From the IMG/VR virus record IMGVR_UViG_3300005527_000080, positions 1 through 48,749 of that record: a DNA stretch of 48,749 nucleotides, one strand, 5' to 3'. This document shows, piece by piece, positions 1 through 48,749 of the stretch. The notes below the pieces were generated by a model. It was not told where the DNA came from and did not search any database. It worked only from the letters and a program-made list of their open reading frames with translations. The translations under genes were made by a program, and so were the position numbers. This stretch comes from a virus. How positions within the stretch are numbered: position 1 is the first letter of the stretch; each line of letters opens with the position of its first letter.

Positions 1-282
1 GGAGGTGGAGCAGGTTCTGGAATTTTTTCATATTACAGTTTTTCATGGAATGCAGCAACTGTAAAATCAAATTTAAATTCTCAAATTAACGCAAGCACAT
101 CGCTTTCTGCCGATGCAAAAACAGCTATGATATCTGTTGTTAATTCATATGTTTCAAATGCAACTGTTGCTGCAACAGTTGTCAATGTAACTGTTAACAG
201 TGTTATTTATGATGTTACAATAGAATCTTTGCCGGGCGATGTATCTGCCGTTGTTGCGTATCCGTCGTCGTTATATCCATGA
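1..282 (+). CDS. C-terminal part of a fibre-like structural protein (5' end outside window)
   Basis: The first reading frame is open from base 1 and ends in TGA at 280-282, giving the last 93 residues of a protein. It begins with a glycine-rich stretch (GGGAGSG) followed by a Ser/Ala/Asn/Val-rich, beta-prone region, the composition usual for phage fibre or adhesin tips. The stop overlaps the ATG of the glycosyltransferase at 279 (ATGA), so the two are probably translationally coupled. No family can be recognised from this fragment. The structural role is inferred from composition and neighbourhood only. Confidence 0.7.
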   Translation, partial: GGGAGSGIFSYYSFSWNAATVKSNLNSQINASTSLSADAKTAMISVVNSYVSNATVAATVVNVTVNSVIYDVTIESLPGDVSAVVAYPSSLYP

Positions 283-1214
283 TTTTTGTTCAAATAGCGA
301 GTTATAGAGATCCCGAATTAATACCTACTGTTTTGGATTTGGTTGAAAAAGCTGATGATCCAACTCAATTACGTATTGTCGTGGCATGGCAGCATGATGA
401 TTTAGAATCTATTGACCCTATAAAACATTTAATAGAATATATTGATATTCCTTATGTTGATAGTAAAGGAGTTTGTTGGGCACGTAATTTAATTCAACAA
501 AAATATAATAATGAAGAATATACACTTCATTTGGATAGTCATCATAGATTCGTAAAAGGATGGGATAGTTTGTTGTTACAAATGTATCAACAATGTAAAA
601 ATATGGGAAGTGATCTCCCTTTATTAACCACATATCTTCCAAACTATGATGCGTTGACTGAAGAATATTTACATGAAGTATGGCAGATGCGGTTAGACAA
701 ATTTATGGATGAGGGTCCATTATTTTTTGTGCCCGAACCGATTTTGAATATAGATAAATTAACAGCACCTATACCTGCGCGATTTTACAGTGCTCATTTT
801 GCATTTACAGATGGTAACTTTTGCAAATTAGTTCCACATGATCCCGATTACTATTTTTATGGCGAAGAAACAAATATTGCTGTTCGTGGATTTACACATG
901 GATATGATCTATATCATCCGCATAAATTAATTGCATGGCATCAATACAAAAGAACATATCGTCCTACTCACTGGGATGATAATGTCAAAAGTGGAAATAA
1001 TATAAATCAATCTTGGTGGGAACATGATGCTAAATCAACCAAGAAACATAGAATTTTATTTGGAATGGAGAATACATCTGATAAAATTACAAATGTATTT
1101 GGTAATATAAGAACAGTAGCAGATTATGAAGCATATGCAGGTCTTCGATTTGCCGATAAATACATTAGCGAGTATACATTAGATAATCAGTTACCTCCAA
1201 ATCCTATAGAATAA
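279..1214 (+). CDS. GlcNAc-type glycosyltransferase (PF11397-like)
   Basis: This 311-residue protein looks like the GlcNAc transferase family related to eukaryotic Skp1 GlcNAc-transferase, a GT-A fold that moves sugar from a nucleotide sugar. The N-terminus FVQIASYRDPEL, the GVCWARNLIQ segment near residue 65 and the LHLDSHHRF motif near residue 84 follow the family pattern, with the Asp-Ser-His as the likely metal/nucleotide site. There is no signal peptide, so it should act in the host cytoplasm. The start overlaps the stop of the preceding fibre-like gene by 4 nt, suggesting that its acceptor may be that protein. The acceptor is an inference; the family assignment is fairly secure. Confidence 0.82.
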   Translation: MIFVQIASYRDPELIPTVLDLVEKADDPTQLRIVVAWQHDDLESIDPIKHLIEYIDIPYVDSKGVCWARNLIQQKYNNEEYTLHLDSHHRFVKGWDSLLLQMYQQCKNMGSDLPLLTTYLPNYDALTEEYLHEVWQMRLDKFMDEGPLFFVPEPILNIDKLTAPIPARFYSAHFAFTDGNFCKLVPHDPDYYFYGEETNIAVRGFTHGYDLYHPHKLIAWHQYKRTYRPTHWDDNVKSGNNINQSWWEHDAKSTKKHRILFGMENTSDKITNVFGNIRTVADYEAYAGLRFADKYISEYTLDNQLPPNPIE

Positions 1215-1253
1215 ATTTAATAATAAATTTTGTATTTTTAATATATATTATTT

Positions 1254-2246
1254 ATGAAATTTATCAATTTTGAGCGTTTATTAGGATTCAGTTCTTTATT
1301 TATCGCATCATGTGCGGCATTTTTTAGTATTGTTGGTATTGGAATGTTGTTTAGTGGATCTGCAATTGCTGCGATGATTATGGCAAGTTCTTTGGAACTT
1401 GGTAAATTGGTCGCGACTAGTTTTTTATATCGCTATTGGAATAAAACAAAAACATTTTTAAAATTATATTTAACAACATCTGTTATTGTATTGATGATTA
1501 TTACTTCGTTAGGAATTTTTGGATATCTTAGTAGTGCATATCAACAATCCAGTCTTGAAACTCAGTTAATTGAACAAAAAATTCAATTAATTGAAGAACA
1601 AAAAATATTAATTAGAGAAAAAATTTCCACTTCAAAAAATAGAATTTTAAATGTTACTCAGCTACGTAATAGTCAAGAATTGCGTTTGTCACAAAGTATG
1701 ACAAACACTTTAATTGCGAGAAATCCTATTCAATTAAGACAAGTTCAACAACAAACACAAGAACTTATCGAACAGAGTGACCGAGATTTGGAAACCGAAA
1801 CTGGAAAAATTCAAAAATCAACTGATGAATTGCAGCAATTAGACCAACAAATCACAAATCTAAAATTAGAAAGTGGATCTAAAAAAGATGTGCAAACTTT
1901 TAAATTCGTTGCGGATGAATTGGGCGTCAATATAAATAAAGTAGTAAAGTGGTTTATTGTAGCATTAATTTCTGTATTTGATCCATTGGCAGTATGCTTG
2001 TTATTGGCTTATAATACTGCAATTTCAAATGAGTCTACCGATAGTAAATCTAAAGAAAAATTAATTGTTGATCCAAATAAACCCGATGAGGTAGTACCTG
2101 ATAGTACTGTGCCGAAGACAGAATCTGATGCATCAAATATTATACCGGAATCTAGTACTATTAAATCAGAAGAACTGACGGTTACACCTACACCGGTCGT
2201 TGCACCTCCCCAACCAAGTTCAAAGCCATATCCTTTCAGTTTTTAA
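1254..2246 (+). CDS. Multi-pass membrane protein with central coiled coil
   Basis: This is a 330-residue protein of unknown function. Hydrophobic segments lie at about residues 10-33, 35-58, 70-95 and 230-253. Between the third and fourth is a long Gln/Glu/Lys-rich coiled coil (about 97-208). The C-terminal 75 residues are Pro/Ser/Thr-rich and look disordered (repeated VTPTP- and PPQPSS-like sequence). The topology predicts a host inner-membrane protein with the coiled coil on one side. It could be an envelope-modifying or lysis-related protein, but nothing identifies it as a holin. The start ATG is embedded in TATTTATG with no Shine-Dalgarno. Confidence 0.8.
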   Translation: MKFINFERLLGFSSLFIASCAAFFSIVGIGMLFSGSAIAAMIMASSLELGKLVATSFLYRYWNKTKTFLKLYLTTSVIVLMIITSLGIFGYLSSAYQQSSLETQLIEQKIQLIEEQKILIREKISTSKNRILNVTQLRNSQELRLSQSMTNTLIARNPIQLRQVQQQTQELIEQSDRDLETETGKIQKSTDELQQLDQQITNLKLESGSKKDVQTFKFVADELGVNINKVVKWFIVALISVFDPLAVCLLLAYNTAISNESTDSKSKEKLIVDPNKPDEVVPDSTVPKTESDASNIIPESSTIKSEELTVTPTPVVAPPQPSSKPYPFSF

Positions 2247-2305
2247 ATATTTTATTGCTTTTCAGAAAATTGGTTATATATAGATAACAGTTGAATAAAC
2301 TATAT

Positions 2306-2449
2306 ATGGAAGAATCTGATATTCAAGAAGTAAAAAAATTACTAAAACAGGCATATAAATTAGAAGATTGGTCAATGGTAGAAGAAGCTATTGATTATCT
2401 CTCTGATTTTTGTGAACAATCATCGGAAGATGATGACGAAGAAGAGTAA
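2306..2449 (+). CDS. Small acidic protein, 47 aa
   Basis: A short frame (ATG at 2306, TAA at 2447-2449) encodes 47 residues beginning MEESDIQEVKKLLKQ and ending in a strongly acidic tail (EDDDEEE). The body is predicted helical. It fills the otherwise empty gap between the membrane protein and the next gene, in the same direction. An inverted repeat (ATATATAG at 2276-2283, CTATATAT at 2300-2307) overlaps the start codon. No family is recognised. Position, codon use and the clean gap fit support it as a real gene. Confidence 0.6.
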   Translation: MEESDIQEVKKLLKQAYKLEDWSMVEEAIDYLSDFCEQSSEDDDEEE

Positions 2450-2463
2450 AATAAAATAAATAT

Positions 2464-2727
2464 ATGATATTGACAATTGTTATATTAGGTGTATTATTAC
2501 TAACATCTATTGGAGTAAACGTTTATTTTGGTGCCATGTTGAATCGTAGCATTGATAAAAATGAACAGTATGAACAATGGATTTCTGATATTGAAAATGC
2601 AATCAATATTACTTACAATAAGTTAAAATTGATTGATGACAAGCAGATGTTTGAAAAAGACGATGATGTTGGCTTTGTTTTTTCAAACATTGTTAAGCTG
2701 ATAGAAAAATTAAAATCTCAATTATGA
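2464..2727 (+). CDS. Small membrane-anchored protein
   Basis: This 87-residue protein has one N-terminal hydrophobic segment (about residues 2-27), which should act as an uncleaved anchor. A helical, charged, cytoplasmic-type domain follows. Its stop overlaps the start of the sigma-factor gene by 4 nt (ATGA), so the two are probably co-translated. I do not recognise the family. Small single-pass proteins beside the late sigma gene are common in T4-like phages, but that says nothing firm about function. Confidence 0.7.
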   Translation: MILTIVILGVLLLTSIGVNVYFGAMLNRSIDKNEQYEQWISDIENAINITYNKLKLIDDKQMFEKDDDVGFVFSNIVKLIEKLKSQL

Positions 2728-3650
2728 TAAAAACCATAAAGAAGCGTAATAATAAAAAAAAGTCAAAACTAGCACCAAAAAATAAAGTCAAAAAAATAGG
2801 CAAAGTTTCTAAAATCAAGACAGCGCCTAGAAAAACAATAAAAAAGACAAATAAGTCTAAAATGAAAATTAACAAAGAACCCAATATTAAAATTGAGGTT
2901 CCTGAAATCATTTTAGAGGCAGAAGAATTGCAAGTAAAAGAAAAGAAAGCAAAAAAGCCGCCGATCATGTATTTTACACAAGATACAGAAAACGCAGTTA
3001 TTGAATACAATCAAGAAGAGGATATTGATAAACGAAATACTATTTACAACGAGCGTATTAAATATAGTTTTGAAAAATTGGTAGAAAATATATTTAATAC
3101 ATTTAAGTTTACTTATTTTGAAACATCTCCATTAGAAATTCAGAAAGAAACGGTTGCACACTTGGTTGCCAACTTAAACAAGTATCAACAAGACAAAGGC
3201 AAGGCATTTGGTTATTTTAGTATTGTTGCGAAGCACTATTTAATTTTTCATAATAATAATAATTATAAACGTTTCAAACAAAATGTAGACATTAGCGACA
3301 CACCAAGCGAAACCACAGTATGTCTACAAGTTGAAGATTCATATTATAAGAACACTGAAATGTCAGAATTTATGAAAATGATGATTGATTATTGGGAAAA
3401 GCATGTTGGTAAAATTTTTACCAAACAAAAAGATTTAAATATTGCGAATGCTGTTATTGAATTGTTTCGAAACAGTGATCGAATTGATGCTTTTAATAAG
3501 AAAGCGTTATATCTTTACATTAGAGAAATTAGCTCATGTAAAACCCAACAAATTACCAAAGTAATTAATAAGATGAAGCAGTATCAAACCAATATTACCA
3601 AATCTTACATAAATAATGGTATTTTACAAACTAATACTTATAAAATGTAA
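2724..3650 (+). CDS. 55: Late-transcription sigma factor (gp55-like)
   Basis: This 308-residue protein resembles the T4 gp55 family of minimal sigma-70-like factors that direct host RNA polymerase to late promoters through the sliding clamp. The core includes the IYNERIKYSFEKLVENIF segment and the KGKAFGYFSIVAKHYLI segment (about residues 160-176), which matches the conserved sigma region 2 helix of cyanophage-type gp55. The first ~75 residues are an unusual extension packed with Lys (KKRNNKKKSK, KKTNKSKMK), and the protein is longer than T4 gp55 (185 aa). It lies directly upstream of the baseplate genes it probably transcribes. The clamp it would need is encoded at 44400-45170. Confidence 0.8.
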   Translation: MIKTIKKRNNKKKSKLAPKNKVKKIGKVSKIKTAPRKTIKKTNKSKMKINKEPNIKIEVPEIILEAEELQVKEKKAKKPPIMYFTQDTENAVIEYNQEEDIDKRNTIYNERIKYSFEKLVENIFNTFKFTYFETSPLEIQKETVAHLVANLNKYQQDKGKAFGYFSIVAKHYLIFHNNNNYKRFKQNVDISDTPSETTVCLQVEDSYYKNTEMSEFMKMMIDYWEKHVGKIFTKQKDLNIANAVIELFRNSDRIDAFNKKALYLYIREISSCKTQQITKVINKMKQYQTNITKSYINNGILQTNTYKM

Positions 3651-3662
3651 TATTTATTAATT

Positions 3663-4031
3663 ATGGACTTTGAATTTGAAATTTATAAAGGAAAGAAATT
3701 TTCTTCTTTGTTGAAGGATATTGTGGTGAACAGCGAAGATCGTAATGATACTATTCAGAAACTAATTGATGATCTTCGTATCATGGTCAAAACGCCAAAT
3801 GATGCTATTATTATTATTCCATTGATAAAAGAGTATCTTGATGTCACTGTTAAAAATGACGAACAGTTGGTAAAATTGGCTGCAATTGTTCAAAGATTGG
3901 CTTCTAATAGTGCTGGAAAAGAAGGTGAGGGTGCGTTCGGATTAAGTGAAGAAGAACGCAAACAATTGATGGAGGAAGCGAATACAATTGCAAAGGAAGT
4001 TACTAAACCTTTACCAAATAAGGACAAATAA
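3663..4031 (+). CDS. Hypothetical protein upstream of the spike gene
   Basis: This 122-residue, helix-rich, acidic protein has no recognisable family. It begins MDFEFEIYKGKKFSSLL and ends in a Glu/Lys-rich helix (SEEERKQLMEEANTIAKEV). Its stop lies 1 nt before the spike start at 4033. Position between the late sigma factor and the gp5-like spike suggests a virion-assembly accessory or chaperone role, which is inference only. Confidence 0.7.
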   Translation: MDFEFEIYKGKKFSSLLKDIVVNSEDRNDTIQKLIDDLRIMVKTPNDAIIIIPLIKEYLDVTVKNDEQLVKLAAIVQRLASNSAGKEGEGAFGLSEEERKQLMEEANTIAKEVTKPLPNKDK

Positions 4032-4032
4032 T

Positions 4033-5631
4033 ATGTCATATTGGAACATAAAACGTGATATTGGTAATAGTTCTAGAATTCATGAGGCTGGATTTCGCAC
4101 AAACGATTCGTTTGCACAACTTTCAGAATTTTATGAATTCGAAGAAGCTGTTGTACTTGATGTAATTTATGATGAAACACATCCAGAAATTAAAAATCTT
4201 ATTGTAAATCAATGGCCCGATAATTATAAAGACGAACCGGCTAATCCAAAAGATAAAAATTATAGCTATATTGGTCGTGTTTGTTTTAGATTACTACATT
4301 CACAAATCAATTTACCTAAAGAATCATTATCTTGGGCAAAACCAGCACATTCGACTGGGTTGATTGAGTATCCATTGTTAAATGAAATTGTAACGGTAGC
4401 AAAATATAGAAATGAGTGGTATTATTTTCGTAAGTTGAATATTAATGGATTTGTTAATAATAATGTTAATTTTAATGTTGAAAAAACAGAAGGTAATACT
4501 TCTGGCAATCGACAAGATGATTTTCAAAATATTAACAAAAGCATTCCAATTGAGGGACCAATATCATATACAGGGCCGATTTCTGTAAAAAACGCAAATA
4601 ATAGTGGAAGAATGGGTGCTTATTTTAATGCAAATAATAAAATACGTGCCGTGCGTAAATTTGAAGGTGATCTTACGATTGAAAGTCGTCATGGGCAATC
4701 TATTCGTTTTTCATCATATGATGCTTTACGAAAAAATGATATAGGCGATCCAAGATATCCAGATTATAAAAATACGGGCAATCCAATGATATTGATTAGA
4801 AATCGTCAACGCCCACTTGGTGATGAAAAACGAGATAGACCACTACATCCGTTGTTAAATCCTATTCCAAAAATAACAAATTTGGAAAAAAATGCCGGTG
4901 GTATTATAGAAGAAGACATTAATAACGATGGTAGTAGTATACATATTACGTCGGGATTAACAGAAAGTGGATGGAAAACCACAGTGTATAAAACAATATT
5001 TTGTAAAGAAATAAATGAAGAACAGCCATTGTTTTCTCCAAAGGATGCCACCGAATTTACAAAACCAAAATACACAGGGGATCAAATTGTTATACAAACA
5101 GATCGACTAATTTTTAGTAGTAGATTTGAAGAAACTTTTCATTACAGTAAAAAACGATATGGTATTGTTACAGATAGCGAATACACATTAGATGCACATG
5201 ATCAAATTGTTATTACTACCAACAAAAAAACTGTCATCAATAGTCCTGCGATTTATTTAGGGCAGTATGATCAAACCAATGAACCTGTATTATTGGGACA
5301 AACAACACTTGATTGGTTGTACGATTTGTGTGAATGGTTAAAAGCGCATACTCATTGGTATAATCATAGCCATCCAGATGCTGGAGGTGCTGAACCAAAT
5401 CAAACACAAAAACCAGTTCAAATTGTCCAATTGGAGGCATTGCAATCTCGGTTGGAACCATTGTTAAGTAGAAGAGTATTTGTTACTGGTGGTGGATATG
5501 CACCGGGTGCAAATGGAGTAAAGCCAGTAAATACAGATAGTAAAGTCGAGCCAGTTTCTATTAATACACGTAATGGAAATGGTGTGCCGGGAGGATTTTT
5601 CGGTAAAAATAGTAGAAAATTAAATAAATAA
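4033..5631 (+). CDS. 5: Baseplate central spike / hub protein (gp5-like, no lysozyme domain)
   Basis: This 532-residue protein has the layout of cyanophage-type gp5. An N-terminal OB-fold region (about 1-150) is followed by the GDLTIESRHGQSIRFSSY segment (about 215-235) with the downstream NPMILIRN. Next come beta-prism repeats (DQIVIQTDRLIFSS, DQIVITTNKKTVIN). The C-terminus carries LGQTTLDWLYDLCEWLKAHTHW and a His-rich HSHPDAGG turn. A T4-type muramidase domain is not seen. The start ATG at 4033 (MSYWNIKRD) is preferred over the upstream in-frame ATG at 3988, which would overlap the previous gene. It should trimerise into the needle that crosses the outer membrane. The gp25 and gp6 genes follow. 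Confidence 0.83.
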   Translation: MSYWNIKRDIGNSSRIHEAGFRTNDSFAQLSEFYEFEEAVVLDVIYDETHPEIKNLIVNQWPDNYKDEPANPKDKNYSYIGRVCFRLLHSQINLPKESLSWAKPAHSTGLIEYPLLNEIVTVAKYRNEWYYFRKLNINGFVNNNVNFNVEKTEGNTSGNRQDDFQNINKSIPIEGPISYTGPISVKNANNSGRMGAYFNANNKIRAVRKFEGDLTIESRHGQSIRFSSYDALRKNDIGDPRYPDYKNTGNPMILIRNRQRPLGDEKRDRPLHPLLNPIPKITNLEKNAGGIIEEDINNDGSSIHITSGLTESGWKTTVYKTIFCKEINEEQPLFSPKDATEFTKPKYTGDQIVIQTDRLIFSSRFEETFHYSKKRYGIVTDSEYTLDAHDQIVITTNKKTVINSPAIYLGQYDQTNEPVLLGQTTLDWLYDLCEWLKAHTHWYNHSHPDAGGAEPNQTQKPVQIVQLEALQSRLEPLLSRRVFVTGGGYAPGANGVKPVNTDSKVEPVSINTRNGNGVPGGFFGKNSRKLNK

Positions 5632-5666
5632 AACCATTGTATTCACGATAGTTATTATATAATCTT

Positions 5667-6206
5667 ATGAAAGCAGAACAATTCAAACAATTAGTACGAG
5701 CAATTGTGCAAGAAGAAATTAAAAAATCATTACCTGTGTTGGTGCCTCAGATTGTTGCTGAAGCATTATCTGGTAAGTCTGTCAAACCAAAATTGATTGA
5801 AACCAATAACGAAGATTTTTTTGAAAGCTTAAAAAATGAGATGGCGGGAAGTCCAATTCCAGCGGCACCGAAACCAAAACAACCAAAGAAATTTACTAAC
5901 AATCCATTATTAAACCAAGTGTTGAATGAAACAGAAGATGGTGTTCCACAAGACGTTTCATTTGGTAGTCAAATGCAACAAATAAACTTTAAACAAGGTA
6001 CACAACCATTGAATATTCAGGCACCCGTATCTCCAGTTTTAAATGAGACAACTAAAGCGCAAGCTGAACTTGGCGTATTTAAAGATTATCGTAAATTGAT
6101 GAAAGCAGTCGATGTAAAGAAAAAACAAGGACCGTTTGGTGGAGGCAGCATTGGCGGACTAAGTATTGAGGGCGGCGTACCAAATGACTTTAGTACAATT
6201 GATTAA
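5667..6206 (+). CDS. Hypothetical structural protein between spike and gp25
   Basis: This 179-residue protein has a helical N-terminus (MKAEQFKQLVRAIVQEEIKK), a Pro/Gln-rich and probably disordered centre, and a Gly-rich C-terminus (GPFGGGSIGGLSIEGG). It lies between the spike and gp25 genes, 2 nt before the latter, so a baseplate or assembly role is likely. No family is recognised. The perfect palindrome ATTATATAAT (5654-5663) sits 3 nt before the start codon, and no Shine-Dalgarno is present. Confidence 0.7.
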   Translation: MKAEQFKQLVRAIVQEEIKKSLPVLVPQIVAEALSGKSVKPKLIETNNEDFFESLKNEMAGSPIPAAPKPKQPKKFTNNPLLNQVLNETEDGVPQDVSFGSQMQQINFKQGTQPLNIQAPVSPVLNETTKAQAELGVFKDYRKLMKAVDVKKKQGPFGGGSIGGLSIEGGVPNDFSTID

Positions 6207-6208
6207 TT

Positions 6209-6604
6209 ATGAAACCTATTGGACTAGTATTACCTTTAACTAGAGGAAATAATGGATATTTTGATCAGTCATATGATACAATGACACAGATCAAAAGTAA
6301 CATTATTAATCTTTTACGTACCAATAGTGGTGAACGAAGAATGCAACCTCAATTTTCTTCTGGATTACAAGAAGCATTGTTTGAGCAAAATTTGCAAAAT
6401 ACCCCCGATTTAATAAAACGTATTATTGAAAACAAAATAAATATGTGGATACCGGGTGTAACAGTAGAAAATATAAATTTAAATATATCGAATAGTGAAA
6501 AAAACATGCTCACTGATACTTATAAAGTATATCTAAAAATTATATTTAGTGTTAATCAACAAACAGATTCTGTGTCTATGGAATTTACGTCTAATAATTT
6601 ATAA
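6209..6604 (+). CDS. 25: Baseplate wedge subunit (gp25-like)
   Basis: This 131-residue protein is nearly the length of T4 gp25 (132 aa) and belongs to the GPW/gp25 family found in contractile tails and type VI secretion (TssE). The conserved pattern is visible: an N-terminal PLTRGNNGYF, a helix ending in LLRTNSGERRMQPQFSSGL (the hallmark GER...P.FG-like turn), and a C-terminal beta segment (VTVENINLNI). It forms the inner wedge core with gp6 and gp53 and helps trigger sheath polymerisation. It is followed 3 nt later by gp6, as in other T4-like phages. Confidence 0.92.
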   Translation: MKPIGLVLPLTRGNNGYFDQSYDTMTQIKSNIINLLRTNSGERRMQPQFSSGLQEALFEQNLQNTPDLIKRIIENKINMWIPGVTVENINLNISNSEKNMLTDTYKVYLKIIFSVNQQTDSVSMEFTSNNL

Positions 6605-6607
6605 TGT

Positions 6608-8587
6608 ATGGCTGACATCATTCAAAAACAATTTAATACCGGAAAAAAAGATTTGAAGTATATTAATAAAGATTTCAATTCTTTTCGAGATGCATTAATT
6701 CAATATGCACAGACATATTTTCCAAATACATACAAGGACTTTAATACTGCTTCGCCGGGAACAATGTTTATTGAACAAGCTGCATATGTTGGAGATGTTC
6801 TTTCCTACTATGGTGATTATCAATTAAAAGAAAGTTTGTTAAATTATGCCGGCGAGCGCAAAAATGTTATTGCGTTGGCAAATTATCTTGGTTATAAAAC
6901 CAAACCAACCAAAGCCGCAGTTACTACAATTGATATCTATCAACTGGTTCCATCAATCAAAAATAGCGCAGGAGAATATGTACCTGACAATACATATGCA
7001 TTATCTTTGCGCGAATATATGCAACTAGTTAATAGCGCGGGAGTAAATTACTTAACTACGGATCCAGTAAATTTTGCCGTGGACACAAAAAATTCACCAA
7101 GAGAATCAACTGTATATTCTCGCGATGATTATGGAGTACCACAATTCTTTTTATTAAAAAAATCAATACGTGCAATTGCAGGTAGAATTGTTGTAGCAAG
7201 TTTTAATTTAAATAATGCACAAGCGTTTTTAAATATTCCGCTAAATGAAAATAATGTCATTGATGTATTGGAGGTAAGAGACAGTGACAATAATAGATGG
7301 TATCAAGTAGATTATTTGGCTCAAGATTTAATTTTTTCAGAAGAAGAAAATACGAGTGTAAACGATGGAGTATTATTTCAATATAATAGCGAAGTGCCAA
7401 AATTACTGAAATCATTTATAACTTCACGTAAATTTACAGTCAATACAAATGCAAATAATGTAACATATTTACAATTTGGTCCCGGAACTGAGAGTTTGTC
7501 TGACGAAATCATTTATCCGTCTCAAGAATTGGTCGGCATTGGACTACAAAACATTACTAATTTAAATATTTCGTATGACAGTAGTAAATTGTTAAACACA
7601 AACAGTATGGGTCAAGCACCTGCAAATACTACACTCACTATCAAATATATTGTAGGTGGCGGTGTATTGAGTAATTGTGCCTCGGATGACATTAAAACAA
7701 TTGTCTCAGTGGAATTTGCCACGGATACAAGTGGATTGACACCTTCACAATTGGCATTAATGCAAACTGTTAAAAATTCTCTGCGTGTAACTAATCCAGT
7801 GCCTGCGACTGGCGGCGCAGATTCCGAAAGTGTAGACGAAATTCGTCAAAATGCACTTGCGTATTTTGCTTCACAGAACAGAGCAGTCACAACAGACGAT
7901 TATACTTCTAGAATTTATAATCTTCCGCCTAGATTTGGAACAATTGCAAAAGCTTACGTTGTTTCTAATTCAAATTTAAATGTAAATATCAATAAATATG
8001 TAAGTGGGTTTAGTGATAATATAGATCAAGTTACATTATTGAATGATGCTGTATCCAATTATTTTCGTAAAGTAAACTACGATATTTCCAATCCGTTTAG
8101 CATCAATTTGTATGTGTTAAGTTACAATTCAAATAAAAATTTGACTAGCATTAATGAAGCACTATTATACAATTTACGTAAATATTTAGAAAAATATAAA
8201 CTTTTAACAGATGGTATCAACATTATCGATGGATATATTATTAATTTTGGTGTAGACTTTAAAATATCTGTATTTAACAACTATAATAAGCGTGATGTTT
8301 TGAATATATGTATTCAAAAAGTAAAAGATTTTTTTGTTATTGATAAATGGACTTTTAATCAACCAATTAATATTAGTCAATTGGAACTTGAGATTGCAAA
8401 AGTAGAAGGTGTTCAATCTGTGGTAGAAATCAAGTTTAAAAATTTAACAATGAATGACGGTGATTACTCACCGCATGAATATAACTTGGACCAAGCAACA
8501 TTGAATAAAATTGTTTACCCATCACTAGATCCATCTGTTTTTGAACTAAAATATCCAGATAATGATGTTAAAGGAGCCGTAATATAA
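6608..8587 (+). CDS. 6: Baseplate wedge subunit (gp6-like)
   Basis: This 659-residue protein matches the length of T4 gp6 (660 aa) and has the gp6/J family N-terminus: KDLKYINKDFNSFRDALIQY, then the SPGTMFIEQAAYVGDVLSYY motif near residue 50-70. A mid-region ESVDEIRQNALAYFASQNRAVTTDDY stretch (in parts) is the characteristic baseplate-J-like segment. The protein forms the dimerising ring around the spike and links neighbouring wedges. It follows gp25 directly and ends 1 nt before the next gene. The family is secure. No anomalies are seen. Confidence 0.93.
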   Translation: MADIIQKQFNTGKKDLKYINKDFNSFRDALIQYAQTYFPNTYKDFNTASPGTMFIEQAAYVGDVLSYYGDYQLKESLLNYAGERKNVIALANYLGYKTKPTKAAVTTIDIYQLVPSIKNSAGEYVPDNTYALSLREYMQLVNSAGVNYLTTDPVNFAVDTKNSPRESTVYSRDDYGVPQFFLLKKSIRAIAGRIVVASFNLNNAQAFLNIPLNENNVIDVLEVRDSDNNRWYQVDYLAQDLIFSEEENTSVNDGVLFQYNSEVPKLLKSFITSRKFTVNTNANNVTYLQFGPGTESLSDEIIYPSQELVGIGLQNITNLNISYDSSKLLNTNSMGQAPANTTLTIKYIVGGGVLSNCASDDIKTIVSVEFATDTSGLTPSQLALMQTVKNSLRVTNPVPATGGADSESVDEIRQNALAYFASQNRAVTTDDYTSRIYNLPPRFGTIAKAYVVSNSNLNVNINKYVSGFSDNIDQVTLLNDAVSNYFRKVNYDISNPFSINLYVLSYNSNKNLTSINEALLYNLRKYLEKYKLLTDGINIIDGYIINFGVDFKISVFNNYNKRDVLNICIQKVKDFFVIDKWTFNQPINISQLELEIAKVEGVQSVVEIKFKNLTMNDGDYSPHEYNLDQATLNKIVYPSLDPSVFELKYPDNDVKGAVI

Positions 8588-8588
8588 T

Positions 8589-10166
8589 ATGCACCATTTT
8601 ATTTATCCATCTAAAGATACATATATTACTAACGAAACTAATTACCTGAGTAAAAACTTGGGATTAGATGAAATTTTAGAAGTAAAAGCAAATACACAAT
8701 TATATCGTACCGTCACAGTTTATCAAACCGCAAGTATTTCGCAAAGTTACGCGTCCGAGTCAAGTTTATATTTATTTAATGGTCAGGTGAGCGGCTATCT
8801 TAGTGGATCAGATAGCAATTCATCACTCGTCATTTCGTCAAGTGCGGACGTACAAGGAACGTTATTATTTACTGGAAAAATAACGGGTAGTATTAATGGA
8901 ATCACTACGACTTCTAGTGTATCTAATCAAACAGGTCATTTGAGTGGTAGTTTAAGTGGTAGTTTAAGTGGTAATTGGTACGGTATTATCTGCAATGCAA
9001 GCGGATCTGTAAATAGTTTTGTTGGTTTAATCCAAGGAGTTGCACTGGGCACTGGCAGTTTTTATAGTCCTACGACAACGTTTGAAAATATACCATCATT
9101 GAGTAGAGCATTATTAAAATTTGATGTTTCCTCAATTTCTAAATCAATTGCTGATGGTACGATAGCAAAGACTGGATCTTTAAAATTTACATTAAAAATG
9201 GAAATTGTAGAAGCATCGGAAATTCCATTGTCTTATTCAATGTATGCATATCCAGTAAGCCAAAGTTGGGAAATGGGAGATGGATATTATGAAACAGGGG
9301 GTTCTACGCTCGGCGCAAGTTGGTATTATAGAGATTTTTCGGGAGATTCTGGTAGTTATTGGTATCCAGTCGTTTCAAGTTCAACATATAAATTTGTAGA
9401 TTATTTAAATACAGCGTCATACGCATCTGAATCTTTTAATAAAGGTGGAGGAACGTGGTATTATAATGTTCCTGCTTCTTATTCATCGGCTTCTAGTGGA
9501 TATTGTAGTACAATTTCTGCGAGCAATAGTTTGATTGCTCGTCAAAATTTTAATTATGAAAAGAGTAATCTTGGCATCGATGTATCAACTATTGCTAAAT
9601 CATGGATTTGTGGATGTGTTCCAAATGAAGGATTGATAGTATTAACGTCATTGGAATTATCGCAGGCAGAAACAACAAAGGGTACTTTTAAATTCTTTAG
9701 TAGAGACACTAACACTATTTATACACCGTATTTGGACGTACAATGGGACGATAGTAGTTATGTTACAGGTAGTTTATCTGCTGTAACTGAAAGTAATCCG
9801 TTTACTGTGGTGCTTCGTAACTTGAGTAAAAATTATAAATTTGGCGCAATTCCTAGAGTAGATGTATATGCTCGTCCAAAAAATCCATTGAAAAATTTTG
9901 TTAAAGGTTATCAAATGAATCAATTTTTAACATCAAGTTTATTGCCTACAAGTTCATATTATTGTATAAAAGATAATGAAAGTGAACAAACTATTGTTGA
10001 TTTTGATGATGCTACAAAATTAAGTTGTGATGGTAACATGCATTATTTTATATTGGACACAACTTCGTTTGCACAGGAAAGATTCTATAGAATTTTAGTT
10101 AAAGTTGTTACAAATAATGAAGAGCAAATATTTGATAATGGATATATATTTAAAGTAACTAGATGA
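8589..10166 (+). CDS. Tail/baseplate adhesin-like protein (DNRLRE-like beta domain)
   Basis: This 525-residue protein is Ser/Gly/Tyr-rich and beta-predicted. The N-terminus (FIYPSKDTYITNETNY) and the ALLKFDVSSIS followed by SLKFTLKMEIVEASEIP and YPVSQSWEMGDGYYETGG pattern recall DNRLRE-type beta-sandwich domains of surface adhesins. A short tandem repeat encodes LSGSLSGSLSGN (8939-8974). The C-terminal ~130 residues (VVLRNLSKNYKFGAIPRVDVYAR and on) look like a separate attachment domain. Its place directly after gp6 suggests a baseplate-anchored receptor-binding or decoration component. The DNRLRE resemblance is moderate. Confidence 0.7.
   Translation: MHHFIYPSKDTYITNETNYLSKNLGLDEILEVKANTQLYRTVTVYQTASISQSYASESSLYLFNGQVSGYLSGSDSNSSLVISSSADVQGTLLFTGKITGSINGITTTSSVSNQTGHLSGSLSGSLSGNWYGIICNASGSVNSFVGLIQGVALGTGSFYSPTTTFENIPSLSRALLKFDVSSISKSIADGTIAKTGSLKFTLKMEIVEASEIPLSYSMYAYPVSQSWEMGDGYYETGGSTLGASWYYRDFSGDSGSYWYPVVSSSTYKFVDYLNTASYASESFNKGGGTWYYNVPASYSSASSGYCSTISASNSLIARQNFNYEKSNLGIDVSTIAKSWICGCVPNEGLIVLTSLELSQAETTKGTFKFFSRDTNTIYTPYLDVQWDDSSYVTGSLSAVTESNPFTVVLRNLSKNYKFGAIPRVDVYARPKNPLKNFVKGYQMNQFLTSSLLPTSSYYCIKDNESEQTIVDFDDATKLSCDGNMHYFILDTTSFAQERFYRILVKVVTNNEEQIFDNGYIFKVTR
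8939..8974 (+). repeat. Three tandem 12-bp units inside the adhesin-like gene
   Basis: Three consecutive 12-bp units (consensus TTTAAGTGGTAG, with one base change in the first and one in the last) encode repeated LSGS. The repeat is in frame, so copy-number changes would lengthen or shorten a linker without breaking the gene. Confidence 0.85.
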
Positions 10167-10597
10167 AATCATTTGACAAAGAAATAACTCAATTTTTGGT
10201 TGATGGCACATTTAATAATAATTTAGATGATGTTGGCAATATTAATTTATCTATAGACCCGATTGATGTTAATGAACGATATATTGAATTTGCATTTCAA
10301 AATTATTTATATAATAATGAACAAATTAAGATGTTATATGATGTGGAAATAAAAGAATTTTCAATTCCCACAACTATAATACCTGTCGTTAATATTGATA
10401 ATAATACAAATCAATTGATTCAAGAAAATGAAACTTTAAGAAACCAATTAAATGCTGTTATTGCGGCTGACAATCAAAATAGCGCCAGTGCGGTTATTGA
10501 TGCATCTAAAGATGTAATTATAAATTTACGTATCAAATTAAATGAAGGAAAAACAGCAGATGATTTCTCTGACAGTTTTCCATATTTAAAAAAATAA
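10163..10597 (+). CDS. Hypothetical tail protein with short coiled coil
   Basis: This 144-residue protein overlaps the previous gene by 4 nt (ATGA). The first ~85 residues are Asn/Asp-rich and beta-prone. Residues ~85-105 (QLIQENETLRNQLNAVIAA) form a clear short coiled coil that could trimerise, and a compact C-terminal segment follows. No family is recognised. Coupling to the adhesin-like gene and its position before the 1361-residue tail protein suggest a baseplate connector. Confidence 0.7.
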   Translation: MKSFDKEITQFLVDGTFNNNLDDVGNINLSIDPIDVNERYIEFAFQNYLYNNEQIKMLYDVEIKEFSIPTTIIPVVNIDNNTNQLIQENETLRNQLNAVIAADNQNSASAVIDASKDVIINLRIKLNEGKTADDFSDSFPYLKK

Positions 10598-10600
10598 TTT

Positions 10601-13600
10601 ATGGCATTTCCATACAAAACAATATCAACTAACATTGACAGTGTAAATTCTGGATCGTTTTACGATCAATCAGATTTGGACACAGTTTTATCAGGGTCTG
10701 TTATTGATAAATATTTCGGCACATCTGAACAAGATATTATTGAGTTTTCGGTATATGATATAGACGGAAATTTGCAACTATTGAAAAATGTTCCTGTAAA
10801 TCCGGTTTATAATGTTATTAGCAAAACATATAAAGACGTAGATCAAAATGTGTTAACTTATAATTATAAACAATATAATAGTGGATATATAGTTTCATAT
10901 GATCGTAATATTTTATTTGATACTCTCGCACATTTGAGTTCTAGTAATATTGTAAACGGAAATCATGTTGTTTCATATAATAGTGTGCGTAACATCGGTG
11001 ATGCAACTTATCCGTTGATCATAAAAAATATTTCAGTTTCAAGAAAAGAATTACAACTAATACCATCTTTTAAAATCGATCCGAACGATGAATTACAAGT
11101 ATTAATAAATTTAGAAATACAAGCATTCGCTACAAAAAAATTTTTAATTCGTGATATCGTTCCTGTATTGGTGCAACAATTGGATTCATATCAAATTTAT
11201 TCACAATCAGAAGAATTAATAAAAAATAACAAGCAAACATTTCAAATCATGAAAACTACTTTTGGTTTTCGCACAGATTTGGATGTAATTAATTTTTTAA
11301 ATGAAACATACATTGGTTTTACAAAACCAATTCAAGGCAATGATAATCAGATTATATATGATGTATTTGATGGTATTGTTGGATATTTAAAAAATTGGTT
11401 GTATACATATTATAAAAATGTAGAATCGGCGGCACAATTACAAACAAAATTTCAGTATATTATTAATAAAGCAACTGAAATCCGTTTGCGTAAAGTAAAT
11501 ACATTTTTTGGAACCAACGTAGTTAATCAAGCATTAATTACCAATTTCATTACTAATATTTTTTATGATAATTTCATAAAAAATGTAATTAATCAGATTA
11601 ATATTGATTATCAAAACAAATATTTTAGTTATTTACAAAATACTTTAAATTTTGGTAATAATAATTTTTTGCCAATTTTAAATTATGACGGATATGTTGA
11701 AAACGGAACGATTAATATTATAGTAAAGTTATTAGACTATTTGCCAAAGTCAATCGGTCTGCGAGATCTTTGTTGGATTAGCAATATATCATTGCAGCCA
11801 ATGATACAAAAATTAATTTTAAATGCTCCTGTTGTAAAACGACGTTTCAAAATTGCAGGACCAAATTTTAAAGTTAAAGTTGATGATTACAAATCAAAAC
11901 CGGTTGATTATCAATCAAGTAATGATTTAAAACTATCCACCACTCAAACAACACAAATACAATTTTATAAAAAATTAACTGAATTAAATATTAATTATAG
12001 TGATTTTTCTGAATTTATTTTGTTTTCATCAGCAGAATTGAGAATAAATTTGTTTTTGAATAAATTGTCGAAGATAAATACATTGAAAAACAAACTAACA
12101 CAGTATGCCAGTGCATCAGTTAGTGCGTCAGTAGCAATTAGTAGTTCGTATTCGGTGGATTATAATATTACACAGGGTCAAATTGATACAATTTATAATG
12201 GATTTGATGGTTATGATGTTTATTTAAATTCATTGCCGTCTGCAAGTCTTGCAGGTGATGCGTTGAAAACATATATTAATGAGGCTATTGAATATGATAA
12301 AAATAATTCTGATAGTTTAATTAACAACACACCTGAATATGTTGTAGTTGACAGTGATAATTCAGATTATTTAATCTTTTTGTCGATGATCGGACATCAT
12401 TTTGATAATATCTATTTATATTACAAAAAATTTCCGACATTACAATATGTTGATAATGTAGAATTTCCAACAGATGATTCTGTTTTGACAAATGTTTCGT
12501 CTTCATATCTTTCTTCATTTGCTAATACTTTACTTGAGCAATTTGGTTGGAAGCCAATCAGTTCATTTGATAGTTCTACAATTGCAAATACCTATCTGAC
12601 TGGTAGCAATAGTGTATCAGACGATGAAAAGTTAAAAACAATTTGGAATCGTATTTTACACAATCTTCCTATATTATACAAAACAAAAGGAACTGAAGAA
12701 TGTGTGCGTTTGCTTGCAAACATTTATGGTATACCACATAGTTTACTTAATATTAAAGAGTTTGGAGGCAATAATGTTTCACAAGAAGATGAATCTTCTT
12801 ATGTGTTTGATCAAAAATATTATTTTACTAAATATAAAGGAAATAATGAATCGGTATTGGTTCCAGTGCCAGCAACTTTAAAAACAATCGAATTTAAATT
12901 TAGAGTAGATCCAGAATATTCTTTCACACAGAATATTCCTGTGTATTTAATGACAAATTATAACAATGATTGGAATATTCGTATAGTTAAAGATGTAAAA
13001 GATAAGTGTGGAAAAATTATTGCATCATTTCAAAATACTGATTTAGTGATTGATGATATTCCTATTTTTAATGGAAAAATATATAGCGTTCTTTTGAAAG
13101 TAAAATCTGCATCAGATCAATTTGATGTCGGTGTGGGAAATCCATCATATTTAGAATTTAGAGTTGTGTCAGTAGAGGATGATCGATTAATATTTGACAG
13201 AACTAAATCATTGGTTATAGCATCTACGTTTGCAGATTTGTTCTATTCAAGCAGCACAATATACGTTGGTAATTACACTGCATCAAACAATTTTCACGGT
13301 AATATTGATAAAATTAATGTATGGTCTTCTGAATTAACAGACGAGTCATTTTTAGATCATGCAAGAAATTTTGACGCATATAATAACTACAGCGCATCCG
13401 CAACATATAGTGATTTATATTATAGATACAGTATTGATTATCCAGTGAATTTATATACCTCTTCTGGAATATATAAATTAAGTAATGCAAATAAATATTA
13501 TAGCACTGTAACGTCATCTGTTTATAACTTTTTACAAACGACTACAACAACTGTAAATTGTTCTGAAATTTCAACTTCAGTATTTCCTTATCAATTTGAT

Positions 13601-14686
13601 GAAATCAATACTCGTCAGAATATAAAACTTGATAACGCAGGTCCAAACAAATATAAAAATTTAAAAATCAATAAGGTAACTGAAAATGTAGTTGCACGGT
13701 TGATGCCAAATGAACGTAGCGTTGTATCAAACACCGTAACACAAGATTCTAATTTAATAGGAGTGTATATTGCTCCGTTTAAAGTTAGAGATGATGACAT
13801 CACAAACTTTTTGGGTAATTATGATCTGATGAATCAAATTGGAAGTCCTGTTGAATTATACACAGATCAATATGATTCGTTGCGTATTTTGCGTAATCAA
13901 TACAATACGAATAATCTTGCTGAAAAGGTATTGTATCAAGAATTTTTGACACTTTACAAAAATTATTTTGATGGTTCTTTCTTTACAACCGCAAAACAAT
14001 TGTTTCCGGCAAGAGCAAAAGTTATTGATGGTATTTTAATTGAGCCAAGTATTCTGGAGCGTAGCAAATATCAACATAGACCAATTGATAGCGGTGTAAT
14101 AAATGATTTTAATGTAACTGCATATAACAAAGCATACAATGTATCCGGATCTAATATTTCGATGTTACCTTCCGAAATTTCATCAAATATTGCTAAAAAC
14201 GGACATGAAACAACGGGACATTTAAATAACTATATTAGTAATTATATTTCAGATGCAGACGTATTAAAGCGTCGTAGCGTGTTTGTAATCAATGGTAATT
14301 ATATAGATAGAGATCGTACTGGATCCTTGCAAAATTACAGAACATATAAGTCTACAAATAATCAATTGTTGATTATAAATGATGTCAGTTCAAGCAAAGA
14401 ATTTCTAACATACAATTTTAATTTGAGCGGAAGTGAAACTGCAAGTGCGGATTCAATAGACACTGTCTCCTATCCAAAAGGTCATTTGTCAACATTGAAT
14501 CGTCCATTGACTAGTTTTAGTGTAATTAAATTGGAAAATAAATCAATAAGTTCGTCACTGTTTATCAAATCACAACAAACTATATATACAACCGTCAATG
14601 ATCTCGGCATTCCAGATGGTAGTTTGCCCGTGGAGATTTCTAGTGTAAATAGAGATATAAATCAAATTTCTTTGACAACTAGTTAA
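10601..14686 (+). CDS. Very large tail/baseplate protein (possible gp7 counterpart, LamG-like domain)
   Basis: This 1361-residue protein is the second largest here. The N-terminal ~180 residues are beta-rich and residues ~180-420 are helical. A conserved-looking segment WNRILHNLPILYKTKGTEE near residue 690 precedes a concanavalin/LamG-like sandwich. That sandwich spans about residues 750-930 (KTIEFKFRVDPEYSF at its start, DKINVWSSELTDESFLDHAR at its end). Its place after gp25 and gp6 matches T4 gp7 (1032 aa), the peripheral wedge protein, but sequence similarity to gp7 cannot be judged by eye. The lectin-like fold suggests glycan or surface contact. Function is inferred from position and domain type. 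Confidence 0.72.
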   Translation: MAFPYKTISTNIDSVNSGSFYDQSDLDTVLSGSVIDKYFGTSEQDIIEFSVYDIDGNLQLLKNVPVNPVYNVISKTYKDVDQNVLTYNYKQYNSGYIVSYDRNILFDTLAHLSSSNIVNGNHVVSYNSVRNIGDATYPLIIKNISVSRKELQLIPSFKIDPNDELQVLINLEIQAFATKKFLIRDIVPVLVQQLDSYQIYSQSEELIKNNKQTFQIMKTTFGFRTDLDVINFLNETYIGFTKPIQGNDNQIIYDVFDGIVGYLKNWLYTYYKNVESAAQLQTKFQYIINKATEIRLRKVNTFFGTNVVNQALITNFITNIFYDNFIKNVINQINIDYQNKYFSYLQNTLNFGNNNFLPILNYDGYVENGTINIIVKLLDYLPKSIGLRDLCWISNISLQPMIQKLILNAPVVKRRFKIAGPNFKVKVDDYKSKPVDYQSSNDLKLSTTQTTQIQFYKKLTELNINYSDFSEFILFSSAELRINLFLNKLSKINTLKNKLTQYASASVSASVAISSSYSVDYNITQGQIDTIYNGFDGYDVYLNSLPSASLAGDALKTYINEAIEYDKNNSDSLINNTPEYVVVDSDNSDYLIFLSMIGHHFDNIYLYYKKFPTLQYVDNVEFPTDDSVLTNVSSSYLSSFANTLLEQFGWKPISSFDSSTIANTYLTGSNSVSDDEKLKTIWNRILHNLPILYKTKGTEECVRLLANIYGIPHSLLNIKEFGGNNVSQEDESSYVFDQKYYFTKYKGNNESVLVPVPATLKTIEFKFRVDPEYSFTQNIPVYLMTNYNNDWNIRIVKDVKDKCGKIIASFQNTDLVIDDIPIFNGKIYSVLLKVKSASDQFDVGVGNPSYLEFRVVSVEDDRLIFDRTKSLVIASTFADLFYSSSTIYVGNYTASNNFHGNIDKINVWSSELTDESFLDHARNFDAYNNYSASATYSDLYYRYSIDYPVNLYTSSGIYKLSNANKYYSTVTSSVYNFLQTTTTTVNCSEISTSVFPYQFDEINTRQNIKLDNAGPNKYKNLKINKVTENVVARLMPNERSVVSNTVTQDSNLIGVYIAPFKVRDDDITNFLGNYDLMNQIGSPVELYTDQYDSLRILRNQYNTNNLAEKVLYQEFLTLYKNYFDGSFFTTAKQLFPARAKVIDGILIEPSILERSKYQHRPIDSGVINDFNVTAYNKAYNVSGSNISMLPSEISSNIAKNGHETTGHLNNYISNYISDADVLKRRSVFVINGNYIDRDRTGSLQNYRTYKSTNNQLLIINDVSSSKEFLTYNFNLSGSETASADSIDTVSYPKGHLSTLNRPLTSFSVIKLENKSISSSLFIKSQQTIYTTVNDLGIPDGSLPVEISSVNRDINQISLTTS

Positions 14687-14716
14687 TATTTAAATGAAAA
14701 TAGTGCAGAACAAACA

Positions 14717-14728
14717 TACTTATAAGTA
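14717..14728. promoter_or_regulatory. 12-bp perfect palindrome 2 nt before a start codon
   Basis: TACTTATAAGTA reads the same on both strands and ends 2 nt before the ATG at 14731. It contains TATAAGTA, one base from the T4 late promoter box TATAAATA, but it is too close to the start codon for an ordinary leader. It could equally be an operator or a small hairpin limiting translation. Confidence 0.3.
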
Positions 14729-14730
14729 AT

Positions 14731-15360
14731 ATGGCATATTTAGATAACAATACATTAACCGTAACTGCAACCTTGACAAAAAAAGGACGAGAGTTGCTTG
14801 CAAAAAATGGTAATTTGAACATAACTTCATTTGCTTTGGCCGATGATGAAATTGATTATAATCTTTATCAATCAAATCATCCACTTGGTAGTGCTTATTA
14901 TGATTTGGCATTACGAAATACTCCTGTTTTGGAACCATTTAGCGACGAATCGCAATTAATGAAATATAAACTAGTCACATTACCAGCAGGTGTCACTGCG
15001 ATTCCTGTTATTAGTGTTGCACAATCCTCTATTGATATTCCACGGGCATATGCAGCCGATGTTATCATCTCACCAAGCACAAATCCTACTTACAATACAA
15101 CACTAGGATATACTGCAATTTTGGGTAATAAAAATATCGGAACTTTAATTGTAACCCAAGTAAATAGTTTAAATAGTGTATCTAGTACAATTCCGAGTTT
15201 TGCTGGTGATGCCGTAACAGAAAGCTCTCAAGTTGTTATTGGTATACAATTTAAATTTGTGCCAAATTCAGCTTTAACTGTAACTACTACATCGACCATT
15301 ACAATTATTGGTAATGAAAGTGGTGGCAGTCTTACTATTCCAGTAAAAGTAACCGTATAA
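14731..15360 (+). CDS. Tail structural protein, beta-rich
   Basis: This 209-residue protein starts MAYLDNNTLTVTATLTKKG and continues RELLAKNGNLNITSFALADDEIDYNLY. This N-terminal module is seen in tail proteins of T4-like and other large phages, where a 'TKKGRELLA' helix precedes a beta domain. The remaining sequence is Thr/Val/Ser-rich beta structure. It follows the large tail protein with a 44-nt gap, the longest in this module, which contains the 12-bp palindrome. It is probably a baseplate or fibre-attachment component. Confidence 0.68.
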   Translation: MAYLDNNTLTVTATLTKKGRELLAKNGNLNITSFALADDEIDYNLYQSNHPLGSAYYDLALRNTPVLEPFSDESQLMKYKLVTLPAGVTAIPVISVAQSSIDIPRAYAADVIISPSTNPTYNTTLGYTAILGNKNIGTLIVTQVNSLNSVSSTIPSFAGDAVTESSQVVIGIQFKFVPNSALTVTTTSTITIIGNESGGSLTIPVKVTV

Positions 15361-15367
15361 TAATATT

Positions 15368-16462
15368 ATGATATTTAATCAATTTTCTGACACCGATATT
15401 GTTTTGGGAAGAACAAACAGAGTCTCATCTGGATTTTGGCTGGATGGTAACTATGCTCATTCACAATCAGCGTTGTTTACATCTTCTACTCAAACGCAAA
15501 TAACCGGATCTAATGGAGCCACTGATGTAAAGAGTGGATTGTATTATTTTGATGTATACAACGCTAATCCAACAACAGATATCAATGCACAAGTTCATTT
15601 TTCTATTGCATATGGTAATTATAACAATTCTGGATCTGGTGATGCGAACACAAGTAGTTTAGCAAATCCAACCAAAGCGATATACTCACAATACAAAAAT
15701 TATTTGTTAAATCCTGATGATCAATATTTTAGTTTTAAAACAGGCAGTTATACAACTGGTAATGCACCAATTGATGCCACCACCGTAGTCACAGGATCAT
15801 CAATTTTTGTTATTAGCTTTTCTACAACACGTTACAAAGATCGTGTTGATGAAGGACAACTTGAATTTACTTTGAGTGGAAGTGTCGATAAATTAACATT
15901 TATCGATGATTCATCGGTAATTAAAACTCAACAAGACGTATACAATATCATCAGTGGAAGCGTTGTTGATGGTGTTCCTAATCCATATAAAACCGGCAAT
16001 GTAGTAGCATATCAATCGATTGGTTTGTTTTATCCAAAAACAGGCGTGATTGTGTTGAATGCGGATGCAATCAAAAATCAAGTGGGTATTACGGTAAACG
16101 AGTCAAATACAGGAAACTATAAAATAAATCAACAATATTTGTATGGTGCTTTAGTTAAAGCTCAAACTTCTGTAATGAAGGTTCGTAAATCTGAATTTTT
16201 ACCATCTAGACAGTATTTCGTTCGTGTAAAAAATCAAGACTTTAATTATAGTAACAATCCAACGTATGTTAGTGACGGAACCGATGGTAATACTAAAGGA
16301 ACAATTAAAATTACTGAATTTTTAACTGATCCAAAGGCATATCCAACAACTATTGGATTATATGATTCATCTAACGAATTGGTAGCTGTTGCAAAACTAA
16401 GTCAACCAGTTCAAAAGAGCTTTGACAGCGAATTATTAGTACGTGTAAGACTAGATTTCTAA
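15368..16462 (+). CDS. Tail/baseplate structural protein with FNYS...TTIGLY C-terminal module
   Basis: This 364-residue, Ser/Thr-rich, beta-predicted protein ends in a recognisable module. FNYSNNPTYV (about residues 298-307) is followed by TTIGLYDSSNELVAVAKLSQ (about 330-350) and a terminal LLVRVRLDF. The same module, split by an insertion, is present in the protein at 18503-19387, so the two are paralogues in this part. The pattern is typical of baseplate/tail proteins of T4-like phages. The family cannot be named with certainty. It lies in an operon with 1-7 nt gaps on both sides. Confidence 0.7.
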   Translation: MIFNQFSDTDIVLGRTNRVSSGFWLDGNYAHSQSALFTSSTQTQITGSNGATDVKSGLYYFDVYNANPTTDINAQVHFSIAYGNYNNSGSGDANTSSLANPTKAIYSQYKNYLLNPDDQYFSFKTGSYTTGNAPIDATTVVTGSSIFVISFSTTRYKDRVDEGQLEFTLSGSVDKLTFIDDSSVIKTQQDVYNIISGSVVDGVPNPYKTGNVVAYQSIGLFYPKTGVIVLNADAIKNQVGITVNESNTGNYKINQQYLYGALVKAQTSVMKVRKSEFLPSRQYFVRVKNQDFNYSNNPTYVSDGTDGNTKGTIKITEFLTDPKAYPTTIGLYDSSNELVAVAKLSQPVQKSFDSELLVRVRLDF

Positions 16463-16463
16463 C

Positions 16464-17093
16464 ATGATTAAAAGTTTAAATAGAGATGATATTCAAGTCA
16501 CTCCATTTATTGCAGCCAAAACATGGAACTTACAAAATATAGAAGATGAAGATCTTATTTTGTGGATGTCTGGCTCAGAATCTGGATCGATATCTCATAT
16601 TTATATCGACTATCAAGATGGACTGTCTGCTCCAATAACAAATAGTTATTGTAATTTAGCATTGCAACAACAAGATTCACAATTAACTCTAAAATATCAA
16701 CGTGGCATAAGTGGAAGTGGAACTTATTTTCCAATTACTAGTCCTTATTATAATTCAGGTTCACAGCCAGTCAATTCAGACGGCACTTTCATGAGTGTTG
16801 TATACGCTGTAAATAAACAATTATTTTATAACACATATGATAATCCTACTCAAATATGGGGATTAGAAAATATTAATTTAAATTCAAATTACCGTTTATT
16901 GACTGATACGGTAGATGTGTTTACGTTATCTAAAAATCAATTTGGTGAAAAAATTATACCAAATTCAGTGTTAATTCAGGACAATCTTGGAGAAATTGAT
17001 TACACTATAATCGATGATGGTAATACTAATTTAATTTTAGATGGTATTTATTTTTCTACATTTCAAAAAGTTACATTCGAATCTACCCTATGA
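16464..17093 (+). CDS. Hypothetical tail-region protein
   Basis: This 209-residue, beta-rich protein has no recognisable motif. Gln/Ser/Tyr-rich composition and absence of a signal or membrane segment match its structural neighbours. It begins 1 nt after the previous stop and its own stop overlaps the next start (ATGA at 17090). It is probably a baseplate or fibre-junction protein, inferred only from context. Confidence 0.65.
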   Translation: MIKSLNRDDIQVTPFIAAKTWNLQNIEDEDLILWMSGSESGSISHIYIDYQDGLSAPITNSYCNLALQQQDSQLTLKYQRGISGSGTYFPITSPYYNSGSQPVNSDGTFMSVVYAVNKQLFYNTYDNPTQIWGLENINLNSNYRLLTDTVDVFTLSKNQFGEKIIPNSVLIQDNLGEIDYTIIDDGNTNLILDGIYFSTFQKVTFESTL

Positions 17094-18499
17094 GTTTTAA
17101 TATTGATAATGCAAATTATGGATACTCAGTAGCGACCAATAAAACATATGTTGCTATTGCGAATCCGTCAATATTTGCATATTCATCATCTGTATTTGCG
17201 ACAGGCAGCGTTGAAGTACTTCAGTATAATAATATTTCAGATTCATATAAGCATAAAGATACTATTAAAAAAGTATGGACTCCTGATATCTATTTGGCAT
17301 CAGAAACCCCGGAAATTTTGGCAACAGACACGGGATCAAATGTAGTTACAAGCTCTCAATTTTTGTATGAATATGATTATTTAGTCTTTACCGCAAGTAG
17401 ATTTGGACAATCCGTAGCGTTATACAATACTACGTTAGCAATTGGTGATTCTCTATTCTATTATAAAGTATCAGACAATGCGACAACAACTTTAACTGGT
17501 TCTAGTGTTGATATTTTTTCTTTATCTGGTTCAATTACACAAACTGCAAGTTTTGTTACAACCATTATTAATACATTTGAATCTTCATATGACGTTAATA
17601 CATCATTTGGTGAATCTGTGTCATTATATAATGATATATTAGCAATAGGTGCAAGTAATATTTCTGCAAGCCAAGGTGCTGTGTATTTATATAAAAATAT
17701 CTCTGGCACATGGACGTATTATCAAACGTTAACTGGAAGTAATACTACTAATAATAGTAAATTTGGAAGTGTGGTAAAAATAGATCAAAGTGGATCGTAT
17801 AACATTATTGTTGGTAATAAATCACCACTGACTGGAAATGTTTATATTTTCAATTATAATTCTTCAAGCGGATATTGGAAGGAAGGAGCTATATTATCAG
17901 AAAATAGATCACTAGAATTAACACAATCGCTGCAAACGATTAACAATAATTGGCCGCCGTATGTTACGTCATCAGCCAATTCATCTAGTTACGGTCGTTC
18001 GGTCGCAATCTATGGAAAATCAATCATGGTTGGATCTCCAACTGATATAAATTATTTTCAATACGACGGATCTGACATATTTCATCAACGAGGTGCAGTT
18101 TATTTTTATGAAGACTGTACTGACACAGGAATTTATTGGAGTTTAATTCAAAAAGAATATGGAACGGATGAGTTATTAAAAACCAACTACTTTGGATGGG
18201 ATGTAGAAATGTATAACACATCTTCTGTAATAACTTCATTAAAAACAAACTGGCCATTTTCGCAATCGTATGTTGAAAATACATTATATAAAAAATATGA
18301 TTGTAATCCGAATGATCATGAATACAATATTTTAGGGCAGGTTGTAGTTTATCAAAAGACAACTGAATCGTTCTGGAATCCAATTACAACTTTAACAAAA
18401 AACAAAATATACGGAGAATCATATAGTGTTTATGGATATGATGCTGCGTTATATGACACTTCAATAATTATAGGATCTCCTGTAATTGAAAAAGCTTAA
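17090..18499 (+). CDS. FG-GAP beta-propeller tail protein
   Basis: This 469-residue protein is built from at least five repeats of an FG-GAP/integrin-alpha-like blade. Examples are YGYSVATNKTYVAIANP, FGQSVALYNTTLAIGDS, FGESVSLYNDILAIGAS, YGRSVAIYGKSIMVGSP and the last YGYDAALYDTSIIIGSP. Each has the F/YG-x-S/A-V opening and a terminal hydrophobic-G-S/D turn, with GAVYLYK or GAVYFYE strands between. This predicts a seven-bladed-type propeller. Such propellers bind proteins or glycans, so a receptor-binding role at the baseplate edge is plausible. The start overlaps the previous gene and the next gene starts 3 nt after the stop. Confidence 0.75.
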   Translation: MSFNIDNANYGYSVATNKTYVAIANPSIFAYSSSVFATGSVEVLQYNNISDSYKHKDTIKKVWTPDIYLASETPEILATDTGSNVVTSSQFLYEYDYLVFTASRFGQSVALYNTTLAIGDSLFYYKVSDNATTTLTGSSVDIFSLSGSITQTASFVTTIINTFESSYDVNTSFGESVSLYNDILAIGASNISASQGAVYLYKNISGTWTYYQTLTGSNTTNNSKFGSVVKIDQSGSYNIIVGNKSPLTGNVYIFNYNSSSGYWKEGAILSENRSLELTQSLQTINNNWPPYVTSSANSSSYGRSVAIYGKSIMVGSPTDINYFQYDGSDIFHQRGAVYFYEDCTDTGIYWSLIQKEYGTDELLKTNYFGWDVEMYNTSSVITSLKTNWPFSQSYVENTLYKKYDCNPNDHEYNILGQVVVYQKTTESFWNPITTLTKNKIYGESYSVYGYDAALYDTSIIIGSPVIEKA

Positions 18500-18502
18500 A
18501 TT

Positions 18503-19387
18503 ATGATAACAAGTGGATCTGCATATATTTACGATTTAAATAATTTGGTCAATGATCATGTTGTTGGAAATGTTTTTTATCGTAATGGAAAAATTATTTT
18601 TTCAAACAGCGGTTCTGTATTTGATGAATTATTGAAAGATAGATCTAATTTAACATTACCAAAATACAATATTACGTATAAAAGTCAGCAGACATTATAT
18701 GAAAAACAAGTACTGTGCAGAATAGAACCGGGTGAATTCAATTACAGTACAAATCCAAGTGCATTGATTCCAAATGTATTTGAATTTGATATTGATAAAA
18801 ATAATTATTTTACATATGTTGATTTAGATTTAATTTTAAGATATATTAGTTTAAAAGTAAATAATGATTACCAATGGTATAATTATTTGTCTAACTTTTT
18901 CACAGATGATGACATTGATTGGTACACATATTACTCAGAAAAATATAATTTACAAAGTAAAGATTCTTCATATCATGTTCCTTATATTAATTATTTAGAA
19001 TCTATATACAACAGTTTCGATGTTGATGGAAACAGTAAAATTCAAATCACGGATGCATATTTAATGTTTAAATACTTTACAAATACATTGACAAAAGATG
19101 TAATTTTTAAATATGCCGACATTCGATCAATTCGTAAAAGCACAGAATCAATCGTAAGATACTTGGACGAAAAAACCGGAAAGTATGGTCATGGTAAGAT
19201 TAATACTGAATTTTTTAATTTTGATTATAGTTCTTCGCTAGATAAAACTGGTTCTTATTTGGCTCCATTTATTACCACGATTGGTTTGTATAGCGGAGCG
19301 GAATTGGTAGGTGTAGCAAAATTAGGAATGCCAATTAAAAATAGTGGTGAATTACCACTAAATATTTTGGTTAAATGGGATATTTAA
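18503..19387 (+). CDS. Tail protein with two dockerin/EF-hand-like calcium loops
   Basis: This 294-residue protein shares with 15368-16462 the tail module FNYSTNP (about residues 79-85) and TTIGLYSGAELVGVAKLG near the C-terminus. Here about 165 residues are inserted between those halves. The insert carries two dockerin-like loops: D96-x-D98-x-N100 ... D107 followed by LDLILRYI, and D173-x-D175-G-N177 ... D184 followed by AYLMFKYF. Both have acidic residues at loop positions 1, 3, 5 and 12, as in calcium-binding dockerin repeats. A calcium-dependent folding or docking role in the baseplate is likely. The loops are visible directly; the partner is unknown. Confidence 0.75.
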   Translation: MITSGSAYIYDLNNLVNDHVVGNVFYRNGKIIFSNSGSVFDELLKDRSNLTLPKYNITYKSQQTLYEKQVLCRIEPGEFNYSTNPSALIPNVFEFDIDKNNYFTYVDLDLILRYISLKVNNDYQWYNYLSNFFTDDDIDWYTYYSEKYNLQSKDSSYHVPYINYLESIYNSFDVDGNSKIQITDAYLMFKYFTNTLTKDVIFKYADIRSIRKSTESIVRYLDEKTGKYGHGKINTEFFNFDYSSSLDKTGSYLAPFITTIGLYSGAELVGVAKLGMPIKNSGELPLNILVKWDI

Positions 19388-19390
19388 CAA

Positions 19391-19398
19391 TATTTATA
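19391..19398 (+). promoter_or_regulatory. TATTTATA box upstream of a gene start
   Basis: TATTTATA lies 16 nt before the ATG at 19415, in the 27-nt gap after the tail genes. The same coding-strand octamer occurs before the starts at 25022 (+), 32583 (-) and 42685 (-). It may be part of a phage promoter or an AT-rich translation-enhancing leader. Confidence 0.3.
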
Positions 19399-19414
19399 AA
19401 AAGAAAGATAAAAT

Positions 19415-19711
19415 ATGCCCAACCCAATCAATAGAGATTCTTTAATCACTGATTTAGAAAGTAGATACAATAAGCAAAAAGCTGGAGGAGCGTTTGATGC
19501 AAAAAATATTGTAACGGCGGAGGATACTGTGGCACCGTCAGTTGAACCGTCTATTCAAGGTCAGAAATATAGTATTGATAAAGGTGGATTTAGAGTAAAA
19601 ATGCCTACCGGCTTATCAAGCTTGGCTGATGTACCAGATCGCAGAAACAGTACTTCTAAGCAATTATCTCAATATACTCAAGGATTATCAAATAAAAAAT
19701 ATAAACCATAA
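19415..19711 (+). CDS. Small hypothetical protein at the end of the tail module
   Basis: This 98-residue, basic, probably partly disordered protein begins MPNPINRDSLITDLESRYNK and is rich in Gly, Ser, Lys and Gln. No family is recognised. It follows the last tail gene after a 27-nt gap with a TATTTATA element and precedes the resolvase gene by 22 nt. It may be an internal or connector virion protein. The weak purine run AAAGAAAGA upstream is the nearest thing to a ribosome site here. Confidence 0.65.
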   Translation: MPNPINRDSLITDLESRYNKQKAGGAFDAKNIVTAEDTVAPSVEPSIQGQKYSIDKGGFRVKMPTGLSSLADVPDRRNSTSKQLSQYTQGLSNKKYKP

Positions 19712-19733
19712 GTTTTATACTATTTATGGTTAT

Positions 19734-20231
19734 ATGACATTAGGATTTGATGCAAGCACGACCACCGTAGGGTGGTCTTTTTTTGACCAAAATGCAGTAC
19801 AAGATTGTGGATTTATTGACATAAGTAAATTATCCACCAACAAAGAAAAGGCATTTTTGGTTATCGACACACTGAAAAAACATCCGCTTATAAACAAAGT
19901 AGACAAAATCAATCTAGAAGCTGCTTTGAGTGGATTTGCAGGTGGATTCACAAGCCAACAAGTTATTATTAAACTTGCTAGATTCAATGCATTATTTGAA
20001 TATATTATAAGTGAATATTGGAAAATACCTGTTAATTTAGTTAGTGTCAATACAATGCGTAAAAAGGCGTTTGGAAAATGTCGTATTAAAGGAATAAAGT
20101 CAAAAGATTTTGTCAAAATGCAACTTGAAGCCAAAATGCCATTAGCAAAATGGGACAAAACAAAGAAAAATGGTAATTGGGATGATCGTAATTTTGATAT
20201 GTATGATGCAATAGTAACTTCTATGTATTGA
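19734..20231 (+). CDS. RuvC-like Holliday junction resolvase
   Basis: This 165-residue protein has the RNase H-like fold signature of RuvC/poxvirus A22-type resolvases. LGFDASTTTVGWSFF carries catalytic Asp6, INLEAALSG carries Glu62, and the C-terminal helix DRNFDMYDAIVTSMY carries Asp155 and Asp158. RuvC-type enzymes cut four-way junctions symmetrically. In phages this debranches replication intermediates before packaging, the task of gp49 in T4. The start at 19734 (MTLGFDAS) is chosen because upstream in-frame codons run through the previous gene. It stands at the head of a recombination/priming block with 1-nt spacing to the next gene. Confidence 0.85.
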   Translation: MTLGFDASTTTVGWSFFDQNAVQDCGFIDISKLSTNKEKAFLVIDTLKKHPLINKVDKINLEAALSGFAGGFTSQQVIIKLARFNALFEYIISEYWKIPVNLVSVNTMRKKAFGKCRIKGIKSKDFVKMQLEAKMPLAKWDKTKKNGNWDDRNFDMYDAIVTSMY

Positions 20232-20232
20232 T

Positions 20233-20889
20233 ATGGATAAAAAAACCATATTGGAATTAGTACGCAAGGTAAAAAAATTAGCGGATCATGGTGTTGGTGG
20301 TGAAGCGGAGTCTGCAAAGATCAAACTTCAAAGATTATATGAAAAATACAATCTTTCAGACGCTGATTTTGTTGAATTGCAAGAATCTCATAATCGTTAT
20401 TTTATTATTAGACACCAACATGACAGAAAATTATTGTCTAATTTGATTTGCATGATTTTACAAACTCCGTCATTTGGCTGTGGCGAGTCTAAAAATATAT
20501 TGAGAATTAAATTAACGGATGAGCAATATAATAATATTGTTGATGCATATGAATATTATCAAAAAAATTTTGATGATTATTCAATGTATTTGATGCAAGC
20601 AATAATTTCAAGAAACGCAATTGGGTTTATACCAAAACCACAGTCGGCACAAGAACCTGCACTGGAAGTTCCCAATATGAATAGTGAACAAAATAAAGGC
20701 AATAACTCCACAGAATCTGAATTTGACATGATCAAATTGATGAAATTGGCTGTGGCGATAGAAGCAAATCCATGGAAAAAACTTTCTGAAGATAAAAACT
20801 TGATCGAAGCAAATCATTCTGATACAGTGATTCAAAATAATCATGCTAAGACAAGAGACAATTTTGGTAGCACTCAACAAACTGTTTAA
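20233..20889 (+). CDS. DUF2786-like protein
   Basis: This 218-residue protein opens with MDKKTILELVRKVKKLADHG and continues GEAESAKIKLQRLYEKYNLSDADF. That matches the DUF2786 helical pattern: a basic 'I..LLALA' helix, a Gly turn, then 'EA..A...A..L..KY.L...D'. The remainder (about 60-130) is a second helical region, and the C-terminus is low complexity. The function of DUF2786 is not established. It starts 1 nt after the resolvase stop, and its last 47 nt overlap the primase frame, implying coupling to DNA metabolism. Confidence 0.75.
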   Translation: MDKKTILELVRKVKKLADHGVGGEAESAKIKLQRLYEKYNLSDADFVELQESHNRYFIIRHQHDRKLLSNLICMILQTPSFGCGESKNILRIKLTDEQYNNIVDAYEYYQKNFDDYSMYLMQAIISRNAIGFIPKPQSAQEPALEVPNMNSEQNKGNNSTESEFDMIKLMKLAVAIEANPWKKLSEDKNLIEANHSDTVIQNNHAKTRDNFGSTQQTV

Positions 20890-21781
20890 TCAGACAGCAA
20901 AAATCCGTAAAGGAACAGACGCAGTTTATTACTGTCCTCATTGCAAACATTATAAACGTAAACTAGAAGTTAGTCTTACAACAGGCAAATATAATTGTTG
21001 GGTCTGTAATTTCAGAGGGCTTAGTTTTCGCTCCTTATTTAAGAAAATGCAAGCTTCGTCGGAGTATTATGCAATACTGGGAGAAGTCGAACAGATGCGT
21101 TCCGATGGCTCTGAATGGAAAATAAATTTTGATGACTTACAGGAAGTAACTGCAATTAATAGATTGCCGGATGAATTCAAACCACTTGCGATTCCTTCAA
21201 ATACACGCCATTATAAAATGGCGCTCAATTATGTACTTGCGCGTAACATAACAAAATATGATATTCTACGATACAATATTGGATATTGTGACACTGGTTA
21301 TTATCAACACCGTATTATCATACCATCATATGACGTTGATGGTAAGTTGAATTTCTTTTCCGCCCGTGATTATTTGGGATTATCAGGACACAAATATAAG
21401 CTATGTAATTTTTCTAAAAATATCATTGGAAATGAACTGTTAATCAATTTTGATGAACCTATCACTTTGGTTGAAGGACAATTTGATGCCATATCTGTTC
21501 GTAGAAATGTTATTCCATTATTTGGAAAGAATATGTCCAAGAAACTCAAAGCTCGTTTGCTTGAAAGCGACGTACCTAGAGTAAATGTATTGTTAGATAA
21601 TGATGCTTACGCTGACACAGTAAAATTATGCGAGTATCTGGTACGTAACCATATTCCTACTGCTTGGGTTAAACTGGAAGAAAAGGATCCATCACTATTG
21701 GGATTTGATAAAACATGGGAAATCATCAATAAATCTCCCATCATTGAATTTGACAATCTGATTAAAATGAAATTAATATGA
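20843..21781 (+). CDS. DNA primase with zinc ribbon and TOPRIM domain
   Basis: This 312-residue protein contains an N-terminal zinc ribbon (C31-PH-C34 and C52-WV-C55) and a TOPRIM core. In the core E211 lies in TLVEGQFDAISVRR and the metal-binding D252-N-D254 in VLLDNDAY. This is the arrangement of DnaG/gp61-type primases, which make RNA primers for lagging-strand synthesis. No helicase motor is attached, so a gp41-type helicase should be encoded elsewhere. The ATG at 20843 overlaps the previous gene by 47 nt. A TTG at 20864 is the only plausible alternative that keeps the zinc ribbon. The stop overlaps the next start (ATGA). Confidence 0.87.
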   Translation: MLRQETILVALNKLFNQTAKIRKGTDAVYYCPHCKHYKRKLEVSLTTGKYNCWVCNFRGLSFRSLFKKMQASSEYYAILGEVEQMRSDGSEWKINFDDLQEVTAINRLPDEFKPLAIPSNTRHYKMALNYVLARNITKYDILRYNIGYCDTGYYQHRIIIPSYDVDGKLNFFSARDYLGLSGHKYKLCNFSKNIIGNELLINFDEPITLVEGQFDAISVRRNVIPLFGKNMSKKLKARLLESDVPRVNVLLDNDAYADTVKLCEYLVRNHIPTAWVKLEEKDPSLLGFDKTWEIINKSPIIEFDNLIKMKLI

Positions 21782-24700
21782 CAAAGTATTTAAATACAAA
21801 TGTAAAAAAATTTACTCACATAGTTCATGTGGCGGACATTCACATTCGTCTGTTAAAGCGACATGAAGAATATCGTGAAGTATTTGAAAAATTTTATAAA
21901 GAGATAGATAAAACTCCAGAAACAACCGTTGTTGCAATTCTAGGAGATTTATTTCATAATAAAACTGACTTGGTTCCAGAATCGCTTAAATTAGCCAGTG
22001 ATTTTCTGAAGACAATTGCTGATAAACGTACAACCATTCTTATTTCAGGCAATCACGATGCAACATTAAACAATAAAACTAGATTGGATAGTTTAACTTC
22101 AGTAGTTGAACCATTGAACCACCCACACCTATTTTATCTTAAAGAAAGTGGCTTGTTTGTGTTGGGAAATTTGTTATTCAATCATTATTCTGTATTTGAT
22201 GATTATACAAAGTATATTCCTGCGGCTAACATTCCTAAAAAACTAATTAACGAGACTGATTCACGAATCGCATTATTTCATGGTCCTGTTCAAGGTGCTA
22301 CCACTGATGTTGGATATAGAGTGGTGAGTAAAACAGTATCAAATGATAGTTTTGACGGTCATGATATTGTTTTGTTGGGAGATATTCATAAATTTCAGAG
22401 ACTTCAAGAACATAGTGTCAATTATAATAAACCTGTTATTCTATACGCGGGATCTATGATTCAACAGAATCATGGTGAAGCTTTAGAGAAACACGGATAT
22501 GTAATATGGGACATTAAACATCATGAATATACACATGTAGAATTGCCAAATGACTACGGATTTTTTACCGTAGAAATTGAAAAGGGTAAATTGCTGACTG
22601 ATGTAAGCAGCATGCCTAAAAAAGTTACATTAAGAGCAAAATGTAAAGAAACAATTCCGTCAGAAGTAAAATCTTTGATGGCAAAAATGAGCAAAAAGCA
22701 TGAATTAATTGAAATTACATATGATAAAATCAACACAGATGAAGAAAAGAAAAATATCATTGATACTACAAATATCAATCTTATCAGTATTGCATCAAAT
22801 GTTGATTATCAAAATCAATTGATCAAAGAGTTTTTGTTAGAAAAGAAACGCGAAGTAATGACTGAAGAATTGATTGATCAGATTTTTGAAATCAATAAAG
22901 ATGTCAATGGTAAGCTAGAAAAAGAACTTGTTCCTCGTAATATTCGTTGGAAGCCAAAGCGGTTTGAGTTTGAAAATATGTTCTCTTATGGAGAAGGCAA
23001 TGTGATTGACTTTACTACACTCAAAGGATTAATTGGATTATTTGCTGCAAATGCAAGCGGTAAGAGTAGTATTTTGTCTGCATTATCGTACTGTTTGTTT
23101 GATAAATGTGATCGTGCATTTAAAGCGGTTCATGTTTTGAATACACAAAAAATGAGCTTCAATTGCAAATTTAATTTTGAAATTGAGGGAGTTGATTATT
23201 TTATTGAACGAGTTGGTGTTCAGGACAAAAAAGGAAATGTCAAAGTTGATGTAAAATTTTATCAATTAGATAAAGACAACAAAATGATCGATTTAAATGG
23301 CGAGGCACGACGTAATACAAATGATGTTATACGTGATTATATTGGTACATACGATGATTTTCTACTAACTGTATTAAGCATTCAAAATAATAGCGTAGGT
23401 AATTTCATTGATATGGGGCAGGCAGATCGTAAAGATTTGATCGCCAAATTCATGGGAATTACAGTATACGATCAATTGGATCAAATTGCCAAGTCTGAAA
23501 GCAAAGAAATTACTACACTCCTTAAAAATTATAATAAAACCGATTATCCAAAATTACTTGAACAGAGAATTCAGGAAATTGTTGTATTAAAGAAAAATCT
23601 TGAGACTGAAAATATTGAATTAGATAAAGTCGAATCTAAATTTAAATATGAAAATGAAAGATTAATGGAAGAAATGGCCAATATTATAAATATTGGCAAT
23701 GCTCCGACTAATATTATTTTGTTGGAGTCTACTCAAAAGAAGATAATTTCTGAAAAAAATACCTTGGCAGAAAATAATATATCGATTAAACAATTGGTTG
23801 AAAAGTTAAAACATGTCATTGATGCAATTGACATTGAATTAAACAAGTTTGATCTGATTAAACTAAAAACTAATACAACTCATTATGATAATTTGAATCG
23901 CGATCTTCAAAAGATTCAAAATGAAATTGACAAGAAAACCATAGAAAAAGCATCCAAAAAATCAATATTATCTAGTTTTGGAAGTAATATGGAGTATGAT
24001 CCGCATTGTTCTTTTTGCGTAAAAGCAAACAAAAAACACGCAGATCACATCAATAAAACAGGTGAGGAATACAACAAGATTCAGATAGAAATTGAATCAT
24101 TAACCCTTCGTAAAGATAATCTAATTGATGATATTAATTTGGTTTCTGATGTTGTTGAAAAAAACCAAAAAGTCAATGAACTTATTCAGAGAAAATCTGA
24201 TCTGGAAAGAAAATATAATTATGCTAACTCGGAGTTTTTGAAAAATTCCACAAAACTTGTTCAGTTTGAGAATCAACTTCTGACTCTAGAACAAGACATT
24301 ACCTTGTATTATAAACAAAAAGATGCAATTGAGTCTAATAAGAATACAAACGAAAAAATAAAAATAATAAAAGACAATATTAATAAATTAGATAGTCTAA
24401 TAAAGACAGCAACTCGTAAAATTTCAGATTTGAATGGAAAATTGATGTTGGCAAACGAACAAAAAGCCAATTATGAAGAACAAATTAAAAATGCAAAAAT
24501 ATGGGAATTGCAACAACATGCATACACATATTACATGATGGCAATCAGTCGCGACGGCATTCCATACAATCTTATTAGCAAAGCGTTACCGACAATAGAA
24601 TCGGAAATTAATAATATTTTACATCAAATTGTTGAATTCACTGTCAATTTAACAACCGATGGAAAGAATGTTATTGGTCATATCAATTATGATGGAAAGA

Positions 24701-24993
24701 AATGGCCAATTGAAATGGGTAGCGGTTTGGAAAAGTTTGTGTTATCTCTTGCAATACGTGTAGCATTAATAAATATCTCCAATTTGCCGCGTCCTAATTT
24801 CATAGCAATTGATGAAGGATTTGGATGTGCTGATAAAGAGAATCTCAATTCAATGTCATCTCTATTGTCGTACTTCCGCAATACATTTGATTTTGTATGG
24901 GTTGTAAGTCATTTGGATGCTATGAAAGATATGGTTGATAAGCAATTAGAAATCAAGAAAGAGCGTGGATTTTCTAAAATTATGGCCGTATAA
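21778..24993 (+). CDS. Single-chain fusion of Mre11/SbcD-like nuclease and Rad50/SbcC-like ATPase (gp47-gp46)
   Basis: This 1071-residue protein joins two normally separate recombination proteins. Residues 1 to ~385 form a metallophosphoesterase nuclease: VADIH (D20, H22), GDLFHN (D57), GNHD (N92, H93), later FHGP and GDIHKF. Residues ~390-1071 form an SMC-type ATPase. This has Walker A ANASGKSS (K429), a long coiled coil, a zinc-hook CSFC (C744, C747), signature motif MGSGLEKFVLSLA (about 980) and Walker B FIAIDEGFG (D1012, E1013). All key residues are present, so both activities should work. T4 gp47 (339) plus gp46 (560) total 899 residues. The complex resects DNA ends for recombination-dependent replication and can degrade host DNA. 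Confidence 0.93.
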   Translation: MTKYLNTNVKKFTHIVHVADIHIRLLKRHEEYREVFEKFYKEIDKTPETTVVAILGDLFHNKTDLVPESLKLASDFLKTIADKRTTILISGNHDATLNNKTRLDSLTSVVEPLNHPHLFYLKESGLFVLGNLLFNHYSVFDDYTKYIPAANIPKKLINETDSRIALFHGPVQGATTDVGYRVVSKTVSNDSFDGHDIVLLGDIHKFQRLQEHSVNYNKPVILYAGSMIQQNHGEALEKHGYVIWDIKHHEYTHVELPNDYGFFTVEIEKGKLLTDVSSMPKKVTLRAKCKETIPSEVKSLMAKMSKKHELIEITYDKINTDEEKKNIIDTTNINLISIASNVDYQNQLIKEFLLEKKREVMTEELIDQIFEINKDVNGKLEKELVPRNIRWKPKRFEFENMFSYGEGNVIDFTTLKGLIGLFAANASGKSSILSALSYCLFDKCDRAFKAVHVLNTQKMSFNCKFNFEIEGVDYFIERVGVQDKKGNVKVDVKFYQLDKDNKMIDLNGEARRNTNDVIRDYIGTYDDFLLTVLSIQNNSVGNFIDMGQADRKDLIAKFMGITVYDQLDQIAKSESKEITTLLKNYNKTDYPKLLEQRIQEIVVLKKNLETENIELDKVESKFKYENERLMEEMANIINIGNAPTNIILLESTQKKIISEKNTLAENNISIKQLVEKLKHVIDAIDIELNKFDLIKLKTNTTHYDNLNRDLQKIQNEIDKKTIEKASKKSILSSFGSNMEYDPHCSFCVKANKKHADHINKTGEEYNKIQIEIESLTLRKDNLIDDINLVSDVVEKNQKVNELIQRKSDLERKYNYANSEFLKNSTKLVQFENQLLTLEQDITLYYKQKDAIESNKNTNEKIKIIKDNINKLDSLIKTATRKISDLNGKLMLANEQKANYEEQIKNAKIWELQQHAYTYYMMAISRDGIPYNLISKALPTIESEINNILHQIVEFTVNLTTDGKNVIGHINYDGKKWPIEMGSGLEKFVLSLAIRVALINISNLPRPNFIAIDEGFGCADKENLNSMSSLLSYFRNTFDFVWVVSHLDAMKDMVDKQLEIKKERGFSKIMAV

Positions 24994-25003
24994 ACTCTAA
25001 ATG

Positions 25004-25021
25004 ACATATATTTATATATGT
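25004..25021. promoter_or_regulatory. AT-rich inverted repeat with TATTTATA abutting the fibre gene start
   Basis: Perfect 7-bp arms ACATATA and TATATGT flank a 4-nt loop, ending directly before the ATG at 25022. The octamer TATTTATA (25009-25016) is included. It could be a promoter element, operator or translational hairpin. Confidence 0.3.
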
Positions 25022-28000
25022 ATGTCACAATTCCAGACTGGTAAGAGCTTAAGCCGACTTAAAGTAGATGTAGACGACAATTCATTGATGTCGTCTACAT
25101 ATTTTTTAATTTCCGGATTTGATAGCAATTTTGGATTAGGTAAAAATAGTATTATAATCAATAATCCACCTAATGATATCAAGATTGAGGCTTATGATGC
25201 AAATGGTATAGAGCTATACTATGAAAAAGCGACAGATGTAGATATTGTAAATAAGAGTCAAAAAAATATATATTCATTCCATGTTTATCAAAAAAACCCA
25301 ACTGGTATAGGAAAATTGTATATTGTTGGTACTTTTAAAAATAAAGTAGTAAGATATTCAACAAATATATATATTAATAATTCTGTAATTAATAATAGTA
25401 ACGTAGCATTTTATTCAACGCCTCAGATAGAAGTAACACCATTGTTGACATTTGTTACAAAAACAAATTTAAATGAGGCAAATCCAAAAACCGCCACCGG
25501 CTCATTTTACACAAAAGCGGGATATCCAATTGTTAATTTTAATGTTGAGGACAATAAATATAATAAGTCATATACAGACTATCAATTAATTGCTACAAAT
25601 TCTGTATTTTCTTCAAGTTTTAAAAATTTTTATGCGACCCTATATGTCAGTAAAATTAAAAACACATTGACAGGACAGGAGCAGAATGTAAATGCAACGT
25701 CATCAATTTTAATTAAAAATGTAATTAATTCAACGACTTTACAATTAGACTCACCTTTTATTTATAAAAATTCAGCAAATAATAAAAATTCTGTCACAGA
25801 AATTATAGACGGAACATATGAAATTTTATATTCAGAGTATGACTATAATCCAGTATATTTTACAACAGCAAGCTATTTGACGGAAAGTGTTGATTTTTCT
25901 GGAAATGTTAGATACAAAAAAAATTCAATTGCCGAAGTTACGTATAGAAATATTGATACTTTTAGTGGAACTGTTACACGGCATAAATTATATAAAAGAA
26001 GTTTAAATGTACCCGAAGACTATACCACTGTCGTTGATGAATCATTTAATCAATTTGAATATTTAAAAAATTATAATGTTCCTATAAAGAGTTATCAAAA
26101 TTTAGGTAACTTTTATTCGCAGGATTTTATTAATAAATTTTGGTTTACAAGCTCTAATAGTTTTCAATTATTTGAAGACTCACAGTACTATATCAATGGA
26201 CTAAAAATCACGGGATCTTCTATAAACGATGGTTATATTATTGTAAAACTAGATACCACTGGATCTTATCGTGATGCAACATATATTCCATATGATAAAT
26301 ATGAATATTTAGATCAAAGAGGAGCGGCGTATGATTGTAATTTTATTAAATTATTAGGAAAAACAAATTATATTTTAAGTTTTAATTGTAATTTATTAGA
26401 AAAAAATGCGACAGATTCGATGGATTTGTCAATTTATTTAATAGGATCGTATCCAAATAATAAAAAAGAAAAAAATTATAATGAAGTATATGGCGTATTG
26501 TTAGGAAATATTCAGGTCGCGGATGCTGTTATATCTAGAAATTTTAATAATACATTAAAATTTAAGTTTACTCCATTAAATGATTTATTTGGAACGATTG
26601 TAATTGTACCGAGAAAATTTAATAGTTTAATTATAAACAATATTTCCCTTCAACAAGAAAAAATTGATGGATTTAATTATGCTTCATATACAATCCGAGT
26701 TCCATTTCCGGTTGATCAACCAAATGAATTGTTTGATATTAAAGCAGAATTGTTTGATGCAAATTCAAACATTGTGTACTCAAATTTAAGAACAATTCAA
26801 GCATTTGATCCAAGCGGCAGTAGTAGTCCTATTAATAACTTTGATACATCAACAATTACAGTTGGTGTTTTAAATGTATCATCGGAAGCTAATTTTACCG
26901 GTAGTATAAAAGTAAATAATTTTGATTGCTCACCAGCAACTAATATTAACGATGTAGATTACGTAGTAACTTGGGATAATGTTAATAAAAATCTATGCGT
27001 AGCGACTTCAAGTTTGTTTATATCAAGTAGCACGGGTGGAACAAATTTAATAACAGGAAGCACATATCCGATTACAAGCAGTTGGGCAAACAATGTGGTT
27101 TCATCAAGTTACAATTTAAGTTCAAGTTATGCGCTAACAGCATCATATATTTCAAATTTAAATGTAAATGGAAATCTCATTTCAAGTCCAAATACACAAA
27201 CATTTGTTGCTGCGACCGATAATTTTATAAGTTCAAGTGTATCGAATGTACCTTTATTGTTAATTCAAACACAGAGCATTATAAATGTACAAAATAATAG
27301 TGGAAGTTTTAATTTTTACGGTCGTTATTCTGGATCAAACATAAATGTTGGAACGCCGGCTGATAATTATCCATGGGGCGATAGTATGACAGGATCTTAT
27401 TTTAGTACTTGGAACTCTAATACAAATGTATCAGATATCGTTAGATTTTTTGCAGGAGCGTTTAGCGCAAGTTATCCGATACCAAGTCCAAATACACGAA
27501 CTTTTAGCGGAGTAACTGGTACAAACACTGGATTTGGTTCTACTGTAACTATTAATGGTAGAGTTCCATCTGGAAGTACCAACTCAAATATTTTATATTT
27601 GCAGCCGCTTGGATGGGCAACAATTGGATCGACAATTTTTAGTGGTTATACATTTAATAGTGGTGCTGCATATATAAGTTATGCAAGCACTGTTGGTGGT
27701 AGTACAACTGTAAGTTCAAGTTTAGGTAGCAGTGCATTTGGATTGGGGCCATTAACTAGTAATAATATTACACAAGTAAATCTTAGCGGATCTTTTAGAT
27801 TAACATTTGCATCAAGTAGTGCCGGCACAATTAATTATACAAATAATTCTGCATCGATTATTCTAAGTCAATCGACAACTAATTTAACACCGTCAATTGC
27901 CACGCCAATTGCACTTAATACAGTGCCATCAGCAAATATAGCAGTTATTCCTCCTGTTTATCAAGATGGATATTTCAGTAATTTCACTGGTTCTAATTTA

Positions 28001-29368
28001 ACCAATAGTATTGCATTATCAAACATTAGCAGCAGTGGTATCTATGTGTTTAGTGCAAGTATTGGTATTAGTTCTGGTAGTTCAGCATATAGAGTTTATA
28101 CTCCATCCACAGTAACTTATTATTATACACCGTTAACGGATGGCTCATTTACCCAAACTATTACTTCACCAAGTAGTTCCGGTAGTTATATTAGTGCTGT
28201 CACAAGAAGTTTGAGTGGAGCACCATATTTAACAAGCGGATCTAGTTATCGCTATACTATAACATCAAGCGGAGCATTTAATCCATTATATTATAATGGA
28301 ATCGTGTCAAGTGTATCTTTTACAAATGCCACCCTTGGGTTTGTTACTCCAAATAGCTCGTCATTAACTACAAATCCAACTATTCAAACTGCGGGTGTTG
28401 TAAAATCATCAGATTATGTTACCACTCGCACCGTTGGTAGTTATCCGTTTGAAAGTGATGTTGTTGTATTTGATTTGACTCTAAATGCGGGTGGAACAGG
28501 TAGCAATGCTGCAAGTTCAGGTTCGTCATTTTCAACCTTCGCCGTATCTACAACTACATACAATAGAGCAGGCAGCGGAACTGTCGTAGGATCCCAAACA
28601 TACAATGTTCACACAGCAGGATCATTTGGTACACCAGCTTCAAGTGGTAGTTTATTGTATTTTGGAAGACCAGAAGGCTACGTGACATCATCTTTAACGT
28701 TTGGTTCACAATCATTGAATCCGGGTGCAATTACAGAACAGTTGCTGGACGAAGCAAATCGCATCGTATTAGCTGACAATATGTTAAATATGAGCGGATC
28801 ATCGTTTAACAGTGCTTCTGTATTGGCTACGTCATCTTTACAAGTCAAACCCGGATTTTTAGTAAATCCGGGTGGCTCAAATGGTTATTGGTATCCAAGT
28901 GGATATGGTACAACATACAAATATTATGTACGTAGATTCAAGAGTAATGTCGTTGTTAATAAATTACAAATTACACTCACGGGAAATACTTCATTGGTAA
29001 ATTGGGATTCTACTGCATCAAATAGTGTGGCAATGGCTATTTTATTTGAAAGCGCAAATAGTAATGTTTATGCTCGATGCCGTTTGTATGATGTAAATAA
29101 TTTATCAACCAACGTAATATCATCTAGTGTAGCACCTTCCAACTTAAGTACAAGTGGTGTAAATCCATTTGGATCAAATATTGATTTATACGGAAACAAC
29201 GGCACAGGTGCAAGTAACTCAAGTGGTATATTTATATTTCCAACAAGAGCTGCTGACGGTGCAATATTGGATAACACTAATACGGCACAGGATGAAATTT
29301 ATTTACTAATTCGTTACAACGGAAGTCCAACTCCAATTACAAGCATTAAAATAGAAAAACTTTCATAA
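25022..29368 (+). CDS. Long tail-fibre-type protein
   Basis: This is the longest gene, 1448 residues from the ATG at 25022 (MSQFQTGKSLSRL). The in-frame ATG at 25001 would add seven residues (MTYIYIC) and is less likely. The N-terminal ~600 residues are Asn/Tyr/Lys-rich beta structure. Near residue 680 comes a fibre-like run with ITSSWANNV, SSSYNLSSSYALTASYI and NLNVNGNL, the usual register of trimeric fibre shafts. The C-terminal half is strongly Ser/Thr/Gly-rich and ends in a compact beta domain. No enzymatic motif is seen. It probably forms a long fibre or receptor-binding protein, paired with the next gene 1 nt downstream. Confidence 0.75.
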   Translation: MSQFQTGKSLSRLKVDVDDNSLMSSTYFLISGFDSNFGLGKNSIIINNPPNDIKIEAYDANGIELYYEKATDVDIVNKSQKNIYSFHVYQKNPTGIGKLYIVGTFKNKVVRYSTNIYINNSVINNSNVAFYSTPQIEVTPLLTFVTKTNLNEANPKTATGSFYTKAGYPIVNFNVEDNKYNKSYTDYQLIATNSVFSSSFKNFYATLYVSKIKNTLTGQEQNVNATSSILIKNVINSTTLQLDSPFIYKNSANNKNSVTEIIDGTYEILYSEYDYNPVYFTTASYLTESVDFSGNVRYKKNSIAEVTYRNIDTFSGTVTRHKLYKRSLNVPEDYTTVVDESFNQFEYLKNYNVPIKSYQNLGNFYSQDFINKFWFTSSNSFQLFEDSQYYINGLKITGSSINDGYIIVKLDTTGSYRDATYIPYDKYEYLDQRGAAYDCNFIKLLGKTNYILSFNCNLLEKNATDSMDLSIYLIGSYPNNKKEKNYNEVYGVLLGNIQVADAVISRNFNNTLKFKFTPLNDLFGTIVIVPRKFNSLIINNISLQQEKIDGFNYASYTIRVPFPVDQPNELFDIKAELFDANSNIVYSNLRTIQAFDPSGSSSPINNFDTSTITVGVLNVSSEANFTGSIKVNNFDCSPATNINDVDYVVTWDNVNKNLCVATSSLFISSSTGGTNLITGSTYPITSSWANNVVSSSYNLSSSYALTASYISNLNVNGNLISSPNTQTFVAATDNFISSSVSNVPLLLIQTQSIINVQNNSGSFNFYGRYSGSNINVGTPADNYPWGDSMTGSYFSTWNSNTNVSDIVRFFAGAFSASYPIPSPNTRTFSGVTGTNTGFGSTVTINGRVPSGSTNSNILYLQPLGWATIGSTIFSGYTFNSGAAYISYASTVGGSTTVSSSLGSSAFGLGPLTSNNITQVNLSGSFRLTFASSSAGTINYTNNSASIILSQSTTNLTPSIATPIALNTVPSANIAVIPPVYQDGYFSNFTGSNLTNSIALSNISSSGIYVFSASIGISSGSSAYRVYTPSTVTYYYTPLTDGSFTQTITSPSSSGSYISAVTRSLSGAPYLTSGSSYRYTITSSGAFNPLYYNGIVSSVSFTNATLGFVTPNSSSLTTNPTIQTAGVVKSSDYVTTRTVGSYPFESDVVVFDLTLNAGGTGSNAASSGSSFSTFAVSTTTYNRAGSGTVVGSQTYNVHTAGSFGTPASSGSLLYFGRPEGYVTSSLTFGSQSLNPGAITEQLLDEANRIVLADNMLNMSGSSFNSASVLATSSLQVKPGFLVNPGGSNGYWYPSGYGTTYKYYVRRFKSNVVVNKLQITLTGNTSLVNWDSTASNSVAMAILFESANSNVYARCRLYDVNNLSTNVISSSVAPSNLSTSGVNPFGSNIDLYGNNGTGASNSSGIFIFPTRAADGAILDNTNTAQDEIYLLIRYNGSPTPITSIKIEKLS

Positions 29369-29369
29369 C

Positions 29370-30239
29370 ATGGCATTTGACCTTCTAACAAAAGCAGCAA
29401 GATTATTGGTAGGACGACGTTATACAACTACCGATTTATCGGACTCTCAAGAAGCATTTACTTCTACTATTCAAATGGGAGCCGATGAAATCTGGTCACA
29501 AACTGCATTAATTCCAAGCGCAAGTTTGCCATTTAGTTCAAGCGCAACTGCGGGAACGACACAAACAACAGGTGTTTTAAAATACTGGTTTAAATTTCCA
29601 TTGACAGTAGCAAATGATACATCACCTGCAAATAGTGTTTGGTTTTTTATGAGTCCAACGGGGAGTGTTTCTGGTACTGGTAGTCAATTGATTGTCAATG
29701 GACAACAAACAAATTTTATCAGTCCAAAATATGGTGTAACTACCATTGCAAATCAAACAGCAGATGCTAGTAACAATGGTAATCCACCGGGCTATAATAT
29801 TGCTTTGTTTACATCAGCCAATGGTAGTACGTTTACGAATTGGACAGCAAGCAACTATGCATTTGATTATAAAACCGGTGTATTGCAATTCTCGGGATCA
29901 ACGGTACCATCAAACCGAGTTTATGCAACTGTATATCAATATATTGGTCAATTTGTTAGTGATGCGTTAGCAAGTGGATCTACCAGTTCAATGACAAGTA
30001 GTTATTTTAGCGGTAGTGTTGCCACCGCAAGTAATTTAACAGTAGTACAAACCAGTTCACTTAATGTAGTCACAGCAAATACAGCAAGTGTGGTATATTT
30101 TTCATTAACTAATAGCGGAAGTGCTCCAACAAATAGTACAGATAGTGGCATGCCCGGAGAAATGAGATTTGATGATCATTATGTTTATATCTATACAAAC
30201 AACATATGGACTAGAATACCAAAGGCCCGTTGGAGTTAA
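29370..30239 (+). CDS. Tail-fibre tip or short-fibre protein
   Basis: This 289-residue protein begins MAFDLLTKAARLLVGRRY, a helical attachment-like segment. It continues with Ser/Thr/Asn-rich beta sequence and ends GEMRFDDHYVYIYTNNIWTR plus a short basic tail. The 'G-E-M-R-F-D-D-x-Y-V-Y-I' to 'W-x-R' pattern is a common terminal knob motif in phage fibres and tail proteins. It starts 1 nt after the long fibre gene. Its stop codon overlaps the stop of the convergent minus-strand gene (shared TTAA at 30236-30239). The tip role is inferred. Confidence 0.7.
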   Translation: MAFDLLTKAARLLVGRRYTTTDLSDSQEAFTSTIQMGADEIWSQTALIPSASLPFSSSATAGTTQTTGVLKYWFKFPLTVANDTSPANSVWFFMSPTGSVSGTGSQLIVNGQQTNFISPKYGVTTIANQTADASNNGNPPGYNIALFTSANGSTFTNWTASNYAFDYKTGVLQFSGSTVPSNRVYATVYQYIGQFVSDALASGSTSSMTSSYFSGSVATASNLTVVQTSSLNVVTANTASVVYFSLTNSGSAPTNSTDSGMPGEMRFDDHYVYIYTNNIWTRIPKARWS

Positions 30240-30568
30240 CCTAATAATATTTTTTTCTGGACAGAAGTGGCGGGATTTTCTTTAATTCCCATACGTGATT
30301 TTAACATTTGTAATGCTGCTCTTGGATTCATTTTACCACAATTGAATCCGACAATACCGTGTGTTTGACAGAATTGTTGTAGCTCATACAAGTCATCGGG
30401 ATTGATATTTTTGATAGGTGGCAATTCTCCACTGTCCTGTTGTTTTTTTCTTTTTAACAATGCTTGATATGGATCAAATTCATGCGGTACACTAGCAACT
30501 GGTTGTTGCATTTTTCTCAATAACAATTGATTAAAATCAGCAGTTGGATATGATTCGGTATCGTTCAT
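30236..30568 (-). CDS. Hypothetical protein
   Basis: This 110-residue hydrophilic protein begins MNDTESYPTADFNQLLLRKM. A helical C-terminal part contains YELQQFCQTHGIVGFNCGKM and PRAALQMLKSRMGI. No family is recognised. It is the last gene of a three-to-four-gene minus-strand group and overlaps the start region of its upstream neighbour by 4 nt. It converges with the fibre gene, and the two stop codons overlap without any visible terminator. Confidence 0.65.
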   Translation of the reverse strand: MNDTESYPTADFNQLLLRKMQQPVASVPHEFDPYQALLKRKKQQDSGELPPIKNINPDDLYELQQFCQTHGIVGFNCGKMNPRAALQMLKSRMGIKENPATSVQKKILLG

Positions 30569-31020
30569 GTTGTTATATATCCTTTAGAACTATCTCCTTT
30601 TTTTCCATAACCTTTTAAATTTTGCACAAAATACGAAATATTATAAGGTTCAATACCAGATGCTACTCCATGCACAATATCATGCATTGGACTACGAAGC
30701 GGATCATAATCTGATATATTTATACGAATCGCGTTAATTTCAGGATTTTTAGAAACGATATACATATATGCTGATTCGATTCCTTTTTTTGTTATTTCAG
30801 ACGGATTTCGTAAATTGTGAATGCATAACCGATGTATTCGATCTGCGAGTTGCGGATTGATACCAGAATAACGTGCAGTAGAAACCAAACGGTTTTTAGG
30901 AATTTTTACTTCTTTTCCTGTGGCTTTATCTATAAAGAAATCGGGCAATTCAGGAATATCTTCTAATGATTCCCGTAATAATAATTTTGCATATTTAGAT
31001 AAATAAATTTTATTCATCAC
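30565..31020 (-). CDS. Hypothetical protein
   Basis: This 151-residue protein begins MMNKIYLSKYAKLLLRESLEDIP. It is mixed helical and ends GYGKKGDSSKGYITT. No known motif was identified. An 11-nt overlap with the upstream gene and a 4-nt overlap with the downstream one indicate coupled translation within the 30236-32583 group. The function is unknown. Confidence 0.65.
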   Translation of the reverse strand: MMNKIYLSKYAKLLLRESLEDIPELPDFFIDKATGKEVKIPKNRLVSTARYSGINPQLADRIHRLCIHNLRNPSEITKKGIESAYMYIVSKNPEINAIRINISDYDPLRSPMHDIVHGVASGIEPYNISYFVQNLKGYGKKGDSSKGYITT

Positions 31021-32110
31021 TTAACAATCGTTTAGCAATTTCTGTCAATGATACTTCATTCTTCCATGAAACCGTACTTGGACCCTTTTTATGACTGGTT
31101 CCTTTTTTTGTGCATTGACTAGGTGTAGGTCGGCACGCAGGATATTTACTTCGTTTTTCTCCGGATTGTCTTCCGCAAGTTTTGCATTTTTTAGTTCCGG
31201 TTTCAGGATCTTTGCGGCATGTATTACAATCTACCCAACCTTTGCCTCCTTTACCGCCACGACGGGCAAACCAGCCATGCAATCCTTGTTTTTTTTCTTT
31301 TGAGAAATCTTCTTCTAATTCTTTTTTGATCTGTTCAATTTCTTCCTGAGTCTTTTTCCATATTTTACCTTTTCGACAACGAACAACAGCACCACTGGCA
31401 TATGCACTTGGCCATTTTTTGTATTTTCTTTTTGCAATATCAGTACATCTATCTTCCTCCAAAGAAGGTTCTTCGATATTTACATCTACTGTAAAATCAT
31501 CATTATTCATTTGATTTAAGTTTTTATTATCACTAGAAATTTTGTCATTAACTTTATTGACATGATCATCGGGTGTATTACCGATTTTCCCTGCAATATT
31601 GTTTCCAGCGATTGCTGTTTTATTGGACCCTACTAGCTTTTCATGATTAATTGAATGATCTGGATCACCAAATCCTGTTGATGTTCCAATTTGATCTAAC
31701 TCTTTTGCCAATCCTGCTTTTTTGAGTTTGGTATAATATTTTGGATCTTCACTCAAATGATCCAATGCAATTTCGGTGGCAACGTTTGGATCTGTTGTAT
31801 GTTCCATTTCTACAGTTTGCCCCAATGCCAATTCAATTGGATCAACATCATGTGGAGCAGTTGCATCACCAACTCCCCCTGTTAACTCTTCATAAAATTC
31901 ATTGTAGCCAATATCTACGTCATTATGATTAGTATCAGTCCATGTGTCCATATTGTTTACAGCAAATTCATCCACTTGATGTTTGGATAATTTATCAAAA
32001 CTAGTATGAGGTTCAGCGGTTGGATCTATTTGCCATCTATTTCCATGCATAGCAGGATGTTTAATTATAGGATCATTAAGCTTAGTAGGATGTTTGCCTG
32101 TAATTTTCAT
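31010..32110 (-). CDS. DUF5661/DUF5872-like protein with Cys-rich zinc-binding region
   Basis: This 366-residue protein has a DUF5661-like segment near residues 90-135 (DPIELALGQTVEMEHTTDP followed by ALDHLSEDPKYYTKLKKAG). A DUF5872-like C-terminal half starts with CTDIAKRKYKKWPSAYASGA, VVRCRKGKIWKK and GLHGWFARRGGKGGKGW. That half includes paired Cys (CNTCRK, CKTCGR) suggesting a zinc ribbon, and a basic end. These domains recur in large viruses and phages, but their biochemical role is not established. The Lys/Arg-rich zinc region could bind nucleic acid. It sits between two small genes with 4- and 11-nt overlaps. Confidence 0.72.
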   Translation of the reverse strand: MKITGKHPTKLNDPIIKHPAMHGNRWQIDPTAEPHTSFDKLSKHQVDEFAVNNMDTWTDTNHNDVDIGYNEFYEELTGGVGDATAPHDVDPIELALGQTVEMEHTTDPNVATEIALDHLSEDPKYYTKLKKAGLAKELDQIGTSTGFGDPDHSINHEKLVGSNKTAIAGNNIAGKIGNTPDDHVNKVNDKISSDNKNLNQMNNDDFTVDVNIEEPSLEEDRCTDIAKRKYKKWPSAYASGAVVRCRKGKIWKKTQEEIEQIKKELEEDFSKEKKQGLHGWFARRGGKGGKGWVDCNTCRKDPETGTKKCKTCGRQSGEKRSKYPACRPTPSQCTKKGTSHKKGPSTVSWKNEVSLTEIAKRLLSDE

Positions 32111-32583
32111 AGATAACGCTTTCTTTTTTTCATTTCACGAATAATATCACTAATGGCTTCTTGACGAACTCCGTTTTCATCGACTTGCATCATATGCAAT
32201 TTACTATAGAACTTTGGATCTTTCTTTAAATTGGATACGACCAGTTGTTTTGCAATATCTTTACGTTTGAATACCATTTGTTTCAGTTCATATTGCATAC
32301 CTGTCAATACTTCATCTGGTGTTACGACGTTTTTAATAGCATCTACATCATTTTTAAAATTTTCGCTACCTTCGGGTGATGTATTATCATATTGGTCAGG
32401 GGTGGGTGTAGTAATATCACTTGCACTTGTAGCGGTTTGTGGATATTTAAATTTTTCTGGTTTCTGACTGATATCTGGACTATTAATAGTATCTACACCA
32501 GTAGTACCCAATCCACCACCTTGTGAATAGGGTAATCCCGTCATCATTCTATCGCCCATTTCGTTTTCTTTTAATTTTGGCAT
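32107..32583 (-). CDS. Hypothetical protein with DUF5661-like helix
   Basis: This 158-residue protein has a disordered N-terminal half (Gly/Thr/Pro/Asp-rich). The helical C-terminal half contains EVLTGMQYELKQM and then KQLVVSNLKKDPKFYSKL. The last part parallels ALDHLSEDPKYYTKLKKAG in the next gene downstream, so the two may share a DUF5661-type domain. It is the first gene of this minus-strand group. TATTTATA on the coding strand (32594-32587) lies 3 nt before its start. Confidence 0.65.
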   Translation of the reverse strand: MPKLKENEMGDRMMTGLPYSQGGGLGTTGVDTINSPDISQKPEKFKYPQTATSASDITTPTPDQYDNTSPEGSENFKNDVDAIKNVVTPDEVLTGMQYELKQMVFKRKDIAKQLVVSNLKKDPKFYSKLHMMQVDENGVRQEAISDIIREMKKRKRYL

Positions 32584-32586
32584 ATA

Positions 32587-32594
32587 TATAAATA
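32587..32594 (-). promoter_or_regulatory. TATTTATA box before the accessory operon
   Basis: On the minus strand the octamer TATTTATA lies 3 nt before the ATG at 32583, in the only gap between two minus-strand groups. The plus strand therefore reads TATAAATA, the T4 late consensus, but pointing away from the genes it precedes. Confidence 0.28.
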
Positions 32595-32599
32595 TTAAA

Positions 32600-33532
32600 T
32601 CAGTTTAGTATAGAATAAAAATCTTTTACCATACAATTAATTGTTTTTTCATTTAAAATATAGTCATATGCTGCCTCAATTTTATTTTGATCGTGTTTAT
32701 AATTTAAAATTAATTTTTTTAATTCTTGATTGGATGAATAGATGTTTCCGTATTGTTTCATATCAGTCGCTCCTGCGATATCTCTACTAATCCATGGAAT
32801 TTTGTTGATCATTGCATCTAATAAAACCAATCCAAATCCCTCACTATAACTATTCATTATGTATACATCCGCATTTGCAAGTATATTTAAATAATCCAAT
32901 CGATTATTTATTTTAAAAACTTCTATATTTTTATTCGTTGAAATAGGAGGATCACCTATATATCCTGTTAAAATCAATTTAGTATTTGGTACGTTTAACT
33001 CTGTAAATATATCAATTAAATCACAAAATCCTTTATGAGCACCAAATCCCCCGGAACTTAAAAAAACGAAATCATTATGTGTTGATTTTGTTCCAAAACA
33101 ATCATTCAAATCGACAGAATATCTGATATGTTTAGCTTTTGCTGCACAATTATATTTTAAAGCATGATTAAAATCATATGATGTGCCCCATCCTATTGCC
33201 GTCGCGTGTTTAAAACCATTTATTGCACTTTCGCTATCAGATGGTTTAATTATCCAGTATAAAGTTTTTGCTTTGATTTTTTTAATATTTAATAATGCAT
33301 AATCTTGAATTGGCATATCATTTCCGTGAATGATTATCCAATCATATTGGCATGAAAATAATTCGTTTCTATCATTAATAACTGTGACATTTCCATAATT
33401 TCCCTGACTGCAATCAGTCAAAACGGTTACTTGATATTTTTCTTTAGCCATCGCTTCACTAATTAATTTAATATTATATTCCGATCCTCCATTGTAAGGA
33501 TACGTGCGATGTACAACAAATAAAAGTTTCAT
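32600..33532 (-). CDS. GT4-type glycosyltransferase
   Basis: This 310-residue protein has a GT-B fold of the group 1 (GT4) type. The N-terminus MKLLFVVHRTYPYNGGSEYN carries the Gly-Gly-rich acceptor loop. Near residue 160 comes FVFLSSGGFGAHKGFCDLID, the usual start of the nucleotide-sugar domain. NSYSEGFGLVLLDAMINKIP near residue 235 is the E-x7-E-like donor motif. It probably transfers a hexose to a glycan chain in the cytoplasm. It is the last gene of the minus-strand glycan cluster before the accessory group and follows the split methyltransferase by 13 nt. Confidence 0.85.
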   Translation of the reverse strand: MKLLFVVHRTYPYNGGSEYNIKLISEAMAKEKYQVTVLTDCSQGNYGNVTVINDRNELFSCQYDWIIIHGNDMPIQDYALLNIKKIKAKTLYWIIKPSDSESAINGFKHATAIGWGTSYDFNHALKYNCAAKAKHIRYSVDLNDCFGTKSTHNDFVFLSSGGFGAHKGFCDLIDIFTELNVPNTKLILTGYIGDPPISTNKNIEVFKINNRLDYLNILANADVYIMNSYSEGFGLVLLDAMINKIPWISRDIAGATDMKQYGNIYSSNQELKKLILNYKHDQNKIEAAYDYILNEKTINCMVKDFYSILN

Positions 33533-33545
33533 ATAGATTTAAATA

Positions 33546-34043
33546 TTATTTTTCAATAATAACCACTAACCAATCGGTAATTTTTTCTTCTTCTTCAATA
33601 GTTAACTGACAATTAATTGTCGATGTTGGTAATAAATCATTAACACAAATTTCATCGCCGCATTTATTACTAATATAAAATTTAGAGTTTTTAATGAAAA
33701 AATTCCAATTGTGCAATCCGTGATAATTTTCAACAATACCTTCATTTATTTTGTGTTCAAGAATAACATATTTATTGGAAACATTCACCATTTCCTGAAT
33801 ACATTTTATTGGATTATATGTATGATCAATACTATTTCTAGCATAAACAATATCAAATGAATTGTGTTGAAAATTCAAAGATAATTCCGATGCATCCAAT
33901 GCGATTGGAATCGTTGGAGGATAAACATTATACTGATTATACAATTTATAATAACTTTCTGCTAAATAATCTACCGCAGTTAGTTGTATATTTTTTGTGG
34001 ACGTTCTTCCCAAAAAAGGAAAAGGACCAGATCCTACATCCAA
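33546..34043 (-). CDS. SAM-dependent methyltransferase, C-terminal part of a frame-split gene
   Basis: This 165-residue frame contains the Rossmann core of a class I methyltransferase. LDVGSGPFPFLG is motif I (the SAM-binding loop), TAVDY is the motif II acidic end, and FDIVYARNSIDHTYNP is motif IV. The frame has only a TTG at 34043 as a possible start, and that codon sits inside motif I's first strand, so the true N-terminus must lie upstream. The missing part is in the +1 register at 34054-34236, joined through an A10 run (34057-34066, minus strand). Either slippage joins the two, or a homopolymer indel has split the gene. The substrate is unknown; the glycan cluster suggests sugar methylation. 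Confidence 0.7.
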   Translation of the reverse strand: MDVGSGPFPFLGRTSTKNIQLTAVDYLAESYYKLYNQYNVYPPTIPIALDASELSLNFQHNSFDIVYARNSIDHTYNPIKCIQEMVNVSNKYVILEHKINEGIVENYHGLHNWNFFIKNSKFYISNKCGDEICVNDLLPTSTINCQLTIEEEEKITDWLVVIIEK

Positions 34044-34053
34044 AATTGTTATT

Positions 34054-34236
34054 TTATTTTTTTTTTATTGAATCTATCAACAATTGAACATTTCTATGAA
34101 CCGGTAATTCTATGTATAATCTAGTTTTTACATATTGATGTAAATATGAATTTGTATCTGTGGTATATTTATAAAATACATTATTCCAATGAGATATTTC
34201 AGTATCTACTAAAAATTTCCAATCTTCAATAGTCAT
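34054..34236 (-). CDS. N-terminal part of the frame-split methyltransferase
   Basis: This 60-residue frame begins MTIEDWKFLVDTEISHWNNV and reads YLHQYVKTRLYIELPVHRNV, then QLLIDSIKKK and TAA. It is the helical lead-in that precedes motif I in this methyltransferase type. Losing one A from the A10 run would continue it as DSIKKNKITILDVGSG into the next frame, restoring a protein of about 229 residues. Start 34236 or 34242 is preferred, because an upstream extension to 34365 would overlap the divergent gene. Only about 16 nt separate its start from the divergent glycosyltransferase start. Confidence 0.6.
   Translation of the reverse strand: MTIEDWKFLVDTEISHWNNVFYKYTTDTNSYLHQYVKTRLYIELPVHRNVQLLIDSIKKK
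34057..34066 (-). other. A10 homopolymer at the frame junction of the methyltransferase
   Basis: Ten consecutive A residues on the coding (minus) strand sit exactly where the reading frame shifts between the two methyltransferase parts. Runs of this length are known sites of RNA-polymerase slippage and of sequencing indels. Removing one A, or adding two, joins the frames. Confidence 0.8.
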
Positions 34237-34252
34237 ATGCATATATATGTTT

Positions 34253-34978
34253 ATGAATTGTATTGTATCATTTAATACAAAAAATAATCCACATATCGTT
34301 TCTTCAAATGTTGAAGAAAGTATTAAATGTGCATGTGCAAATTGGAATTGTAAATATCTACGCATAGAAACTCCACTTCAACCAAGTAGATTTCATGATA
34401 TGTTTACAAAATTATACTTACCATATCAAACATTAAATTTTGATAGATGTATGTATCTTGATACTGATGTGTTGATAAAACACGATTCACCAAATCCCTT
34501 TGATATTTTCAACGACACGGATTATTTTTATGTTGTCAAAGACATGCAGCAGACATTTCTTTCAGATGAAATCAAACAGGATTTCAAAAACAATCAACTT
34601 TGTAGACCTTGGTATAACGAATGTAAACGCGTATTAAATGTCAATTTAGAGTATCAAATATACAACGATAATTTTTTTAATGCTGGAATGTTCTTATTTA
34701 CTCCACAAAAACATTTGTATTTATTCGATCATATGATCAAAGCATTGTCGTTGATACAAGATCCGTATCCACGAATTCATCAAGTTGAACAGGCATTGTT
34801 AAACTATACTACTATGTATTATTTGAATGATAAACTGATACATATTTCTAAAGAATGGAATTATATTGATCCGCCATTAAATTCAAAAACTATGGAAGGA
34901 TATATTTATCATTTCACTGGATGGTATTATGATACTTACAAATCACAATTAAACAATTTTAAATTATGGCAAAAATAG
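34253..34978 (+). CDS. GT8-like glycosyltransferase
   Basis: This protein is about 241 residues from the ATG at 34253 (MNCIVSFNT); an in-frame ATG at 34247 would add MF. It has a GT8-type GT-A fold: FDRCMYLDTDVLI carries the DxD metal site, NDNFFNAGMFLF is the mid-domain motif, VEQALLN carries the conserved Glu, and YIYHFTGW resembles the terminal H-x-x-G sequence. GT8 enzymes include LPS hexosyltransferases and glycogenin. The gene is one of two plus-strand genes inside the minus-strand cluster. Its 3' end overlaps the next glycosyltransferase start by 13 nt. Confidence 0.83.
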   Translation: MNCIVSFNTKNNPHIVSSNVEESIKCACANWNCKYLRIETPLQPSRFHDMFTKLYLPYQTLNFDRCMYLDTDVLIKHDSPNPFDIFNDTDYFYVVKDMQQTFLSDEIKQDFKNNQLCRPWYNECKRVLNVNLEYQIYNDNFFNAGMFLFTPQKHLYLFDHMIKALSLIQDPYPRIHQVEQALLNYTTMYYLNDKLIHISKEWNYIDPPLNSKTMEGYIYHFTGWYYDTYKSQLNNFKLWQK

Positions 34979-35673
34979 CAATATTAACGATTGCAACTGA
35001 TAAATATATTTCATTTTTAGAACCATTGCACAGAAGTATATTTTTAAAGTTTCTACCAGATCACGATAAAACTTTATTTGTATTTACAGATAAAGATATA
35101 AATTATATAAATACAAACACTATTAAAATCAATTGTTTACCATGGCCAATTACCACTTTAATGAGATTTTTTTATTTTAATAGTATATCAAGTCTATTAC
35201 AAACATTTGATTATATTTATTATATTGATTGCGATATGTTGGTACATACCACTATCACAGAAGAAATATTACCCGTTAATAATGAAATTGTTGCGGCAAA
35301 ACACTTTTATTTAGAAAATTCTACCGGAACATATGAAACAAATATAAATTCAACCGCATATGTAGAAGTTACGGATATGCTATATGGAAAATATTGTCAG
35401 GCTTGTTTTTTTGGATCGAATGCACAATCTTTTATTAAAATGACTATGGAATTGAATGAAAATATTAATAAAGATTTAAAAAATAATTATATCGCTATAT
35501 GGCATGACGAGTCTCATTTTAATAAATACATTTTAAATAATCCTTGCAAATTATTACATTCAGGATATACACATCCTCCATTTATTTATGAAAAGGAGAA
35601 TAAAAATCCAGTAAAATTATTGCATTTGAATGCACATGCTACTGGTATTAAAAATATTAATATTATAGGATAG
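34966..35673 (+). CDS. GT6-family glycosyltransferase (ABO/alpha-1,3-galactosyltransferase type)
   Basis: This 235-residue protein carries the GT6 hallmarks in order. LPWPITTLMRFFYF lies at about 58-71. DYIYYIDCDML has the metal-binding D88-C-D90. YYGxxGG-like sequence follows as LYGKYCQACFFG, and then AIWHDESHFNKYIL at about 177-190. The last matches the vertebrate alpha-1,3-galactosyltransferase catalytic segment, with the nucleophile-position Glu present (E182). GT6 enzymes add Gal or GalNAc in alpha-1,3 linkage with retention. Family members are known in vertebrates, some Gram-negative bacteria and, from memory, at least one cyanophage. There is no membrane anchor. It probably works with the GT8-like neighbour it overlaps. 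Confidence 0.85.
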   Translation: MAKIAILTIATDKYISFLEPLHRSIFLKFLPDHDKTLFVFTDKDINYINTNTIKINCLPWPITTLMRFFYFNSISSLLQTFDYIYYIDCDMLVHTTITEEILPVNNEIVAAKHFYLENSTGTYETNINSTAYVEVTDMLYGKYCQACFFGSNAQSFIKMTMELNENINKDLKNNYIAIWHDESHFNKYILNNPCKLLHSGYTHPPFIYEKENKNPVKLLHLNAHATGIKNINIIG

Positions 35674-35689
35674 TAAAAAATACTTTTTA

Positions 35690-35737
35690 TTTAAATTAGA
35701 AAAAGATTCAAATGACTTGTCATAGAATGTTGAATCT
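35690..35737 (-). terminator. Intrinsic terminator of the minus-strand glycan operon
   Basis: Between convergent genes, outer arms AGATTCAA (35704-35711) and TTGAATCT (35730-35737) enclose an inner perfect hairpin ATGAC-TT-GTCAT (35712-35723). Read on the minus strand the stem is followed by TTTTTCTAATTT, a U-tract. It therefore suits the end of the 35751-42685 operon rather than the plus-strand glycosyltransferase. Confidence 0.65.
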
Positions 35738-35750
35738 AAAGTGAATAGTT

Positions 35751-36434
35751 TTAGTATGATTCAAAATTTGCATCCAATGTTAAAGATGCAAATGTTTTAT
35801 CATTGTTATCAAATAATTCAGGATTTTGTTGCTGAAGTAACGACATTTGATTTACTAATGGAGGATTTAAAACGTAATGTTTTAATTGTTTTAATGATTT
35901 TAATTGTATTTGAACATCAACTGCCGCTTGGATTTGACTATTGGTATCTATCAGTGTTGGTATACTTGATTTTTTAATCATATAAGCATGTGTACACATC
36001 GGGGGATGTATTGGATATATTATTCCATCTGATATAATAGTATTGTGTTCCATTTGTGGTAAACAACAATGTCCAACAAACACATATTGCCAATCATTCG
36101 GCAATCTGGATTTTATTTCTAGGAATTTTTCGGTGAAATTATCTACCAGTTGTGCGTCATCTTCTAGAATTAAAACTTCATCATATGAGCTGTGCCATAT
36201 TGTTTTCCATAACATATAATGAGATAAAATACATCCGATACGACCTTGTCTTATAAATATCTCTTTGTCGTGTTCCGTAAATGGTATTGTTGTTCTTAAT
36301 CCGGATAATGGACCATCGAATCCTTCAAAAAATTCAACATCAACATTATGTTTTTTAAAATGGGATTCAGCGTATTCTTTTCGCTTTGGGGTGCTTTTTA
36401 AAGTTAAACAGAATATTTTTGGTAATTTGTTCAT
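35751..36434 (-). CDS. GT25-family (LPS-type) glycosyltransferase
   Basis: This protein is about 227 residues from the ATG at 36434 (MNKLPKIFCLTL), which overlaps the upstream stop by 4 nt. The in-frame codon at 36464 would overlap more and adds no conserved sequence. GT25 features are clear: FCLTLKSTPKRK at the N-terminus, GRIGCILSHYMLWKTI in the middle, VLILEDDAQLV with the acidic metal motif, then PPMCTHAYMIKKSSIP. These enzymes add galactose or related sugars to lipooligosaccharide, or to collagen in animals. It is the last gene of a seven-gene, 4-nt-overlap operon and ends about 14 nt from the terminator. Confidence 0.87.
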   Translation of the reverse strand: MNKLPKIFCLTLKSTPKRKEYAESHFKKHNVDVEFFEGFDGPLSGLRTTIPFTEHDKEIFIRQGRIGCILSHYMLWKTIWHSSYDEVLILEDDAQLVDNFTEKFLEIKSRLPNDWQYVFVGHCCLPQMEHNTIISDGIIYPIHPPMCTHAYMIKKSSIPTLIDTNSQIQAAVDVQIQLKSLKQLKHYVLNPPLVNQMSLLQQQNPELFDNNDKTFASLTLDANFESY

Positions 36435-37303
36435 ATTAATGCTCGGCAAAATAGATATCCACAATTATTATAATTGTCATTTTCAGTTGATAATTCGGGA
36501 TAAAATGTATATTTGTTAATTTTTACAATCTCATAATTTTTAACAGGAATATACTTTTTAATATCATTCAAATCTTCAAGACACGTTGAGTGTAACTCAA
36601 TTAAAAAATTAGGTTTGTATTGTTTTATTACTTGTTGTGATTGCTCTAAAATTTTTACTTCTTCTCCTTCAGTGTCTAATTTAATTAACATATTATTAGA
36701 ACAATATGGCAATAAATCATCTAGTGTTTTAGTTATACAATCACAACTTTCAAAATTTTCATTGCAAAATTTAAATTTATCCAAATTAGTAAATGATAAA
36801 TTATTTCTTTGATTTGTAATATAATAATTGTATGCAAAAATATTATTTATATTATTAATTTCAAGATTTTTTTGTAGTATTGCAAAATTTTTTATATACG
36901 GTTCGATTGCAATTACCTTTTTAGAAATTGATGAATAATTTAATGAATAGAATCCATGATGTGCTCCAACATCAATAATTGTATCCAGTTTATTGTACGT
37001 ATTATCAATATTATTGAGTTTTTGATAAAGGTCAATTAAATAATTATTTGTGTTTTTATTTGCATACAAATGATCTTTGAAATTTATTTTATTATAAAAA
37101 AACAAAGTACATAAAATTAATTCAAAAGAAATATATGATTTGTAATTTTCATTTTTTTTCAAACTCACATGAACTGGATATGGATCTGTTGTTTTGTAAA
37201 TAACAACATCATCATACCATGCTTTTCCAGTTTCATCACCAATATAAAAATTAAAATCGTTATATGGATATCCCGCTGTTATTTTTGTAATGTAATTATT
37301 CAT
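36431..37303 (-). CDS. FkbM-family methyltransferase
   Basis: This 290-residue protein has an N-terminal ~105-residue region of unknown role, then an FkbM Rossmann domain. DTIIDVGAHHGFYSLNYSS is motif I, VIAIEPYIKNFAILQKNLEI is motif II with the acidic ribose-binding residue, and LIKLDTEGEEVKILEQ is the family signature. FkbM enzymes O-methylate sugars and polyketides, so a capping role on a glycan made by the neighbouring glycosyltransferases is likely. It overlaps the downstream gene by 4 nt and the upstream one by 1 nt. Confidence 0.86.
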   Translation of the reverse strand: MNNYITKITAGYPYNDFNFYIGDETGKAWYDDVVIYKTTDPYPVHVSLKKNENYKSYISFELILCTLFFYNKINFKDHLYANKNTNNYLIDLYQKLNNIDNTYNKLDTIIDVGAHHGFYSLNYSSISKKVIAIEPYIKNFAILQKNLEINNINNIFAYNYYITNQRNNLSFTNLDKFKFCNENFESCDCITKTLDDLLPYCSNNMLIKLDTEGEEVKILEQSQQVIKQYKPNFLIELHSTCLEDLNDIKKYIPVKNYEIVKINKYTFYPELSTENDNYNNCGYLFCRALI

Positions 37304-37911
37304 TATAATTTAATATATAGGTTACAATGATTATTAATATCATCCGATTTGGCTTTATCAATTAATTGTAATTTAAAGTTTTGTTCTATTAATTCGATTG
37401 CTTTTTTACTTTGTTCCCAATCGGCGTCATTAAACCATAAAAATCCACCAGATTTTATTTTTGGTACATATAATGAAACGTTTTGACACGCTGATAATGC
37501 TTCGTGATTTCCATCAATATGAAGGATGTCTATAGGAAAATTTATATTATTAGCGACATTCATCGAATTATCTTTTAAAATATGTACGAAATGTTCTGTT
37601 TCAGATTCTCTTATATTCGTTATACATTGATCATAAATCATGTCATAGTTTAATGAACTCCACCATTTAATGTCATTTTCATTTGTCATATGCATTAAGC
37701 AATCTATTGGATTCCATGAATCAATTCCATATATTTTTCCGATTTTGTTTTTCTTCATTGCCAATGCTTGACATATTAAAGATTTTCCATAAAAAACACC
37801 TATTTCTACTACACGTTGTGGTTTGGTAGCTAATATAAGACTTGTCATTTTTGTCATTTTTTCAGTGCTACACCACCCTTCTATACCTTTTACTAAATTA
37901 TAATTTATCAT
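37303..37911 (-). CDS. Class I methyltransferase (Methyltransf_24-like)
   Basis: This 202-residue protein shows a SAM-binding core: RVVEIGVFYGKSLICQALAM is motif I, KIYGIDSWNP is motif II, and IDILHIDGNHEALSACQNVS is the Asp-Gly-Asn-His motif typical of Methyltransf_24. KSGGFLWFNDADWE follows. This subgroup includes O-methyltransferases and rhamnosyl O-methyltransferase-like enzymes of surface glycans, often metal-dependent through the H-x-D residues. It is translationally coupled on both sides. The substrate is unknown. Confidence 0.83.
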   Translation of the reverse strand: MINYNLVKGIEGWCSTEKMTKMTSLILATKPQRVVEIGVFYGKSLICQALAMKKNKIGKIYGIDSWNPIDCLMHMTNENDIKWWSSLNYDMIYDQCITNIRESETEHFVHILKDNSMNVANNINFPIDILHIDGNHEALSACQNVSLYVPKIKSGGFLWFNDADWEQSKKAIELIEQNFKLQLIDKAKSDDINNHCNLYIKL

Positions 37912-38525
37912 AACTTATTTTTAAATAATCCGGTTAAAATATTTGTATTACCATCCACTGGTTTACGAATGACATCTTCTATATTTGAATATTTTACTAG
38001 ATCAAAATTTATTTCATTCATAAAGTTTTCTAACGAAGTTTTGTTAAAATGCCATATATGTTCATTTGGTTTTCGGTGCTTCCAATTAAAAAACCAATCG
38101 TCAGAAAAATAATGACATTCTGGTACTGATATTAGATAATATTTCGTTTTAATATTTTTTATATCGTATACATCATCAAAATGCTCTAATACGTCAAACA
38201 ACGTTACGACATCAAATGTATTTTCATACAATGAATTTATCTTTTTAATTTTATTTGGTGCCGGATAGTTTGATACATCATATCCATAACAGTTTTCTAT
38301 TATATCGGCACTAACTGTTAAAAAATCACCATTACCATATCCAACATCCAATAATGATTTTGGAATAAAGTTTAAATTTCCAAGTAAAAATCCAAGACGC
38401 AAATAGCTTATCTGTAAACTAGATGTTCTAATTTTATTATAATAATCAAAATATTCTTTTGTAATTTTATTTACAATATTTTGTTTTATAAGTTTATTGT
38501 TTAATTGTATATAATTATCAATCAT
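37908..38525 (-). CDS. Class I methyltransferase (Methyltransf_23-like)
   Basis: This 205-residue protein contains LLDVGYGNGDFLTVSA (motif I), NCYGYDVSN (motif II) and FDVVTLFDVLEHFDDV (motif IV). ISVPECHYFSD and HIWHFNKTSLENFM follow, as is typical of Methyltransf_23/UbiG-like enzymes acting on sugar or lipid intermediates. The N-terminal ~45 residues are helical. It overlaps the next gene by 4 nt and the previous by 8 nt. It is the third methyltransferase in a row in this operon, and its glycan substrate is inferred from that context. Confidence 0.84.
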   Translation of the reverse strand: MIDNYIQLNNKLIKQNIVNKITKEYFDYYNKIRTSSLQISYLRLGFLLGNLNFIPKSLLDVGYGNGDFLTVSADIIENCYGYDVSNYPAPNKIKKINSLYENTFDVVTLFDVLEHFDDVYDIKNIKTKYYLISVPECHYFSDDWFFNWKHRKPNEHIWHFNKTSLENFMNEINFDLVKYSNIEDVIRKPVDGNTNILTGLFKNKL

Positions 38526-39432
38526 TCTCTGTTAAAACATTATCTAATTTCATAGTTAAATTAGGAAATAAATCTAGACCACTTTTAAAGTTAAGTAGTG
38601 TTTGTACTAGTTCATGTCTAAAATAAATAATACTAGGTTTATTAAATACACCACCCAATAGTCCGGCAAAGCTTTCGGTTGATAAAACATTGGAAGCGTT
38701 GTATATTTGTTTAAATGTGTCTTCTAAATAAAGATCGCCGCACATATTTATGAATATTTTGTTTGGATATAATGGCTGAAGCTTTTCAATACAGCGTTGT
38801 GTCAAATCATAATCTATAGTGCTGCCAACAAATTTATTAACAATTATATTATTTGATTCAATCCAATTTGTTAAATTTGAGAATGATATTCGTTTATGAC
38901 ATTTTGCAAATTTATCAACGTGATGCGGTGAATAATGATGACTACAATACTGCACTATATTATAATTTTCTGTGATATCCTCTTTCAAGAAAGCAAATCG
39001 CTCTTGATAAAATTTAATTATAGCATCACTACTAATAATAGAATGGAAATGATTCCAAAGTTCTAGTTTATTATCTAACATACATTCAATTGACGCATTT
39101 CTTTTAGAGAAATAATGTTTAATCGTGTCTTCTATCTTTTGTCTACTTGACGGATTATCTTTTATTTCATCGGATATACCGCAAATATATGTAAAATCAT
39201 CCAAAATATTCGCTTTTTTATACAATGTCAGTAGTTCTGTATAAATTGCCCATGTTGAATCAATCTGGCCTTCGCACGTAAGTTTCAACTCTATTTGATT
39301 TGCAATATGCAATATTGCAATCTTTCTTAATTGTTTTAACTGTGCGTAGTGATATAATGCAAAAAATAGTCGAGCACCAGCAACAGTGTCGCCGATGCTG
39401 TTTGCATTCATGAAGAAATATCCGATATTCAT
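38518..39432 (-). CDS. Possible glycosyltransferase (GT9-like GT-B fold, uncertain)
   Basis: This 304-residue protein starts MNIGYFFMNANSIGDTVAGA, where the 'SIGDTV' loop recalls the GD(x) acceptor loop of heptosyltransferases (GT9). Near the end, IYNASNVLSTESFAGLLGGV and NKPSIIYFRHE resemble the GT9 'D-S-G-x-x-H-L-A-A-A-x-x-x-P' region in shape but lack its key His. It may therefore be a diverged GT9 or another nucleotide-sugar-binding protein. The operon position between a GT2 and a methyltransferase supports a glycan role. The family assignment is weak. Confidence 0.6.
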   Translation of the reverse strand: MNIGYFFMNANSIGDTVAGARLFFALYHYAQLKQLRKIAILHIANQIELKLTCEGQIDSTWAIYTELLTLYKKANILDDFTYICGISDEIKDNPSSRQKIEDTIKHYFSKRNASIECMLDNKLELWNHFHSIISSDAIIKFYQERFAFLKEDITENYNIVQYCSHHYSPHHVDKFAKCHKRISFSNLTNWIESNNIIVNKFVGSTIDYDLTQRCIEKLQPLYPNKIFINMCGDLYLEDTFKQIYNASNVLSTESFAGLLGGVFNKPSIIYFRHELVQTLLNFKSGLDLFPNLTMKLDNVLTEND

Positions 39433-40634
39433 ATTTTTTCAAAAAATATCATGTATGTGTTATTTACATTTTTTTTAATTATTGTTTTTTTGTAATTGCT
39501 TATAATTAAATTGTCATTATTTGAAAAATATAAAATATATTTTATATCTTTGATATTTGATGGAACTTGTTGATTGTTTAATACTAATAAATCATAATTT
39601 TCATAATTAATATCGTCTAATATTTTACTATCTTTGAATATAATGTTAATTTTATAATTAAATAAATAATTTAAGTGATGTAAAATATCATGTTGTAATT
39701 GTGGTTCATCTCGTATTGTTGTGAACTGAAGTGGTTTAAGATGTAGTAAAATTCTAGAAATATATGCTCTATCAGTTTTATACTCGATAATATTTTGAAT
39801 ATTATATTTTTTAAGATCGATTATTTCATCAAAAAAACCAACGGCATTGTTTTGTGGATTGTGTATATTTACTGAAGAGATTTGATTATTAAGATATTGT
39901 CTTTCAAAATCAAACAAATCTACATCGGATTGTTCCACATAAAAATGTTTTGTATTCAAATGCATATCTTCATTTAGATTAAATGTATTTTTCCACTTAT
40001 ACAAAAAATAAAATAAGTTACGATCTTTGAAATCTGAAAATTTAGTTGTTATCAGTGGCTCCGCAGTGCCCCGTTTATTACCGAGTACTTCTGTTTCTTC
40101 AAAATTGTTTATCATTCTAACCGATTTAAATCCGATACAATTATGAGATATATTATTATTTTGTTTTTTTCTAATTCTTTCAACCATATCAGAATCTTCA
40201 AAATAACATGGCCATATATTCTCATCAAAATATCCGGTTTTTTCAATCCAAGCTGGTGAAGCGATGAAAGCTGCCCAATGATTACACCATATTAAATGTA
40301 TATTATCTTCTTTTAGATTTTTATTAAATTTATCATATATACTTTTTAATGAATCATTTGATGTAAAATAGATATCATCGCATATAAACATTATCGTTTG
40401 ACCCGATGCAATTTTTATTATTTGATTTAGTGCTCTACACGTTCCATAGTTATACGCATTTTTAATAATAGTAACGGGTATGTTTATATTTTTTTTCAAT
40501 GTATATCCAATTCCGTTATCAGATATGATTATTTCTTTAGGCAAGATTGATTGATCTTGCAAAGTGTTTAATAGGTCATCTAAATAGTCATATCGATTGT
40601 ATGTAATTATTCCAAGAATAAAATCGGCGATCAT
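39429..40634 (-). CDS. GT2-family glycosyltransferase with extra C-terminal domain
   Basis: This 401-residue protein has an N-terminal GT2 domain. FILGIITYNRYDYLDDLLNT is the opening, EIIISDNGIG the first acidic motif and IMFICDDIYF the DxD-like metal motif. YFDENIWPCYFEDSDMVERI is the catalytic ED segment. Beyond about residue 285 a second region of about 115 residues (LKPLQFTTIRDEPQLQHDIL and on) is Asn/Ile/Tyr-rich with no family I know. A two-domain GT2 suggests acceptor binding or a second activity. It overlaps both neighbours by 4 nt. Confidence 0.84.
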   Translation of the reverse strand: MIADFILGIITYNRYDYLDDLLNTLQDQSILPKEIIISDNGIGYTLKKNINIPVTIIKNAYNYGTCRALNQIIKIASGQTIMFICDDIYFTSNDSLKSIYDKFNKNLKEDNIHLIWCNHWAAFIASPAWIEKTGYFDENIWPCYFEDSDMVERIRKKQNNNISHNCIGFKSVRMINNFEETEVLGNKRGTAEPLITTKFSDFKDRNLFYFLYKWKNTFNLNEDMHLNTKHFYVEQSDVDLFDFERQYLNNQISSVNIHNPQNNAVGFFDEIIDLKKYNIQNIIEYKTDRAYISRILLHLKPLQFTTIRDEPQLQHDILHHLNYLFNYKINIIFKDSKILDDINYENYDLLVLNNQQVPSNIKDIKYILYFSNNDNLIISNYKKTIIKKNVNNTYMIFFEKI

Positions 40635-42685
40635 AATTTTATAATTCCTGTCTTTTCGTCATTAAATCCAAAACTAACATAAAAACTATTATCTTCATAA
40701 ATAGCTCCACATGGAAATACAACAATTGGATTAAAATTTGGTAAAAATCTAAAATCCGATTCATTTCCCCAAATAATAGGCTCCTTTGAGATTTCAATAA
40801 TTTTAAATGGAGGTTTAGCTTCAAATGTATAATATCCCATAAAATATTGTCGTTTAGGATTTTTCCAAGGAACGCTACTATGAAAGAAATTATAGTATAT
40901 ACCATCTTTCAGAATTGGATTACTGCCCATGCGCGGTTCTCCAAAGCGCCATGTTTTAGTAATATCAACAAAAGTTTTGTATTCAGTCAATATACGACCG
41001 GTGTTATCAAATTCTATAACTGTGTGTGGATGCATTTGATACACACATAGAATTTTATCATCATGTACAAAATATGTCCAATTTTTTTGGGAACGAGTAT
41101 TACTTAAACAATTAGATGAATTACCGTCATATACAGGATGAATATTTTCAATATGATTAAACGCACTATCAAATACTAATATTTTTTGATGTATCTTTTC
41201 AGAAACATGTAATTGATAATTTGCACATCCCACATAAATTTTATTTTGATGAATTAATACTCTTGGATCTTCATATTGTTCGTCTTGAACTTCATCTTTA
41301 ATTTTTAACGGAATTTCTTTTATTCCTTCATTTAAGTTAAATAATTTTAACGTGTTATGTGGAATTTTATCTTCATCAATATGGCAATATCTAGTCATCA
41401 AATATTTATTATTATTAAATTTAAATATTGCTGGATTAAAATAAAAATTATTTGCATCATATGGTAAGTTTAACAACTTAACATTTGAATTTTGAATTTG
41501 AATTGGTATGGAATTATTATTTAATGTAAAATTTGATACACAATATTTTTCTGATTCCATTCCATTCTGATACGCGTTCTGCATCAGTTCAATTGCATGA
41601 TTTTCATCAGCATTAGCCCATACATAATCTTCATTTAAATAATGTTTTTGAGTTATGTATGAATTTACTGGGGATGTGTTATATCTGACCAATCCCGAAT
41701 AATTTTCTCCTAAATATTCAACGTGACCTCCATATCCAGTTACAATAAGATTTTTATTGTGTTTATATGCGTCATAAATGCTAAGACCAAATCCTTCAGT
41801 GTGAGTTAAACTTACATAACAATCAAAATGATAATGCATACTGTGTACTTCATCATGATTTAATTGTTCTTTAATATATACAATAGGTGCGTGATCGGGA
41901 TATTGAGCAGATAATTCATTTAAATATTTAGCACACTCGACTTGTTCTTGTATTGAATAATTTGATCTAAATGTTTTTAAAAATAGTGCAACTTTGTCAG
42001 TTGATTTAAATGCTTTACAATAAGAATGCAATGTTGCAATTAAATTCTTTCTATCTGTCAATTGTTCTATACAATAGAATTTATAATAATCTTTTATATT
42101 TAACAATTTAATGTCAGATTTTATTAAAACTACACTTTTCTTTAGTAAGTGTTCAATCGTATATAATTGATTTTGAAAGTCAACAAATATATGCGGTTCA
42201 ACAATAATAGGCTTAAATATACCTGCCTTTAAAAATATATTTTTATTCCATTCAGTGGGAACGCTAACATGAGTTACAACACTGTTATTAATACTATCAA
42301 TCCAATCAGGATGTACTTTTTCAAACTCCCAAACGGTTCTTCCAATAATCTGTGTTTTATCAGTAATGTTAAATTTACTGTTAGAAATAAGTTCATTCCA
42401 TACTAAAGGTATGGAATGAACTATAATTGTGGATGGAGTTGACAGTATTACTTTTTTTGATTTGGATATATATAAATCAAAATTAGTATTTTCATTTAAT
42501 GGCGTTGTACTAGCAATGTCATATTGTAACCATTGCACATAGTCTTTGTTTTTTACATGATTGTAAATATACCCCTTTGCCGCAGTAGCATATCCACTTG
42601 TGCCAATTGCGCTTATATATGCAATTCTTTTATCTGGAATTGATAATATTCTCTCTGGTAATAGATTAAATTTTGACGTATCCAT
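40631..42685 (-). CDS. GT4 glycosyltransferase fused to a GH130-like beta-propeller
   Basis: This 684-residue protein has two parts. Residues 1 to ~390 are a GT4-type transferase (IGRTVWEFEKVHPDW, later VSLTHTEGFGLSIYDAYKHN with the E-x7-E-like donor motif). Residues ~400-684 form a five-bladed propeller similar to GH130 mannoside phosphorylases. Its blades carry NKYLMTRY, QYEDPRVL, RFGEPRMGSNPILKDGIYYN, FFHSSVPW and VVFPCGAIYEDNSFYVSFGF. GH130 enzymes cleave or form beta-mannosidic bonds; whether the catalytic Asp is kept cannot be confirmed by eye. It is the first gene of the seven-gene operon, and TATTTATA (42706-42699, minus) lies 13 nt upstream. Confidence 0.82.
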   Translation of the reverse strand: MDTSKFNLLPERILSIPDKRIAYISAIGTSGYATAAKGYIYNHVKNKDYVQWLQYDIASTTPLNENTNFDLYISKSKKVILSTPSTIIVHSIPLVWNELISNSKFNITDKTQIIGRTVWEFEKVHPDWIDSINNSVVTHVSVPTEWNKNIFLKAGIFKPIIVEPHIFVDFQNQLYTIEHLLKKSVVLIKSDIKLLNIKDYYKFYCIEQLTDRKNLIATLHSYCKAFKSTDKVALFLKTFRSNYSIQEQVECAKYLNELSAQYPDHAPIVYIKEQLNHDEVHSMHYHFDCYVSLTHTEGFGLSIYDAYKHNKNLIVTGYGGHVEYLGENYSGLVRYNTSPVNSYITQKHYLNEDYVWANADENHAIELMQNAYQNGMESEKYCVSNFTLNNNSIPIQIQNSNVKLLNLPYDANNFYFNPAIFKFNNNKYLMTRYCHIDEDKIPHNTLKLFNLNEGIKEIPLKIKDEVQDEQYEDPRVLIHQNKIYVGCANYQLHVSEKIHQKILVFDSAFNHIENIHPVYDGNSSNCLSNTRSQKNWTYFVHDDKILCVYQMHPHTVIEFDNTGRILTEYKTFVDITKTWRFGEPRMGSNPILKDGIYYNFFHSSVPWKNPKRQYFMGYYTFEAKPPFKIIEISKEPIIWGNESDFRFLPNFNPIVVFPCGAIYEDNSFYVSFGFNDEKTGIIKL

Positions 42686-42698
42686 TATAACAATTTCT

Positions 42699-42727
42699 TA
42701 TAAATATACGGATCATTGATAATCCGT
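42699..42727 (-). promoter_or_regulatory. Candidate promoter/operator of the glycan operon
   Basis: The 51-nt gap upstream of the glycan operon contains coding-strand TATTTATA (42706-42699) preceded by an inverted repeat ACGGAT/ATCCGT (42708-42713 and 42722-42727). No U-tract follows, so a terminator is unlikely. It could mark where transcription of the glycan genes restarts after the replisome operon. Confidence 0.35.
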
Positions 42728-42736
42728 TTAATATAT

Positions 42737-43276
42737 TTATCGAAATTCAGGCTTCAATAATCTCCAACGACTGTTATTAATTTCAATTTCACCACTATCA
42801 ATTCTTTTCAATACATCAACTATTTCTTCTACATTGTTGTAAATGTACTTGTGGTTAAATAATCCCATAATCCATAGTGGACACTGGCGTTTATCACCTA
42901 CACTAATAAAAACAGGTTTGCGTTGCTGACTTGCCAATACAAGTTCATGCATTGTACCATATGTAGGATTTTTTATATCAAAATTAAAGATGAAAAAATC
43001 CGATACATCAACCAATCGCAAATCTTTACGAATTATTTTCTTCATATGCTCATGCAAGACATCAAATTCCCCATTTGCACGTAGCATTTTTACTGTGCGC
43101 TGATTACTTTCATCTTCAGGCATATCATCTGTAAACATTCGCTCTAACGGAGAAAGAAATGTTATATTTAACGAATTTAATTCATTTTTAACATAATCTC
43201 TCCATGTATTAGTGCTTGAATTTGCATTTTCAAGATTGCCTGCAAGATAAACCTTGGTTTTATTTAAAATATTCAT
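42737..43276 (-). CDS. Nucleoside 2-deoxyribosyltransferase-like protein
   Basis: This 179-residue protein resembles the nucleoside 2-deoxyribosyltransferase/LOG-like fold. TKVYLAGNLENANSSTNTWR is the opening with the conserved 'Y-L-A-G' and 'W-R', IIRKDLRLVDVSDFFIFNFD carries the mid Asp residues, and PTYGTMHELVLASQQRKPV carries the G-T-x-x-E motif with the usual catalytic Glu. Family enzymes exchange bases on deoxynucleosides or hydrolyse nucleotides. A role in nucleotide salvage, base-modified DNA precursors or counter-defence is possible. It is the last gene of the replisome operon and overlaps its upstream neighbour by 4 nt. Confidence 0.8.
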   Translation of the reverse strand: MNILNKTKVYLAGNLENANSSTNTWRDYVKNELNSLNITFLSPLERMFTDDMPEDESNQRTVKMLRANGEFDVLHEHMKKIIRKDLRLVDVSDFFIFNFDIKNPTYGTMHELVLASQQRKPVFISVGDKRQCPLWIMGLFNHKYIYNNVEEIVDVLKRIDSGEIEINNSRWRLLKPEFR

Positions 43277-43473
43277 TTTCCTCCCAATACGTGTGTTCTA
43301 ATTCTAACTTTTTTATTTTTTTCGTATTCACTGAATAAGTGATCGTCGCTATAAGGATATTTTTTTACGATGATTACATATTCATTTTTATATGTGGTAG
43401 CGTATGCATTATCATACCATGCGTATTTTGAAAAATACGATACTATCTCAGTTAGTTTTTTATCCATTTTCAT
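43273..43473 (-). CDS. Small hypothetical protein between clamp loader and deoxyribosyltransferase-like gene
   Basis: This protein has 66 residues from the ATG at 43473 (MKMDKKLTEIVSYFSKYAWY), chosen because it overlaps the clamp-loader stop by 4 nt. It is basic with a Tyr/Lys-rich centre, and no family is recognised. In T4 the gene after 44 is 62, the clamp-loader small subunit (187 aa). This product is far too short for a normal gp62 but occupies its slot. Confidence 0.65.
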   Translation of the reverse strand: MKMDKKLTEIVSYFSKYAWYDNAYATTYKNEYVIIVKKYPYSDDHLFSEYEKNKKVRIRTHVLGGK

Positions 43474-44396
43474 AGTATTTCTAGAAGTTTTGCAATACAC
43501 GCCATGAAGGCAATTTCTTTATTCACAATCATGCTGCTTTGATACAAATACTCTGCCACAACCAAAATCGCTGCCGATTGCTGTTTTGGTGCATAATCAT
43601 CAACACGATCAAATAAAGTTTGATACAATTCTTCATAGTGACGAATACCACTATCTGCAATCAACTGTCTAATTTTATTGAATCCGGTGGCAGCGTTGGA
43701 TTCCGACTTCAAAATCTCAACAAGCTGATTTTTAGTATTGTATGAAGACGAATTTAATTCTGCGATTTTAATCTCACCATTCAACACGCTCTGTTGTGCA
43801 AAATTTAACACTTTACGAATATCAGGATAATATGTGTTAACAATATAACCCAAATCTTCCATTGTGTGCTGTATGTTTTCGGCATGCAACACATTTTTTA
43901 GATGGATTGCCACATCTTTCTTTTGCAGAGGACTAATTTCAAAACACTGACAACGTGAATACAATGGCTCACTAATCTTTTCAATATAGTTACAGGTTAG
44001 AATGAATCGTGTAGTCAATGCATACGTCTCCATAATGTTACGTAATGCCGCCTGTGAATTGTGTGTGAGATAATCTGCTTCGTCCAAAATAATGATCTTC
44101 AATTCAGAAAATCCAACATTTGAGGCAAAATCTTTAATTTTTGTACGAACGTTATCAACATTGTTTTCGTCCGATGCGTTAATATACATTGCATCGCACT
44201 CAACATTCTTGATAATCAGCTTTGCCAAGGTTGTCTTGCCGGTTCCCGCAGTGCCATGAAATAACAGATGTGGGATGTTCTTTGAATCAATAAATTTACG
44301 AATTGTAGCAATCAAATTTGGATTACTTACATATTCATCCAAAGATGAAGGACGATATTTTTCAGGCCAGATAGTATGATGTTCTTGTGTAGTCAT
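43470..44396 (-). CDS. 44: Clamp loader ATPase subunit (gp44-like)
   Basis: This 308-residue AAA+ protein matches gp44/RFC small subunits. It has WPEKYRPSSLDEYV at the N-terminus, Walker A FHGTAGTGKTTLAK (K54), Walker B IILDEADYL (D105, E106), sensor 1 LTCNY and the SRC arginine-finger motif (R148). A helical collar follows. In T4 four gp44 and one gp62 load the clamp onto primer ends. It lies 3 nt downstream of the clamp gene, the standard T4-like order. No gp62 gene is recognisable nearby. Confidence 0.93.
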   Translation of the reverse strand: MTTQEHHTIWPEKYRPSSLDEYVSNPNLIATIRKFIDSKNIPHLLFHGTAGTGKTTLAKLIIKNVECDAMYINASDENNVDNVRTKIKDFASNVGFSELKIIILDEADYLTHNSQAALRNIMETYALTTRFILTCNYIEKISEPLYSRCQCFEISPLQKKDVAIHLKNVLHAENIQHTMEDLGYIVNTYYPDIRKVLNFAQQSVLNGEIKIAELNSSSYNTKNQLVEILKSESNAATGFNKIRQLIADSGIRHYEELYQTLFDRVDDYAPKQQSAAILVVAEYLYQSSMIVNKEIAFMACIAKLLEIL

Positions 44397-44399
44397 ATA

Positions 44400-45170
44400 T
44401 TATTTAACAGTAAGACCGGTTACGTGATAGGTTGCAATGATGTCGCCGCTTGTAAATTGAGCAGTTGCCATAGGCTTAGTAACACCCAATTTGAGAATTG
44501 TATCGGTAGCATCTTTATTTGCTACCAAAATTTGCTTCAAATACTCAGAACTAAAACCAAGTGACGATGGAAGTGTATCTTTCCCATTTGCAGTTTTAGG
44601 CAAATATTTAATTTTTGAAGTGTTTAATGACTTGTTTGCACCTTGAATATGGCCGAATACCATTTCAAGTTTATTATCCTTGTTCATTTGAAATACTACA
44701 TTCTCGCTATCGGACAATGCAGTTGTACTAGCAATATAAGTGTCAATAAAGTCTCTATCAAGCACGATTTCTACTTCAAACGGAGGTTCATTGACCTTCT
44801 TGATGGTCTTTACCACTTCATTTGCTCGCAATACATTAATATCAGCGGTTACATATTCCATCTCAATATTACCAGAATTTACTACAATATTGTAAATTTT
44901 GCCATTGTTGTCTTGTTTGACGGACAATTTGATATCCGCATCCAGTGCATTCAACATCTTCAATAGCTTGGTGGTATCATTTACTGCAAACTCGGTTGTT
45001 GGAATTTCTTCAAAATTATTTAGTTCAACTACTACGCTCAGTACATAATTTGGAGTACACGCTGCCATTCGTAGCTGCTTTTTATCATTCAGTACCTTCC
45101 AAATTGAAGTTTCCATAAAATTTGCAAGATAATACTTCTTAATCATCGATTCTAATGTAGATTTAATCAT
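44400..45170 (-). CDS. 45: Sliding clamp (gp45-like)
   Basis: This 256-residue protein is identified as the processivity clamp by length (T4 gp45 is 228) and beta-alpha-beta repeat pattern. It has an N-terminal STLESMIKKYYLANFMETSI helix, a central acidic interdomain part and a Thr/Ala-rich C-terminal strand pair (ATAQFTSGDIIATYHVTG). Its place between polymerase and loader supports the call. The ring tethers the polymerase and activates late transcription with the gp55-like sigma factor. Its ATG lies directly after the U-tract of a strong hairpin (45171-45220), so expression is probably controlled at that element. Confidence 0.85.
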   Translation of the reverse strand: MIKSTLESMIKKYYLANFMETSIWKVLNDKKQLRMAACTPNYVLSVVVELNNFEEIPTTEFAVNDTTKLLKMLNALDADIKLSVKQDNNGKIYNIVVNSGNIEMEYVTADINVLRANEVVKTIKKVNEPPFEVEIVLDRDFIDTYIASTTALSDSENVVFQMNKDNKLEMVFGHIQGANKSLNTSKIKYLPKTANGKDTLPSSLGFSSEYLKQILVANKDATDTILKLGVTKPMATAQFTSGDIIATYHVTGLTVK

Positions 45171-45220
45171 AAAAGAAAAACTGCTCGGTTATAAGTTACG
45201 CCACACTATAGCCGAGCAGT
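45171..45220 (-). terminator. Strong hairpin plus U-tract between polymerase and clamp genes
   Basis: Arms ACTGCTCGGTTAT (45180-45192) and ATAGCCGAGCAGT (45208-45220) form a 13-bp stem with one G-U pair and a 15-nt loop. On the transcribed minus strand it is followed by TTTTTCTTTT and then directly by the clamp ATG. This has full intrinsic-terminator form but stands inside the replisome operon, so it is probably an attenuator or a processing/translation control site. Confidence 0.75.
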
Positions 45221-45239
45221 TGTAGGTTGTCCAGTTTAT

Positions 45240-47771
45240 TTACTCACAATCAAATATAATATTCATTGTGTTCATGCTGTATTGATCTGGATAATTCCAC
45301 TTCAATACGTTGTAAAAGTCTTCTAATTTGCTTTTGAGTTCTTTTTGATACATCAATTTACGATCAATGTATTTCTCAATAAAATCAAGAATTTCTTTAG
45401 GATCGGTGCCGTCAGCTTTCATAGCCAATGCATCAATACCATAGTCATTCTCAATTAAATACACCCACTTGATTTTTTGTCCATGCATCAGTTTTGGATA
45501 TTTAGTGTCAAGTTTCCAAAACTCAAGCAAATCATTGTAAGCAAGACCAGCTTTTACTTGAGCAGGAGTACCCAATATAAAATTAAAAGGTACACGATTA
45601 TTAGGATCATAATTTTTACCTTTATCCATACTTACAAACTTGATACTTGTGTTTTTTGCAAGTTCAATGATCGGCACGTCGTTCAATGTCAATTCAAACT
45701 CATAAATTTTCTGATTGATGATCTTCATGTCAGTCTTTTTAAGAATGTCAATCAAAAAGTCATTCATAAATTTTCTGAATCGAATTGGAAAACTTGTACG
45801 AACTACGTCGATACCTTTGATTTCTAGTTCATCACATTCAACACCATTTTTATTAATAATGAACTGTGTATAACGTTTCTTAGCCAGCCAAAATGAACTC
45901 TTGGCAATAACTTCTTGTTTTGCTTCAAATTCATGATGTTTCAAATGAAAGGCTCGTTGTGCCATTACATCAAAGATTTTATTAACAAACGTCTGTACCT
46001 CTGAACAAATTTTCAATGTTGTTTTGATCATTAACTCTTCGTTGTTAACATCAATTTCTGGCATGGTTCGTTCAATAATAGGCAATGCGCTTGCAAAGCA
46101 ACTGTCTGTATCAGTGTAGATGACATAATCACCGTCATCTTTTAGAATATCCTGATAATATTGATTGATTGCTTTACCTGCCGTTTGAATAATGGTTACA
46201 CCACTCTTCGTAACAGCTTCTGCATTGTCTTTATCGTAAAATCTAAAAATTGGCAATCCAAGCACACCATAAGCACTGTTCAACATAATCTTTTGTACCA
46301 ACTGACGTTGATTATAAAATTGATACATTTCTTTGTTGTTTTCTTTAGCATACTTCTTTTCCAATTTACGCATCTCAACACGTTCATCAAACCACTTGGA
46401 TAGAATCGATGGAATAACACCTTTCTTATCCAATTTGTACAAGCAACCGTTGCTCGAAACACTCAAGTTTTGCTGAGTCAACAATTTATGAAATTCATCC
46501 ATAGTATATGGATTGCCCGCAATAAATACTTTTTCAAGTTTGCCGGAAAGATACGCTTCTACATCCCAACTATCAATCTTACCAACTTTCGTTTCTGGAC
46601 TAATATTGAGACTAATCATGATTTTTGGATACATACTGGTCAAGTCCAAGTCAAATACATATTCGTACCGACCCGGAATTGGATCTTTCACATATGCACC
46701 TTCAAATCCTTCTTCGTTAGCTTCCAAACGCTGCTCATATTCTTCCTTGCCCTCCATTGGTTTATTTGGAGCAATAAGACCACCATTACGGCGCAAATAT
46801 GTCAATATTGCACCTTCTAGGTATCGACTGCTCCATGCAAAGTTTTCATATGGAACATGACCTGTGTGACAAATTTTACGGGCCAATTCAATATATTGTT
46901 TGAGTTTATCAATCTCAACAACAATTTTTACGTCGTTGATATTGTAACGAATATACTTTTCCAAATCAGTCTTATACAAATGATCAAGACTTCCTTCAAA
47001 TTCCACCTTACCAATACCGACAAATTTGCGGCCAATTGGATCAAGTGCATACGAAGGTTCACGCTTGTCTGAATATTTCTTGAACAATTCAAGATAATCC
47101 AAACAACTAATACCCGCTATCACCAACCGTTTGCTCCAATCGTTGATATAACAAATATCAATGGGACTCAATCGCTTTGAATGCTCTTTTCCCATTACAT
47201 TCGTAATACGATTATACAGATAAGGCATATCAAATCCATCAATATTCCAACCTGTAACAATGGTAAATCCGAGTTCATTCCATTTGTTTAGGAACTTGCT
47301 CAATAGATTATATTCGTTGTCACTAGAAATAATTTCTATACCATCAATAGAATTGGTTTTTACCCGATTGTCTTTATCAAGTAGAAATGCAATATATTTG
47401 CCGCCTACATAATCATATAATGCAATTGCAGTGATTTCTTTATCGCCCTTTTCAACGGTTGGAAACCCACCTTCGCTGTCCGTTTCAATATCGATGCAAC
47501 CAATACGATGTCCTTTGGATACATCATCACTGGACTCGTACAAGTCAATTAAAATTTTGGTTTCAATTGGAATATCCGAGCCAAAAAGTGATGGATCTCT
47601 AGGATTAAAAAATGTGACTCGTTCTAGTTCGTCACCATAAATACTACGATAACGTCCACCGGGACGCTTACGAAATGCATAGTTTTGAAAAGGTATATTT
47701 TGATAACCACCTTCATCATCCCATAGATGAACAGTGTTTGTTTTTTTATCTACGAATATATTTTGATACAT
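45240..47771 (-). CDS. 43: Family B DNA polymerase (gp43-like)
   Basis: This 843-residue replicative polymerase has a 3'-5' exonuclease: ExoI IDIETD (D94, E96), ExoII GWNIDGFD (D181), ExoIII YNINDVKIVV (D280). The polymerase motifs are A, DLDLTSMYP (D376), B, KIMLNSAYG (K494-G502), and C, YTDTDS (D554, D556), followed by KKRY in the thumb/KxY region. All catalytic residues are present. It is slightly shorter than T4 gp43 (898), like cyanophage homologues. It is 9 nt downstream of the small gene at 47781 and is separated from the clamp gene by the hairpin at 45180-45220. Confidence 0.96.
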   Translation of the reverse strand: MYQNIFVDKKTNTVHLWDDEGGYQNIPFQNYAFRKRPGGRYRSIYGDELERVTFFNPRDPSLFGSDIPIETKILIDLYESSDDVSKGHRIGCIDIETDSEGGFPTVEKGDKEITAIALYDYVGGKYIAFLLDKDNRVKTNSIDGIEIISSDNEYNLLSKFLNKWNELGFTIVTGWNIDGFDMPYLYNRITNVMGKEHSKRLSPIDICYINDWSKRLVIAGISCLDYLELFKKYSDKREPSYALDPIGRKFVGIGKVEFEGSLDHLYKTDLEKYIRYNINDVKIVVEIDKLKQYIELARKICHTGHVPYENFAWSSRYLEGAILTYLRRNGGLIAPNKPMEGKEEYEQRLEANEEGFEGAYVKDPIPGRYEYVFDLDLTSMYPKIMISLNISPETKVGKIDSWDVEAYLSGKLEKVFIAGNPYTMDEFHKLLTQQNLSVSSNGCLYKLDKKGVIPSILSKWFDERVEMRKLEKKYAKENNKEMYQFYNQRQLVQKIMLNSAYGVLGLPIFRFYDKDNAEAVTKSGVTIIQTAGKAINQYYQDILKDDGDYVIYTDTDSCFASALPIIERTMPEIDVNNEELMIKTTLKICSEVQTFVNKIFDVMAQRAFHLKHHEFEAKQEVIAKSSFWLAKKRYTQFIINKNGVECDELEIKGIDVVRTSFPIRFRKFMNDFLIDILKKTDMKIINQKIYEFELTLNDVPIIELAKNTSIKFVSMDKGKNYDPNNRVPFNFILGTPAQVKAGLAYNDLLEFWKLDTKYPKLMHGQKIKWVYLIENDYGIDALAMKADGTDPKEILDFIEKYIDRKLMYQKELKSKLEDFYNVLKWNYPDQYSMNTMNIIFDCE

Positions 47772-47780
47772 AATTGTATA

Positions 47781-48092
47781 TTACACCGACGTTGAATCAG
47801 GATTGGGAGTGTCGTTCGGGGTCTCGACAGACGACGAAACGGGTGGAACCGGGGGAACAATTGGTGCCATATTTAATTTTTGTCGCAACGACTCATAAAT
47901 CGACTTATATTCGTCTTTAACAGCCAATTCAATTTGATCCACTCTAGATCGAATAGCATGTGGTTTGATGGCGCAAAATACAGATGGCTCCAATTCCACA
48001 CCAGCCAATACAGGTGGAGTAGTTTTGTTGACGGCATACCACAACATTTCGATTTCGTCTTCTGTCAGTGACTTGAATTCTTCCAATCTCAT
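47781..48092 (-). CDS. Small hypothetical protein upstream of DNA polymerase
   Basis: This 103-residue protein has a helical N-terminal domain (MRLEEFKSLTEDEIEMLWYA, later RSRVDQIELAVKDEYKSIYE) and a Pro/Val/Ser/Thr-rich disordered tail (PIVPPVPPVSSSVETP). No family is recognised. It sits 9 nt before the polymerase gene in the same direction and is likely co-expressed with it. A role as a polymerase-associated factor is speculation. Confidence 0.65.
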   Translation of the reverse strand: MRLEEFKSLTEDEIEMLWYAVNKTTPPVLAGVELEPSVFCAIKPHAIRSRVDQIELAVKDEYKSIYESLRQKLNMAPIVPPVPPVSSSVETPNDTPNPDSTSV

Positions 48093-48123
48093 GCTATCAA
48101 ACTACCACAGAAAAGGAAAGTAG

Positions 48124-48749
48124 TCAACGTATTTTAACACCAACTACATCTTTGTTAACAACGATAAATTTAATATTTGATTGTATTTCATTTAATGTTG
48201 TCAATTCTGCACTCAATTCTTTATTATCTGTATCATCCAATGATTTAAGGCTAAACATATTTTGTTTTTTCATATGTTCCGCTGTGCGGCCTTGTAATTT
48301 TGGTGCAGGAATCACAACCAACATATTTTTTTCTTTTACAACCTGAGTATACTTGCTAATACTATCCATTACAGTTGCTTCTCCTTCCAAGACAATAAAT
48401 AATAAACTTTTTTCTTCGCTTCGAATTATAAATTTGCCACTTTTAATTACAATACTTGCCATCGAAGTAGAAACAATCATTGGATTTTCTTCAGTAAATT
48501 CCGATTTTACATTCACTTGAGCAGATCCAAATAAGCTTAAATTTAAATTTGATGTAGTATACGTTGCAATATCCGGCAATTCATTTATATTGTTAAATGA
48601 TTGATCAAATGAATCTATACTAAGTTTACTATTGTCATTCAATTTAACGATTACATCTGTACTAAAAGCTACTATACTCTCATTGTTTGTATTTGAAATT
48701 GTATAAATCGCATCTTTACAATCATACGTTTGTTTTACAACCAATGCTG
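48124..48749 (-). CDS. FecR-like beta-domain protein (5' end outside window)
   Basis: The frame stays open to the window edge; the only start codon near it is a TTG at 48744, so the N-terminus probably lies beyond the window. About 207 residues are visible. A repetitive beta domain resembles FecR-type sequence: LFGSAQVNVKSEFTEENPMI, then SMASIVIKSGKFIIRS and LFIVLEGEATVMDSISKYTQ, and finally a KNMLVVIPAP strand. FecR domains occur in envelope signalling proteins and some viral surface proteins. The C-terminal ~55 residues are helical and charged. It heads the replisome operon, 31 nt upstream of the next gene. The FecR call is moderate. Confidence 0.6.
   Translation of the reverse strand, partial: ALVVKQTYDCKDAIYTISNTNNESIVAFSTDVIVKLNDNSKLSIDSFDQSFNNINELPDIATYTTSNLNLSLFGSAQVNVKSEFTEENPMIVSTSMASIVIKSGKFIIRSEEKSLLFIVLEGEATVMDSISKYTQVVKEKNMLVVIPAPKLQGRTAEHMKKQNMFSLKSLDDTDNKELSAELTTLNEIQSNIKFIVVNKDVVGVKIR

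Follow-up and report, generated by a model that had tools for sequence, protein, structure and literature searches.

The window, meaning the whole stretch of DNA that was analysed, is a virus record of 48,749 bases (IMG/VR). It carries a gene of 1071 codons that reads as a single ORF without internal stop, in the ORF list as in its translation, and that joins an Mre11 (SbcD)-type nuclease and a Rad50 (SbcC)-type ATPase in one chain (Table 1). The last bases of a DNA primase gene overlap its start. The contig also encodes a family-B DNA polymerase, a clamp-loader protein, a baseplate wedge protein and glycosyltransferases, and we therefore assign it to a myovirus-like phage.

Table 1. Coordinates of the fusion gene, of its parts and of the upstream gene (positions in the window)
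Feature	Position	Strand	Basis
DNA primase gene, 4-base overlap with fusion start	20843..21781	+	phrog_47, E 3e-34
Single-chain Mre11(SbcD)-Rad50(SbcC) protein, 1071 aa	21778..24993	+	ORF; Pfam, PHROGs and PDB profile matches
Mre11/SbcD nuclease domain, residues ~12-255	21811..22542	+	PF00149, motif conservation, AlphaFold model
Mre11-type capping domain, residues ~256-317	22543..22728	+	Strand/helix pattern of the model; 3tho_B profile match
Two helices, residues 342-356 and 363-378, at the position of the Mre11 Rad50-binding helix-loop-helix	22801..22911	+	Model
Interdomain linker, residues 379-389, 11 residues	22912..22944	+	Length in 102/103 members; boundaries from model
Rad50/SbcC N-lobe, Walker A GKS 428-430, Q536	22945..23463	+	PF13476, conservation, model
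Coiled coil, residues ~563-923	23464..24546	+	Model helices; faster evolution, dN/dS ~0.1
Zinc hook CSFC, residues 744-747	24007..24018	+	Both Cys in at least 102/104 members
Rad50/SbcC C-lobe, signature SGLE 982-985, Walker B DE 1012-1013, H-loop H1045	24547..24990	+	Conservation, PDB profile match, model

Pfam placed Metallophos on residues 14-205 (E 1e-11) and AAA_23 on residues 398-608 (E 1e-10), while PHROGs returned an SbcD-like family (E 5e-29) and an SbcC-like family (E 9e-46). The ORF and both profile collections thus bear out the uninterrupted frame with two domains that a preliminary description had drawn from the sequence. Searches of solved structures retrieved E. coli SbcC, archaeal Rad50 and several Mre11/SbcD chains, among them T. 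maritima Mre11 (3tho_B), whose profile match covers residues 191-356. An AlphaFold model built from 44 family members has a mean pLDDT of 83 and a low pTM of 0.46, so that neither the relative placement of the domains nor the dimer geometry should be taken from it. Foldseek searches with this model returned C. thermophilum MRN, E. coli SbcCD, archaeal Rad50 and T. maritima Mre11. In the model, a low-confidence stretch (residues 320-332) separates the capping domain from the two helices that precede the linker; by comparison with the T. maritima MR complex as given in PMC3175470, these helices would bind Rad50.

The nuclease half displays the motifs DIH (residues 20-22), GDLFH (56-60), GNHD (91-94), H168 and GDIH (201-204). 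The ligands of motifs I-IV (D20, H22, D57, H60, N92, H93, D94 and H168) are kept in 102-104 of the 104 fused members of the family. The SbcD motifs had been called complete, which is right for motifs I-IV and slightly overstated for motif V: all 104 members have GDIH there instead of GHxH, with the equivalent of His208 kept and Asp202 at the site of P. furiosus Mre11 His206. The complete SbcC ATPase with its coiled coil and CSFC hook was recovered as described, Walker A, Q536, the signature, Walker B, the H-loop and the hook cysteines all being present in 102-104 of the 104 aligned members.

A profile scan of viral contigs confirmed at least 564 of 600 stretches as relatives; the best 80 of these at least 564 were used, a choice that favours close relatives. 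Each scan pattern lay within one domain, so that split relatives could be found as well. Both domains occur in one open frame at 104 of the 112 loci matching the protein (window included), and the single-chain homologues that the preliminary description had proposed to look for also exist in isolated phages. Eight loci are exceptions: L002 and L112 are split, L043 has a stop, L044 a frameshift, and L006, L115, L116 and L117 are partial or distant. Given the split or interrupted genes of the first four, the one-chain form is not universal. Two independent copies, on the IMG/VR contigs L004 and L005, are colinear, 1071 aa long and 92% and 86% identical to the fusion protein. Comparison with them gives a dN/dS of about 0.06 for the whole gene, with a lower value in the catalytic parts (about 0.03) and a higher one in the coil (about 0.1). 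The retained catalytic motifs and this purifying selection agree with the earlier view of a functional-looking rather than decayed fusion, and judging from these sequence comparisons the gene is very probably functional.

Several of the family loci have peculiarities of their own. On the 484-kb phage LR756508, the gene (L002:9977-14202) is split after motif V into pieces of 243 and 861 aa, and the splitting ORF (10698-11615) resembles a zinc-finger homing endonuclease. A distant relative (L112:3304-6544) has its break at a similar point of the Mre11 domain, without an inserted endonuclease and with short overlapping frames. L043 has a single in-frame TAG (7785-7787) where nearly all other members have Gln950; it could reflect a sequencing error, decay or recoding, the last of which is not clearly supported. 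L116 and L117 are short matches to Mre11 only. At L076:5001-9128, an in-frame, intein-like insertion of about 330 residues sits directly at the GNHD of the Mre11 domain.

Contigs related to the window reach 237-304 kb, and the 735-kb uncultured phage LR756501 encodes a fused protein of 1202 aa. A search of plasmids gave only weak matches (about 22% identity), the annotated cases being split SbcD/SbcC-like genes. Origin from a host gene was rejected on a scan of genome contigs, which returned five relatives, most of them on short MAG contigs; two of the five are fused over the compared region.

Could the single frame be an artefact, in which a lost stop or a frameshift, introduced by assembly or sequencing, joined two adjacent genes? 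Genes for SbcD and SbcC usually lie side by side, often with an overlap of a few bases (L007, L010, E. coli), so that a single error could fuse them. However, the preliminary description had singled out residues 385-395 as the place where a stop or frameshift might show, and none was found there; single frames colinear with that of the window occur in L004, L005, about 100 more loci and the isolated phage Mel-JY01, and the linker measures 11 residues in 102 of 103 members. We rejected this explanation on the independent colinear copies and consider it exceedingly improbable. A true fusion gene might still yield two proteins, if an internal start or a cleavage in the linker freed a separate Rad50-like subunit, and the window does have an in-frame ATG at residue 361 with TTG codons near it. 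That residue is Met in just 12 of 104 members, however, and no ATG is conserved within residues 355-395, where 53 of the 104 members have no Met at all, which also speaks, as far as ATG codons go, against the internal start raised earlier. The next candidate, Met401, lies inside the Rad50 fold, and a start there would cost the first strand; no protease or intein was seen at the junction. Production of two proteins is thus very unlikely, although a little less so than an artefact. The length of the linker also fits the one-chain reading: in the T. maritima complex the C terminus of Mre11 and the N terminus of Rad50 are about 28 Å apart, a gap estimated to need 9-12 residues (PMC3175470), and since the linker falls within this estimate, tethering in cis is possible.

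The Asp of motif V raises another alternative, namely that the Mre11 half has lost its nuclease function and become a DNA-binding or regulatory domain. Its presence at the His206 site in every member speaks for this, as does Mimivirus R555, which shows the same changes, GDxxH in motif II and Asp for His206 in motif V (PMC3175470). Against it, all other metal ligands are retained, Asp is itself a plausible metal ligand, and the nuclease domain is under strong purifying selection. Moreover, the split T5-like D12 protein of Vibrio phage Chester also has Asp at this site (GDLH), so that the substitution is not tied to fusion; in the proteins of T4, E. coli and Herelleviridae the residue is His (SGHFH in T4). 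Loss of the nuclease therefore appears improbable, if somewhat less remote than the two preceding alternatives. An ATP-dependent nuclease, acting as an M2R2 assembly, is the activity that the sequence predicts, and the motif V Asp counts against taking the nuclease as proven.

On this evidence it is highly likely that the gene encodes a one-chain Mre11-Rad50 (SbcD-SbcC) nuclease for DNA-end processing in a tailed phage, belonging to the R555-type group of viral fusions. Yoshida, Claverie and Ogata reported such fusions in 2011, from Mimivirus (R555) and Bacillus phage 0305phi8-36 as well as from plasmids, bacteria and eukaryotes (PMC3175470). Together with the large phage family, these cases mean that separate encoding in T4 and in cells, put forward in the preliminary description as a general contrast, is not general. 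The same authors preferred a history with several fusions and made the case that many sequences resembling R555 in aquatic metagenomes were of phage origin, some of the scaffolds carrying phage primases (PMC3175470). To a kind of protein already known in 2011, the analysis adds the constant linker length, the primase partner, the invariant motif V Asp and the size of the family. Of 97 testable loci, 96 have a primase homologue upstream of the fusion gene, 42 of them with the 4-base overlap seen in the window, which makes the primase a near-universal partner. This neighbour, on a contig that also encodes a family-B polymerase and a clamp loader, counts in favour of the end-processing reading. 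Complete genes in their genomic context support the 2011 proposal that phages are a main home of Mre11/Rad50 fusions. According to PMC7824862, practically all jumbo phages have SbcC and SbcD.

R555-like fusions have the same order, Mre11 followed by Rad50, with a capping and helix-loop-helix region and then a short linker. R555 is longer (1351 aa versus 1071 aa), and the protein of the window differs from it in belonging to a tailed phage and in lying next to a primase. Descent shared with R555 would fit the motif changes common to both; R555 itself stands outside our tree, and the matches by fold are to relatives of Mimivirus, Foldseek against viral models having ranked one-chain proteins of Tupanvirus, Yasminevirus, Harvfovirus and Catovirus at the top, over their full length, with 19-24% identity. 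Among isolated phages, the protein WWT39521 of Microcystis phage Mel-JY01 is fused (1066 aa), 36% identical over 99% of the length, and preceded by a primase; it differs in sequence divergence only, and its label, 'AAA domain containing protein', leaves the nuclease half unmentioned. BPT24_019 of Tenacibaculum phage pT24, a very divergent isolate, is a one-chain Mre11 and Rad50 protein of 1310 aa, in which Pfam recognises Metallophos only and the Rad50 half was assigned from visible motifs and a full-length fold match. Thermus phage phiLo_161, also very divergent, has both domains by Pfam in one chain of 866 aa. T4 gp47/gp46 and the Herelleviridae SbcD/SbcC proteins share the two domain families, the CxxC hook and the replication/recombination setting, but are encoded by two genes, have the motif V His and fall outside the main fused clade.

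That clade comes from a quickly made tree with 40 fused and 10 split systems, from which Bacillus phage 0305phi8-36 was left out along with R555. Thirty-nine fused proteins form one group (95% SH-aLRT), and phiLo falls among the split systems on a very long branch. The position of phiLo hints at a separate fusion event, the length of its branch being a caution, and how many fusions took place is uncertain, given the limited sampling and the long branches of the tree.

As to function, we infer a dimeric enzyme with nuclease and ATPase activity and a role in replication. The usual M2R2 machine would probably arise from two such chains, in contact at the zinc hook, at the dimer face of Mre11 and between the ATPase heads, with the linker tying each nuclease to one Rad50. 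As the Rad50 heads bind and hydrolyse ATP, they would control whether DNA ends and hairpins can reach the two-metal nuclease. As with T4 gp46/47, the likely task would be to process DNA ends, both broken and terminal, for repair and for recombination-dependent replication of the phage. Separate MR complexes are already 1:1 (M2R2), and the idea that the covalent link fixes the stoichiometry therefore adds little. With this ratio unchanged, the tether probably serves mainly to spare two subunits having to meet and to fix their local geometry. More speculatively, the fixed linker and the invariant motif V Asp may define a viral MR subclass with a mechanical lock between nuclease and ATPase. Engagement of the heads would then act directly on a nuclease whose metal site is modified, in contrast to cellular MR with its separable subunits; we regard this as unlikely. 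As a model for structural and single-molecule work, an MR enzyme of about 1070 residues with a natural 1:1 tether could be convenient. Current labels such as 'AAA domain', 'DNA repair' and 'endonuclease subunit' conceal these fusion genes.

Elsewhere in the window, two very long ORFs, 10601-14686 (1361 aa) and 25001-29368 (1455 aa), had no match in Pfam or PHROGs. In L004 and L005, the gene downstream of the fusion differs in size (about 650 aa). At least four glycosyltransferase-like genes are present on the window, at 279-1214, 32600-33532 and 39429-42685.
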